Assembly: GCA_021234155.1 (NCBI GenBank)
Contig: JAJEKV010000010.1
Span: 20,185,418 to 20,249,417, forward strand
DNA: 64,000 nt
Source: Isoetes taiwanensis
Lineage: Eukaryota; Streptophyta; Lycopodiopsida; Isoetales; Isoetaceae
Reading direction: 5' to 3'
Numbering within the stretch: the first letter of the stretch is position 1; each line of letters opens with the position of its first letter. Shown piece after piece: positions 1 through 64,000 of this stretch. The notes under the pieces were generated by a model. It ran no database searches and was not told the DNA's origin. It worked only from the letters and a program-made list of their open reading frames with translations. Both the position numbers and the translations under genes were made by a program.

Positions 1-295
1 TTCTCAGTTGCATTATTCTGTTGTTTTGCTACATATTCTAAACGAGGTGCACCATGGACTACCACAGTCGTCGGATTCGTCGATCCTATGGCCCAGATCG
101 TATGTTGCGGCTTCTGGGCACCTCTCGTTTCGCTTGTAGTCATTTATCATTGGAGGCGCCTATAATTTTGAATTATAAAATACGAGTTCGCCTAAGGTTT
201 TGAGAGAATATTTAACCTCTATATGGCTTAGCCTAAGATTTTAGAATATGAAATACGGGGGTTCGAACCTCTACCAAAATAACTCAATGTCCTAA
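1..295 (+). repeat. Dispersed repeat R, copy 1 (tRNA-like stretch inside)
   Basis: Positions about 30-215 match, in reverse complement, 35665-35875 near LINE-C. Shared landmarks are the run around 'ctaaacgaggtgcacc', 'gtcattta' and 'aaatacgagt'. Positions 225-270 hold 'atggcttagcctaag' followed about 35 bases later by 'gggttcgaacctc', which resemble the A and B boxes of a tRNA promoter, so the repeat may be SINE-like. No protein is encoded. The left end may lie outside the window. Confidence 0.6.
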
Positions 296-2455
296 TAAGA
301 CTACTTTAACCAATATACCCAGCGAGCTAATGTGATTATTTTTTACCTTGAATCTATGTTTGTGTTTATAACAACCCATTCAATTGTTTTAGGGATATAT
401 GGTCTATGGTTTTGGGAATTGTTATTTTTCATCCATATCAAATCCCGCTAGAGCCCCCTGTTATTTTGCTACATATTCCTATGCTCAGAAAGATACAAAA
501 TAGTAAGCAAAGATAGAGTTCCTAATCAAGATATGAATATAAAAACATTACAAAAAACTCTACCGTTTTAAGATTTAGAGCACCGTACCTTTGTAGCTGG
601 GACATGTCCCATTTCGCCCTGCCCTGAATAATTCATGTCTAATACTTGCTTGTAGTGCCATGAAGCTTGACCATAAGAGGAAAGTCATTCTTGCATCATT
701 CTGTACTATTTCCATTTTAGGATTAAAACTTCAGGGTTGTGGTTGAAGCCGCAAGCATGGCTCAATTTTTTGCTTAACTCCAGGATAGTTGAATGGAGCA
801 AGGGATGCAGATTTATGCATACGGCTACAAACTATTAATGTCAGTACAACCGTAAAGAACTGGCTCGAAATTCAGCAAATTCATCTGCGTAGAATTTCTT
901 GCGGCTTGAAGTAATGGCCAATTTCAAAGAAAGTACATCATTTACAGTCATTCACAAACGTTTTATGCACAATAAAACATCAAAGCTAACATAGATTCGT
1001 AAAGCCTGCAGCAAAAAATAGATATGCGGTAAACTTAAGACAGAGAAATGGATTTGGATAGAGAAATGCACAATGCACATTAGAAGAATGGCACACTGGC
1101 CTGTGGCAAGCAGGTCACAATAAATTCATGGATATAAATAGTATAGCACAACTAAGTCCCTAAGTTGCAAATTTGTGGAAATAGTGCTTTGTTATAAAAG
1201 AATGGCATAGAGCCGATCAGCTGAACACCATCGTTTGGGAGGATCCTGAAACCATGAGAACATGGACAAACCTGGATAAGACAACTATCGAAGAAGAATG
1301 CCAAAGAAACGTCAAAGACGAATGCCAAACTTGAACTCGCCCTAAACCGTGTCTTTCCATTTATTTTCAATGGCGTAACAGTATACCCCTTGGTTTGAAT
1401 GTTATACATTACGCCCCATGGTTTTCCATGTGGCATGCCACGTGGCAAGATCTGGGCCATCCATGGGTGTGGTGGGATATGGAACAATCTCAGCCGTCGA
1501 TTGGGACGGAGGGACAGACAGACGCCATGGTTTTATAATATAGGTTTTATAATATAGAATTTCAACCTCACCATCAAATTCAACAACAAGTTTCTTATCT
1601 CACCGCAAGTCTCCCATTTTCATCCAAGCATGACTTCCTCTGCAAGGTAAGGATTTTTCCAAAAGGCTAGTTTAGGATATGAGAATTAAGAATGGGTGGA
1701 AACATGGAAAGGATTTGAAAATTGTTTCAGTTCAGGATCACTAAAATTCTAGAATATACAACAATACAATACTCCAGAAGAAAGGAAATCCAAATAGGCT
1801 TGGATTTCTTCCTTCTACAATTTCCATTTCTATTCCAAGATTAATCCAAGGCTTTACTCTAATTCATCATACCAGACCAAAAGCATCATATGCAAGCACT
1901 AGCAATTCTCAATAGCATACAAAACCACGCAGATAAACACTTTATCCTTGGTGACCTGCAAGCTCCAATGAGAGGAACGTAGCTCTGATATCAATTATTA
2001 TGAAAGACCTGTACTTCCTGCAAACTTTGACAAACGTAGGAGACAAAGTCAAATACATTCGAGGTAAGTTAATAGATACTGCAACTTCTGACACATGTTC
2101 ATCATCCAACTGGGCTCCGACTTGATAGCACAAATAAGCAAGCTTTCTATGAAACCCAATCCTGAGAGTCTGACAGAACAATGGTTCTATCCTCTCTAGG
2201 TTTAACTTTGGATCTGTGCAAGAGCTATAGAAAGGATAAGAATCAAGGATTAACTCATTTTGGTAAATCTGGTACGGCAGAGGCAGAGTTAGTTGCTATA
2301 TGAGGATTCATTGTCAGGTTCCTCTCCTTTATAAAGCCCAAGCCCCTTTTCTTAATAATACCTCTTTCTTAACAATACCTTTTACCTTATTTTGCACACG
2401 ACCTATCTATGCCCTTTTTCATAAAGATAGATATTGATTCCCTTTATTGCTATTT
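296..2455. other. Intergenic, no gene recognised
   Basis: AT-rich DNA with only short ORFs that have no recognisable domain, no convincing splice-site pairs and no resemblance to the families found elsewhere in the window. I see nothing to annotate. Confidence 0.5.
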
Positions 2456-2458
2456 TCA

Positions 2459-2606
2459 AAGAATAGAATAGAATAGTTTTTTTAATGTCCACGGAGACCA
2501 ATAGGTCATGGGACCCATACAATGGGCTAGTACAATCATTACTACTAGGATTAAAAAACCCCTGCCTCGAAAGGTTTTCACGGGGAAAACCTTTGCAGTA
2601 ATGATG
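2459..2606 (-). mobile_element. LINE 3'-tail stub (LINE-E), extremely 5'-truncated
   Basis: Read on the minus strand this segment carries the 3' tail shared by the other LINE copies: 'aaggttttccc', 'ggggttttttaatcc', 'gggtcccat', 'attggtctccgtggac', then a short TTCTA repeat (seen on the plus strand as 'agaatagaatagaatag' at 2460-2476). The same order occurs at the ends of LINE-A (11430-11560), LINE-B (30145-30290) and LINE-D (46775-46948). No coding sequence precedes it, so it is a copy reduced to the 3' UTR, or a short non-autonomous element that borrowed this tail. Confidence 0.8.
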
Positions 2607-5130
2607 ATACTAGACAAGCGGAGATAATGACTATTGAGGGCTCAGTAATTGCAGACGTTTATCTAGAACCTCAAGTATGTATAATGCCAAGTCATGCACA
2701 TATGGTGCTCTGAGAACTCATAAGGTTTAATTCTAGAATATGTATGGAGAGATATTCTTTATGCTTGTTTGACTAATGGAATGATGTGCTAGCTTGTGCT
2801 CATCCGTCAAGTCTCTTGAACTGCTATGCCATAACAGAAGCATTGTTTCATTAGTTATGGACTTTTGCCTAGTCCATAAAATCATAAAATTGGTAAAAGG
2901 AGGGATTGAAACACCTTACAAATTGTTGAAATTGGTGAGAGGAGTAACCAACATTTTTAGCAGCAACAGACCTAAACCAGGCAGAAGAAACTTCCTCGCA
3001 TCATGAACATACCATCCACTTAAATACATCCAGGAAGAACAAACAAGGTCTGAAGAAATCCTCAAATGTTACAATTCTTTTATCTGCTATACTTCTATGT
3101 CATCATCAAGTTCTACCCTTCTTGGCCCTTCTCCATAATAGAGGAGAAATTCACAAGAAATGCAAAAAAAGTGTCCCTTGTGGTTATCTATTGTTTAGAT
3201 TTGGTTCTCCAGGCAAGTGGAAAACTTTTCAGATTTTTTTTCCAGGCAACTTTGGCCAAGGTTATGGGGAGTTTTACAGCCGACAAAATTTTCTGATAAC
3301 CCAAAAATTAAAAAATTTCCCTTAGTGTATGATTTCAGCACCAATTTGTAAGATTTTGAGAGTTTTTACAATCTTTCCTCCATCAGCTCTTCTTATCAGA
3401 TTGCATCTGTCGAAAACATGCATGCCACGATTTACTGTATCAAGTTTTGGAGTTTGGAAACACCTATGGTGGCCAAAACCCGTGGCTTCAGGCTTTCGGG
3501 TTGTAAAGCTTGGTTTAATGGCTCTTGCTATTGCTGTTGGCATTTTGAAAGCCAGAAAATGGCTATCATGTTAATCTAATGCTTCAAGAAATGTGATGAA
3601 GAGCCTTTAATGCTTATGCTGAGGAGGCCGAATTTGTTGTTTATGGCTATTTGTCTGTCTATGCATGCAAGCTTTGAAGGGTTTAATGAAATGCATGCCT
3701 CATTCTTTTCTAGATTTCAATTCCAAAAAGGTGTGTTTAAGGTTTTAATTTGCCAAATGTCCTTGAACATTTCGTATGTCTTTTACTGCTTTGATTTGTT
3801 TGGGCCTATGCGCAGGTTTGGGTCTTTGAGAGAGCTTCCAAATATAACTATATATTTGCAACAAACTCAAACTCTAAGAGCCAGTTCCAGGAGAAAAGGC
3901 ATGATTCAATTCAACAGGATTCAAGGAGTTCCTTTGTCATTCTTCATCTATGTATGATTTTCTATGTCATATGTGATAGTCAATTCCACTTTTTCATTTT
4001 CCGTTTTGTCCTTGCAGAGGCTGCCAGTTTCTTAGCAGAGCCAAGAGGAATCATTAGATTCATGTTTGGCGTAATGTTCTATCATCACATTTTGGCTGCA
4101 TCATCTAATGATCCAAAGTATTCAGGGACGTTGCAGGTTAGATCCATGTACTGTTCAAATGTTTCTATTGGCATGGTATGCAAAGGTTCAATTCTATGTC
4201 CTCCCATTCAGGTTTATGTACTTTCACATTCTTCTATCTTGCTATATTCATGTCAACCAGCCAAGATTCTGAGGTGGAACTCTTCCATCACATGCCATAA
4301 GGGATGTAAGATGAATAGGGGACTGAAGCATCTCACATCAAATGCATGTACAAAAGACTAAATTCCTTCTGCTCTAACTTATATTGCAAAACTAAGTCCC
4401 TTTGGTGCACATGGTAAATATTGACAGTAGATTTGCTTCTTTTATAGCTATTTAGATTTCTATCATCCATTTCTTTGTTTTGTGCTTCATATCTGCCTTC
4501 TTGTTGCTACATGAGGCATCCTGTTAATGTGAATGCATGGCAGCCTGATCTTGGCTCAACAATTTATTGTTGCTATATCAATAGTCGTGTATCTTTATTT
4601 CCTTGTATATCATACATATATTAGATCCCCAAGATTGCAGTAAAATGTAGAAGTTTTACTCTCAAATTCGATTAGAGAGTACTTATTAGATGCGATTCAC
4701 CTTATTGGTCTTATTTTAAAGAGTCATCGAAGCCAGTAGAGATGTATAAAAGTCTGCCAATGTAGAAAAATGGAGATTTTGTAGTGCACTGGTAAATTTT
4801 GCATTTTGCAAGCAACCTTTGTAAACATCGCCTTGAATTTTAAGCTGCCAATAGAGGATACGATCCACCACGTCAAGTATGTTACAAGGTAATATTTGCT
4901 TCTACAGTTTGCTATATTTCTAGCTTGTGCTTTATGTAAATGCTAAGTGATTTGAAGAGTTCCAACAATTCAAAATCTATCTAGAAGGCTAGAGAGAAGC
5001 ATGTGACATACCTCTCTTTTTGCCTGTGATATGCTTAAGAGAATCCTTTGTCTTGATATTAAAAAAAAAACTGACTGACCTATATCAGCAACATCACATG
5101 GATATTAGAGTTGAAGGCTACTAGGTTAGT
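2607..5130. other. Intergenic, no gene recognised; contains a diverged repeat
   Basis: No ORF here has a recognisable domain. Positions about 3180-3310 resemble 60590-60725: both contain 'attgttta.atttggtt', a 'gccg.caaaattttc' core and 'cccaaaaat/gccaaaaat'. This is a diverged, undefined dispersed repeat, and 51550-51660 shares part of it. The rest is unremarkable. Confidence 0.4.
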
Positions 5131-5257
5131 TGTTCCTTATTTGCTAGGTGTTCATTATTTGAGAAAAGTAGCACTGTGAAGAGTGCGGGGAAATTGGCAT
5201 TGAGATTGCATAGATGTTCCTTATTTGCTAGATGTTCATTATTTGAGAGAAGTGCAC
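5131..5257. repeat. Local direct duplication, offset about 83 bp
   Basis: The segment 'tgttccttatttgctagg' with the following 'tgttcattatttgaga' occurs at about 5131 and again at about 5214 with a few substitutions. It is a short tandem duplication in non-coding DNA. Confidence 0.7.
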
Positions 5258-6436
5258 TACAGATCTGCATATAGTTTTGTATCAGAAGCACTTGGCATAA
5301 CTGTCTTCATGTTTTACATGTTTTGATTCGTATAAGTCTTACATATGATAACGCTGAATTATTTTATATTTTGATATGCCATCAGAATCCAGCTTTACAT
5401 CCTCTTATAATGTAAAGAAACTGATTAATGCCAACAAGTCCTGGGGGACATCTAATAATTTCTGGGGCAACTATGAGATTCACATTCAAACATGGCAGAA
5501 GCATCGGGCTTATGTGTTGCTTGGAATGTAATACGTGCAAATGTATGTGAGATATATTGTACTTAAATTTTTGTCTTATACTTCCTATGCTGCAACGAAA
5601 CATGTAAACATACCGTATTTTACATAGTTCTATTTCATGGATGCTTCTTGAGGTGTATTAATTTAGTCTAATAACTCTAATCATTGTTAAAGAACAAGTT
5701 AACGTTGGTCTCTCCATTTTCTTCGCATAAGCCATTGGTGCCCTTTTGGCAAAGCTTACAGATTCTACTTCTATTATGTGGCTTCTGAACTTCAAATATG
5801 ACTTATAACTCATGCAAGCCAACACATAAGACTTCCATGCCAAAGATGGAAAAGTATCTTATTTGCATGGATATTTAGCCTTGGAAATGTTGCTCTAACA
5901 TAAGCCATGTCTAAGCCTTGGAATGCTGCTTATGCCAAAACAAATATAAATCTGGCTTATTTTAGGACAAATATTATACTTCAGAGAAAACATAGCAGTT
6001 CATTGAAATCTATCGGTGACCCTTGAAGTGTTGCTCATAGGAATGTTGCTTTGGGACAAATAGGACAGGGAAAAGTTTCAGTTGTTTATTTGCAAAAGTT
6101 TTGGTGGTTGTTTTTGTGTGTATGTGAGGGGGGAGGGCATTTGACTTACATGAAAGAGTTATCAAATTGTAATTCGTATGTTCAGATTCATAGAAGGCAC
6201 TTAACCAACCACGGCTTAGGGAGCCAGTATGGCATTATTCGTGTATTGTGCTTTTGAAACTAAAATGATGAAATTAGGGAGGAGTCACAATATCTCTGAA
6301 AATGTGTTCCTTCCAAATTTAATCCTTATTCCATAAGTTTTGGTTAGACATACATGACGGGTCTTCCTTTGGAATTCTTTGCTTACCCATTATTAAACAC
6401 CACTACCCTTCTTATTTGGGACATGCATTGCCTATA
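5258..6436. other. Intergenic, no gene recognised
   Basis: Short ORFs only, none with a recognisable domain or a consistent exon structure. I see nothing to annotate. Confidence 0.45.
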
Positions 6437-6605
6437 TCCCATCTAAAAAACGTCCTCTCCCTATCATGCCCCTCTATCAAGAAATGTTTTCTTTGTGTTC
6501 TTCACCTGACTCCTACATTACATATTTTCCATCCTAAAAACGTCCTCCCCATCATGCCCCTCTAACAAGAAATGATTTTCTTTGTATTTTTTACACCACT
6601 CCTAT
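6437..6605. repeat. Local direct duplication, offset about 95-100 bp
   Basis: The string 'aaaaacgtcctc' followed by 'atcatgcccctct', 'caagaaatg' and 'ttttctttgt' is present twice, with small indels. It is a non-coding tandem duplication. Confidence 0.65.
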
Positions 6606-6848
6606 GCATATCTCCAATGTATTTGACAATAAGTTGTCCATGAAAGGGAGTATTAGGTCTATTAGTCTAAATGTCATTAGGTATGAGGCATATACGATCA
6701 CATTCGATGAAACATACTACACTTACAGTTTAGTTTAATCAACATGGGGATTCATGTAGTAACTAAGTGATTGAGGCACTTGCATCTCAACCCATTATCT
6801 AAAGTTCTCCAACTATTATTCTTCCTTTTCTTAATTTCTCAAATTACC

Positions 6849-7404
<556 letters not shown>

Positions 7405-7510
7405 GGCATGCGCATGCAGCATGTGTTTTTACATGTGCTTGTCACATGAGCATGTGATATGCACATGTCGCATGCGCATGCAACATGCTCATAGACATGC
7501 ATTTTGGCAT
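7405..7510. repeat. CATG/GCATGC-rich palindromic stretch
   Basis: About 100 bp dominated by CATG and GCATGC words, including 'gcatgcgcatgc' twice (near 7408 and 7469) and interleaved 'acatgtg'/'cacatg' dyads. Many overlapping hairpins are possible, and alternating purine-pyrimidine runs are frequent. ORFs on both strands (7320-7585) are by-products. Origin unknown. Confidence 0.6.
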
Positions 7511-7569
7511 CGACAACCAGGCATCTTCGAAGAACATATTCGAAGAACATATTGGATTTTTATTTTTCC

Positions 7570-7625
7570 CGAGCCTTTAGTCTAGTGGTAACACACTAGT
7601 CTTAGAACAAGTTCGAGACTGCCCA
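7570..7625 (+). repeat. tRNA-like (SINE-head-like) sequence upstream of LINE-A
   Basis: The string 'ttagtctagtggtaacac' resembles the D-arm/A box of plant tRNAs ('gtctagtggta'), and 'aagttcgagact' about 25 bases later resembles a B box. No complete cloverleaf can be drawn, so it is not a functional tRNA gene. It may be a SINE head or a tRNA-derived piece joined to the 5' side of LINE-A. Decayed LINE ORF1 sequence is an alternative explanation. Confidence 0.35.
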
Positions 7626-7652
7626 GAGTCACACTATGCATTTGGAAGAGAA

Positions 7653-8009
7653 ATGCTCATCACAGCTACACCCGCACAACAGGAGGCACGCAGGCAGGAG
7701 CTTGTCAGGGTCAGAGGCATTCGCCACCAAGGGGGTGCCACAGGATTGGTTCGGGGCAGGATGCACATTTTTCGCCAGCCTGCTACTGCTGCAGACCCCG
7801 CAGCCCCAACCGCAGCTGAACGTGGCCCTGCTTCTGCTTCTCCTACCACGACCCCCCCTTCTCCTGCTCCTACTCCTACTCCTGCTCCCTCACGACCCAC
7901 GCCCTCTCAGCCACATGCTGCCTTCGCTCCATCTACTTCTCACTCAGCCTCTGCTTCCCATCCTCCCCCCGCGACTCAGGCTGCACATACCACGGCTGCT
8001 GACAAATAG
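7653..8009 (+). pseudogene. LINE-A ORF1, C-terminal fragment
   Basis: The residues 'QQEARRQELVRVRG' and 'GGATGLVRGRMHIFR' match the ORF1 end of LINE-D ('QQASRRQQLTQVRD', 'GGAAGLVRGKLRIFR'), followed by a Pro/Ala/Ser/Thr-rich tail and a stop immediately before ORF2, as in LINE-D. This is the end of the nucleic-acid-binding ORF1 protein of the element. The N-terminal part is absent, so it cannot make a complete product. Confidence 0.75.
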
Positions 8010-8012
8010 GAA

Positions 8013-8900
8013 TTGTGCCTCCGGGTTGTCTCATGGAATTGTCGAGGCTTCCCTTGGCAGAAGGGGGACAGTCTCAACTCCATGGCAGCCGATATGGATA
8101 TCATCTTTCTCATGGAGACATGGGAGCATGCTGGGCACAGGCTACCTGATCTGCCAGATTACCAACATTTCTCGGTCTTCAATACCTGTATAGGACAGAG
8201 GGGTCATGGTGGGGTTGCTTGCTACTACCGGACAACCTTGGCACATTCGGTTACCCTCCAGAAGACAGACAGACACAACCGGTACTTGTGGGTTCGTGTG
8301 CATAATAGCAGTGGCAACCCTCTTTTTCTGGCCGCCTGTTATTTCCCTCACGCAGAGAGCACCTTCTATCGCAGCCACTCCGATGCGGATAGGATGGACT
8401 CTTATGTCGATCTATATGATGACATACAGCAGCACAAGCATTTGGGTAGGGTCGTCCTTCTTGGGGATTTCAATGCACGGACAGGAGTAGAGCAGTCCAT
8501 GAGACTTGATCCCCTCGCTGACGATGTCCTGCAGCTACGTCCCGCATAGGCAACCTGGCCACGAGCATCGGATGACAGCCAGGTCACTCGCTTTGGCAGA
8601 CAATTGCTCCTACTATGTGGTATTTTGACTTGATAATTTGCAACGGTGTGTCACAATGGCCCGCTTCTCGCAAGTGCACATGCAGACAGGACAATCAGGG
8701 GGGAGGGTCTAGTGTGGTGGACTATGTGCTCATAGTTGCGCAAGATATGCATCTCATCAGTCGTTTCGGGGTGGGGCACAAGCCGGTCGGGATGAGGAGG
8801 TCGATTCGAGATCACCTCCCACTTTATTTGGACATGGTTTGGCAAGTGCGCGGGAACCCCCACTATACCGACCCCTCGCCATCCTCGGTTTGCGACTAGA
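8013..8900 (+). pseudogene. LINE-A ORF2, AP-type endonuclease domain
   Basis: The frame opened at 8013 contains the exonuclease-endonuclease-phosphatase fold landmarks: 'VSWNCRGFP' near the start, 'FLMETWEH' (metal-binding Glu), 'GGVACYYR', 'ACYFPHAES' and 'LLGDFNARTG' (catalytic Asp/Asn). A stop falls at about 8547, after which matching sequence continues in another frame to the Asp-His end of the domain near 8810. In the family this domain nicks the target DNA to prime reverse transcription. It is not intact here. Confidence 0.8.
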
Positions 8901-9289
8901 TTATGGCGGCGGCTAGGACTACGTATCTGCCGAGATGCTCATGGGCGCCACTGCCCGGCAATTACTGCGGACCCCCACACTAGAAGCGTGAGCCAGACCG
9001 GTTGACCGCTATTACGGGATGCGGCGGGCGGGTGCTTTGGCGGACTTCCCCCCCCCCCGCCCCGCCCCGGCGTCGCCCGCTCGGGGGCGGCAACATTTCA
9101 GCGTAACCGATGGTTTGATGCGGAGTGTAAAACGCGGCGCCGGCTCCGTCACGATTACGGATCGGTACCGGCTTGCGAGGCCACCACACGATCTTGCGCC
9201 CATCGAAGGAGACAAAGTAGCGGTACCTTACCGAGCATCGTCGGGGAGATGTTGACTTTCTTTGGACACTCATCTTGAACCTTTTGGCG

Positions 9290-11245
9290 CGAGTGCTTGA
9301 AGGCCAGCCCGACCCTCGAGGGGACATCACACCGGGCGGTGGGAGCGTACTTGCGGCAGCTCTATGACCCACCGAGGGGGCAGCGTCGCCCATACCCCCG
9401 CCGGGATGGCTCCCCATTAGTTTCGCGGAGGAGGATGTTGTGGAGAGCACCTGCTTGGCTGGCTAATGGGAAGGCGGTGACCTCGATGGTATCTGCGGCC
9501 TTGAGGCCCGTGGCCGGTGCGATCCTTACTACCATTCAACGAGCATTACGGGGAAGGTTTCCCCAGACAATGGACCAAGCGGGGTTGTCCCCATTCACAA
9601 AGGCGGGCGACCCCACCTGTCCGGCCAATTCCAGGGACGATCATGGTCGATTCGGTATTTGCCAAACTGTTGGGTGGCATTCTCGGCGATGGAGTTGACC
9701 CCTTTGGGCAGAAGGCGGCCGATGTCGCGAGCCCTCACACAAGCGGGGCTTTAGACCCCGCCACTCAGCGATTGACCATATCTTTGCTTAATGCGGGCGA
9801 TTGAAAACAAAAGGAATCATCGGGCGGGACTTGTATTCTTTGCATTGTGGACGCTGAAAGGCTTTTTGATCTGGTCCCGGGGAAAAGCTATGGGCTAGAT
9901 CTGCGTCAGGCAACCCGCCGATTTGCAAGGTGAATGCCATATCTGGTCGTATGAGAGTTGTTTTGGCGGGGATGCAGCCGACGGGCCGAGCATTCAAAAG
10001 AGTGGTATCGGGTCCGGCGGGGCTGCCCCTCTCACCAACACTTTTGGCCTCTACATTGATCCGGTTAGAGCCTTGGCTTCTGCGAGCATGGGGGATGGCA
10101 TACGACTTTTGCACCGGGTCATCGCCGGCTCATCTATGCGGACGATGTTGACCTTCCGCCCACACCCCAGTTTGCTATGCGGTCTCATCCGGATGCCCTA
10201 GACACATTACGTGGGGCTACGGACATACGCGTGAATTTGGCCAAGACCGGGGTGGTTCTCATATCCTCTTTGCGCCACCCCACGCCTCCTGCACTCACAT
10301 ATCGGGGACAGCCTGTGGAGGTCACGCCCACCTACAAGTACATAGGGTGGAGTTCCCTCCTCGCTCTGTTGGGGGCGCCCATCCGCTTGCGGGTGACAAA
10401 GAAGTTGGAAAACAGCTTTATGCCACCTTGAGAACAATAGTCACCAGGTGAGCTCTATGATTGGGGCCATCGGTCACATCTGTTTGGGCAATCGGGTCGA
10501 ACTGCCCTTCATGACGGGTCGAGGTTTGGGGCCCGGTCGTCTCTTTGGTGACACGGAATGACTTGGAGCGGTGCGAGAAGGCATTTTTGGCACGGGCACT
10601 TGGGTGAAACCTTCGACCCCCTATCGGTCTCGCTGCAGAGCTGGATTCTTGCCGCCGGCTGGCAGCCCCTGATAGACACATCGTCTATTTTGAGAAAGTG
10701 GTTAATATGGGTGATGCTCGGCTCCGACTTTGGCTTCTGGCTGTGGCAATGGGCCCGCAGCCGCTCGGGGGCATGTTGGAGGGTAAGAGAGATCAGTGGT
10801 TCGCCCGGATGGAGCGTCGCGAGGAGCCGCAGTGCGTCTGCGAGGTGGACACAGAGGCCGATCGTGGCGGCCTGCTTGGGGAGTACCTAGGACGCTTGCT
10901 TCCTTGGCAAGCTCACGGGACCCGGCTCTAGAGCAGTCAAAGCGGCCCATTACAAGGAGCACATCAACCCGTGTTAGCTCGGGGCCCGCAACTCTACTGC
11001 GTTCCGGTACGCCCCTTGAAAAAGCCTTGAGACTCATTGCCTCCATTCGCGCCGGGTGCCCACCATCGCCGCATCGAGGCAGGCGGTGGATTGGGGAGCC
11101 CCGTAGGAGCAGGCTCTTTGGTCTTTGTCAAGCGGGTGCCATTGAGGATGAGTCTCACACTTTCGAGTTGCCTAGCATTGATCGGATCCAGGGCGGATCA
11201 CGGCTCCCTTTAATGGGAGGACTTGCCCCTACATTTGCTGGATGA
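9290..11245 (+). pseudogene. LINE-A ORF2, reverse transcriptase and C-terminus, heavily mutated
   Basis: Alignable to LINE-D only in pieces and in shifting frames: 'YLRQLYDP' (about 9346), 'LANGKAV' (9460), 'VDSVFAKLLGGIL' (9645), 'YKYIGWSS' (10335), 'LVNMGDARLRLWLLAVAMGPQ' as a mixed-frame match near 10698, 'IASIRAG' (11035) and 'CQAGAIEDESH' (11127), the last from the C-terminal zinc-knuckle region. Multiple frameshifts separate these blocks and the catalytic motifs are not preserved. No functional reverse transcriptase is possible. Confidence 0.75.
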
Positions 11246-11560
11246 ACACACCGTCGATGCGTGCTCGGGGTCATACATTGAGGAGGTACTAGATCGCAAG
11301 CTCACCTTTGCCCCTTTGGCTGCCCGTGATCGAGGGCACTACTAAAAATCTTGGTGCATGAGTGTATATATTTGTGTGTTTTTGTATTTTCTATATTGGA
11401 ACAGCTTGTCAGCAGGCTGATTGCTGCCACGGTTTTTCCCTCGAAAAGCCTTTGGGGCGGGGGTTTTTTAATCCGGGTAGTAATCCGCTTGCTGCGCTTT
11501 TGTATTGGGTCCCATAGACCGATTGGTCTCCGTGGACGATAAAAATACCTTCCTTCCTTT

Positions 11561-12081
11561 AGCTCACGATAAAATTCTTGTCCTTCATATGTAAGTCAGT
11601 TTTCAATCTTTGTTCTCATTTCTATTAGTTCCTGCCCTGCAATTTAGAGAAGTTCTAAATTTAAAAAAGGTCTAAATTGACACGTTGTTCGCAGCAATTT
11701 AAGATAGCCTACGAGTTGATATGTTCTTACCACAAGAATGTCGCCTCCATTGGACAGCTGCAATGTTCCTTCTCTTCGACCTGTAGATCCAGCTAATGCT
11801 ATGGATGATTCTGGCTAATTTAGCTAATGCTTGGCTGTAGATTCTGGCTAATCAACTTCTTTTGCTTCCATGGTGTGCATGTAGCATGGATCCAGAGACT
11901 GGATGGACCATAAGACAGAGATCTGAAATTGCCGCTTGGTCAAATCTGTTGTTGTTTGTATTCTATTCGGAGCAAATGCTACGAAATCTGCCGAAAATGG
12001 TTCTAGCTCGAATCACAAGTTTCTTCTAAATCCGAGATGAACTAATGCATGTGTTAGTCATACTTCTAGGTGGTTAGTGCC
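11561..12081. other. Intergenic, no gene recognised
   Basis: AT-rich spacer between LINE-A and the 9.3-kb element. No ORF of note. The last four bases before the element (12082-12085, GTAA) are the left copy of its putative target-site duplication. Confidence 0.45.
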
Positions 12082-12085
12082 GTAA
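12082..12085. repeat. Putative target-site duplication GTAA, left copy
   Basis: The four bases directly outside the left terminal inverted repeat are GTAA, as are the four directly outside the right one. A 4-bp match alone could be chance. Its exact abutment to both 32-bp termini supports it. Confidence 0.6.
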
Positions 12086-12117
12086 AACCACGATTCCATT
12101 ATTTTGAAATTATTCCA
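12086..12117 (+). repeat. Left terminal inverted repeat of the 9.3-kb element
   Basis: Begins AACCACGATT and ends ATTATTCCA. It pairs with the reverse complement of 21369-21400 at 29 of 32 positions; all three differences are C/T or A/G transitions. Confidence 0.8.
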
Positions 12118-12140
12118 TCATTTTGAAATTATTCCATCAT
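12099..12140 (+). repeat. Subterminal tandem repeat at the left end
   Basis: The 20-base word 'ttttgaaattattccatcat' is present twice in tandem from inside the left terminal repeat, with a third partial beginning. The right end has the equivalent word once. Subterminal repeats of this kind are commonly transposase-binding sites in DNA transposons; that role is inferred here. Confidence 0.6.
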
Positions 12141-12436
12141 TGTGACAACCCCAATTTCAACAATGTGGAATTGCATGTAAATACTTTTTATTATCAGCCT
12201 TAATTCTAACAGGTCTCAAATTACAAAACACTTATCACAAGCCAGTATTCCACATTCAAGTAGATGTAACTCAAGTAGATAATCACAAGCTAGTATTTCA
12301 CATTCAAGTAGAGTAAGATACTCATATACTGAAAGTAAGATTACAATGAAATCACGAAGACAATGAAAATGCACTGAAAGTAGGATTACAATGAAAGTAA
12401 GATTCACATCATAAGATACTCATGAACTCTCGTACT

Positions 12437-14706
12437 TTATTTTGCTTGTTCGGCTATCTTCTCTAGTGACTTCAGAACTTTATCCTTCACAGAGATTGGA
12501 ATCTTCATGCACCCCTTTCTCGGATCCACCTTGCCCTTTTTGGGGTTCCATGACATCAACGCGGATTTTATTTCCACCCATTGGACCGGAACACTTGCAT
12601 CATACTTCCATTGCTTATTAAAACAATCTTTGTAGCGCTCTTTTTCAGTAATGACTCCTTTTCCACTTACTGGATGCCACCACTCCACACGCACCTTGTT
12701 TCTGTTAGGGTTATTAGCTTCCCTACAAACATTCGAGATGGTATACCCAACCAAATAGGATAAGTATCTTCATCTAATGGCCTGGCGATCAAATATTGGT
12801 CATCCTTCAAATCCATCTTAGGATCATATGGAGCAAGTCCATAATACTTGGGATGCTCTTTTCTCGGTCCAACATAGTGCTCTTCATCCTCTTCCACATC
12901 CTCTTCAGACTCCTCTGTCATCAAGTGGATCGGCTGCTGATCAGGTTGGAATTGACCATGGTCGAGCCTCCATCGACTTTGAGGTAGCCAACCCTCTCGA
13001 AGGACGCTACTACTTGTGTCCAAACTCCCTAAAAGTATATGAACTTCATTCCAATAATTTACAAGTGCTTCATTGCACGCTCTTCTCTCTGGTGCTATGT
13101 GTTTACCTACTAAGGATTTCTCCCAGTACTTTATATAATCCATTATCCCTTCCATAGTCTGTTTGTAGTCCTTCACTTCTCCTAATGGTTTCATAGCTTT
13201 AGGCTCCCTCGTCAGCACCATTGGTTCATCTGCCACATCCTCTTTCCAAATCAATATATCCTTATCTTCGGTTTCCACACAGGATCTCCAGCCCTCATCT
13301 TGTATTGCATTATTGGCTTTCTATTCTTCACCCAAAACCTAAATTGCAATGGAGCACTATGCCCAATAAGGTTTTCATGAACATAACCCTCTATGAACTC
13401 TTTCCACTCGGGGACTTCTTGTATCAATGAACCAATAGGAGGAGGTGAAGAACACTGCTTAAATAGCTCCAAAAGCCTCGGATAGGTGGTGACGTCACTT
13501 TTCTGCAATTTGATCCTATAATGCCCAAACATTGCATCAATGTCTTCGTGAGTGTGGCCAGGCATCAAGTAACCAACATAGACCATTTCAAACGCTCCAA
13601 CCCATGTAAGATACGACAAGTATGCAAACAAGTATCTATTTTTATTCTGGCCAGCACAATTGTCAAGTTGCAAGAGTAGCTTCTTGGGTAGTCGGCGCCT
13701 CGGTATTGGGTTCACATGAATTGAAGGTGCTGGCCCATTCATCCTTCCTATGGTTAAATCCTCTAGTTTCATGGGACCAATGTCATGCAATGCCTTGAAG
13801 AGATGCTGCAATGGCTTACAAGAATGAACATCTCCATTAAAACCATGTTCCAAATCGCGCAATGCTTTTACAATGCTACCAACATGGAAGTTTGGACCAT
13901 CACCCCATAATTCTAATGTAAAATGACCGTGATGCACTGCTCCCTGGCCATGAGTTATGAATCCAGCTAGTGATATTTGCAATGGAAAAGACCTATTCTC
14001 TGGTTCCATTGTAGACAAGCATCTCCACATCCAGTATGTTGATCGACATGACATTTGCTCCATCGTGTGAATTCTCATTTCCTTCCGAACCACTGATCTT
14101 TCCACCTCAAGTTTCGACTTCTCGAGCTTATCTAACAAATCCACGCATATATTGCACTTTGAGAAGTTGCTATATTGCATTCTTTTGACATCTGAAAAAT
14201 GCTTACTCCAGCGCTTGCTGAAGGCTGATTGTGAAATCTTGTCCACACCCATTTCCTCTAGAAGATTGTTGATCATTTGTAAAATTACTTTTTGTGTGAA
14301 ATATGCAGGCAACATTCGAACTACTTTCCTGCATCCCTCTTCATCAATCGCACTTTTGTGAGGCATACTCTCAGCATGATAGTTAACAAACTTCTCGAAT
14401 AAACTTTGAGCTGCAAGCACCCTGGGGGTTGTCCTCGCCTTTCCCCGATTACCATGCCAACCTATTTGAGCCCCCCTCTTTTGGTTTCGCCTTAATCGCC
14501 GCCATGTAGAGGCTGAAATACCTAGTATGGTTGTCACTGCACTGTTGCATATCCATTTGCCACCAATAGAAAATCCCGTGTTCCTGACATCAGGTGACGG
14601 CCCAAATGCATGCTCTATTATATTGTAAATATAAGTTTTTCTAGCGTCATGAGTTTTCTCCTTGTAGATTGATCGGGCTTCTACAAGTTTTTCACTGTGA
14701 ATCTAC
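12437..14706 (-). pseudogene. DUF7869-like transposase-like gene, 3' portion, frameshifted
   Basis: On the minus strand an open frame runs from about 14706 (just after a possible acceptor 'tttggtag') to 13251. It begins with residues 'HSEKLVEARSIYKEK' and includes the block 'ISASTWRRLRRNQKRG', a Lys/Arg-rich DNA-binding-like stretch. The diagnostic region is 'LLLQLDNCAGQNKNRYLF' followed by 'GYLMPGHTHEDIDAMFGH', the two conserved blocks of DUF7869 proteins, whose Asp and Glu/Asp residues look like those of an RNase H-fold DDE nuclease. A frameshift near 13265 moves to the frame at 12667-13278 (acidic, 'EESEEDVEEDEEH'), and a second near 12745 moves to 12437-12754, which ends with 'VRVEWWHPV...QWVEIKSALMSW', the usual C-terminal block of the family. 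Two frameshifts make it a broken gene unless they are sequence errors. A transposase function is inferred from its position at the element end and its motifs. Confidence 0.75.
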
Positions 14707-14849
14707 CAAAGCAGTTGTTGGGGCAGCCACAATCCCCCCCCTGACGGCTTGCATGGTCTCTTCATTGCAGTTGTTAGTATCTTTCACAGTCCGCACCTTT
14801 TCCTTTCTCTTCTTCCTCTTCAAGAAATTGTAGGCCCTTCTTTCTGGTG

Positions 14850-15403
14850 GATACATCCAAAGGAGGTATGGAAGGAATGTCATTTTCATCCACCACCACA
14901 TTATTTTCTCCCACACACTCAATTCTTTAAAGCATTCCTTTTCCTATCATCTCAATGGAGTCCACTGGCTAGAGCAACAAGGCTGGCAACTCTAAACCAC
15001 TGTTGATATTATTGCAAGCATAGCAGTGTCTGTCCTTCAACTCAACACTGAAGTTATGAAGCTGTATTGAGGAAATGGAGACTCCCACAAAGTCATCACC
15101 AATAGTCTATCCATTATAGCAGTGCATAGGATCCCATAGTATAAGCACACCTTCACCAACAATTCCTCTATTGCACTGATGATGCAAAATCACTTTCTCG
15201 TCCTTCCATGTTAATCTGGAAACTACCATTCTTCTTTCCTCATTAGCACTAGCTGGGTTTTTAATATTTTCTGCATTTGCTTCAGGTGGCTGCTCATTCT
15301 TATTTGTATGATCTCTTCCACATCCATGTAATCAGCATCATTCTTCTCTGCTCGAGGTTCTTGGTCACAGAGTTCCCCAGCAGTAGCTTCATGAGAAATC
15401 TGA
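14850..15403 (-). pseudogene. Upstream coding region of the DUF7869-like gene
   Basis: Minus-strand coding continues upstream. A good acceptor 'tttctaattttcag' at about 15404 opens a frame with 'ISHEATAGELCDQEPRAEKN' and a heptad-like 'SSHLKQMQKILKTQ'. In another frame (about 15220 to 14980) lies 'SRLTWKDEKVILHHQCN', 'GEGVLILWDPMHCYNG', an in-frame TAG, then 'DFVGVSISSIQLHNFSVELK' with a Cys-Tyr-Ala-Cys pair. The second part is in frame with itself over about 75 codons, so it is very likely real coding sequence with one stop and one frameshift. The exact exon structure linking it to the main exon is not certain. Confidence 0.5.
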
Positions 15404-15571
15404 AAATTAGAAAAAAGGTTGAGGAAAACATAGTGTTGTATGCAATAACAATAAATGAAATATCTATACAATGCCTACACTGCGCTATGCGTGACAGTGC
15501 GCGTGACACGTATGGACCATAATTTTGTAAAAAATATAAGAAAATTATATTAATTTACAAAATACAGATAT

Positions 15572-15588
15572 GTCGCGCTAGGCGCGAC
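15572..15588. repeat. Palindrome site 1, GTCGCGC-TAG-GCGCGAC
   Basis: Perfect 7-bp arms around a 3-base spacer. It lies between the DUF7869-like upstream exon and the plus-strand unknown gene. Member of the element-specific family with core TCGCGC-TNN-GCGCGA. A degenerate relative (TGCGC-TAT-GCGTG) sits about 90 bp to the left at 15480-15494. Confidence 0.85.
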
Positions 15589-15734
15589 TCATACAGAAGC
15601 ACCCCATTTGGACACGTCACCAGATATCCCATTTCGTAGCACATTTCCAATTTCGTATTTGCTGAATCAGTACAAATATCATTTCCTCATTTCAATCTCT
15701 GCAATTTGTCTTCTCAATAGGCTGTGTAACCGTT

Positions 15735-16331
15735 TTGGTACATGTCGATGCTACCAACCGTGGACATGTGCATGAGCGAGGCTTGGCCTTGAGCCTCACC
15801 AAAGCCCGCGACAGGGCACTTCAGAGAGATATCTCGGAAGCAACACTCTTCCAGGATTTCACCAACATGCTGAGGAGGTTCGGCAATCTCCTCCCTGTCT
15901 CTGAGGAGAGAGATGGATGTGGAAGTATGGAGCCGAGAGTGGCAGGCTTAACAGAAGCCCAGTTTAATGCCGAGATTGCAGATGTAGTCCTCCATGCAGC
16001 TGCAATTATCGACATAAAATTTGTTTTGACCCATTTCCTAATCCTCAAACCTGGGCAGAAAGACTTGTTAGAGAGTCTAAGGACCCACCATTCTGGAATC
16101 CTGGAGGCCAAGATGAACAGCCTCCTGATGATCACAAACATGGATCCAGATAGACTGGATTACATTGTACAGAGGACAGTAGTAATATTGATCCTGCACC
16201 ACTGCTACCAGAATAGCTTTCATAAAGCTCAGATGTATATATTTTTTTGGAATAACAATTTTTGTTTCACAATTCTTTCTAGTTGTTGTGTTCTTCTCGC
16301 GCTGGGCGCGAGTCTTTTATTATCGCGCTGA
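15735..16331 (+). CDS. Unrecognised element gene, one open exon
   Basis: An open plus-strand frame of about 198 codons begins with a TTG at 15735; a plausible splice acceptor 'cttctcaatag' lies just upstream at 15720, so the true start may be in an earlier exon. Residues include 'HVDATNRGHVHERGLALSLT', 'LFQDFTNMLRRFGNLL' and 'MNSLLMITNMDPDRLDYIV'. I do not recognise the family. Coding is likelier on this strand than on the opposite one because the frame is rich in charged and helical segments. After about 16190 the sequence turns hydrophobic and AT-rich, and palindromes 2 and 3 fall at its end, so the real exon may stop near 16190 and the remainder be intron or 3' UTR. It lies inside the 9.3-kb element, head-to-head with the DUF7869-like gene. 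Confidence 0.45.
   Translation: MVHVDATNRGHVHERGLALSLTKARDRALQRDISEATLFQDFTNMLRRFGNLLPVSEERDGCGSMEPRVAGLTEAQFNAEIADVVLHAAAIIDIKFVLTHFLILKPGQKDLLESLRTHHSGILEAKMNSLLMITNMDPDRLDYIVQRTVVILILHHCYQNSFHKAQMYIFFWNNNFCFTILSSCCVLLALGASLLLSR
16296..16312. repeat. Palindrome site 2, CTCGCGC-TGG-GCGCGAG
   Basis: Perfect 7-bp arms around a 3-base spacer. It lies 8 bp from site 3. Confidence 0.85.
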
Positions 16332-16339
16332 GCGCGATA
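16321..16339. repeat. Palindrome site 3, TATCGCGC-TGA-GCGCGATA
   Basis: Perfect 8-bp arms around a 3-base spacer. Paired with site 2 in the region after the unknown plus-strand gene. Confidence 0.85.
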
Positions 16340-16566
16340 GATTAATATGTTCTATAAAATTCATTTCATAGTTAGATTTATTATACATATTACATTTAGT
16401 TAATTAACCCAAAAACCCACTACAGAGTCACTTCAAATCAAGTTCTTGCCTGGATGTATGCGACTTTTGTTTCAACAAGGACAAACCATGGCAGTTACAA
16501 AAGAAGACAATTCTTTTACCAACCAGGCTCATCATGAGCAGGTGGCACGGTCACTCTCTTAACTTC

Positions 16567-17396
16567 CTAAACACCATGCTCTGGAACCCATACAAGGTGG
16601 ATGACAACCTTATATATAATAGGATAACTTCTAGCAGAGGCCATTGCAACTCCCTGCAACCAAGGATCGAGTTCCAAGCCCCTCTGCAGGCATCTATAAA
16701 TTTCAGAATAGTTCATGGAGCAAATGATAGAATCCACATATTCTGGAACCGGTGGCAGGGTAGATCGACAATTGCAATTAGAACAGGATGTGATCGGATT
16801 GCGGGACATGACTAATGCGCTACCACTGAGAGGTACTCATATTTATAGCACGAGCAATACAGTAGCAGCATTATTGTGTAGACATACGAGTATGCATATG
16901 AGTAGCACATGAATAGATGACACGTGAAATATGTTACAGTAGCTACAGTAAAGAGCAACAGTACTACAGAAAATTTTTCAGTACATACCTCTTTGAGTAG
17001 TGTTGTTGGCCAAGCCAAGAAACTCCCTACTGATTCTCCAAGTGTTTCTGCTCCTGCATGTGGTCTTTGTAATGGATGAGTGATAGCATAGCACTCTGTC
17101 AATCTGATTCTAATATAATCAGGTTCCAAGGGCACTCCATGGCATGCTGTAGTTGGTGCCATGTTATCAACAATGCCCTTGCCAATGACATCTTTCTTGT
17201 TTTCTGCTAACAAGAAGCATGCTTCTCCAATGGAAATTTTCATTTCTCCTGCTTGATTGTTCATTTCCTCGACTTGCAAAGCTTTGTTAATTAAGTTGCA
17301 TAAGTCATGGCACCTCAATCCACTCACTTGATAGAGAACTACCTGAGATTCGGAAGCCTGATCGAGCGCTTCAGCAAGCTTCCTTCTTGGCGACAT
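16567..17396 (-). CDS. Unrecognised element gene, two probable exons
   Basis: Exon 1 starts at ATG 17396 ('MSPRRKLAEALDQASESQVV') and runs to about 16989, where 'aaagag|gtatgt' is a good donor. It contains 'ISIGEACFLLAENKKDVIGK' and 'PLEPDYIRIRLTECYAITHP'. A second open stretch, about 16809-16567, contains 'CSNCNCRSTLPPVPEYVDS' and 'LELDPWLQGVAMASARSYP' and ends in TAG at 16567, after which similar composition resumes in frame, so the stop may be a mutation. I do not recognise the family. It is divergent from the ParB-like gene and shares its upstream spacer. It could be an accessory gene of the element or an upstream part of the DUF7869-like transcript on the same strand; the sequence does not decide. 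Confidence 0.5.
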
Positions 17397-17983
17397 CCCA
17401 AATTCGAATTAAAACACTGCAATGAAAACACAGTTCTTATAGAAACACAAATTCTATGATCCAATGCGAGGCCAAGAACACAAATTAAGTGGCGGGTATT
17501 TTTAAAATAGACGGTTAGTTCAGGCCAATGATTGAAAAGTAGTTGGGGAAAGGGATATTCGCGGGCGACGGGCTAAAAGATTTTAAATTTTAAATTGCAG
17601 GCGGGATTAATCTTCTTGTTTAGCTAAACAAGGATAAGGGCAGTACAAACTTTCAATGGTGGGCGTCTATTCATTAATTGTTTGTACGACCCGTGTAATA
17701 ATCATATTTTCTAATTTCAATGTAATTTGAATCTCATTTTTTAATTCCTAATTTCTTCCAGAAGTTTTGCTTCGACCGCCTTCCGAAACCGACGCAATCT
17801 TCTTGAGCGATCTCTCAAGCGATCCAAATTTTTGTAACGCCACCTGCATTTCGAGCTATCATACTTCATTTCCGGCCTGTTTACAACAATTCCGACTCGA
17901 TTTGAGCTTCTCGCGAGCTTCCGGAGATTCACCCGACCTTCTCGAGCTACAACAGAGTTCAACAGAGCTTCAAGCACTTCGAT
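17397..17983. promoter_or_regulatory. Divergent spacer between two element genes
   Basis: About 590 bp separate the ATG at 17396 (minus) from the ATG at 17984 (plus). The left half is AT-rich and the right half (17760-17980) is richer in C and G with 'ttctcgcgagcttc', typical of a 5' UTR/CpG-containing leader. It must contain promoter activity for both genes if they are expressed. No specific TATA box can be assigned with confidence. Confidence 0.4.
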
Positions 17984-18322
17984 ATGGCAACTAAAGGTTA
18001 GTATGTTCGAGTTCTTAATGGAGGAGGAACTCTGTGACTCTATTTTTATTAGGTTTTAGAAACCTTCGCTTGTGTGTTTAACTTTATTAATAGATTTAGA
18101 AACTCTGAGACTCTTTGATTAACTCTGTCACTCTGCAACCTAGATTTGATTAGATTAATGTTACCCTGCATCTCTGCTACTTGGCTTGTATTTGTTTGCA
18201 GCTTATTCTTTGTTTGATTATGTGTTCAGGGTTTTCTACTTAGTCTGAATTGAATCTGCAATGCTCTGTGATTATAATTCCTAGTATCTTAATCTTCAAT
18301 TGTAATCATCAGGGAAGCAGGT

Positions 18323-18798
18323 TACGCTTCCTTGTGCTATGATTTTCTTTTTTTATGAAGCTTACTCTCTTTGATGTGTTCCTATGATGAAGCCTTATGT
18401 GGAGTGCCGTTGGTCTATGGATTTCTCGCGCTTAGCGCGAGAAGTTCAGATTCTATCGCTCTTAATAAGCGTATAGGGTTGTTGAGGTCATAGTCGAGGT
18501 CAACCCTTCGGGAGGACGGTAAGAGAGTAGGAATGTGAATTCTTGTGCTACACGCTACAAGCGGGTTATGCTTCCTTGTGCTATGATTTTCTTTCTTTAT
18601 GAAGCTTACTCTCTTTGATGTGTTCCTATGATGAAGCCTTCTGTGGAGTGCCGTCGGTCTATGGATTTCTCGCGCTAAGTTCAGATTCTATCGCTCTTAG
18701 TAAGCGTAAGAGTAGGGTTGTTGAGGTCATAGTTGAGGTTAACCCTTCGCGAGGATGGTAAGAGAGATGGAATGTGAATTCTTGCGCTACACGCGAGT
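18323..18798 (+). repeat. Tandem duplication, unit 244 bp, inside the ParB-like gene intron
   Basis: Two copies (starting near 18323 and 18567) share 'cttccttgtgctatgatttt', 'gatgtgttcctatgatgaag', 'ggatttctcgcgct' and 'gttgttgaggtcatag' at a constant offset of 244 bp. The first copy contains intact palindrome site 4. The second has lost nine bases that form most of the right arm. Each unit ends in a decayed palindrome ('cttgtgctacacgc' and 'cttgcgctacacgc'). Confidence 0.9.
18423..18443. repeat. Palindrome site 4, TTCTCGCGC-TTA-GCGCGAGAA
   Basis: Perfect 9-bp arms around a 3-base spacer, the longest of the family. Its tandem-duplicate counterpart at 18667-18678 keeps only the left arm. Confidence 0.88.
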
Positions 18799-18853
18799 AG
18801 TCACATTCCATCTATCTTACTGTCATGGATCATTCGACTCACGCTACCCGCGA
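18782..18853. repeat. Two degenerate palindromes in the intron
   Basis: 18782-18796 reads TTGCGC-TAC-ACGCGA and 18839-18853 reads TCACGC-TAC-CCGCGA. With 18543-18557 (TTGTGC-TAC-ACGCTA), these look like the same family after mainly CG-to-TG or CG-to-CA changes, as expected from cytosine methylation and deamination. Confidence 0.6.
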
Positions 18854-20092
18854 ATTCTAAAACATTGCTCTTAGAATTTATAGACTTGTCGATGTTGGTC
18901 AAGTTGCTTAATACAGAAATACTTTAGCAATGCCTAACTTGATTATTTATTTTACAGCTTCCAAGAGAGCACTAGTTACATCATCTTCTGCACCATCAAA
19001 GAAACCCAAGAAGGACCCCAAGGTAGTACAAGAAGAGGCAGGGAAGATAGATCGAACTCTTGGCATAAAGCTAATTGATGACGACAGAGTCATAACATGC
19101 GAGCTAAGTCAGGACTTGCCAGAGGCAGTATTTGTTGAGGGGTCTGAATGGTATGTTACTGTGAGCAGGGCAGGCTCAAAGTATGACGTAGTCCTGCATT
19201 CATGGGAGAACAAAGGGCGGCCTTCAAAAAAGTAGGGTTGATCCTTTCATGCGAGGAGCTTGATGATCACATCTGTGTCTTCATAATAGAGAAGACCGTA
19301 AAGAAAAATCTCAGCATTTCCAAATACAATGCAGGTATAGATGGATTCAGGCCAGATAAGACAGCAGACGGTGTTACAAAGTATGGCTGGCCCATTGAAG
19401 GCTCAAATCATACAGTTCGTTCTGTATGTGAAGGAGTATCTGTCCAACGAAGTTTGCAGAAGAAACCATCTTCAAGCTTCTACATATCTGGTTTTGGTGG
19501 TAGTGGCGATGCACTTGAGTCAGAAACTTTGCCCCTAATACCTTTGCCAAAGCCAGTGAAGGAAACAGATATTGAAAAGAAATCAAGGGTTGATGCTGTA
19601 GACAAGCTTATGAAATTCAAGCAATGGTATCCACTTGGTTTGGATGTCACAAAAAGGATAGCTATTGACAAGCTGATTAGATCTCCTAGAGCATCTTTCA
19701 TATCTAGGATCTTTGATCCCAAACATGCCCCGAGGATACAAAAGTCCATGGTTGAATATCCCACCACAGTACCAAATCCAGCTGACGTTCTACCATGGGA
19801 CTCAGTCAATGACAAGCCATACCCATGGAAGACATGGGATGACCTAAGGAAGAGCGATACGGTGCGCTACATCGTCATTGATGGGCAGCACTCAGTTGAG
19901 GCAGCGAAGGCTCTTATAGAGAAAATGCATAAGATAGGTGCCAAGGAGTACAGGGAGCACTTCAGTTACAGGCAATGTCGAATCCTTAGTCATTACACGC
20001 CTCAACTTGCACTGACTACAATAAGTGCAGACTTGAACACAACCACAAGGGTGGTACAATACAACTCGTAAGTGCCTTTGTTTCTTATTAAC

Positions 20093-20154
20093 CTTAGTCG
20101 CACTACGCGCGAGACCCAACATTGGTCTGCAGTCTCGCGCGTAGCGCGACTAAG
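20093..20154. repeat. Paired palindromes forming a larger inverted repeat
   Basis: Two 23-base arms (20093-20115 and 20132-20154) are inverted copies with a single A/G difference and a 16-base spacer. Each arm itself contains the 15-base palindrome core (GCaC-TAC-GCGCGA variant, and TCGCGC-GTA-GCGCGA). They lie in the 173-bp intron between exons 2 and 3 of the ParB-like gene. A third site follows at 20181-20195. Confidence 0.9.
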
Positions 20155-20180
20155 CTTTTTACTTTCGCTATTCGGAATGC

Positions 20181-20195
20181 TCGCGCTACGCGCGA
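20181..20195. repeat. Palindrome site, TCGCGC-TAC-GCGCGA
   Basis: Perfect 6-bp arms with a TAC spacer. It is the third member in one short intron. Confidence 0.85.
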
Positions 20196-20418
20196 AATGG
20201 AGATCTATATAGTACTAATGGTTTTATATTTTTATCTCAGACCATATCCCATGCAATTGAGGCAAGCTAGAAATCAATGGATTGAGCTTGGCCGTCCAAT
20301 TTCAAAGAGAAAGAAGCAGGAGGAGAAGAAAGACAACTCTTACGAGGAAATGATTAAGATGATCAGCAAGGTCATCATACAAAAGAAGAAGCATGTTGCA
20401 GATGAGGAAGAGGAAACT

Positions 20419-20549
20419 GGAAGAAGAAGAAGAAGAAGAAGAAGAAGAAGAAGAAGAAGAAGAAGAAGAAGAAGAAGAAGAAGAAGAAGAAGAAGAAGAA
20501 GAAGAAGAAGAAGAAGAAGAAGAAGAAGAAGAAGAAGAAGAAGAAGAAG

Positions 20550-20578
<29 letters not shown>
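20419..20578 (+). repeat. (GAA)n microsatellite inside a coding exon, about 160 bp
   Basis: About 53 uninterrupted GAA/AAG/AGA units. Read in the frame of the upstream exon it gives poly-Arg, in other frames poly-Glu or poly-Lys. Upstream 'HVADEEEETG' suggests an original short acidic or basic run that expanded. Poly-Glu, poly-Lys and, on the other strand, poly-Ser and poly-Phe ORFs here are artefacts. Confidence 0.95.
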
Positions 20579-20580
<2 letters not shown>

Positions 20581-21368
20581 CCAAGGAAGGCCCATCAGAT
20601 TCCTACCACATAGTGTTTAGTCTGATGTTCACAAATTGTTGAGCCATCTGAAGGACAGAGCGAGCATTGGTATATGGTCATCCATGCTGCGAAACGATAT
20701 ATTAGAGATTAAAGAAGTTGTTCCAGAGATGAAGAACTTTGATTTCTATATTATATTAGATCAAGATAATTGTGGGATTGTTCGTCGACCACAACATAGA
20801 GCAAAGAATATCTTCATCAAGAATATACATAAGGCCTTGGAGGTGATAGAAGGATTTCCAGAAGAGCAGATATGTTTGGTGGATGATGATCCCATCAAGT
20901 GTTGCTTGAACGTAGACAGCAGCATAAATCCTCCGACATGGCATGTAGATGAAGAGAATTGGGTGCCAGCAGAGACACTACAGATGTTTGAGTCCCTCAT
21001 ATCAGCCCCTATAGTGCCTGCTTTCCTAAGTGTTAGACCAGATTTGCAAGGAAAAGCAAACCCTACAGACTATGATCTGGTTGTAAAAAATTACTGTCAA
21101 TGAAAATGTACTCAGATTTGTAAAAATACTTGTACATATACATAATTTATATGAATATATACAAGATGTTTTTTAATGCAAAATTAGTTTGGCCTTGACT
21201 CTTTCCAGTCTACACTATACCTTTTTGCCTTGGTTTTGTTGTCACTAATTTCTAACACACTCAATAAATGGTGCAATATTGCCACCAATTCATATTCAAA
21301 AAAAATACATGACACAATTTCAAGCTCAAAACATAGGGAAAAAACCCGAGGTAAAAAAAAATGAACAG

Positions 21369-21400
21369 TGGAATAATCTCAAAATAACGAAATCGTGGTT
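21369..21400 (-). repeat. Right terminal inverted repeat of the 9.3-kb element
   Basis: Ends ...AAATCGTGGTT on the plus strand. It is inverted with respect to 12086-12117, 29/32 identical, and followed directly by GTAA at 21401-21404. Confidence 0.8.
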
Positions 21401-21404
21401 GTAA

Positions 21405-23170
21405 TTATTGTTCAGATAGTTGAAAGATCAGCTACGGCAGTCCTTCCAGTAGATGAGTGAAAGCAGGGGATTGAGTAACAGGGAAAGGGGAGCAACGGCA
21501 AAAAAGATAGTTTGCTCGGTAAAAGACAGATGATTATGCCTTATAAATTTGGTGGGTTATATCGATTCGAGGGACATGCCCTAGATTAATGCCAAGATCT
21601 TGCAACTAACTAATGCTCAAAATTTTGGTTTTAAGTACAACTTATATCCCCACCTGGACTTCCAGCATTGTATCAGGTCCTCTACTTACTAATAGATATT
21701 ACAATAAGTAATAATGTGGTTTTGTGCAGACAAGAGTGACATAGAGGGCACCTGTTAGATTTACTGGGCTGGGACGACAAGGATAACTTTGGGGGCCCCA
21801 AATTGGGGCTACCTAAACTTTACTATGCACAACTCTCGGTTTTCCACTACAAATTGTAAATTAAATCTTTCGCCTTAAATTTAACTTCCACAAAGCAATA
21901 TAAGAAAAAAAGGTTGTCCACCATTTGTTGAACCAAGGTAGCCTTTTTTATCGATAGTGAGCACCTATTTATGCACTTATCATCTTTTGGTTAATGATGT
22001 ACCATTGATTTTTTGAAGTTGAAACCCTCCAATAAATACATTGGTCTATGGTGTGCTAAAAATATCTATATAATCCAACCAATAAAAGGAAATGTTGACA
22101 GTTGCTGACCAAAAGTCCAACCTTGCAAGATTGTAACCAAAGAAACAAGGCCACCTTGCATTCATAAAATCCATTCGTTATTGGGATCAAACACTCGCCA
22201 CCAAGCAATTCCATGGCATTGAGGCAATCCATAATACTTTGGCTCCTTATTTAATGCTGGGGAGTATTTGCCATGCCAATGATTATTTTCAACATCTATG
22301 ATGTGAAGGTTCTTTTTAGCGATGGTTTAGATTTGAGTTATTTTCTCTCAGCAACAAATAAAATATACCAGCATGCCAAAAGACAAATCACAACCATCAT
22401 TTTCATATATGCTCCGAATATGATATAAGATGCCAATACTTGTTTGAGCAATTTCAACAAAAATGCCAAAACCCGATAACAGCGCAACTTCAATAGTAAA
22501 TTCGTGAAACAAGCTTCCCATTCTTCTCAGAAAATACACCAACAATAATTGTTTGAAATTACATATTCAATTATACTTGTAGGAGCTCCACAAACTGACC
22601 TATTAATGCTCTGTTACGAGCTGCAAATAGATTAAACATAATTTCCAATACTAAAAATCTTATCAAGAAACCAAGATTGAGCTTATGAATCTGAAATTTC
22701 CAAATTATGGTTTGAGCTTAATGGGTCATACAACTGCCAGAAAAAAGTGTTTCTCATTGCAAAAGCATTGGATTGGCGTCATATCACAAAACATGCAATA
22801 GATTTGCGGCACTACATCATTCCAAGGTTTGCCCCTAGGCCCGTAATTAAAATGTACTTTGACAATCTCATTTCCAACTTGTTCAAAAAACTGGTCCTGC
22901 CGTACTGAGTAAACAGAACTTTCAGCTGATCTAAAGTGGCATTAAACATTGGGAACTCCAGATGCATAAACTGTCCCATGAATCCTGGAACGAATTGTGC
23001 ATTTACCAGAACAATAAAAAACATAGCAGCAATCAATATGTTTACAAGCTTGAAAATAACTTTTGATTCATCATTTACACCTCAGAACCCTCTTCCGACT
23101 AATAAATTTCATCAGAGTGTTCCTTATATACCACCTGAAATCACCTCTAGAGGAAAAAAATGCAACACTA
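21405..23170. other. Intergenic, no gene recognised
   Basis: AT-rich DNA with short ORFs lacking any recognisable domain. The right end is the 3' flank of the UBX gene on the minus strand. Confidence 0.45.
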
Positions 23171-26100
23171 TCAATCCCAGGCCATTGCTAGAATAGAGTT
23201 TGCAACTGATGCTTCTCCCATTGTTAAATTTGAGTTATAATCAAGGGAATTTGTGACCCCGGGAATAACATGCAATAGATGGAAACTTCTTCCAGATGCT
23301 TCTTTTACTTGTGTTGCACAAAATGACCAAAGATACTGCCAATGAATGCCCAAGTCACGCCAATTAGTTAACGAGGTAGAGATTAGAAAATACTCGGTAC
23401 ATGTTTTCATTCTAAGGACATAATAAGGGCGTACCTTTATAGGATCAGATAACAAAAATCTTCTTTGGCCTCTTCTACCATCTGGAAACCGTATCCCAAC
23501 TCTGCAAACTAATGCTGTGCCAACTGCAGGCTCCTCTGGCAGGGGAGGAAATTTTAAGCACTCTGCAGTTTTTGTTTCTTCCTTGATGGCAAGGTCAGGC
23601 ATGTCTTTAATATCAACTTTGTTATCACTAGCTGAAGCGTTACTTGAAATCAATGAATTGTCTTCCAAAGAAGCTGCTAATGCACGCTGGAGCTCGTCGT
23701 CTTCATCCACATCCCCTGAACAAATGGTCATATGTGAGACATGGAGATCTGTAAATACTCTTTGGATCTTCAAATATTTGGCAGTATTTAATACTAGAAG
23801 ACCTTCAGCACCAGAATACCTTTAAGTGTGTTGTCCACAATCCCTGTAGATTCCCTTGGACGTTTTTGTGGAGGATGCTCCATGGGTCCCCTGTCCATAA
23901 AAGGCACTAAATCCTGCACAAGAGAATATTTTGTCTTAAAAAATTGAAGGAAAAGGGCTTTAATACGATGTGTAAACTCAAGGAACGATTCCTCGTGGTG
24001 ACATAGAGGCGTCTCAATGCTTGAGGGCAAGCATCCCGGCAGGGGAGGTATTTATATGGTTTGGGTACTGAGGGGTATGTCAGGCTTTGTTGCATAAATC
24101 ATAACATTCACCTCGAGCAGACCTTCCGCACTGATCATGCCTTCCCAGGACCGCATCTTCTGTCCCGTAAGAGGATCCAAGATCAAAATGGTTGGCAGTG
24201 TCAATAACTTATAGTAAGTGCATACTTTACTTCCTTCCTCAGTGTCATCATAGACCTGTATATCCACAAACGGACAACATGAAAAAGGGGCCATTACTAC
24301 ATCTTCCACTGATCAAAGAGGTCTAGAACAACCTGCCAAAAGACAAATGTTGTGCCTACAGTCTCCTTCACAGCTTCATGGGCCCATGTGTCTCTATTAA
24401 GCTGCAACAAGGGCATGGTTTCATGTCTCCACTCAGATTTGAAAAGTCAGGAAGATTTTACAACAGGATATCTGATAAAGTATACGCACTTTAATACTAT
24501 ACTTATTGCTGGAAAGTATCTAGTCTTAGTGTTCTTTCTTTGTCTGTACATACCATGTAGCTACCGAACTCTTTAGTTGATTGTACATTTACCAGAAGCC
24601 ACTTCGCTTGTTTTGCGGCTTCTGCCTTAGCCTGGAAAAGCACCAATAGAAAATTGTTGCGGGCCAAGGAACACTTAAAAGACATTAATTAGATGTTTAA
24701 AATAATAAGGCTTTAAGTATGACATTTTAACAATGACATGAAGCCAAGAATACAAAACGCACATTGCCACTTCATATTGATTAAGACCAGGCAACACATG
24801 AAGTAATTGAGTCCGCTTCCTAAGTTAGTGACCAAATATTCCATAGATGCAGTAAAAAATAAATACCTGCTCAAAATTTCCCTGAAACATAAGATCAAAA
24901 GGGGGACGATAAAGTGCTGCAAGTGTATCTTTCCCTCCCCCTGAGCTCCCTGCATTTTTATCACTAGATCTTGCTCTCTCATTTGCTTCCTCTTCAAAGT
25001 TTCTAAAAGCATCCACAGAGCTTGGTTTGTTTGCTGTTTGTGCCATCCTATGTGCCCTGAGATGATAAAACAAGGTGTGAGTTTTTGTATTCACATATTT
25101 AGTCATTTCCAAGTTTAGAGCAATAGTAGTTACAAAAGAGATTAATTGTGGTTACATAATCTTCAAGCCATAAAATCATACACGTATATCTTCTTTAAAA
25201 ACTTTATTTCTCATGAAATAAGTTTGCAGCATCATGGAGCAACTCTTATCTTAAATAAACGAAGTAATGCAACCTAATCATCCCAACCAATCTATCTGAT
25301 AATCTGTGTACAACATAACAACCTAACCTACTTGAGTAATTGTTCTTTGACATGGGGAAAGTCCAGTCGATTATGTTAACCATCCATGGAAAATGGCTCT
25401 TGTTACGCCCTTTAAATGGCTTTCCTCCATAAAATGAAATGTTTATTGTTGAGTTATGACAAATTAATGTTAGGTTTAAAAGCAAGCTGGGTGGTTTCAA
25501 CTCTGCTTTCTCTTAAGTTTAACGTCTTTTATGAGGTGTAACGTGCAAACTCATGTGGAGAATTCTTGTACAGTAGCATAGGCCATTTTATTAACTGCAT
25601 AAACCAAGTTTAAAAGACTTACCTATACTGGAACGGGTCTTCATATAAAGCTTCTCTTTTCACTGGTAAAGGAGGGCGTACATAGTCATCCTCGGCAATG
25701 TTAGGCCTACAAAGTAAACCATAATTGTCAGGATCTAAAATAGAAGTTTCATACACTACAAGGTATAACTCACTTGTCTACATTTGGTTCAGGTGGTATT
25801 GAAGGGTATTGAACGGGCCCATTTGCCACTGGGGGTGATGAAACTGATGCAGCACCTCCTACTTCATTTCCTTCTGCAAAATACAACTGGATCGCATCCT
25901 CAAGTTGCCAATTCGTGGCCTGCAGAAAAATTTAAGTTAGAGTGTTAACTGTTAATAAGAGCATCATTCTGTACATTTTGTTGCCCCATAGATGTAATTG
26001 TGCACAGGGCGTGAAAAGCCTTCAAATTACAAAGAATGTACTCTGTATATAGTGACGCATGTTGAGCCATTAACCTGTTCCTTTTGTGTATAATCTGAGC

Positions 26101-26332
26101 TAAGAAGAATGCCTTGTCGCTAAAATGTTTATCTCACAGAGTCGAAGTTTGTTTCCAAGGCTTCTAAGTTGAACAAAGCAATGTAATGTCAATGGTAGAA
26201 GATGGGTATTGAAGAAAAGCGGACCTGTAAAAATTGACGAGCTTGCTCGGGAGTGCCATTAATGATTTCAACAAGCGCGGTAACAAGGTCAGAATTCCCT
26301 CCTCCATCGTCGGCAGGGCTGGGACGATCCAT
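23171..26332 (-). CDS. PUX7: Plant UBX-domain protein of the UBA-UAS-UBX type (PUX7-like)
   Basis: Ten exons reconstructed from GT/AG junctions: 26332-26225, 25919-25774, 25706-25623, 25056-24867, 24631-24554, 24401-24333, 24255-24112, 23913-23820, 23715-23435, 23335-23171. They sum to 1359 nt, 452 codons plus stop, close to the usual length for PUX7-type proteins. The N-terminus 'TPEQARQFLQATNWQLEDAI' is a UBA-like helix bundle (residues about 20-50). 'RDTWAHEAVKETVGTTFVFW' begins the thioredoxin-like UAS domain (about 170-260), which includes 'YKLLTLPTILILDPLTGQKM'. 'DVDEDDELQRALAASLED' is a ubiquitin-interacting-like helix. 'IRFPDGRRGQRRFLLSDPIK' followed by 'YLWSFCATQVKE' is the C-terminal UBX fold. 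Family members are cofactors that bind the AAA-ATPase CDC48/p97 through UBX and ubiquitinated clients through UBA/UIM. The gene appears intact; start chosen as the first ATG, preceding the UBA helix. Gene symbol is by homology. Confidence 0.92.
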
Positions 26333-26995
26333 GGCTTCACGGGCCAAAACGGGGAAGAAAAACGGACCCCTACACTTTTCTATACGCTTTTATAATACGC
26401 TTTATAATTGCACCATCGTATCCATACAAGCGCGTATCAACTATACTAGTGTCGTTTAAGATAACTCCACCCAGGACCAGGACCAGGACCTTAGGCTTGG
26501 AGCCTCTAGGGCGCGGAGCATAATATGTGCACCCAGATACAACTTTTGTGTACATTTTGTTAAAGGAGCAAAAACTCGCTCTTGCTTATCCTGATTCATG
26601 TTTAAGGACAAATCACTGTGCCTTGTCCTTTTGGTCCAGTAAAATCTTCAAACCTGTTCAAGTAGCAAAGAAAGGGTAGCCCAAAAAATGGGGACGTTGA
26701 TTCGATTGTTGATGCCCCAATCAACTTGCTCCTTTTGAATCTTGACAATGTCTAGAGCAGAGGTTTCGTGGTGCACCTAGTAGCAAGTTTACCTCTGCAA
26801 GCTTTTCCATCAAATCTAGTTCTTGACTCCAAAGTGGTGAGCTGGAACTTCTTCATCAATGACTCAAAAAAATAGATCCAGCATGGAGGCAGCTTATAGA
26901 TCATAGAGGGGGTAAGAGTGGAGGGAAAAAATGAGGCGTGAAATGAAACTAAATTGAACCATGAAGTCTTAAATAGATATTAACATGTAGATTTT
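26333..26995. other. Upstream region of the UBX gene, no other gene seen
   Basis: Contains the probable minus-strand promoter and 5' UTR of the UBX gene and, toward 27 kb, sequence leading into LINE-B. A short ORF on each strand shows no domain. Confidence 0.4.
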
Positions 26996-29900
26996 CTCAA
27001 TTTCTTTATGAGGTTGTTGCTGCTGCTGCAACCCCTCGGGACTGCTATTGCTGCTCCTGCGACCATTGATGCTTCTCGAACCCCTCCTGGAGCGGCTACC
27101 ACATATGTTATTGCTGCAACTCCTTGGAGTGTTGCTGCTACAACTGCACATGTCAATGCTTCCAAATAGAGATTGTGTTTGCGTATGGTTTCCTGGAAAT
27201 GTAAGGGGGTTGAACTCCATAGCCCAGGATATGGGCTTCATTTTTCTCATGGAAGCATAGGAGCATGCTGGTCAGAGGATAGTGGATCTGCCAGGCTACC
27301 AGCACTATTCGTTATTCAATGATTTCATGAGAAAACGGGGAAATAATGCAATTTGAGCAATCACTTGCTATTACAAAGCAACACTCGCACCTTTAGTATC
27401 CTTACACGAAGTAGACAAGCACAATCGCTACATATGGATACATGTGGATTCAAACTTCTATCATAGAAACTAAGATATCGATCGATTGGACACATATGTC
27501 GATCTATATGATGATATTCAGCAGCACAGACAGTTGGGAGATGTGATACTTGTTGGAGGTTTTAACGCGCACGCAGGCACTGAGTAGCTATAAAAGTTCA
27601 ATCTGCTGAACAATGACATATTGCAACCCAAGACAATAGAGGACTTATGGCCAAGCCTGCCAATGGGAGCCATCATGTCACGAGATTTAAAAGACAGTTA
27701 CTTCATATGTGCAACATCTTTGACCTGCTCATTTGCAATGGTCTCACACAATGACCATCCTCCTCTTACTACACTTGTCGACTGTGAGAATCGGGAGGGG
27801 AGATGGGAGGTAGAATCGGCGTCATGGATTATGTGCTTGTGGCCGAGCAAGATTTGCACCTTATCAGGCATCTGCAGGTGGGAACATATGGCATGTATGA
27901 GGAGTTGGATTCAGATCACCAACCCTTCCCTTTTGAGGTAAACTGGCAACTTGTGCAGGCCCAATACCAAATTCCAAGATCCGCCTGGATTACAACCAGG
28001 CATAAGCTTATGTTGAGCTGTTAAGAGAAGAATTAAGGGAAATTCTCCAGTTTTTCTCGTTAGAACAACAAACTGACAAGTTGGTCACAATCCTTCTGAG
28101 TATCGCAGAACGATGTTTTGGGAGAAGACGAGCAAGAAGGCCTTCGTCTTTAGCAAGCATCCTTCGAAATAGGTGGGTTGATGCCCTTAAATGCTAGCCC
28201 ATGCTAGTAATTGATCCCACTCTCAGACTGCAGGCAATCAAACATTATAAAGCTTTTCTCAAGGGCAAAAAGAATCAACATATGGCAGAACACTAGCGAG
28301 AGATGTTCTATCTCCTCGATCGATATCCTAAGACATTTTAGAGAAGAGTGCCATGGAAACATGCAACCTACTGGGAACATTTATCAAGATCAGTGGAAGC
28401 AATACCTGATACTGCTTTATAATCCTAACGGGGTTCGTAGTGAAGTGCTAACACAAGTAGCCCATCACTGATTATAACATAGGCGGACATCACTGAAGGC
28501 TTGCAGTGTCTCGCAAATGGCAAGGTTGCAAATCTGGATGGCATGCATGTTAAAGTGGGTTAGACTGTCGATAGTTCCTGCGTATCACTCTGTTGAACGG
28601 GGCCCTTCTGAAAGGCTTTCTTTCACAATGGACCATCATCATAATAGTCCCAATACGCAAGGCAGGTGATCCACATTGCCCGTCAACTACCGCACAATCG
28701 TGGTTAGGCCACTGTTGGCAAAATTGTTGGCCGGTATTCATGGCATGGGCAGAGGAAATAGAGGTGCATGCACTTGCACAAACAAGTAGGTTTTAAACCT
28801 AAATATTCCACCATCGACCACATTTTTGTCTTGCGGCGTTGATAAATGACGATAGAAACAGATACAAGATTTGTATTCCTGCTATGTGGACTTTGCCAAA
28901 GCTTTTGATACGATCCTTAAGGAGAAGTTGTGGAAAAGGTTGATGAGGCTTGGAGCCCCCAGGAAATGCAAAGTGTAGTTTATGGACTATATGAAACCTG
29001 CTCAGCATGAATGCCACCCTCAGGCATGATTATCAATAGTTGTATTCGAGTCAGATAGGGTTGCCGACTTTTTTTTTTTTTTTTTTTAATTGAAGACAGT
29101 AAGGTTGTTTACTATCTCCTACATAGTTTGGATTGTACATTGATGCTTGAGAATTGATTTTCAGAGCATGGAGATTGGGAATGCTAGGCTTGCTCACCAT
29201 ATCATCTGGCAACTAATATGTACAGATGAAATGGACCTCCTAGCATACACCATAGTGAGCATGCAACAACATTTAGATGCCTTGAGTACTTCCTGTTAAG
29301 CAATTAAAATGCACAAGCTGATGCTTCTATATGGAGTGGAAGTATGGGGATCAATGATATCAGTTGCGACTTGTGATGACTTGGAATGGGTACAAAAATC
29401 TTTTCTGACCTTGGCACTTAGAGTCAAGCCCACAATTCTACATCAAATCCCTCTACAAAGGATCGGGTTTCTGCCTCTCCAAAGAGATGCTCTGGAACAC
29501 CATCTATTACCAGAAAGTAGTAAGCATGAGGTACTCACGCCTTCCAAACCTCGCCTATACCATGGTCATGAGTCCACAATGTCTTAAAGCATACTGGAAG
29601 AGGAAACGAGCCATCTGGTTCTCTAGATGGAATGTACAGGAATAAGGGTGCATATAGGTACATAAAGATGAGGACCATAATCGCCTAAAATAGTGTCCGA
29701 ACACAGTTTTCCAAAGCAAGCTTTGAGACAATAGTGCTTTAGAGTTGGTAAAAACATCACACTACAAAGATCGAATTAATCCTACACTTGCCAGGGGTCT
29801 ACAATGGGACTTGCTAATACATTTACCAATGAAAAAGCGTAGAGCAATTACCTCCATTCACAAGAGAGCACACTCTCAAAAATGAGACAGGTAGATGGAC

Positions 29901-30290
29901 ACGAGAGGAGCGACAATAGAGGGTCCGTCAATGCTGCCATCTAGGAGTTATTGAAGGTGAGATCCACAATCTTCAGCACTGCTCAGCATTTGGACATATC
30001 TAGACACCTATGATGGGTTAGTTGCACCTAACCAACCACTGCATTGTATGATGAACACACAAGCAGTAGGAGCAGTGATGGCTCAATTATGCCCCTGATA
30101 ACCACACACCCATGTACAAATGTATAGTTTGTCAAAAAACCTATTACTGCTAAGGTTTTTCCCTTGAAAACCCTCGAGGCAGGATTTTTTAATCCTAAAC
30201 AATAATAGGCCGATTGTTCTTTGTTTCTTAGTTTAAGTCCCATGTGCCATTTGGTCTCCATGGACAATAAAATCCAATTCAATTCTATTC
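26996..30290 (+). mobile_element. LINE-B, strongly decayed non-LTR retrotransposon copy
   Basis: Collinear with LINE-D: Pro/Ala-rich ORF1 end (about 27000-27165), endonuclease start 'CVWFPGNVRG' and 'MGFIFLMEA' (27175-27260), 'TYVDLYDDIQQH' (27496-27531), 'MDYVLVAEQDLHLI' (about 27820), 'ELDSDHQPF' (27903), 'CYVDFAKAFDT' near 28882 in the right region, 'IKMHKLMLLYGVEVW' (29307), 'WKRKRAIWFSRW' (29596) and the family 3' tail (30145-30290). Many stops and frameshifts. A poly(T) run at 29071-29089 interrupts the reverse transcriptase region. It lies between the UBX and CURT1 genes and is in opposite orientation to both. Confidence 0.8.
29071..29115 (-). repeat. Poly(T)-headed insertion inside LINE-B
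   Basis: At the point where LINE-D has 'gggttgccccctcttcccc', LINE-B has 'gggttgccgac', about 20 T and then about 25 extra bases before homology resumes ('tttggattgtacattgatg'). This looks like a small retroposed fragment with its poly(A) on the minus strand, nested in the LINE. Confidence 0.5.
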
Positions 30291-30801
30291 TGCAAAATAT
30301 TCATTAAGGTTATTTGTTTTTACTAGCTAGCTTGTTTGAAGGTCTTGCAAAGTTGTTAATTTTTTGTTTGATGGCTGTCTTGAGCTTCTAATGCTCTATG
30401 AGTTTGGGTAGTCTAGTTTGAGAACGATCTCGTCTAAATTCTCTGATAATGCTCTTAATAATATTGGGATGAATATAATAACTAATATAATCTATTCTCG
30501 AGATCAGCTAAATAGTTAAACTTTCTTGATTTCAACTGTTTTCCGGATTAGCGACGGTAGATCTTGCTCATTACGTGCTGCAAAATTCCAAATTTGCATC
30601 AAGATTGTCTCTACCAGGTATATAGCCAATTTTTTGTGTCAGCGTGCGCTTCAATAAAACTAAACCATTATCTAGAAACATTTGCCTTGCATAAAAGAAT
30701 GGAGGTTACATTGGAAGCTTTTACGCATGTTTCCACAAAATTTCTACATAGGCCAGTCATGCATTCTAAGAGGTAACGAGAACAATGAGATATAATAGTC
30801 C
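30291..30801. other. Intergenic, no gene recognised
   Basis: Short AT-rich spacer between LINE-B and the CURT1 gene 3' end, with no domain in any ORF. Confidence 0.4.
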
Positions 30802-32096
30802 TTATTGACCAGTTATTTTCCCTTTAGTCTCTTCAACTTTCTTCAATAGCTCCTCCCTGAATTGGAAAAACAGAAACATAGAATAAACAAAACAGCTATC
30901 ATCTTATCTTGAACAAGTTATGAATCTTACCTGTCCGGTTTGAATAGCAAATACCGATAGACGAACCACTGGAACGAAAACAGTTACCAATTTAGTAGAA
31001 TGGCAATCCATAAACGTCTAGTTGGCAAATGGTCCTTACCCCAGTAAACAAGAGCCCAACAAGTTCAAAAAGTGTGGGCAAAAGTGGCAACTTATCTATA
31101 GCCTGCACGGTAAGAGCTTCATATGTCATGAACCAATTTATTACTCCACATTCTATCAACTTCTAGTAATAACCAACTTTGCTCAATGGAGCTGCCAATT
31201 TCAACTTGCTATTCAGCAACTAGAAACATTTCTTTACTAGTCTGTAATTTGCAGCATTGGTTCTCGATGTGATCATCTTCATAACAATGTATGTCAATTT
31301 AGGAAAATAAATGAAAAAGGGGAGATACATACTGCAATGAGACCTGTCGATGCCCAGAGAAGTATCAAAGCAGAGAAACCAAGGCCACCAATTGCAAGTT
31401 TATCTTCCGTCTTCTCCCACTTCCACCATCAATATATATAAAGACAAAGAATGCATTAGTCTTATGTAGTCTGAGCATAATCTACTGCTATTTGAACAGT
31501 TCCAAGCAATTTCCTTACAGCATCTTGAGCACTCTTTACAAAGTCTGAGACGACAGTGCTGCCATCTGTCTCTCCACTTGCTGATGCAACAATTCTGGAC
31601 GATCCGCTTGACACTAACCACAAACATGCACGTTTCAAAAGAGAAAATGCTATATAAGGTACAGCATGAGAGTCTTATGAAGCCCATAAATACTGAAAGA
31701 CCAAAAACAACTCCAGGTTGATCGTTCAACGCAACATTATTCGATATAATTTATAAGATGGAGCTTGGATTGGCACTATTCACAGAACCAACATTGCCAT
31801 ACATAGGCGACGTTGCAGCACATACAGATGAAAAGAAAAACCCTAAACATACAATTTCTCAACTATATGCATCATAAAGTAATGCAAACAAGAAAAAAAC
31901 AAACTGATCAGAGACATTTACCTGGGGCAGCACCAAATGTACGAAGAACACCCAAATTGTTAGCGGCATTGAGACCTAATCCAATTCCAAGGCCAGCAGG
32001 GCGGACAAAGGCACCAGAAGAGGCCGCAGTTCTGCCACTTTCAGACCTTGGGAGGGTAGCAACCGCCAAAGGGTAGAGCATGCCTGACGCCGCCAT
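30802..32096 (-). CDS. CURT1: CURT1/CAAD-domain thylakoid curvature protein
   Basis: Six exons with good junctions: 32096-31922, 31613-31486, 31419-31333, 31102-31040, 30968-30931, 30856-30802. Total 546 nt, 181 codons plus stop. The N-terminal 75 or so residues (MAASGMLYPLAV, rich in Ser, Ala, Gly) look like a plastid transit peptide. The mature part carries the CAAD core: 'WEKTEDKLAIGGLGFSALIL' then 'LWASTGLIAAIDKLPLLPTL', 'ELVGLLFTGWFVYRYLLF' and 'KPDREELLKKVEETKGK'. That is two hydrophobic hairpin segments flanked by amphipathic helices, as expected for the family. CURT1 proteins oligomerise in the thylakoid membrane and bend grana margins. The start was chosen at 32096 rather than the in-frame ATG at 32165 because it begins a typical transit peptide. 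Which CURT1 paralogue (A-D) cannot be decided by eye. Confidence 0.9.
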
Positions 32097-32640
32097 CGCA
32101 AGTGTCTTGCAGAAAATTGCTGAGACTACGAAGAAGATGAGTAGCGGCCTCCCTGAATCGCCCACATTCTAGATTACATTTGAGCCTGACCAATGATGAT
32201 GTGGCGTTGTGTCCCTCCACATATCTGGTCCATGTGGTCCTTCTGAGATAAAACGTTCATGAAACGTGGTCTCACTGCAGCCTTTAACACATATATTTGT
32301 GAATGATTGCATAAGCAAAGCACTACTCTCTGTTTTACCTGATAGAGGAGGGTGTCCATTGGCTGCTCACTTAAGGGTGTAAAGGGAATGGCAGCCATGT
32401 GCACACCTGAAATGCTATGCATGCTACATGATAACGTGCCCAGCGAGATAATCTACACTATAAGCCTAACAACATGCCAAGTACATAATGCCACCTCAAG
32501 CTATAAGGTGTCAAAGAGGTGGGGGTAGTGATACCACCAGGGCTAAGGTGGCAGCCCCTAGGATACTAGGCAGCCCATTGAAGGCTACAATGACAAAATT
32601 GAAGAGAACCAGTGAGGAGGGAATCCACGCGAGCTCACAA
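32097..32640. other. Upstream of CURT1, no other gene recognised
   Basis: Probable promoter and 5' UTR of the CURT1 gene, then unassigned sequence. The ORFs at 32174-32422 show no domain. Confidence 0.4.
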
Positions 32641-33090
32641 GTCAGCAAGGCCCTGCTTATCATGTTGCCTCTCAAAGTGTGCCAAGCGAAGCCCATCTAA
32701 CTGCTGCATGCGGGTCCCCATCTCTGCAATCCTTTGCCTTTCCGCTGCCAACTAACTGTCTTTTGAGCACGTGGGACGCTGAAGATTGTATCTCTGCTGT
32801 CAGTCCTGCGATCTGGGTTCTGTTGCTCTGAATCTGTTCCTCCATTTATTTCATGGCCCTCGTCTGCGCCTGTGTGGGGCTTGAGCAGCCTTCATCCGTC
32901 TCCAGGGTCAATCTCATAGATTGGGCCTTCGCCCGGGCCTCCCTCCTCATGGACGAGGTTTCTCCCTTGTCCTTGTTATCCGACCGGGGCCGTTTTCGCG
33001 GCGGTCCCTCCCCTTAGTTCTCCCAGGTGGGCTGGGGCTGGGGTTGGGGAATGTCTCCCTCTAAATGGGGGTCTGGGCAAGGGGCTACAG
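32640..33090 (-). pseudogene. LINE ORF1 N-terminal fragment (basic patch plus coiled coil)
   Basis: On the minus strand from about 33020 down: 'PPRKRPRSDNKDKGE' (nuclear-signal-like), 'MRREARAKAQSMRLTLETDE', a stop after 'TRAMK', then 'MEEQIQSNRTQIAGLTAEIQ', and after a frameshift 'ERQRIAEMGTRMQQLDGLRL' and 'FERQHDKQGLADL'. The heptad pattern and basic head are those of LINE ORF1 proteins. LINE-D retains only the end of the equivalent region ('ELAKQQRFQQELG', about 42613). It lies on the same strand as LINE-C but on the wrong (3') side of it, so it is a separate or rearranged fragment. Confidence 0.5.
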
Positions 33091-33174
33091 AAGCGGCTAT
33101 GAGGTTGTACGGTATGGAAGGGGATTAACGAGCTAAAGGGCTATTAAAAATTAACAAATGTTTAAAAAACATAA

Positions 33175-33270
33175 ACGATGCCCGCCCTTAGTGGTTGGCA
33201 CGGGGGATTTGGAGGGGTTCAACCCTGTGGGGGGGAGGTTCGATTCCGGCTATTGTTGGAATTCCTTTGG
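33175..33270 (+). repeat. tRNA-derived SINE-like sequence
   Basis: 'cttagtggttggcacggg' resembles a tRNA A box, and 'gaggttcgattccggc' about 40 bases later is a near-perfect B box. No complete cloverleaf is possible, so it is not a tRNA gene. A SINE head is the likely reading. Confidence 0.45.
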
Positions 33271-33529
33271 GATGGGCTTGCTTTGAAGAAGCTTTTTGGA
33301 ATAAGTTGAAATGGGATTGGACACAAGAGCACAAGCAAAAGGCGACTGATCCAGCGAATTTTGAATGCGCTAGAACTTAGAACACTCTATTGGCGCACCA
33401 TGGGCCGCTTTTGGTGCGAGCAGGGAACGAGGGCTAGAGAGAGAACGTGGAAAAGGAAGGCTAGAGAGAGAAAGTGGTGAGAGAAGGTGGAGCAAGGCGC
33501 TAGAGAGAGAGAGTGAAAGTGGAGCAAGC
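33271..33529. repeat. Purine-rich AGAGAG region
   Basis: Positions 33430-33530 contain repeated 'gctagagagaga' and 'gtggagcaag' words, a low-complexity stretch that abuts the truncated end of LINE-C. No gene. Confidence 0.5.
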
Positions 33530-35660
33530 CCTTATTTATGGCGGAGGAGTTGTTGGTAGACCCTGATACTGCTCTCGAATGGTTGGCCCGCTAGTTGCAG
33601 CCGACCGGTGCATGTCTCATATAACTTGTACACCGCGTTCTGCAGTTCGGCAGGGCCGTCTAACTGCTGCAACCTTGCCCACAGCTTTTCCCAAGGCACA
33701 ATGTAAAAAGCATTGTCGAAGTCTACGAAGCAGCAATACAGATCTTGCCGACGGTTCCTGCTATCCTCAACCAGAGTCCGTAGCATAAAGATATGATCTA
33801 TGGTTGAGTGCCTCTGCCTGAATCCTGCCTATGTGAGTGCTCGCACTCCTGCTGCCTCTTCCCATCCTGTCAACTGCCGCTCGAGGATCCCGGAAGGAGC
33901 TTTGCAAACACTAAGCTGATCGTAATGGTTCGGTAATTGGCCGGACAATGCGGGTCTCCTACTTGTAGATTGTGACAACCCTGCTAGTGGTCCATTGTGG
34001 GGAAAAACCTTCCCGCAATGCCTTGTTGAACAAGTCGGTCAGTACCGGTGCCATGGATGGCTCTACACACTTGAGTAACTCTGCCTGCATGCCATCAAGG
34101 TCTGGTGCTTTTCCATTGGCTAGATGTTGCAGCCCCTGTGACACCTCCGCCTTTGTGATTTCCAGTACCGGGCCCTGCTGGGAGGTAATGCCATCCGTGC
34201 ACCCTTAGGGCTGTAGAGCTATTGTAGGTATTGCCCCCACTAGTCTGGAGTGATATTTCCTGTGGGCAACACTGGCCTCCTGAGCATTCTCCACCAAAAG
34301 GTCCTGGGATGACGTTCTAGGAGGAAGAACATTCCTGTTGATGGGCCACAATGTACCTGCCTTTCTAGCCTTAAGGAAAGTGCGATATTGCTTGACTGCA
34401 TCCGAGCGTAGAGCAGGGTCTCTGACTTGGCAGAGCCAATGTTTACATTCTTTGCACTCGGCATCGAACCACTGGTTATGCGGAAAGGTTGTAGCTCTTG
34501 AGGTTTGCCGAGGGCGACTTCTCCCAAAACACCTCTCTGCAACAGCCCCGAGGACGTCAATGAGCCTGCCTGCCTACTGCTCTAGCGTTGAGCATTGTGA
34601 GATGCTTGCCAGATCCTCCGTAAGCATCTGGGAGTAAGTAGGAGCACCTCTGAGTTGGGGAATACTATGAGGTGTTGGACAGACGTCTGGAGCAACCTGC
34701 TAAGCCAGCTACAAGTAGAGCGACAGGTGGTCTGAGTCCACCTCCTCATCCCTACCAGCCATTCCCACTCGAAAATGTTTAACAAAATGCATGTCCTGCT
34801 CGGCCACCAAAACATAATCTACCACACTGGACCCACCTCCTGGTTCTCTTGCCTGCAAGTGTTGGCTAGAGGACCACCACTATGCTAGTCCATTGCAAAT
34901 CACTAGGTCAAAGATACTGCAGAGCAGCAACAGCTGCCTCCCATAGCGCGAGACCTGAATGTCAGCTGATGCCCGTGGCCAAGCTCCTTCTGAAGGGCTC
35001 AGCTGCAACACATCATCTGTGGGAGGGCCAAATCTCATCGGTTGTTCCGTGCCAGTCTCCAACGAGCATGGCCCTACCCTCCTGTTTGTGCTGTTGTATG
35101 TCATCGTATAGATCGACATAGGTCTCCAACCTATCCACACCCAGATGGTTGTGATCGAAGTTGCTCTCGGCATGTGGGAAGTAGCAGGCCGTCACAAAGA
35201 AAGAGCTACCACTGCAATTTTGCACGCGCACTCACAAGTACCTGTTATGTTTGTCTGTCTTACACAGGGAAACTGACTGTGGCAGGGCTGTCTGGTAGTA
35301 GCATGCAACCCCTCCGTGCCCCCCTTTCCTGTGCGTTCGTTGAAGACGGAGTAGCGATGGTATCCTGGCAAGTCGGGTAGTCTATGTCTAGTGCTCCCAT
35401 GTTTCCATGAGGAAGATGAGGTCCATATCAGCGGCAACTGAGTTGAGACTGTCCCCCTTCTGCCATGGGAAGTCCCCATAATTCCAAGAGACCATGCGCA
35501 GGCACAATTCACTTTTGCTGGCAAGAGCTGCAGCAGCAGGTTTGGCGGTGGTAGCACAAGGGATGGTGGTGGAGGTGGAGGCGGCATGTGGCATGTTGGC
35601 AGTGGCAGGTGAGGCCATTGTAGTAGGACGTGCAGTTGGGGTCGCGGCAGAAGGGCCTTG
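33530..35660 (-). mobile_element. LINE-C, 3'-truncated non-LTR retrotransposon copy
   Basis: On the minus strand: Ala/Pro-rich ORF1 end (35650-35520), endonuclease start 'MVSWNYGDFPWQKGDSLNS' (about 35500) with 'DLIFLMETWEH', 'VTACYFPHAES' (35195), 'YVDLYDDIQQHKQ' (35120), then reverse-transcriptase region with 'LANGKAPDLDGMQAELLK' (34130), 'FNKALREGFSPQWTTSRVV' (34040) and 'CCFVDFDNAF' (33720). Homology to LINE-D stops at about 33530, before the catalytic Asp-Asp box, so the last third and the 3' tail are missing. LINEs are normally truncated at the 5' side; loss of the 3' side implies a later deletion or recombination. Several frameshifts. The 5' end abuts dispersed repeat R. Confidence 0.82.
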
Positions 35661-35875
35661 AGAGTAGAGGTTCGAGATTCCATCAAAACATTAGGCAAAC
35701 TCGTATTTCATATTTCAAAATCATTGGCGTGCCCAATCATAAATGACCATAAGCGAAACAAGAGGTGTGAGGCTCCAACATATAGTATGTGTCGTAGGAT
35801 CGACAGATCCGACAACTGTGGTAGTCCAGGGTGCACCTCGTTTAGAATATGTAGCACAATTCTCTTTAGTTTGTT
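35661..35875 (-). repeat. Dispersed repeat R, copy 2
   Basis: Reverse-complement match to 30-225. Homology ends exactly where LINE-C begins ('tagaggttcgagattcc' on the plus strand, corresponding to 'gaat.t..aacctcta' at 208-222), which suggests LINE-C inserted into a pre-existing R copy. Confidence 0.65.
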
Positions 35876-36729
35876 GAGGTCCTTAAGGAGCTTATTTCCC
35901 TTTTTAGACCAAATAAACGAGTACTTGCAGACATCCCATATTATTTTTGGGCATAGGAATGTCTGAAAAGTAATATGCTTGCATCATTTTTATCTCTTGC
36001 AGAACTCAACAATTAGTAAATTTCACATACCATACTAGCACAGTGGACACATGCCGGATAGTATCTATGTAATCTTTCTCATTGTTCGAGAAAATTAATA
36101 ATGTGCTGCTTTGTGATAGAACATTTTAAACGCAACCTTAATAGTCATTACGTTGCCTATGATGTAGATTAATAACCCTAGGCTGCCTATGATAAAGTTT
36201 TGCTCTTGCAAATTGCTTGCAACAACAAATATGCGAGCACTTGTCTATAATGTTGTATGCATTTTGCAATCCCTCCTTCCTTTCCCTAGAGAGGAAATAT
36301 ACATATCAATCCAATATATCATTCACCAGATTACTTGATTATAAAGTTTATGGGTTTCTTTCTATCTTTCATTCGTGACCATTGATCTATGGAATATATC
36401 CTCCGTAGTGCCAGATCGACGACCATGATTTTTTTAATAAAAAATGAATTGCAAGTTCCAGTGGTGCAAACAATATTAATGAAACACAGTGACTGAAAAC
36501 CTATATCAGATTATTAACATTACATTACCACATAACAATGGTTGAAAATGCATATCCGCTTATTTACATCATTACATTATATTTCTCCATTTACATTAGA
36601 ACCACACAAATTGGAAGCCCTCTGGCCAGAAACACAGGCTGGAATTTGCAGTTCGATGGGAGTGCAAGCCTCAGATGTGAGAGCAAGCATTAACTTTGCA
36701 TTACTTCATACGCTGCAAAAACGCTAGAT
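35876..36729. other. Intergenic, no gene recognised
   Basis: AT-rich, short ORFs only, no recognisable motif. Confidence 0.4.
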
Positions 36730-36975
36730 AAATATGTAGCATAATAACGGGGTTTTCTTTGTGTTTTTGTATGCTTTTCACAAAGGTTTTCCTAAGATTT
36801 CATGGCGTATTCGAATGGATGTACTAATGCGTACATCTAGAGTGCACCATTTCTTAGTCATTGATTTAGCTTTTTTTTTTCAATGGTCCAACATCCAAGG
36901 GCTCACAACAAAAGCCCTCTTTTTATTTTAGGGGCTGAACATGCAAGCCTCGTAGATAGCATTTTAGGGCACGAA
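36730..36975 (+). repeat. Dispersed repeat C, copy 1
   Basis: Very similar to 56296-56540, with the same order: 'atatgtagcataataac', 'gttttctttgtgtttttgta', 'cacaaaggttttcctaagat', 'ggatgtactaatgc', 'agggctcacaacaaaagccc' and 'ggggctgaacatgcaagc'. It ends near 'agcattt.agggc' in both. Non-coding; type of element unknown. Confidence 0.85.
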
Positions 36976-38595
36976 ACAGGGCTTGCAAATCTGCAACAAC
37001 AGGGATTAGCAAGATAAAGATTGGCCCTTTGAATGAGCAGGAGGAGATGCCCTTTTTTCAATCTAACGATGAAGAAATTGGAAGTGCAGCTTTTTCAGAG
37101 CCTACAGTTGTATCTGAGAGTCGGTTTCTTCCTCAAGCATCAATTCTGCAGAGTTCTTAGCATGCCGGCATGAAGGATAACCTAAAAACACGGGCTTCAT
37201 TTTACGCTGGATATGTTTTGGTCACGCTGGATATGTTTGCACTAGGCAGAATGAGCATATTTAGGGCCAGCCTTTAGTCTCTTGTATCTGCATATTTTCC
37301 TACTCATTCCTTCTCAGATCTTGTGATATCAGCTCTTGAAGGGTATTTGTGCGTCAAATTTTCTAGGGTTGGGCTCCTAAACTTGGTCGAATATTGGCAG
37401 GCATAGCTTGGTTTCGGCTTAATTTTAGCTTGATTCTTGGGAAGATTTGCCTTTTTCAGACTCATTCAAGCTAAAACGAACAGGGTAAGGGTTAAGATTA
37501 AGGGTTTTATAGCTTTTTGTATACAGCTTTGATAGTCTTTTAAGGTTTTTGCAATCGGGTTTTTGCAGTCAAGTTTCTGGAAACATTTGGTCTATTCTAA
37601 ATCTATTCTACTTTTAGTTATTTTTACTTTTATCTTGCGACGAAAATGCCTTTGAATTCGGGAAGTCCATCACAGAGTCGTTGCTTTGAGCATGGATGAT
37701 ACATATGCATTCGTTTCCAAAATTTATAGTAAAATCCAGGTAAGGTAACAGAGATTAAATTGCTGTAGAGCATGGGTTTACAACCGAGATATATGCATAG
37801 GTTTTTGATGAAAATGCAGAGCCATGCCTGTTTCTACAGGGCACACCAAAGAACTTTGTTCAGTGTACCAGCTACATTAGTTGCAAGATTTTCACAGAGC
37901 AAGGCATGTTACTAAAATCCGACATGAACGTATAATAGCTCCGTATGGATATGGTTTCGAAGGAATGTTCGGAGTGATCTGTTATTTTATGAAGATTGGG
38001 AATCATGAAAAAGTAGTTGTGGAGTTCACAGATTTGGAGTTTGCTGCAGAGAAGCTTCCTCAAGATGTATTTTTACAATGCATTACACTTGGCGCAAAGG
38101 CCACCAGCTTAATCCAGATGAGGCGCATAGGTATTACAAACAATGCTTGCTACTGGTTTCTGTGAACTACCCTTGCAGGTATCGCTTAAGTATCGAGACG
38201 TATTTGAGCACAGGTAATTCACTGCATAGATACGACATTCTATACTGTAAAATCTTTGAAGAGAGAATTTCTCATCTCAATGCAAGTACTGAAACCTGTA
38301 TGGCAGAGCATCTCACAGCTCCAATGACAAGGATGATGCTCTATCTTGCTCTAGCTCTACCTTCACAGTTGGATCCATGTTCGATGAATATGGCAGCATG
38401 CTTATTAGCGGTCTCACTATTGCATCAATCAGTATTATTACATGATACATCGCTACAATATTGAAGCCTTTAAACTTTATATCATGGTTTCCATTTCTTT
38501 TTGCTATTTTAAATTTCTAAATAAATAGATATCAATAAAATGTTTTTAATAGTGTCTATAATATCATTACAAATATTTTCTACTTCGTTCATCAA
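36976..38595. other. Intergenic, one weak ORF pair
   Basis: Plus-strand ORFs at 37881-38165 and 38078-38464 overlap in different frames and carry no motif I recognise; 'EKVVVEFTDLEFAAEKLPQD' in the first looks mildly protein-like. No convincing splice structure. I do not call a gene. Confidence 0.3.
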
Positions 38596-38597
38596 TT

Positions 38598-38885
38598 CTT
38601 AAGGCCCCGAAGGGGCCAAAAATTTTTTAGGTTAACACATAAACCATTACATCCAACACTAAAATTAAATCCCCCTTGAAACCCCCTTTGGTTTGGGTGC
38701 ATATTCACACGGGGGGTGACGTAGGGCAGCAAGAGCTGTCGGATGGGCATATTTGCCCTTTATTCCAAGATCTGGACCATACATAGCGATCCTCGTTTGT
38801 GCGGTATGCATGTACAAGTTTTTGTATACTGTATATTAAGGTTTGCAAAATACTATAAGATTTGAGAGAATATACTACATATGAA
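38598..38885. mobile_element. Partial copy of the inverted-repeat (MITE-like) family
   Basis: Begins with the flank motif 'ccccgaaggggcc', then 'cataaaccattacatccaac', 'ccctttggtttgggtgca', 'tattcacacggggggtgacg' and the central 'cctcgtttgtg' and 'gtacaagttttt' words of the complete copies. The outermost part of the left arm and the entire right arm are missing. It ends a few bases from the stop of the hypothetical ORF at 38889. Confidence 0.75.
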
Positions 38886-38888
38886 GTT

Positions 38889-39544
38889 TTACTCTAAGAA
38901 TTCTTCCTTGAGCGGGATGAGAAGATATAGGTCCTTGGTGAATTTCTTGGCAATATTTACCTTTTTTTCCATTGAATCGACATAGCTAGCTGCGTAGAGT
39001 TTTGAAACAGATTGGTCACCTTCGCAGCTTGATCTGTGCATCTGTTTGCTAAGCAGAATATTAAAATTTAGGAAGACATGGAAAGCAAAGTATTTGCCCA
39101 AACCCCAAAAAAACACATGACCCAGAATCCAGATGCTCCCAGCATATGCCTCCAAAATATATTCTGCCATAGCGACCTCAGTTTGGATCATACGAAGAAA
39201 ATAAGCTGGAGGAATCGAACCTCCATTTAGCACCATCGCTCTAAGCACTGAGAAGACATGATGTGGCCCCAAAAGCCTTTCCTGGAAGCCAGAACACTGA
39301 ACTCCTACTTCAAAACTGGAAGCTGGCTTTATAGGCCGGCTCAAGAAACCTAAAGCAGCTTCCATGCTATGAACACATAAGGCCGGTTTTGCCATGATCC
39401 TGCAAACAAGATTTTGGTCCATCTGGCATGGTGATAGCGCATAAGAATAGTGTCTGAACCTTCACTCACCGACCCTTTCTTCCACTTTTCAAAATTGCTA
39501 GACCTCTTTCTTTTTTTTGAACCACTGGAATAAAAGTCATTCAA
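38889..39544 (-). CDS. Hypothetical gene, two probable 3' exons
   Basis: A minus-strand open exon from about 39403, after acceptor 'cttgtttgcag', to the stop at 38889 encodes about 170 residues including 'MAKPALCVHSMEAALGFLSR', 'GPHHVFSVLRAMVLNGGSIP' and a hydrophobic 'SIWILGHVFFWGLGKYFAF'. An upstream stretch (39544 to about 39440) contains 'GSKKRKRSSNFEKWKKGS', a basic, nuclear-signal-like segment. I do not recognise the family. Length, acceptor and composition make a real or recently dead gene plausible; no first exon could be found. A tRNA-like T-arm read on this strand at about 39208-39224 is part of the same ORF. Confidence 0.35.
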
Positions 39545-40989
39545 AACACGATTTTAAATACAATACATTACAAAAATCTTAGTTCCAACTATTGTGAGAA
39601 TACCCTCCCGCAATACGAAACAAATTGTTGCAAATTTATTGTTCATGTGATATCGCGATAGGGGAGGGTGGCCGTCCATGGCGGCAGATGTATACGCGGA
39701 TGTGGCAAGCCAGTTCCCACACATGGCAAATATGTGCTGAGGATTTTCCTGTTTCCAGTTAAGGCTCGATGGAGAAGAAGCGCAGCTTCATGACGGTCCA
39801 CCGAGGGCTTTGCCGTAATCACAGAAGGCAGCTTCAAAAGCTGCCAGAGTCTTATTGCAAGATATAGCTTTAGAAGTTCTGTCAGAGTTTCTAGAGTTCA
39901 TCCATCATGTTTGGCACAAGGATTCCTGGCTCCTGCACATGGATTGATAGCTTTTTTTTGAGATAGTATTTTGCTCCACAGGTAATTATTTTCTTGTATG
40001 CTCAAACCTCTTCCTCTTAAAAGTTCTTGCTTCTCTCTTATAATGTAATAGATAAACTGGTATTAGATCTGATTTTCAATTTTTTCAGAAAGATTCCTCA
40101 TGGCATCATTTTTACCTTTTAAATCTTTCATGAAGACATCATCTTTACCTTTTTATTTAATTTATTTAATCATCCTTGTTTCAATTTTGGCAAAGTTCAT
40201 TGCATGATAGGCCTTATTCCATTAGAAAAGTATCTGATAACTTGGCAAAGTAGCTGGACAGTCTTTTGCATCAAATTGTTGATATATCTTTTACATGTAA
40301 CTTAGAGGTAAACAAGTTTGCATTTTTAGAAGTTATTTTTAATTCATTTATTCTCAATGTTTCTCTATTCTATACTATATTCTTGACTTGGAACATAAAG
40401 CAGTAGTATCAAAAACATATAAAGCTGTCATCAGTATCAAGTTTTTCCAGATTGTATCTTCAAAATGTTGTCGTATTACACATTCATAGTAAAAATCCAC
40501 TTTTCATTTCATCACAAATAGCTTCTAATAGTACTGGTATGTCAGATTAGATGAAGTGACTAGTATTTTTGGAAAGTATATTTTCGTGGCAGCTTAATGA
40601 GAGAGTATGTAGCTCCCTGCTTGCAGGAGATTTGAGGTTCAAGTCCTCAGCCCTCAAAAGTCTACGCTTTTTGAAGCATAAAAGATTATACTTTATAGAA
40701 AAGAATGAGTTGCATTGACATGCTTAACATACTGAACGCCAAAAAATCTAATAGATTGTACTTTAAGCGTGATCAACTTGTATTATAAGTTAATGATCTC
40801 ATAAATATGGTTCCTTCTGCACTGATATGATATGACAGCTAAGTATCCTTTGTAATCCCTTTAATAATTTTATAATTAGGTTCCTTCTGCACTGGTATGA
40901 CAGCTGGTTTTCCTTTCTCTTGTACTAATAGGTAGTTTTCCTTTCTTGTACTAATATTTAATTGCTTTTATTTGGCAGATCAGCCTATC
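39545..40989. other. Intergenic, no gene recognised
   Basis: AT-rich. Small local duplications of 'ggttccttctgcactg.tatga' occur at about 40809 and 40880. No domain in any ORF. Confidence 0.4.
40588..40680 (+). repeat. tRNA-derived SINE-like sequence
   Basis: 'gcagcttaatgagagagta' resembles a D-arm/A box. 'ctccctgcttgcaggag' can form an anticodon-like stem, and 'tgaggttcaagtcctca' forms a perfect 5-bp T-stem with a 7-base loop. Acceptor arms do not pair, so it is a tRNA relic or SINE head rather than a gene. Confidence 0.45.
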
Positions 40990-42245
40990 ATGCCCATCAC
41001 AAGATCTAGGTTGGACACTAACGCTTTCACTGAAAAAGAAGAGAGTCAACACGCCTCAATCAAGAAAGAAGACTTTGCACAATGACGATCCACCAATACC
41101 CCAACAACAAGCTCCAAAAAAGAGGATAAGAGGAGACTGGATATTAGAGAGTATGCAGGGGGCTATCAAGAATTGGATGAGGGGTATATACAACAAAAAA
41201 GCTGGTCAAGAACCCAAATATTTGAGTAAGGAGCAGGAAGTAGAACTAAAGAAATGGGCATTGGATAGAGTTGCAGCAGGTACAGGGGTAACTTTAAATC
41301 AGTTCAAATTGAAAGCAGCAAAATGTGTGAGGGTAAGGGGGGTGGACAACCATGTGATAAGTGGTGGAAAATATACAAGCGGAGACATCGAGATATTGCA
41401 TTGAGATCAACAGAAATTTTAGATGTAGCGCGAGCAGAGCCATGAATCCCATAAAGCTTCTGCCGTACATTTTCTGTTGGAACGAATTGTATTTTCTCGT
41501 TGAGCTCTAAATACATCTGTATGCAATATGTTGAACATGACTATTCTGATGGATTTCAAAAATAATTTAAGAAAGGATATTCATTTTTCTTTTGCTGCTT
41601 GTTATTTGATATTGAAACACTTATTCTAAATAATATATGGCTGTCGTAGGATTCAAGGGTTAGAAATTTTAATAAATGGTCAACAGACTACAACTTATGA
41701 AGCTGGTACAAGCCTTGCACAAGATCATACAAGAGGTTCTTTATCACTTTAAGCTTTTATATTTCTTGCCTTATAAATGCTTTGTCTTAATTGGTGGTTG
41801 CATGTGAAAGTAACAAAGTGGTGCCTGACTTTGGAAATAAGCATTACCTCATTAGCGATGCTTGGATTAGGGCCGCACAAGAAGAGAGAGTTAGGAGAGA
41901 AGATGCTGAAAAATCAAGAAGGAAAATAGAGAACAAAGGAAGGCAGAGCAAGCAAGAAAAAAAAAGACAAGGGAACTAGTTGAAGCAGCTAGGAAAAGAA
42001 AGAAAGATGAGAGGGAGGCACAAAGAAGGCAGAGCTCGAATGGGAGGCTAGCGCTAGGAGGCTTAGAAGCCTCTTATATGGTGCCAATCGACCTCGCATT
42101 CCTCTATCTCAGCCAAGAGCATTCAATATGGCTACCTATGACAAGAGGAAACAGAGATTCATGCGATTAAAGAGGAAACGACATTTTGAAGAGCATGAAC
42201 AAACTGGATTTCCTCTTTATGTGCGTATAGCCAGGGCAGATTAAT
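40990..42245 (+). pseudogene. pogo/CENP-B-like transposase relic
   Basis: Pieces in shifting frames: 'MPITRSRLDTNAF' (40990), then 'AIKNWMRGIYNKKAG', 'YLSKEQEVELKKWALDRVAA' and 'GVTLNQFKLKAAK' (41160-41320), which resemble the CENP-B/pogo helix-turn-helix region. After a frameshift at about 41340 comes 'KIYKRRHRDIALRSTEILD' (41370), the end of that DNA-binding domain. The DDE catalytic core is missing (stops through 41400-41790). A C-terminal basic segment resumes at 41840-42240 ('WIRAAQEERVRREDAEKSRR', 'MATYDKRKQRFMRLKRKRHF') and ends in TAA. This is a decayed DNA-transposon gene; it lies immediately upstream of LINE-D. Confidence 0.6.
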
Positions 42246-42605
42246 TTCTTGTAAGCATGCTTCAATTGTTATATTAATTTCTTTGATAAGTTATAGGTCA
42301 TGCAAATGTATTTGTATGCTTGTAGGCTTGGACTGTATGCCATCCAAGTAATGTATCTGAGGTGTGCTGCAGGTTATGATACTATTTCTTCTTGTGGGAG
42401 CAGCTCCGTAGTTGCACTTCAACCCAACCAATGGAATATGCACTTTGTTTGACAGTTTTTAGACTTTTCTAATGCTGTTTGACAATTGGACTATTTTTGT
42501 TGTACAACCAGATTGTTTTTGCTCTGGTTGAGATGTAAAACAGTGGGAACTTTAGGGATTTGCTTCAATACAAGAATGCTTAACAATTTTTGATCATGAT
42601 TGCTG
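42246..42605. other. Spacer between pogo relic and LINE-D
   Basis: AT-rich, no ORF or repeat recognised. Confidence 0.4.
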
Positions 42606-42611
42606 TTACAG

Positions 42612-43439
42612 CAGTGCACGAATGAGTTGGCCAAGCAGCAGAGATTTCAACAGGAGCTAGGCTCCTGACTCAGGGCAGCAGAGGCCGCAACACGGGGCCA
42701 GATAAGCACACATGCCCCACAGCCCACAAGTCACCAAACACGCAGACAGACACCACCTGCTCCATCTCGCACACCACACCGCCCTTGCTGTGAACAGCCA
42801 ACACACTCTAGACAACAGGGATCACCTGCTGGGACAGCTAATGTTGCCCCGCGACTCAGTGAGCAGCAGGAGCAGGGCTGCCGACATCGTAATGTGGTGG
42901 TACGTGGACTCTCGGAGGAGGCAGGAGAGGATCTCACCAAGCGCATCCAGGATCAGATCCTATCTCGCATGGCATTTCAGACTACAGTATACATTATTCG
43001 AGCAAGCCGCCTTGGGGCTCAACACACAGATCGCCCGCGCGTTGTCACCTTCATGGTGGCAAACATGCGAGTGCGTGAGGCAATTCTGCGTCAGAGTAGG
43101 CAATTGAAGGGGACTACTTTGTATGTCGATCAGGATCTTACTCCGATGCAACAAGCATCCCGCCGGCAGCAGCTGACTCAAGTCAGGGACGTCTGTCGTC
43201 GAGGGGGTGCTGCAGGCTTGGTCCGAGGCAAGCTTCGCATTTTTAGGTCGGCGCCTGCTGAGGTCACCGATGCAATGCGTCAAGCTACTGCCACTCCTGC
43301 TACTGCCACCAGTACCCCTACTGTATCTCCTGCCCCCGCTGCTCCAACTGCTCCTGCAACTGCTGCTCAGGCGCCGCACACTGCTCTCCCTGCAACCAGA
43401 ACAGATCATCGAGCGTCTACATCAAATGCCAACAAATAG
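42612..43439 (+). pseudogene. LINE-D ORF1 (nucleic-acid-binding protein), one stop, N-terminus missing
   Basis: In one frame: 'ELAKQQRFQQELG' (coiled-coil end), a TGA at about 42667, a Pro/Thr/Gln-rich linker, then from about 42880 the structured domain 'VVVRGLSEEAGEDLTKRIQD', 'RPRVVTFMVANMRVREAIL', 'TTLYVDQDLTPMQQASRRQQ' and 'GGAAGLVRGKLRIFR', and a Pro/Ala/Thr-rich tail ending at 43439. The pattern (RRM-like fold, then 'YVDQDLT' and a basic helix) is that of LINE ORF1 chaperones that coat the RNA. The last 180 codons are open. The stop codon of ORF1 is within about 15 bases of the ORF2 start. Confidence 0.8.
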
Positions 43440-43454
43440 GAACTGTGCCTCTGG

Positions 43455-44695
43455 ATGGTATCTTGGAACTGTCGGGGCTTCCCTTGGCAGAAAGGGGAGA
43501 GTCTCAACTCTATTGCACCGGATATGGATCTCATTTTCCTCATGGAAACATGGGAACATGTAGGGCATAGACTGCCGAACCTCCCAGGCTATCTGCATTT
43601 CTCGGTGTTCAATGAGTGCACAGACAACGAGGGCATGGCGGGGTTGTCTGCTACTATCGTGCAACCTTGGGGCACTCAGTCTTGCTGCACAAAACAGACA
43701 GGTACAATCGCTACTTGTGGGTGCGCGTGCAGCATGACAGTGGCAGCATTCTCTTCATAGCAGTATGCTACTTTCCACATGTCGAGAGTAACTTTTATAA
43801 CACTCATTCAGATGTGGATAGATTGGAGCCCTATGTCGATCTATATGATGACATACAGCAGCACAAACAGTTGGGCAAGATTATGTTGCTTGGCGACTTT
43901 AATGCACGCACAGGGGCCGAGCAGTTCCCAAAATTTGAGCCCCTGGCAGAGGACGTCTTGCAGTTGAATCCTATAGAGGTGGCTTGGTCAAGGATATCAG
44001 ACGACAACCATATTTCGCGCTATGGCAGGCAGTTGCTGTTGCTGGGTAGTATCTTTGACCTGGTTATTTGTAATGGGTTGGCACAATGGCCATCTTCCAG
44101 CTGCTGCACTTGTAGACAGGAGAACCAAGGGGGCGACTCCAGTGTGATGGATTATCTGCTGGTTGAGGAACAGGATCTGCACCTGGTTACCCATTTTTCC
44201 ATTGGAACAGACACTCGGGACGAGGAAGTGGACTCGGACCACCAGCCCATGTTTGTGCATCTCCATTGGCAAGGTCCCCGTGCATCTACTGCCTCAACAC
44301 CCCAGGTGCCCCAGCTGCGCCTGGACTACGACCGTGCAGGGACCTATGCCCAGCTGCTTGAGCATGACCTGGCAGGACTGCTGCAACTCCCCACACTTCA
44401 ACAGCAATCTGCTCAGCTGACTCACCTGCTTCTGACAGCTGCTGAGAGATGCTTTGGGAGAGGCCGCTCACGGCGAACCTCGGGTGCTACCACCTCCTCC
44501 CGCAACAGATGGTTCGATGATGATTGTCGGGAGCTCAAACGCACACTCCGGCAAATCACTGATTCCACCTCTTGCCCACAGGCCATCAGCCCTTCCTCAA
44601 GAACAAGAAAGCCAGATACCTCGCAGAGCATCAGCAACAGATGTTTGGTCTCCTGGATCGGCACCCCAAGACATTCTGGAGAAGGGTTTTGAGCA
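43455..44695 (+). pseudogene. LINE-D ORF2, AP endonuclease domain, frameshifted
   Basis: Starts 'MVSWNCRGFPWQKGESLNSI' with 'DLIFLMETWEH' (metal-binding Glu). It shifts frame near 43620 and continues as one long frame of 358 codons with 'GHGGVVCYYRATLGHS', 'RYLWVRVQHDSG', 'AVCYFPHVESN', 'MLLGDFNARTGAE' (catalytic Asp, Asn), 'SIFDLVICNGLAQWP' and 'EEVDSDHQPMFVHLHW' (final Asp-His). All catalytic motifs of the exonuclease-endonuclease-phosphatase fold are present. In the family it nicks the genomic target so that its 3' OH primes cDNA synthesis. Confidence 0.88.
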
Positions 44696-46734
44696 AGACT
44701 GCACAACCCACAGGGAACATCACCTCGGAGCAATGGGTACAGTACTTGCAACAGCTTTACGACCCGTTCGAGGGCCGAACACCAGTCCCTCCACAGATAG
44801 GCATGGCTCTGGTCATCACAAATGGGGATGTCATCATGGGCCTGCAACGTCTAGCTAATGGGAAGGCAACAGATTTAGATGGCATGCAGGCGGAACTACT
44901 GAAATGGACTGGGCCTCCACTGGTGCCTGTCCTCACGGCATTATTCAATAAAGCATTGCAAGAAGGCTTCCCTCCGCAATGGACTACTAGCAGAGTTGTG
45001 TCCATATACAAAGCAGAGAACCCTCACTGCCCGGCCAACTATCGTACTATTATGGTCAACACTCTCTTTGCAAAACTGTTGGCTGGCATCCTTGAGCAGT
45101 GGCTGACAATATGGGCAGAGGAGGCAGATGTGCGAGCTCTCACACAGGCGGGTTTTCGGCCCGGGCATTCCACCATTGATCATATCTTCACTCTGCGCAC
45201 ATTGATTGAGGATAGTAGGAATCACCGACAAAACTTGTACTACTGTTTCGTGGATTTCGCAAAAGCTTTTGACACAGTGCCCCGGGACAGGTTATGGGAC
45301 AGACTGCAGTAGCTGGGGACCCCCCTTGACTTGTAGAATGCAGTATATAGGCTATATGAGGCATGCTCAGGTCGTATCACATCGTCAGGATAACTGGTAA
45401 TCAGTAGTATTGGAGTGCGTCAGGGTTGCCCCCTCTTCCCCACACTCTTTGGCCTATACATTGACCAGCTGAAGATTGGCTCTCTGAGCATGGAGGTGCG
45501 GGCGCCCATCTCATGCATCACACAATCCGGCAACTCATATGTGCTGACGATGTCAACCTCCTGGCCTATACTCCAGAGGATGTGCAACGTCACCTGGATG
45601 CTCTTGACACTTTCTGCCGATTCACTGGCATGAGAGTTAACTTGGCCAAAACTAGGGTGCTGCTAGTTTCATCATCCCGTCAGCCAAGGGTTCCCTCATT
45701 CACTTACTAGGGCAAGATGTAGAGGTGGCTCCGACCTACAAGTACTTAGGGATCGAATTCTCTACTACCACCTATTGGGATGCTGCCATCAGGTTGCGGG
45801 TCACGGCAGGTTGGAAAGCACTATATGCCATGCAGAACAACAACCACAAGGCAGAGTTGTATGCCTGGGGCCACCAGGCACACTTGTTTCGGGCTTTGGT
45901 CGAGCCGGTCCTTTTGTATGGGCAGAAGTGTGGGGTCCGGTGATATCCCTCAACACCTGGAATGACCTCGAGAAGCTGCAAAAAGCCTTCTTGGCACGAG
46001 CCCTTGGGGTAAAGTCCACAATTCCATACCAGATCCTACTCTAGGAGACAGGTTTTCTACCCCTTCAACGGGCTGCATTGGAACGCCATATCATTTACTT
46101 CCAGAAGGTGGTCGCTATGGGTGATACACGTTTGCCCAACCTTGCTTTGGCCATGGCGATGGGTCCCCAACGCCTGAAAGCCTGCTGGAAGGACAAGCAA
46201 GCTCAGTGGTTCTCACGCTGGGGTGTACAGGCAAACAGATGCGTACATGTAAGGACAAAGAAAGATCACAAGGCCCTTAAGCTGTACCTAGATGCTACTT
46301 TCCTTCGCAAGCTCTGCGATGCAGATGCTCTGACGCACGTTAAGTTGGCACACTATCAGCAGCAAGTCAATCCTAGGCTCACGAAAGGCCCACACCAGTA
46401 CTTGTACACCCAGTTGTCCATGAAGAAGCGCATACTTATAGCTTCCATTCGCACGGGTGCACATCACCGCCGCATTGAGACAGGACGTTGGGCTCGGGAA
46501 GCACGAGAGCAAAGGCTTTGCCAGTGTTGCCACCAGGGCGCCATTGAGGATGAATGTCATGCCCTCCAGATCTGCCCAGCATTTGCCCATATCCGAGAAC
46601 GGTATGTTCGGTTACTAGTGCCTGGCCAACCATTGCATGAGTTATTGAATACGGCGTCAGTGGGTTTGCTGGGGTCATATCTCCAGGAGGTTATGGATGC
46701 ACGGACTCAGTTGTGTCCTCCGGGGTGGTATTGA
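44572..46734 (+). pseudogene. LINE-D ORF2, reverse transcriptase and C-terminal region, with stops
   Basis: The 246-codon frame at 44572-45312 holds the fingers and palm: 'LANGKATDLDGMQAELLKW', 'FPPQWTTSRVVSIYK', 'FAKLLAGILEQWL', 'QAGFRPGHSTIDHIFTLRTL' and 'CFVDFAKAFDTVPR' (first catalytic Asp). 'VRQGCPLFPTLFGLYID' follows after stops, then 'ICADDVNLLAY' (the Asp-Asp box) at about 45533, 'TYKYLGIEF' and 'LYGQKC'. The last 218-codon frame ends with 'CQCCHQGAIEDECHALQICP', a Cys-Cys-His-Cys knuckle. RNA-templated DNA synthesis is the family role. Five stops and two or more frameshifts disable this copy. Confidence 0.88.
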
Positions 46735-46901
46735 ACTCTCCTATACAATTGTACAGCGTGCCAGCATACTTATTACTGCTAAGGTTTTTCCCTCGAAAAC
46801 CCTTCGGGGCGGGGGTTTTTTAATCCTGTCAGTAATACGCTTGCTGCTCTCTTTTTGTTTGGGTCCCATAGGCCAATTGGTCTCCGTGGACGCTAAAAAA
46901 C

Positions 46902-46948
46902 CTATTCTATTATATTCTATTCTATTCTATTCTATTCTATTCTATTCT
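46902..46948 (+). repeat. (TTCTA)n tail of LINE-D
   Basis: About nine pentanucleotide units follow the LINE 3' UTR directly. The 2.46-kb stub ends in the same pentamer on its own strand, and LINE-B ends 'attcaattctattct'. So this element family ends in a simple repeat instead of poly(A). Confidence 0.9.
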
Positions 46949-46950
46949 TC

Positions 46951-48150
46951 GGGCAACTCAAAAACTCTGAAGCACTTAAAGGAAAATAAGAAAAAACACC
47001 ACTATTTTGAACGGCAAGAATGGTATAATTGATAGGAAAAGGGGATAGGGGGTTGGATGTAAAGGTTAGACAAAAGGTCACTAGTGGATACCTTGACATG
47101 AGCTTGGCACACCAAAAGAAAGCAGCCTATAAGAGTTTTGATCAAAACAGTGAGCGAATCAACTATTTAGTTATGGAAAGGAAAAACACACCAAATGGTG
47201 TTAGAAATTCAAGGATACATTCATCATGCTCAAAACGTACAAGAAAGAAACACATGAAAATGAAGATGTGACCGGAGGTAATAGATAGGTAGAGAATGAG
47301 TACTTAGGTGGCTTGTGAAAGTTTCTTCAAGGAAACGATGAATTTGTTCCATTGAATGTTGATGATTATGTTGTTGAATTTGTTCAGTGTTTGTGTGTAC
47401 ATATGACCGTGTCACTAATGTTCCCAAATGGTGGCCAGACTACTAGTTGTCGATATTAACTTCAATGTACAACGATAAGGTGGTATGGAACATGCAGTAA
47501 CTACTAGTGTTGAGTGGGTGAATAATGGTGGGGGTCATATTTTGTTCTTAAACAATGCAGCGCCTCATATCCACATACCACCTTTTTTGGTTGAAATGAT
47601 GTATACTTTGACAACAAGTTATTGATACAAATTTGGACATTAGTAGCCTTATCACGGGTCGAAATTAGGGGGGTTCCTCCCCAGAATATCCAACTAAATT
47701 CGAAAATATCTAATTTGCTAAAGTAGATGCAGGCAAATTTTCGGTCAAAATTTCATAAAAATAGTGTTAAATCCGGCAAGTTAAGAGGTATTTTTCTCAA
47801 AAATCCAGTAAGCATAAATAAAAGGCGACATTTTTTCTGGTTAGTGCAAAATCTAAATTCGAGGCATAGTCTTTTCTCTACAACAAGTTGCTCTTGAACT
47901 CCTACATGTAACTTAATTGGCATGCTATTTACCATCCGATAGAATAGCCATCATCAAGGTATTTCCGGCAACCCTTGCAGTTATTGGGCTGAATGGAAGA
48001 ATATTTCGGCCCAGATTAAAGGAAAAATAATTTTAGTGGTCAGAAATTTTCTCACGTTAGTGGCGTTTTCTCACACAGAAAGTTTGGAATACGCAGCCCT
48101 GTTTACAAACCTTGCCCAGAGATTTGCAACATCATTCCAGTTTTATGGCA
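46951..48150. other. Intergenic, no gene recognised
   Basis: AT-rich, short ORFs only. The right end is the 3' flank of the invertase gene. Confidence 0.45.
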
Positions 48151-48151
48151 G

Positions 48152-50458
48152 TCAAACCGTCCAGGAAGCAGATCTGCTTAGATACGGTTTTTTGTTTTTC
48201 TCTTCTTCGAGTGCTACCATCCCCAAGTGTGAAGGATCTTCAAGCATCATTTTTGCAACAAGATACCCAGCAATTGACCATGTTTGGAGCTTTCGCGCCT
48301 GCTTTCCAACATACCGCCCCTGCTTTCCATCATAGTACTCTGGCCAGACCTCCTTTGACAGTCTCTGCTCTGCTAATTCAATTGCTTTTCTTGCCATCTG
48401 TGGTCTTCCAGTTTTTATACAGGCAGCTGTTAACAACCATAAAAGTACTGCAGCAAGGGAATTAGTTTTAGCATAAGCACTATAACAGGCATCATAACAA
48501 ACTAAACAACGCAGACTGCACTTAACCCAGATCCAAGTTCATTTTATGTATCTTAATAACTATTAGCTAGGGTCCCTGTCTATGGTGTATCTAGAATTAG
48601 CTTACAATTTATCTTCCATGAAAAAATAGTGAGCATTATTAAGCGAGTACTAGAATTGGTATCAATCAGGTATGCTTTTTGTATCTAGTAACAAGTTGTT
48701 TAAGATGAAAGTAAACATCTAATGCAGTTATATTTTGTAATACATGCTATAGGAGATACTGTGGCCAAGATACCCTAATATTTTGGTTACTCTTGCAAAA
48801 TTTGCAGAAGTATAATATGCTACAACAATAGCAGCATAAATTCAACGTTTGCAGAAAGCTGATAACAGCAGAAAAGAACTGGCCATAAATTAAAGCACGC
48901 ATTACCTGGCCAGGAACCCCCATTATGATAGCTCCATCTCGTGTTCTTAGGATCACAGCCAGTCACAATTCTCCATTCATGGCCTTCAAGTGCAGGATAT
49001 GCTACCTTCATTGGCATCTCACCAATAAGATCTTCCCAGCGTTCTTCGATAAGGTCCATGATTGCTGTTGTTTGCTCTGGAGTAGCAAGGGATGATAAGA
49101 TGGCAACACAGTTACCTATAGTAAACCATCGAAAATCCATGCGTGCTGGACTCACATTACCAATGAAATATCCACCCTTAATTGGCATAAAGTCAAACAC
49201 CCAATCAGGGAGAGAATCTGGAATAACATTGAATTTATTTACTGCAGTATGAGAGTACTCCTCTGTTTTATACCTATATATGTTGTTAAGTTGCTGAAAA
49301 TCTAGCCAGAAATATGATCTCAAGTGATAACTTAAAGCATGCAGACGTTTATCAATTCTTTCAATCAATTCTTTGCCTCCATTTTCAGGCTTGAGCATAA
49401 TTTTTGCACATCGAAGAGCCATGAAAAAAAGAGCTTGAATTTCAATCGGATATCCATAAATACCCTGTAACAATGTCACTAATGAATGAATAAAGAAATA
49501 AAAGAGCAGCATAGAATACAGGAAACTTACCATTCTTCTGTCAATCATAGAACAACCATCTGCACATAGAAGGGTTGGAAAGGTATCAAATCCTTCTGAA
49601 ATACAAAGAGTAAGAATCAATTTCATTCCTCTTTGGCAATCAGGATGCTCTGCTAAACTGTGATCTCCTGTTGATTTAACATAAGCGCGCAAAAGTATGA
49701 TCCACCAAAATCCTGAATCAACAGGTGCCACTCTGCCAATTGCACTCTCCCCAAAATCTGCCATCATGGTGTCACTGTTGCGAATTGGATCATGCAATAC
49801 CTTAAAACTGGCAGGCATTGCTCCTTCTCCAAGTGTGAAACAATCAATCTTCTTTTCCCAAGCCTGCAGACGCAGTGTTTTTAGTAGAAAATTCTTCACA
49901 ATCTCTGGCTCATTATTCATTAGAAATGCCAAGCCACTTGGAACAAAATCTCTGACAAACACCTAGGGAGAACATGAGAGAATCAGTTAGCCAGAAAACA
50001 AAAAATAAAAGAGAAATGGAAAAAAGAACATGTATTTTATTTTCAAAACATAAAAGACTAACCTGGTTATAGTTTAACGATTCTTCAAATTGATCCATGG
50101 CTGCAATGGTGCCAACTGGTTTGCCTCTAAAAAACACGAGAGACCGCCGAAGATTTTCCCATGCATCTGCAAAAGTGGGATGAGGATCAAGGCCTGCTCT
50201 AGGAGTAGCAGTAGATGATCTAACAGTTGGAGTATGAGTGCCATCATGTTCTGCAGCATATTTCGGCAAACTGGGTGAGAATGCTGGAGAAAATAAGTCA
50301 TGGAAAGATCTTTCATCCAAGGACCACTGTGTATCAATGGGGCGTGGCTTTACATCTGTGATCCGTGCAAAATTAACACCGTTTTCTCTGCCCTCAATGT
50401 ACCCACTAGGCAAATTTTCAGAACTGTCTAGCCCAAGAGCAGCATACCCAAGAGGCAT
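48152..50458 (-). CDS. CINV: Alkaline/neutral invertase, GH100, cytosolic type
   Basis: Four coding exons with clean junctions: 50458-50063, 49962-49531, 49464-48906, 48447-48152. They sum to 1683 nt, 560 codons plus stop, the expected length for the cytosolic (beta) class. The protein starts '[20 protein letters not shown]' with no transit peptide. GH100 landmarks follow: '[20 protein letters not shown]', '[20 protein letters not shown]', '[18 protein letters not shown]', '[19 protein letters not shown]' (Asp proposed as acid catalyst), '[19 protein letters not shown]', '[20 protein letters not shown]', '[20 protein letters not shown]' and '[18 protein letters not shown]' (Glu proposed as base). 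The enzyme splits sucrose into glucose and fructose at neutral to alkaline pH. A 'ccttatag' acceptor 25 bases upstream of the ATG suggests a 5' UTR intron. No damage seen. Confidence 0.95.
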
Positions 50459-53115
50459 TGTAAACTCTTGTAAGTTTAACTCCTATAAGGCAAAACGATT
50501 GCCAATCTCATAGAAACGCGTTAAGTTAGACAGAATACAAGAAAAATAAATATCAGAACTGCAACCGACTCGAGATGTTCTTGAGGCGGTGGTTATTTAA
50601 GCTTGGAATGCCATCTTACATAAATCATAGAAATGAATGAAATGGATGAAGCTGGATAGCAATTTGAATCGGTCGAAAAGATCTAAATAGCCCACAAAAT
50701 GGGACATCAGAGATTTGCAAAAACAGGCTAGGGTTCTTCATTCAACAAATACCGTTTGGAAAGGAGAAAATTCTAGACATATCTAGCTTAAAGGAGATTC
50801 TCTTTGACCTCATGTGCTTGAATGAAGTAGGTTGATGGCCGGTGGAAAGCGGTGCGAGCCATATTTAGATAGGTACTTCGCTGTATCCTGGGAGCTACGC
50901 GCCAAATATTTTTGGTCTTCTTGGTTTGTTAGGCCACATTTTGCCTCAGATGTGCAAATAACAGGTGAATAAAAGAGACAAAGGGTGTCACTATCTAGTG
51001 CAAATGTCGGGCTCCAAAGCATGCACGTAAAAAGTATGTCATTTTCTTACAGTAAATAATGTAGTGCTTTCTCATGTTTGGATAGCATGAAAGACATCTG
51101 TCCAGCTTCATGTCATGAGTTTATTGGAACAACATTCCAATTACAATCATAAAGCATCTAATGCCCATTTCTAAGCATTGTCAAACCATGTTTCATAGGA
51201 AACTAGTAGCAGGGCATGAAGGGTAAGTCAATGATAAAGAGTAATTATAAAAGTGGATAAGGGAACATAGAATGAATTGCCTTTGTGATGAATCTCAAGC
51301 TATGACAATTTTGGTGGAAGGTTCGAAAAGGGGACATAGAATGAGCTACCTTTGTGACGAATCTCGAGCTATATCAATTTTGATTTGTCATTTCTTCTAT
51401 GTTTGAGCAATTTAGCAATTTTTCATCTTTGGGATTCTTTCTCTTTAGAAAAGGATGTTTTGTTCTTCACTGTTGGGGAATAGAGTCGTGTTTCAGAGGT
51501 GCTAATTACTTCATTCGTACTAGGGAGCATCCATAATGTTGTTTCAAATATTAGAAAACTTTTAGGCCGAAGATATTCCGGCCGATAAATTTTCAAGGCA
51601 GCGCCACCAGCCTCCCGGAGAGATTTAAGGCGGTAAAATTTTGAGGCGAAGCCACCAACCGAGGAATATAAAAAATAAATGCCTAGCTCAAATTATGTAT
51701 TTCGGCAAATCAAGTGCAGACATGTGGCAAAGAAAATGTTACTTGCAGATGGCTATGGCGACCAAATCGGGCTCAAATTGAATTGAGTTAATTATCGCTA
51801 CTCGACACAGGCCGGAACAACAAGGCACTGGGTGAAACAGCTAAGCTATGGTAGGCACTGGATCGAAGAACAAAGCCATGGCAGACATTTCTTCTGAAGA
51901 ATTGCGCGTTGGATCAAAAGCAAAACTATGACTCGCAAATTTATACAATTGAAAGGGAGAACATGAATATAGCGAGCATTACTAACTTATAGTATTGGAT
52001 GTATGCAAACTGGAGGCTATGAGGGAGCTTCAAAAATGCTCTGCTATGGCGAGCTTCTTCTAACTTCTTACCCTAGTTGCTGCCAACTTAGACCCTCCCT
52101 ACAATGGCAGGCATAGGGTTATGCTGCTCCATTCACTACAATAGAATATAAGGTTTTCTGTCAAGTATACTAAATGCCACAGAGTTGATGCTAAAATTAT
52201 CATACTCTGATGTCGCATTGGCGACAACTTTTACATGACCTGCCAATTTATTTCCTTCATTTGTCTTTTAGGAGTGCCAGATGATAGTTCGTCCATTGCA
52301 ACATCAGCAACAATGTCATGTAGGCCACGCTATAATTCCATGAAGTGCTTGTTCTATATAGCTATTTCAAGCTCACTAAAATACAGTTTGGCATTGCCAA
52401 TCAATATCCTTTTGGATATAACAGATGCAACCAAGGGATGGTGGGTAGTGAAAGGAAATATCTTATCCACCTCTTTTGCTAATAGAGCTTACTCGGTTGA
52501 CATTTCGGAGTTGCAAAAGAAAACAGAAAAAAAAAACATTAGAATGAGCCTGTTATAAATGCTCTGTCAGTTTTTCTACGCTAAACTCCTAATTATCCCT
52601 AGGAAACATGCTATTCTCTGGAATAGTTCATTGCCTAAATGGCCATCTTCTTTGCTAAGTAGATGAGTTGTATCCTTGCACATCTACCATAGTGAAATGA
52701 CAAACCAATTTGGTTATAAAGATTACACTGGCGATTTATTAGGGGTGAACTGATTATTAAGGTTCTATTTTTGGTATCATGCAATCCAGGTATTTCAAGA
52801 AACCAGACTATACTTTGGAACCTTTCATTATGGACATTAACAATGTTGATTGCCTTAACATAAACTTTCCATAGCAAACTAAGGCAAAAGGTCTTGTCTT
52901 TATTTCTGATCATTTTTATGCTAAAAGTAATTCCATTCCTTTTAAGCAGTCAATAATTCGGGATGAGAACTTTGTAAGGTTTTCACTCTACAATGTCATC
53001 AAGGACTTTATCAACCAAGGCAAATTTGAACAATAACAATCTAATATGGACCTGTAAAATTCTCACACTTTCAAAGTGGATAATACTTATAGCTTTCTTC
53101 TGCAAGATCAATATG
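50459..53115. other. Intergenic, upstream of invertase; no other gene recognised
   Basis: 50459-50820 is probably promoter and 5' UTR of the invertase gene. A tandem duplication of about 80 bp lies at 51255-51395 ('gggaacatagaatga', 'ctttgtga.gaatctc.agctat'). 51565-51655 has two copies of a roughly 50-base unit ('taaattttcaaggc..cgccacca'). The rest shows no domain or repeat I can name. Confidence 0.45.
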
Positions 53116-53117
53116 TA

Positions 53118-53365
53118 GCATAATGACAGGGGGTTTTTTTTGCGTTTTTATACATTTTTTGCTAAGGTTTTCCTATGATTTGGTGGCTGTATTCATCTAT
53201 GTGTACTAAATAGTATTTCTAGAATGCATCGTTTCTTGGCCATTGATTTTTTATAAGAGGCAGAATCGTACGGTTGTAATTAAATTCATCTCGTTTGCAT
53301 AGACCATAGTCTAATTTTGGTATTAATTATTTTTTTTAAGGGGCCGAAAAGGCATGCAAACATCG
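53118..53365 (+). repeat. Dispersed repeat C, diverged copy
   Basis: Shares 'atatgtagcataatgaca', 'ggggttttttttgcgttttt', 'aaggttttccta.gattt', 'tgtactaa', and 'tttcttggccattgattttt' with copies at 36730 and 56296, but is more diverged and lacks their 'gggctcacaacaaaagccc' segment. Confidence 0.65.
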
Positions 53366-53690
53366 AACCCTTTTGCTAGGGTTTCAAGATCTTCACAAGT
53401 TCTTTGCCGGTTACGCTTTGGCGATTCACGCTCATGATCTTACGGGTTTATGCTAGATATGCAAGCTCAAGTGTAAAAATATTTTAGGGTTTTACGCTTC
53501 TTGTAAAGCGGACTCGGATCTGAGAAACAAACCGATAAATCGATTGGATTTTTCATGCTATAATGGCCGAAGACTCTTGTCCGGATTTGAAGTCCGGATT
53601 TGGCGTGGTGAGTGAGGATCTTGCATCGGAGACAAAGATGGATATGGCATTGGATGATTGAGGTACTTGTATCGGATTTGGAGTGCGGCA

Positions 53691-54740
53691 TGGAGTCCGG
53701 ATTTGCCGGCGGCGTTATCTCGGGTTATAGTCAACTTGGTGTTCGATTTGCATTTTACCTTTGCTCTTGTGTGATCGAAAGCGGTGCCATTTTGTCTACA
53801 TCGGATCGGCTAGAGGTTGGCCGGCGAGCAAAGGTCGATAAAAGCAATTGAATATATAGTTGCGAAACGGGGTTTTGTATGCGACGCGGCGGTAGAAGTA
53901 GAAACCGATGGCCATATTACGGTAAATCTATTCTTCTTATGTTTGCTTGCTTAAAATAAGTGCTTGGTTTTGTACGTTAGCGGGATCCGGGGTCTTTTAA
54001 AGCAAGCAAATTTAGCCATGAATCATACTCGGATGCGGTATGGAGTTAGGGATTTGCCGCCGGCGTTACCTCACGTTATAGTCAACCGTGTTTGATTTCC
54101 ATTTTGCACCGCTCTTGTGTGATCGAAGCGGTGCCATTTTGTCTACATACGGATCGGCTAGAGGTTCAACGGCGGCGAGCAAAGGTCGGTAAAGCAATTG
54201 AATATATAGTTGCGAAGCGAGGGGTTTTGTATCGCGGGGCGATAGAAGTAGAAACCGATGGCCATATTCGGTAAATCTATTCTTCTTATGTTTGCTTGCT
54301 TAAAATAAGTGCTTGGTTTTTGTACACATTAGCGGGATCGGGGTCTTTTAAAGCAAGCAAATTTAGCCATGAATCATACTCGGATGCATTATGGAGTCAG
54401 GGATTTGCCGGCCGGCGTTACCTCACGTTATAGTCAACCGTGTTTGATTTCCATTTTGCACCGCTCTTGTGTGATCGAGCGATTGCCATTTTGTCTACAT
54501 CTAAATCCGGCTAGAGGTTCGCGGCGGTGAGCAAAAGGTCGATAAAAAAGGATTGAATATATAGTTGTAAAAGCAGGGGTTTTGTATGCACGGGCGTTTG
54601 TAAAAGTAGAAACCGATGGCCATATTACGGTAAATATATTGTTCTTGTGTTTGCTTGCTTAAAATAAGTGCTTGGTCATGATCTAGGGGTCTTTTAAAGC
54701 AAGCAAATTTGGCCATGAATCATAACCAGGTGCATTATAT
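53691..54740 (+). repeat. Three tandem copies of a 350-bp repeat
   Basis: 'tggagt.agggatttgccg' recurs at 53691, 54041 and 54392, a period of 350-351. Each unit repeats 'cgttatagtcaac', 'cgctcttgtgtgatcga', 'gccattttgtctacat', 'tatatagttg', 'gtagaaaccgatggccat', 'ttatgtttgcttgcttaaaa' and 'agcaagcaaatttagccatg'. Copies differ by many 1-3-base indels, often at CG-containing spots. There is no conserved reading frame. Satellite-like; not part of any element recognised here. Confidence 0.92.
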
Positions 54741-55625
54741 TTCTTTTAGCTCTTCCTACATTAAATATGTAAACAAGCGATTCATTTGCTTTCGTTCCTT
54801 AGATTAGCTAATATTGCCATAGGATATGGATGGATACTGATTTTATTGTGAGTTACGCAAATAAGAATAATCATCGTAACAACTTCCCAGTTTCTTGCTT
54901 TTTTTTTCAGATTAGGCAATATTCCACATTGCCACGGTCCATATTACAAAGCGGGATATGGATCGAGAGTTTCATAAAGTAACATCATCTCGTATGCTTT
55001 GCAATGATACTGAGCAGTATATCTTCTCCAACAAAAAAGTGTTATGTTATTTGCTTTTATTGTAAAACAAATCATTTATAAGAAGACAGCTCTCTCAACT
55101 TAGCAGTATCTGTTCAATATGGTCAAAACATTAGTTGTATTTATTAGTAACGAGATGGTGAAGCATTTGGTGAGATCTCAATCATAGTAAACAGATGGTG
55201 AAGCATTTGGTTAAATCTCATTTGGGCATTTCTTCCTTGTAAGAATCATCTTTTCACTTATTTAGAATTATTATCTTTAACTCTTGTTATAGTTTACTTT
55301 TGAAGGGGCATGCATGGACTCAGACATTCCTTGTTGGCAACTACCATATAAATCGTTGCAATACATACACCAACACATCTCCACATGCTTTGCATCTTCT
55401 GGCCAAAAGTTTGCCAAAAGTAGCACGTGGACCTCTTATGGGAAGAGCATAAACTTGTGGACTGGTTTATGAACTAAGTATTTTCCAATGTTAATAAATG
55501 ATTAATCCCACATTCCACATTATATTCGTTATACCCTACATTCACTACATGTGTTCAACTACAATATCCAAGCTTCTTAGTAATTAATAATTTAGACTCT
55601 TAAATTTTACGTGTTTGTTTTTTTG
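54741..55625. other. Intergenic, no gene recognised
   Basis: AT-rich. A short duplication of 'agatggtgaagcatttggt' occurs at about 55153 and 55193. Nothing else to report. Confidence 0.4.
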
Positions 55626-55635
55626 TTAGGGCAGA

Positions 55636-56107
55636 AGGGGCCCAAATTTTTAAAACAACCCACATAACTATCATTAACATTAATTCACATAAACCATTAC
55701 ATCCAACACTTTTAGATTAAAATCCCCTAAAACCCCCTTTGGTTTGGGTGCATATTCACCACGAGGGGTGGCGTAGGGCGTGAGAGCCCTCATAATTATA
55801 TTTTGCACGTACAAAATCAACACCATATAGTATTCCGCTTGAAATCTTATAGTATTATGCGAATCTTGTTATACAGTATAGCAAATTTTGTACTTGCATA
55901 CCCCACAAACGAGGAACTTTACGTACGGTGTAGATTAAGGAATAAGGGGTGAATATGCCTATCCAACAGCTCTCGTTGCCCGGAGTCACCCCTCGTGTGA
56001 ATATGCACCCAAACCAAAGGGGGTTTTAGGGGGATTTTAATCTAAAAGTGTTGGATGTAATGGTTTATGTGAATTAATGTTAATGATAGTTATGTGGGTT
56101 GTTTTAG
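55636..56107. mobile_element. Inverted-repeat (MITE-like) element, complete copy 1
   Basis: Long inverted arms of roughly 150 bp: left begins 'aaacaacccacataactatc' and continues 'cataaaccattacatccaac', 'cccctttggtttgggtgca'; the right arm is the inverse and ends 'gatagttatgtgggttgttt'. TA dinucleotides abut both ends. The centre has 'acgaggaacttta' and no ORF. The left flank motif 'ggcagaaggggccc' is shared with the other two copies, so the element may extend further left than the inverted repeat. Confidence 0.85.
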
Positions 56108-56295
56108 GGGGTTTTAGGGGGATGACTATCAATAAAAAGAGACATGGATTGAATATGAGGAGATCTGATTTCTGTGCAAGATGTTACTCCCAAATAGAGG
56201 ATGAGAGTCATCTCTCTAGGGGGTGCCTTTGTCTGAGTGGACACTTGAGCTTGCTACACTTTCCAATTCACTAAGTCTTCCTGATCTCCTGATCT

Positions 56296-56540
56296 AATAT
56301 GTAGCATAATAACAGGGGGTTTTCTTTGTGTTTTTGTACGCTTTTCACAAAGGTTTTCCTAAGATTTCATGGTGTATTCGAATGGATGTACTAATGCATA
56401 CATCTAGAGTGCACCATTTCTTAATTCGTTGATTTAGCTTTTTTTTTTCTAATGGTCCAACATCCAAGGGCTCACAACAAAAGCCCTCTTTTTATTTTAG
56501 GGGCTGAACATGCAAGCATTGTGGATAGCATTTCAGGGCA
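56296..56540 (+). repeat. Dispersed repeat C, copy 2
   Basis: Near-identical over about 240 bases to 36730-36975, with the same start and end. It lies between MITE-like copy 1 and the histone H1 pseudogene. Confidence 0.85.
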
Positions 56541-56599
56541 TTCTTGCAAAAAATTAATGTTTTTGTGATCAGAGTAGAAACAGATTTAGAGTGGAAGCG

Positions 56600-57214
56600 T
56601 TAGTGCTTTAGTGCAGAGGATGATGCGACCGGATGCTTTGGTGATTTGGCTTTTTTTCCAGGAGGGGCAGAGGGTTTTTTCTTCTCAGCCTTGGCAGGCT
56701 TGGCCGGAGCTGGAGCTTTAGCTTCCTTGGCGATGGCCGGAGCTGGTTTGGCAGCCTTCTTAGGGTTTTCTTTGGCCTTGGAAACCTTGGGCTTGGCAGC
56801 GGGCTTGGCCTTGACAGTTTTAACTGTCTTGGGTTTGGCAGCCTTGGGCTTGGCCGCTGGTTTTTTCTTCACGTCTTTTTTCGCCGCTGCAGCAGCTGGC
56901 TTGGGCTTTGCTGCAGGCTTTGTAGCCTTGATCTTGGGCTTGGGCTTTGCATCTGCAGAAGGTACCTTGAAGGAATTTTTCACCTTTGTCAGCTTCCCAT
57001 TCTTTGCCAAATTTCTCAACTACACAGTCAGAGTCTTCTTGAAATTCGCAGGCAATCCGGCACCATATTTCTCATCCAAATACTTCGATGTCGCATACTG
57101 GCTTGACCCAGATCTTTTAGCCTTCTTTTCTTTGGCAGGCTTCTCAGATTTCTCTTCCTTAGTTTTCTCAGCAGGGGAATCGTCAACGGGAACATCAGCA
57201 CATGGCAAGATCAA
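56600..57214 (-). pseudogene. Histone H1 (linker histone) pseudogene
   Basis: On the minus strand: an acidic/basic N-terminus ('PAEKTKEEKSEKPAKEKKAK'), then 'SGSSQYATSKYLDEKYGAGL', 'PANFKKTLTV', an in-frame TAG at 57022-57020 where the family has Gln, then 'LRNLAKNGKLTKVKNSFKVP' and a long Lys/Ala/Pro tail to the stop at 56600. The second half of the globular H15 domain is well kept. Its first helix (normally 'HPPY..MI..AI..LKER') is absent between 'KKAKR' and 'SGSSQYA'. Linker histones bind the nucleosome dyad and compact chromatin. Loss of helix 1 plus the nonsense codon makes this a probable pseudogene. If the first helix lies in an unseen exon and the TAG is an error, it could be a gene. 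No poly(A) trace of a retrocopy. Confidence 0.85.
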
Positions 57215-58515
57215 AGAACTTTGTCAGTTTTCATTCTGGAGGCTGGCCCATGTTCTGGATTATTTGCTCGACATTCAAGCATTGCCATTCCCTAGCGCAA
57301 TACCGCCCTATATTGCGAACAACGCCCGAAATGTAAGTCATTAAACCTATGCATAAGCTCTTATTGTTTTGGAAGCTCTACAGAGAATGCCTTAGGGAGC
57401 CGAATACATTGGTAACAAGGTAGCTTCCTATTTCGTTTCCTCCATAGAGTAAGTTGACGCAGAGTTATTGTGTGGCAGAATGGGAACAGGAAACAACTGT
57501 ACTACATTATCAGACATGAATTTAGAAAAAACATGAACGAAACCGATCCAGAGAAGATAAAGGCTCTAAAAGAAGCGTGAGTTGTTTTTTCTTGCTCTCA
57601 GGTTCTCATGCAATATGTTTTTCCCTGTTTCCTTTAGCCTTAATGATGCGGGTACTCCTGCAGTGCTGTGAGAGGTCTTCTCAATCATATGCTCCATGAA
57701 GCATGGTCTATGACAACAGGGCAAGAAGAATAAGCTTAACCATCGTGGATCTGGTTTTTTCTTTCTCAGTCTGTTCTAGAACTTAGTCTTCTGAACTGCG
57801 TCTTTTAGAGGTATGTGCAAAATATTCTCTGATTGCTAGTACATATTGATGGGAATATACACTGCCTTTCCAGGGGTTGCTTAAATAAAAGATTTCATAA
57901 AGCTTTGTAAGAGAAAAGGAAAACATTATCTCTAAGACAAGATACATTCGCCAATTTTGTACCATCTCATCTTAGAGGTGTGAAATCATATCGATTTGTT
58001 TGCGCTTTTAAAATGCTTGTAATAATTATTCAGGTTTTGTGCACATAGGCCTCTTATGTGATTCCCATGCTATCTTATGCACTATCAGCCTTGAGCTGTT
58101 AACGCATGCTTGGAGTGAAGGTGGTGTCCAAAAGAACGACTATTACTCATAATGGCATTATATTGTTATACAGGCTTATAGGGATGGCTTAATGTTGGTA
58201 ATCGGGTTGGTTTGCCTCCTTAATGGGGCCAAATAAGATGGACAAATGCATGTTCAGCACAGTGAAACCTATATAAATCCTGGTGGCTGAATCTTTGAGT
58301 CAGCAAATGAAACCTGTAGAAATCCAGTTACACGAGTCTTTGAGACCTGTAAACATTTCGATTTTGCTTAAAGATTCCTAGCACTCAAGCAACAAATAAA
58401 AGATGGAAAAAGGGAAGAATTTATATATATGGTATTTGAACTTGTAATAGTGCTGAATGGATGTTTCTTCATTTCTCGATGTTAGTGGAAGATTTTCCCA
58501 TTTTCTTTCTGCTTT
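57215..58515. other. Intergenic, no gene recognised
   Basis: Upstream of the H1 pseudogene. 57230-57600 contains some splice-like sites but no identifiable protein. The rest is AT-rich. Confidence 0.4.
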
Positions 58516-58520
58516 AATTA

Positions 58521-58934
58521 GGGCCCGAAGGGCCCAAAATGTTTTTTAATATAACAATCAACACACAACTACCATTAACATTATTAACATAAACCATTGC
58601 ATTTAATACATTTAAATAAAAATCTTACAATACATGTACAAAATTAACACCATTAAGTACATTCACTCAAACCTTATAGTATTTTGCAAACCTTAAAATA
58701 CAGTATAGAAAAACTTGTACATGCATACCCCACAAACGAGGATTGTTATGTACGGTCCAGATCTTGGAATAAAGGGCAAATATGCCCATCCGAAGGCTCT
58801 CGCTGCCCTACGTAACCCCCCGTGTGAATATGCACCCAAACCAAAGGGGGTTTAAGGGGGATTTTTATTTAAATGTATTAAATGCAATGGTTTATGTTAA
58901 TAATGTTAATGGTAGTTGTGTGTTGATTGTTAAT
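58521..58934. mobile_element. Inverted-repeat (MITE-like) element, complete copy 2
   Basis: Inverted arms: left 'acaatcaacacacaactacc' through 'cataaaccattgcatttaat'; right the exact inverse, ending 'gtagttgtgtgttgattgt'. The outer 70 or so bases of the two arms are essentially perfect complements. TA lies just outside both ends. The left flank 'gggcccgaagggccc' (58521-58535), itself palindromic, is shared with the other copies. Interior words ('ccccacaaacgagga', 'gtgtgaatatgcacccaaac') match copy 1. No ORF. Confidence 0.88.
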
Positions 58935-59569
58935 GGAAGTTCGGACCAAGATATTGGAGTTTCTATATTCTGCTCTGGAGGATGTGGAAGGAAGCAATGC
59001 CTTCATCTTTATGGATGAGATTATATGGTCCCAAGCCATAACTGTACAAACCTACCATAAAGTTCTATTATAAACTCTTTATCTATGCAAGAAAAAATCT
59101 CCATCGTTATTCGAAGAATCAAATGGGAAGGGAAGTTCTATGAGCAAATTAAAAAATGGACAACATGCTTCCTCACAGTGGCAATTACGGATCATTTCTA
59201 TGAATGCGAGTGTATTTATTGCTACAGAAAGAACCGATTTGCTAGAAGGGATAAAATATGTTCATCTAAGAACAATTTATGAAAGATACAATTTTGCCAA
59301 ATCAATACTGTGCCTCTGCTTATACCATATCCTTAACTATGCAATTAAGAGTGCATATCATCTCACAATTTGCAGACCGAAGACTGATTACAGAACCATG
59401 GCTCAAATGAAATATCGCTTATGTTTCCATTTCTGTTTGTTGCTAGGCGCTTAAAAGTTTCATAACATTACTTAAACAGTTATTTTCTTTTTAGTTATGT
59501 TCTACTAAATCATGTTCCTAAACGGAACTGGTCTAGGAACTCAACTTCAAAAAAAATCCAATTTTTTAA
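58935..59569. other. Intergenic, no gene recognised
   Basis: Short ORFs at 59085-59454 show no domain. Confidence 0.4.
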
Positions 59570-60090
59570 TCTTTTTTTTTTTTTTTTTTTTTTGAAGGAC
59601 GACAAATTCTTATTCAATATTCCAGAAGAAGTACACACATAGATGCAGAGACAGGAATAAAATCTCAGCAGACAAAGATAATCCACTGAGTGCAGCCACA
59701 TGTCTATGCATAAGATAAGATACCCAAATATTCCTCAAAAATCAAATGTTTTTTCTCAGGAACAAGCTGGGGACATAGATATGCCTTCGCCAATCTGTCT
59801 TACACCTCGTTAAGAAGTTGGTCGATACTAATTGATAAGCCTTTGAAGATACACAGCTGCCTTCTTTTCCAAACAGACCACAACAACCGCCGTGAAGCTA
59901 AGCGGAAGGCCTGTTGCTGTAAGTTGTTCCAAGTGGAAGGATAAATGGCGAGAAGCACCTGCTGGCTAGTCAAGGCCACATGGAAGAGAGATAGTAACCA
60001 TGACCAAACTAGCTGAACTTGGCCACATAGAAAAAAGCAGTGCTCGAGACTCTCAACTTGCCATTTACATAGTGTACATACTACCATAAT
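59570..60090 (-). mobile_element. L1-type LINE 3' fragment with poly(A) tail
   Basis: The minus-strand frame 60087-59800 encodes 'CTLCKWQVESLEHCFFLCGQ' followed by 'LVWSWLLSLF', the zinc-binding reverse-transcriptase domain (zf-RVT) found at the C-terminus of plant L1 LINEs, then a stop and about 200 bp of 3' UTR ending in about 24 A on the minus strand (poly(T) at 59572-59595). It is a strongly 5'-truncated copy, distinct from the pentanucleotide-tailed family. Confidence 0.7.
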
Positions 60091-60122
60091 ACAATCTTGC
60101 CTTCAATAGAAATAAATGTTAA

Positions 60123-60183
60123 AGATAGATAGACAGATAGACAGATAGATAGATAGGTAGGTAGGTAGATAGATAGATAGATA
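60123..60183. repeat. (GATA)n microsatellite, imperfect
   Basis: About 60 bases of GATA with GACA and GGTA variants, next to the L1 fragment. Confidence 0.9.
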
Positions 60184-61070
60184 ACCAGTCTTTAGGGTAT
60201 AATCTAAGGCCTAATATCCTTAGGACTAGAACCTTGTCTAATGATGAGTCTTTCTATCCTTGTAAACTAGGTAATCTAAATCTATAAATATGTCTATTAT
60301 CAGTAGATAAGCAAGCATAAGTGAGTCAATAATGTATTCGTGCAAGAGGATAATCTTGTTTGTTTGTAAAAGCAATTGAGTATACACATGAAATAAAGCC
60401 TGTAATAACATACTGGCATGTAGCAAAAAAACTAACTAGCAGTATGGCAGGATTGGGGCAACAGGTTGGGTGGGAAGTTGTTGGAGAGGAAGGGTTGATG
60501 GATGGCTAAAAAATAGAAGCTTGCAACAAATAGTAATTAATTTGGGATGATTAGGCCAATTGTCAAATATGTTTTGACTTTATGAATTTCCGTTACATTT
60601 GTATCCTATTGTTTAAATTTGGTTTTTCCGAGGTCCTGAAAAGTTTTTGGATTTTTGAGTTGGTTTATTTGTCTAAGGTTTGGGTTTATTTTGTCTGCCG
60701 GCAAAATTTTCAAGTGAGCCAAAAATCGGGAAGAAAAAAATAGGGCCTCGACCAAGGGGAAAAAAAAAAAGAAAAAAAAAGAGGAGGGCTCGATGGAGGC
60801 GATTGCCAAGTTTTTTTTGGGATGGGATCGTTTTTGGATAGGATGGCTCTTCCTCACCTGTCGGGAGATGGATAGAGATGGTGGCAGGTTGCATGTACAT
60901 GCAAATTTGAGAGGTATGTTGTATAGCTTCATAGCTAGCTGGATTTGGCATGAAAGGAGGCGGAAATCGCAGGTCCTGTTCAGAGAAGAGTAATCATCAA
61001 TAAGGTATGGTTATATCTCCTTCTCTCCGTCGATTGTTCACAGTTTTTGTGGGTAGAAAAAACCAAACGA
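60184..61070. other. Intergenic; diverged repeat and A-rich tract
   Basis: 60590-60725 resembles 3180-3310 (see that entry). An A-rich interrupted run lies at 60760-60781. No gene recognised. Confidence 0.35.
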
Positions 61071-61413
61071 CGCTTCTTCATGGGATTAAGCCAAGAGCAG
61101 ATGGAAATTCGACTGATAGGAATAGGCTGTGCCTTGCTTTCAGACCTACGCTCCAGCTTTGCTGAAACTATAAAGGTATCATAGTTTTAAACTGGCTTTT
61201 CTAAGTTTCTTCTTGAATCATTTTGTTCCTCTGCATAGATATTATTTGTTTATTGTTTATCCCAAAGAATTCTCTACAGGCAGATTTGCGTGACTTCGTC
61301 CAGGTTAATGCTTTAATTTCTTTGCTCCTTTGCCAAGCATTCTACGGGTCTGTGCAGGAGGGTCAAAAGCGAAATGGGGAGCATGCTTTAAGGATGGAGG
61401 TGGTGCTTGCATA
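61071..61413 (+). CDS. Possible exons of an unrecognised gene
   Basis: A stretch with 'MGLSQEQMEIRLIGIGCALL' and 'SDLRSSFAETIK' ends at a GT (61175). After an intron-like AT-rich gap, 'ctctacag' opens a 24-base piece (ADLRDFVQ) followed by GT, and 'gtctgtgcag' opens 'EGQKRNGEHALRMEVVLA' with a stop at 61413. Junctions are in phase and the joined residues look protein-like, but I know no homologue. Low confidence. Confidence 0.25.
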
Positions 61414-64000
61414 GATGTAGACATGGAGGCAAAAGGACTAGGAGCAATTGTTTGCTTAAGACGATGTGTGGAAGACCTCTTCCAAATCTATTCTGGCACT
61501 ATAATCTATGCAATCCACCTCCTCTTCTTCTCCTCTGATTATATCGATGGTCCTTATTGCATTGCTAGGAATAAACGTGCTCACTGCATTTATATGCCTC
61601 TGATTCTAAACGAGTTTGTGATCCATTTATAACCCCATTCTCTGCTTTCTGATGCAAACTTGATATTTTTTATATGATCTATTGTTACAGTCATTGCTTT
61701 CTTCTACAAATATACTAGAGCATTGCATTTAGAAATCTAGCTGTGATTTGTGATTTGGCTCTATATGGGCTTTGATTTGGCCACGAGATGGCCATAACTT
61801 AGACTAGATCCAACCTCGGCATGCAGGGCAGGCCATGAAGAATATTTTCTTGCAAGTTTTGGCCAACCTACATTCCAAAACTTCTATATTCATTTGAGTG
61901 CAGTCGCACGTCACCCCAAGGTTTTGGTGGCACCTGACTCCTTTCGATGTCAATCATAGTAGCTTTTCATAATCTGATGGAAAGGAGCTCTATACAGCCA
62001 AGTCTTATGGGGATCCCAAATGTGCATTCTTCTATCATTTTTAAGAACAATGCCAGGGTTTCTAACTCTAGAAGAATAGATTTAGGATGGACCACATGAT
62101 TTTACGATTTGGATCTTTTTGAAGAGTTACATCGGCTTCCAGGTTAACTACGTGGCATTTCCTGCTTCTGCCATGATTGTATGTTTTTTAGGGTTTCCTT
62201 CTATCTTTTTCTTGAAGAGTCATGCATAGCCTTTGGAGCTATAAATTCTTTTGTGCACAGATTACGTCTTCTTTGTTGATTGTTCTGTGGCACTGTATGT
62301 TCATTACTTCATGCAAAGCTAATTTGTGCAGGACATTTCTTCTCCAGCAGTTGCAGATCTCCCCAACTCTAGGAGTTTCCAAGGATATGTTCTCATGTTT
62401 GGAAACATTATAGTTCAGGCAGCTAGCGGCCTCCAAGAATTACCTGCTCAAGATAAAATTTCCGATTTCAGGTGATGCTCAATATAGATGTGTGGGTCTA
62501 TTGTTGTTTCTTTTATCATATATAAAAGCTCAGTTCTTCACTTTACTTTTCGGTAGTTTCTATTTTGTTGTGCAATATTCATATCAATCTAACCTGGAAG
62601 GTAGCAAGTCCTTATCAGGATGTGTTGCTTTCTTCAAGTTATGGATTTTTGGCACTACCTAAATTTTAGAATGACTTGCGTGCTGGAGCAATAGTTAGAA
62701 GAGTGAAGTGAATGTAGCTTATTAAACTACCAACATCTCAAGCCTGACATTGAGAAAACTCTATTACATATGAACTGGTAGTATGTATAAAGCTCTTAGC
62801 TGCTCAAGAAGGCTACTGTATATTCTTCATTGACTTCCTCAAATTTAGGATGTCTTTTGCCGAGTTCTTGCAATATAAAGATGGAAATACTCAACTGTAA
62901 ATTGGCTTCTATTTATATGGCCCATCATCTCTCAAGAACATGATAATGCACATTCAATTATCGGATCAAAGCTGGCCCATGGGTCGCTCTCAGGTCTGCC
63001 ATCAGAAACCTTATGGTGGGAGTCTTTGATGAATGCAGATCATGAAGACCCTTGATTGCACAGGAAACTATGACATGTATTTATTTCAACCAGTCTGCCT
63101 ACAAAAATTGCATTCTGTGTTGACTGTGTTTTATATGGACATTTGAAAGAAAGATGTTGCATATTCTCTGTAGAACACTGGCCCTTTTTTGCATTGTGAT
63201 GATGAAGAGCCCATGGAATATTTCAGAGGTTCAACTCTGGGTTCTGCGTGGTCAGCTTCAATAGAGAAAGTATCTATCTTTCATATTGGCATCTTTCCAT
63301 CAGTTGCTAATTGTTGCTGCTTGATTTATCCTTATCAGGTGTGCTAGAATCTGATAAAAATAACATTAGTCGGAGTAGAGTAGATATGATTTACTTCTTG
63401 CCACCCATCAGCTCTTAGAGTTGGTGTGAGTCAAACACATCCATGCTTGGTCATAAGCTTTTAGAAGACAAAATCAAGCTTAGGGGAAGTTTTCCAGGGA
63501 CTACCAGTTATCGACCGGTCTTGAATCATATCTCCGACACGCGCCCCAAAAGGCTTTGCCCTACCACAGATGCGGCATCGGCTCGAGGGCTAGAATCTGA
63601 TAGCTTCGGAGCATATGGGTTGTTAGGAAGCATACAAGTTTTGTTCTCTTCAAACCATGAGGTGAGCATTTTTGGTTCCTTATCTTCACACGCATATTCT
63701 TATATATGGGGTTTAGTTATCAGCTTCCGCTTGAACTGTCAGATGGCAAGGTTGTTGCTATAAGAATTATGATCTTGCCGACGATAATTTGTTTTTTACA
63801 TGACTGCTAGATGTTCGAATTGTGCGTTTGTCTCTCCCCGATGAATAATAATGGACTCATAAGCATTGCAAACCAATATCCAGCTCATATGCCGTAGGGC
63901 CTGAGAGCCAAGTCAGGTGAAAAGAGTTAATTGTATTTGCGTTTCCTTAGGAAGTTGCTATGTTTACTTCTACAACATAATGAAGGTTAAAAGATAATTA
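61414..64000. other. Intergenic or unresolved; one possible exon
   Basis: 63443-63660 on the plus strand encodes 'LRGSFPGTTSYRPVLNHISD' and 'ARGLESDSFGAYGLLGSIQV' and ends at a GTGAGC donor-like site, so it may be an exon of a gene running off the window. I recognise no family. The rest is AT-rich with short ORFs. Confidence 0.3.

Follow-up and report, generated by a model that had tools for sequence, protein, structure and literature searches.

Positions 12086–21400 of the analysed Isoetes taiwanensis DNA (the window, i.e. the whole stretch of 64,000 nucleotides) comprise a 9.3-kb DNA transposon with 32-bp terminal inverted repeats (TIRs). The element belongs to a large, multi-gene type of DNA transposon, strongly multiplied in this lycophyte, and the copy itself is defective. 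With a probability of roughly 0.8, the element is read here as a large cut-and-paste transposon that is Sola-1-like in its working, probably a member of that group, and mobilized by a DDE/D transposase of the DUF7869 family with accessory genes travelling alongside.

Ends, target-site duplications and genomic copies

The TIRs (29/32 identities) and the directly abutting GTAA were confirmed as the earlier note had described them. By a simple binomial estimate, made before the flanking GTAA was counted, the chance of such a TIR pair anywhere in the 64 kb was ca. 1.3e-4. The coordinates of all features are collected in Table 1. A second, subterminal copy of ATTCCATCATTTTGAAATT is a possible transposase-binding repeat.

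Table 1. Features of the transposon in the window
Feature	Positions	Strand	Basis or remark
Left TSD GTAA	12082..12085		Direct read; 4-bp TSDs in 16/16 end pairs
Left TIR, transposase 3' side	12086..12117	+	AACC junction recurs at other pattern-fetched genomic ends
Subterminal second copy of ATTCCATCATTTTGAAATT	12112..12130	+	Repeat comparison (D12, 95%)
Transposase C-terminal part	12667..13320	-	Out of frame with core ORF in this copy
DUF7869 core of transposase	13251..14702	-	Profile match; lacks 27 sibling residues (FLCVIHDKMDQQK... region)
Palindrome core CGCGCTAGGCGCG	15574..15586		Motif scan
Gene B region ORF	15666..16331	+	Gene model uncertain
Palindrome core CGCGCTGGGCGCG, end of B ORF	16298..16310		Motif scan
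Palindrome core CGCGCTGAGCGCG, end of B ORF	16324..16336		Motif scan
Further B-region ORF	16408..16815	+	Gene model uncertain
Gene C	16812..17408	-	Conserved in distant lineage at 38%
Proposed gene D exon 1 (ATG GCA ACT AAA G/GTTAGT)	17984..17996	+	Splice sites by eye; acceptor before 18958
Palindrome core CGCGCTTAGCGCG, proposed gene D intron 1	18427..18439		Motif scan
Gene D ParB-like part with VIDGQHSVEAA	18958..20067	+	Reading frame shifts near 19230 here
Palindrome core, one mismatch, proposed gene D intron 2	20099..20111		Motif scan
Palindrome core CGCGCGTAGCGCG, proposed gene D intron 2	20136..20148		Motif scan
Palindrome core CGCGCTACGCGCG, proposed gene D intron 2	20182..20194		Motif scan
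(AGA)n run	20420..20578	+	ca. 0.19 kb in window vs ca. 1.9 kb in C1042 copy
Gene D 3' part, NIF/HAD-phosphatase-like	20621..21103	+	Motif I region missing in this copy
Right TIR, gene D 3' side	21369..21400	-	Paired with left TIR
Right TSD GTAA	21401..21404		Direct read

The earlier note had proposed a genome search for further copies and for empty sites. A pattern of the window type matched 371 genomic ends, and the reversed control pattern matched none (0). Target-site duplications (TSDs) of exactly 4 bp were found at all 16 end pairs examined, which were drawn from three related families. The F1 family, to which the window copy belongs, contributed 5/5 pairs with differing flanks; F2 contributed 1/1 and F3 10/10, with extension of the duplication to a fifth base in 0/10 of the F3 pairs. 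The three families were not independent of one another: F2 and F3 are sisters, 72–88% alike where alignments exceeded 450 bp. The other elements measured 10–15 kb, and one spanned 20.6 kb between its ends. The ends and the gene set recur at many loci in differing flanks, as expected of a mobile element with exactly these ends, and the refuting outcomes named in the earlier note did not occur. An empty site was also found, for one insertion of a related family. The F3 insertion C223 sits inside gene C of an F1 copy; in the window, L072 and L075 (paralogues), the same site is uninterrupted and carries a single GTAG.

The gene set was likewise found to recur. Transposase and ParB-like loci lay no more than 15 kb apart in 18 pairs (0.19 expected), and the two genes were divergently oriented in 17 of these. 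In the C423 and C67 elements, the gene order was that of the window, at ca. 27–54% protein identity over the aligned pieces. A distant lineage, with a transposase identity of 45%, has retained the AACCA ends, target-site duplications of the same length and the greater part of the genes. It accounts for 3,216 genomic ends, which would amount to ca. 1.2% of the genome if they represented ca. 1,600 complete 12.3-kb copies (an estimate rather than a count).

Coding content and damage to the window copy

The DUF7869-like protein named in the earlier note matched PF25273 (E = 3.5e-40; 138.1 bits against a curated cut-off of 26), and its counterpart in the distant lineage scored 125.6 bits against the same cut-off. 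Judged from sequence, DUF7869 is very probably the DDE/D transposase, the role that had been proposed for it. Three acidic blocks (HDKMD, LDNCAGQNKN and GHTHED[IV]D) are conserved across copies, except that the first is missing from the window copy. Single-sequence AlphaFold2 models had mean pLDDT values of 33 and 37 and were unusable for judging an RNase H fold.

The window transposase is damaged in two places. Its ORF lacks 81 in-frame coding bases that are found in siblings, and among the 27 residues so lost is an Asp that is likely the first of the catalytic residues. The possibility of an intron at residue 236 was considered and rejected: the additional 81 nt of the siblings neither start with GT nor end with AG at the place of insertion, and their translation continues in frame (FLCVIHDKMDQQK...), so they were taken as coding sequence that is missing from the window. 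In addition, the frame of the C-terminal part is shifted from ca. 13270 on.

Gene D, which had been described as a ParB-like gene, appears to be longer than that. The VIDGQHSVEAA motif is present, and the gene seems to extend into a HAD-phosphatase-like domain; family profile support for the ParB-like part was weak, at E of ca. 0.1. The closest matches (phrog_1033, a ParB-like partition protein, E = 0.12; DUF1015, E = 0.09) cover stretches containing the motif, and no significant ParB family profile match was obtained in Pfam, NCBIfam or PHROGs. The IDGQHSVEA motif is present in the C423 relative and absent from the C67 copy. The ParB-like assignment of gene D is accordingly a weak one. The downstream ORF matched the NIF/HAD-phosphatase domain (PF03031, E = 2.5e-6); the two scores obtained for this domain in the elements scanned were 27.7 and 51.3 bits against the Pfam cut-off of 21.8. 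The ORF looks like the 3' part of a single gene with the ParB-like part; in the two relatives that were read, the HAD domain lies downstream of the ParB-like part on the same strand. Motif I of NIF/HAD phosphatases is DxDx(T/V). It reads DMNGV in C1042, NLNGV in C423 and DLNGV in C67, such that the second Asp is replaced by Asn in 3/3 and, in C423, the first Asp is Asn as well. The window copy of this gene carries one frameshift and one deletion.

No relatives were found in plasmid, phage, viral or prokaryote collections. The PDB sequence searches gave 0 matches or, in one search, nothing significant; the phosphatase UBLCP1 appeared there at E 0.83, among antibody chains. For gene B, homology to the small gene at the same place in the other lineage was not detectable. 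The term “cargo”, which the earlier note had used for the accompanying genes, is too weak for genes that persist across lineages with 45% identity between their transposases.

Clustered palindromes inside the elements

A new observation of this analysis is a set of palindromes with the core CGCGCnnnGCGCG. Four elements contained 7–9 each (32 in all), where 0–0.03 per element would be expected by chance. They recur in the interval from the transposase to gene B, at the end of B or beyond it and, in F1 and F2, within two proposed introns of gene D.

Conceivably, and at somewhat less than even odds, these palindromes are RNA hairpins of introns or untranslated regions, or a short palindromic repeat building up within the elements, rather than protein-binding sites. 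Many of them are intergenic or lie in proposed introns, where RNA could fold in the same way, and three in the C67 element fall within a translated 42-bp tandem repeat. Against this, their positions partly match between lineages that have no DNA similarity there, and none were found outside the elements in 97 kb (54.7 kb of window remainder and 42 kb of other flanks).

As protein-binding sites, the palindromes may be candidate parS-like sites of the ParB-like protein. By analogy with bacterial ParB-parS, a ParB/sulfiredoxin-like DGQH motif and clustered palindromes would occur in the same replicon; the sequence similarity is weak, however, the palindrome is unlike parS, and no ParA turned up when the pieces scanned were compared with the profiles. 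A full, self-contained eukaryotic ParB-parS-like module is a tentative and somewhat unlikely proposal. In it, the ParB-HAD protein would bind the clustered CGCGCnnnGCGCG palindromes of its own element, with specificity set by centre and outer bases that differ between lineages, and the transposon would thereby be marked, paired, segregated or regulated.

Classification and significance

KDZ elements duplicate 8 bp of target, compared to the 4 bp observed here. Ginger, IS481EU and IS3EU have a retroviral-integrase-like core, and no rve match was present among the Pfam hits of the transposase. Termini of the latter three are TG..CA or TA..TA (PMC10045372, in excerpt), whereas those of the present element read AACC..GGTT. 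KDZ elements resemble it in being giant multi-gene elements, described from algae and fungi (PMC12477816, in excerpt).

The earlier note's statement that it knew of no described superfamily with this gene set is not supported, in view of Sola. As described in excerpts of the sources, Sola elements have a DDD transposase, 4-bp TSDs, TIRs of 11–1124 bp and mostly lengths of 2–9 kb, some exceeding 15 kb (PMC10741241); in Ectocarpus, the 21.5-kb element Sola1-1_Ec32 has a ParB-like gene encoded on the other strand from its transposase (PMC12477816); and Sola1 occurs in moss, a seed-free plant (PMC9033089). The present element has the 4-bp TSD in 16/16 pairs, 32-bp TIRs and a length of 9.3 kb. It is probably a Sola-1 member, as compared by description on TSD length, size and accessory gene; a DDD/E-type transposase, as presumed here, would be a further likeness to that group. 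It differs by the apparent fusion of its ParB-like part with a HAD/NIF-phosphatase-like domain and in its further genes and clustered palindromes. Like those reported from algal and brown-algal transposons, the ParB-like protein here is carried by a eukaryotic DNA transposon. The Ectocarpus accessory gene is reported with a DNA methyltransferase domain (PMC12477816, in excerpt), and none was found in the pieces scanned here.

It is unlikely that DUF7869 elements with ParB-HAD genes form a new superfamily, separate from Sola and sharing the 4-bp TSD and ParB-like gene by chance. The resemblance to Sola is one of description rather than a direct sequence link, the accessory gene ends in a phosphatase-like rather than a methyltransferase domain, and a literature search for the term DUF7869 gave no match; yet TSD length, size range, occurrence in moss and the opposite-strand ParB-like gene, as far as the excerpts describe them, all fit Sola or Sola-1. 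That host genes became enclosed by an inverted repeat which is now dead, and that ends and genes form no single mobile unit, as the several breaks in the window copy might suggest, is ruled out for practical purposes by the copies with equal ends and gene order in differing flanks and by their TSDs.

Under the Sola-1-like reading, the DUF7869 protein would recognize the AACCA... termini together with the subterminal repeats, cut the element out and integrate it at a target cleaved with a 4-bp stagger. We infer catalysis from the three conserved blocks; the ends, the TSD and insertion were observed. The other genes would travel with it, including the long gene divergent from the transposase, which appears to join the ParB-like region to the HAD-phosphatase-like domain. 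The window copy would be unable to make a normal transposase, and its movement would have to occur in trans. The GC-rich palindromes would be putative sites of an element-encoded DNA-binding protein, with the ParB-like protein as first candidate, and binding might serve to recognize the element, to regulate genes or to set epigenetic marks.

With DUF7869 now linked to precisely defined transposon termini and to a TSD of 4 bp, it can be treated as a transposase family. The palindrome set offers a testable role for the ParB-like proteins that transposons of algae and brown algae are reported to carry. If the ParB-parS-like module were real, it could help to explain how a 12-kb multi-gene transposon has reached perhaps a thousand or more copies.

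Ends, target-site duplications and related families

The window element (family F1) carries terminal inverted repeats (TIRs) of 32 bp, identical at 29 of 32 positions and each adjoined by GTAA, which bears out the limits assigned to it in the earlier note. A 32-base pattern built from both ends was searched against the source genome (1,658,258,908 bases, 1,110 contigs), allowing up to three mismatches; 186 + 185 matches were obtained, versus 0 for the reversed pattern. One hundred of these 371 ends were listed and 30 were fetched, including the window's own two. The repeat starts with AACC in the fetched copies, and from most fetched ends family sequence of a left or a right type continues inward. 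Flanks differ except in two pairs. End loci L035 (contig C149) and L039 (C379) have their element end and flank in common, which may reflect assembly sequence that was duplicated or left unmerged; L041/L042 (C640) is a tandem pair with two left-type ends 165 bp apart. The left end at L080 is of a further type, AACCACTATTCATTTATTTTGGGATTAT, between the F1 ends and those of the distant lineage in sequence.

When facing ends within 25 kb were paired from the 100 listed, four further F1 copies were recovered, all with a 4-bp target-site duplication (AAAG, GTAT, ATAT, AATT). With the window counted, the figure is 5/5, and the copies with the same ends, different flanks and a 4-bp duplication that the earlier note proposed to seek were thus found. 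One F1 copy, on C1031, is about twice as long as the rest; nested insertions are our guess. We regard the element with its ends as mobile (probability ca. 0.98).

Relatives of the DUF7869 protein (at least 167 genomic matches) fall into two tiers of identity to the window's, mostly above ca. 70% and ca. 41–54%. A second-tier element on C423 (F2; 15.4-kb body) has ends starting AACCATCATT and the duplication TATA, its boundary being placed at AACC by comparison. Its gene order and orientation match those of the window element, with identities of 45% (transposase), 38% (gene C), 37–41% (ParB-like region) and 39% (HAD region). A pattern from C423-type ends, with up to three mismatches, gave 1591 + 1625 genomic matches (controls, 0 and 1), of which 100 were listed. 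Ten pairs of a third family, F3, 12.1–12.8 kb apart, were chosen among the matches listed, which include further pairs; all ten have an exact 4-bp duplication and none a fifth matching base. The F3 element on C67, read entire, has homologues of the transposase, gene C, the ParB-like region and the HAD region, ordered as in the window. By their DNA identity (72–88% across long alignments), F2 and F3 are sister families; DNA similarity of F1 to them is confined to the transposase region. The 16 duplications of the three families are 78% A+T.

On C223, an F3 insertion sits within gene C of an F1 copy. Its flanks, joined with a single GTAG, match the window and end loci L072 and L075 without interruption at 94–97% identity, so the insertion was precise and accompanied by duplication. 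The earlier note proposed to look for empty sites at orthologous loci; for this insertion, of a related family, the empty site was recovered in paralogous F1 copies. For the other 14 joined sites, no uninterrupted copy was present among the fetched loci and the window. The nesting also gives relative age.

Coordinates of the elements and other features
Feature	Location	Remarks
Window element (F1)	window 12086-21400	TIRs at both limits
Transposase frameshift	window near 13270	
Gene D frame change	window near 19230	sibling reads through
Palindromes	window 15574-20194	seven sites; also L072, L070/L071, L087/L088
F3 insertion in F1 copy	G000:C223:1286020-1298868	within gene C
Long F1 copy	G000:C1031:10971554-10992181	20.6 kb end to end
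F3 example copy	C67:65371-77762	12.3-kb multi-gene body
Dispersed repeat copies	window 7997-11545, 34865-35523, 43427-46899	ca. 72–88% alike in most matching blocks
Hairpin-like inverted repeat	window 55651-56106	
Hairpin-like inverted repeat	window 58552-58932	73-bp arms, 100% identity

The dispersed repeat is probably a retroelement; the transposon begins ca. 540 bp past the end of its first copy.

Genes carried and defects of the window copy

The window transposase matches PF25273 (DUF7869) with 138 bits, and the blocks HDKMD, LQLDNCAGQNKN and GHTHED[IV]D are kept between the lineages, as would be expected of a DDE/D enzyme. The proposal that DUF7869 is the transposase is favoured by these data and appears highly probable. 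For gene D, ParB identity is weak on sequence grounds (E about 0.1); the motif IDGQHSVEA is identical in F1 and the C423 relative amid 37% background identity and is not intact in the C67 copy. The HAD domain in the 3' part exceeds the Pfam cut-off in both lineages. Its motif I has Asn for the second Asp in all three copies read (in C423 for the first as well), and phosphatase activity is therefore doubtful. Small gene B occupies the same place in both lineages, with no homology detected between them.

The ParB-like ORF has 141 genomic matches. From the matches listed, 86 transposase and 121 ParB-like places were compared after removal of second-exon rows; 18 pairs lie within 15 kb, versus 0.19 expected at random, and 17 are divergent, as in the window. 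The recurrence of the gene set at other loci, anticipated in the earlier note, is thus upheld. The exception, at C1034, has the two genes in the same orientation, separated by an element end, and may represent two adjoining elements. When 88 listed F1 ends were used (12 clustered ones excluded), 19/121 ParB-like and 23/86 transposase places lay within 15 kb of an end; most places lack a listed end because 100 of 371 were listed and many copies are fragmentary. For the HAD region, at least 150 genomic matches were obtained, many of them stop-free, and on four contigs chosen for presence in both lists an F3 end and a HAD match are 0.7–1.1 kb apart.

The window copy is defective. Besides the frameshift, 81 coding bases (27 residues, FLCVIHDKMDQQK...) present in the sibling copies examined (67 bases in L004) are missing from its transposase; these residues include the acidic block read as the first catalytic Asp. 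In gene D, whose frame is also altered, an interval with an (AGA)n run measures ca. 0.19 kb, versus ca. 1.9 kb at the corresponding place in the C1042 copy; some of the missing sequence matches the central part of the distant lineage's gene D. The C1042 copy is in turn ca. 0.37 kb short in the ParB-like region. With both genes damaged, the window copy, if it moves, is probably mobilised in trans.

Palindromes within the elements

Elements were scanned for the GC-rich palindromic core CGCGCnnnGCGCG with up to one mismatch. The window, C1042, C423 and C67 elements hold 7, 9, 9 and 7 sites (32 in total), versus 2, 3, 1 and 0 for the reversed core and a first-order Markov expectation of 0.00–0.03 per element; exact cores number 6, 4, 4 and 3, versus 0 in each control. 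With two mismatches the excess is gone (12, 13, 12, 9 versus 16, 11, 11, 13), which is what one would expect were only near-exact sites genuine. None occurs in the 54.7 kb of window outside the element at up to one mismatch, and 28 other end loci (two overlapping) hold five in 42 kb inside versus 0 in 42 kb outside. Within the sequences scanned (the window with its element, the three other elements and 28 other end loci), the palindromes are confined to elements.

Sites lie in the transposase–gene B interval, at the end of the B ORF or beyond it, and in two proposed gene D introns (F1, F2), partly matching in position despite no DNA similarity between the lineages there. The centre is CAG or CTG in 0/16 F1 and 13/16 F2/F3 sites, and T..A surrounds the core in 14/16 and 5/16, respectively. 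In C67, three sites make up a 42-bp tandem repeat also read as protein. The palindromes are candidate sites for the element's own ParB-like protein, a tentative and rather doubtful assignment; RNA hairpins are a fair rival. CpG richness was ruled out as the cause of the excess (observed/expected 0.55 within the element versus 0.54 outside). Across seven sequences, each of the 20 single mismatches tallied is a C>T or G>A change, a methyl-CpG decay pattern that is only suggestive because the core is so CpG-rich.

Relation to Sola and abundance

Sola elements are described as having a DDD transposase, 4-bp duplications, TIRs of 11–1124 bp and sizes to >15 kb (PMC10741241), and as present in moss (PMC10741241; PMC9033089). 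Sola1-1_Ec32 of Ectocarpus (21.5 kb) is reported to have a ParB-like gene opposite in strand to its transposase (PMC12477816); this work is close prior art. The terms "Sola" and "DNA transposon" are absent from the main text of the I. taiwanensis genome paper (PMC8566536) and from that of I. sinensis (PMC10541799). Within one open-licence literature collection, the lycophyte lineage, the HAD fusion and the palindromes were not found in print. Membership in Sola-1 is somewhat favoured. Overall, the elements are genuine transposons of a Sola-like lineage that has been strongly amplified and whose accessory genes are conserved. The genome contains 3,216 ends of the sister lineage (F3); if these formed ca. 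1,600 complete 12.3-kb copies, F3 would make up ca. 1.2% of the genome.
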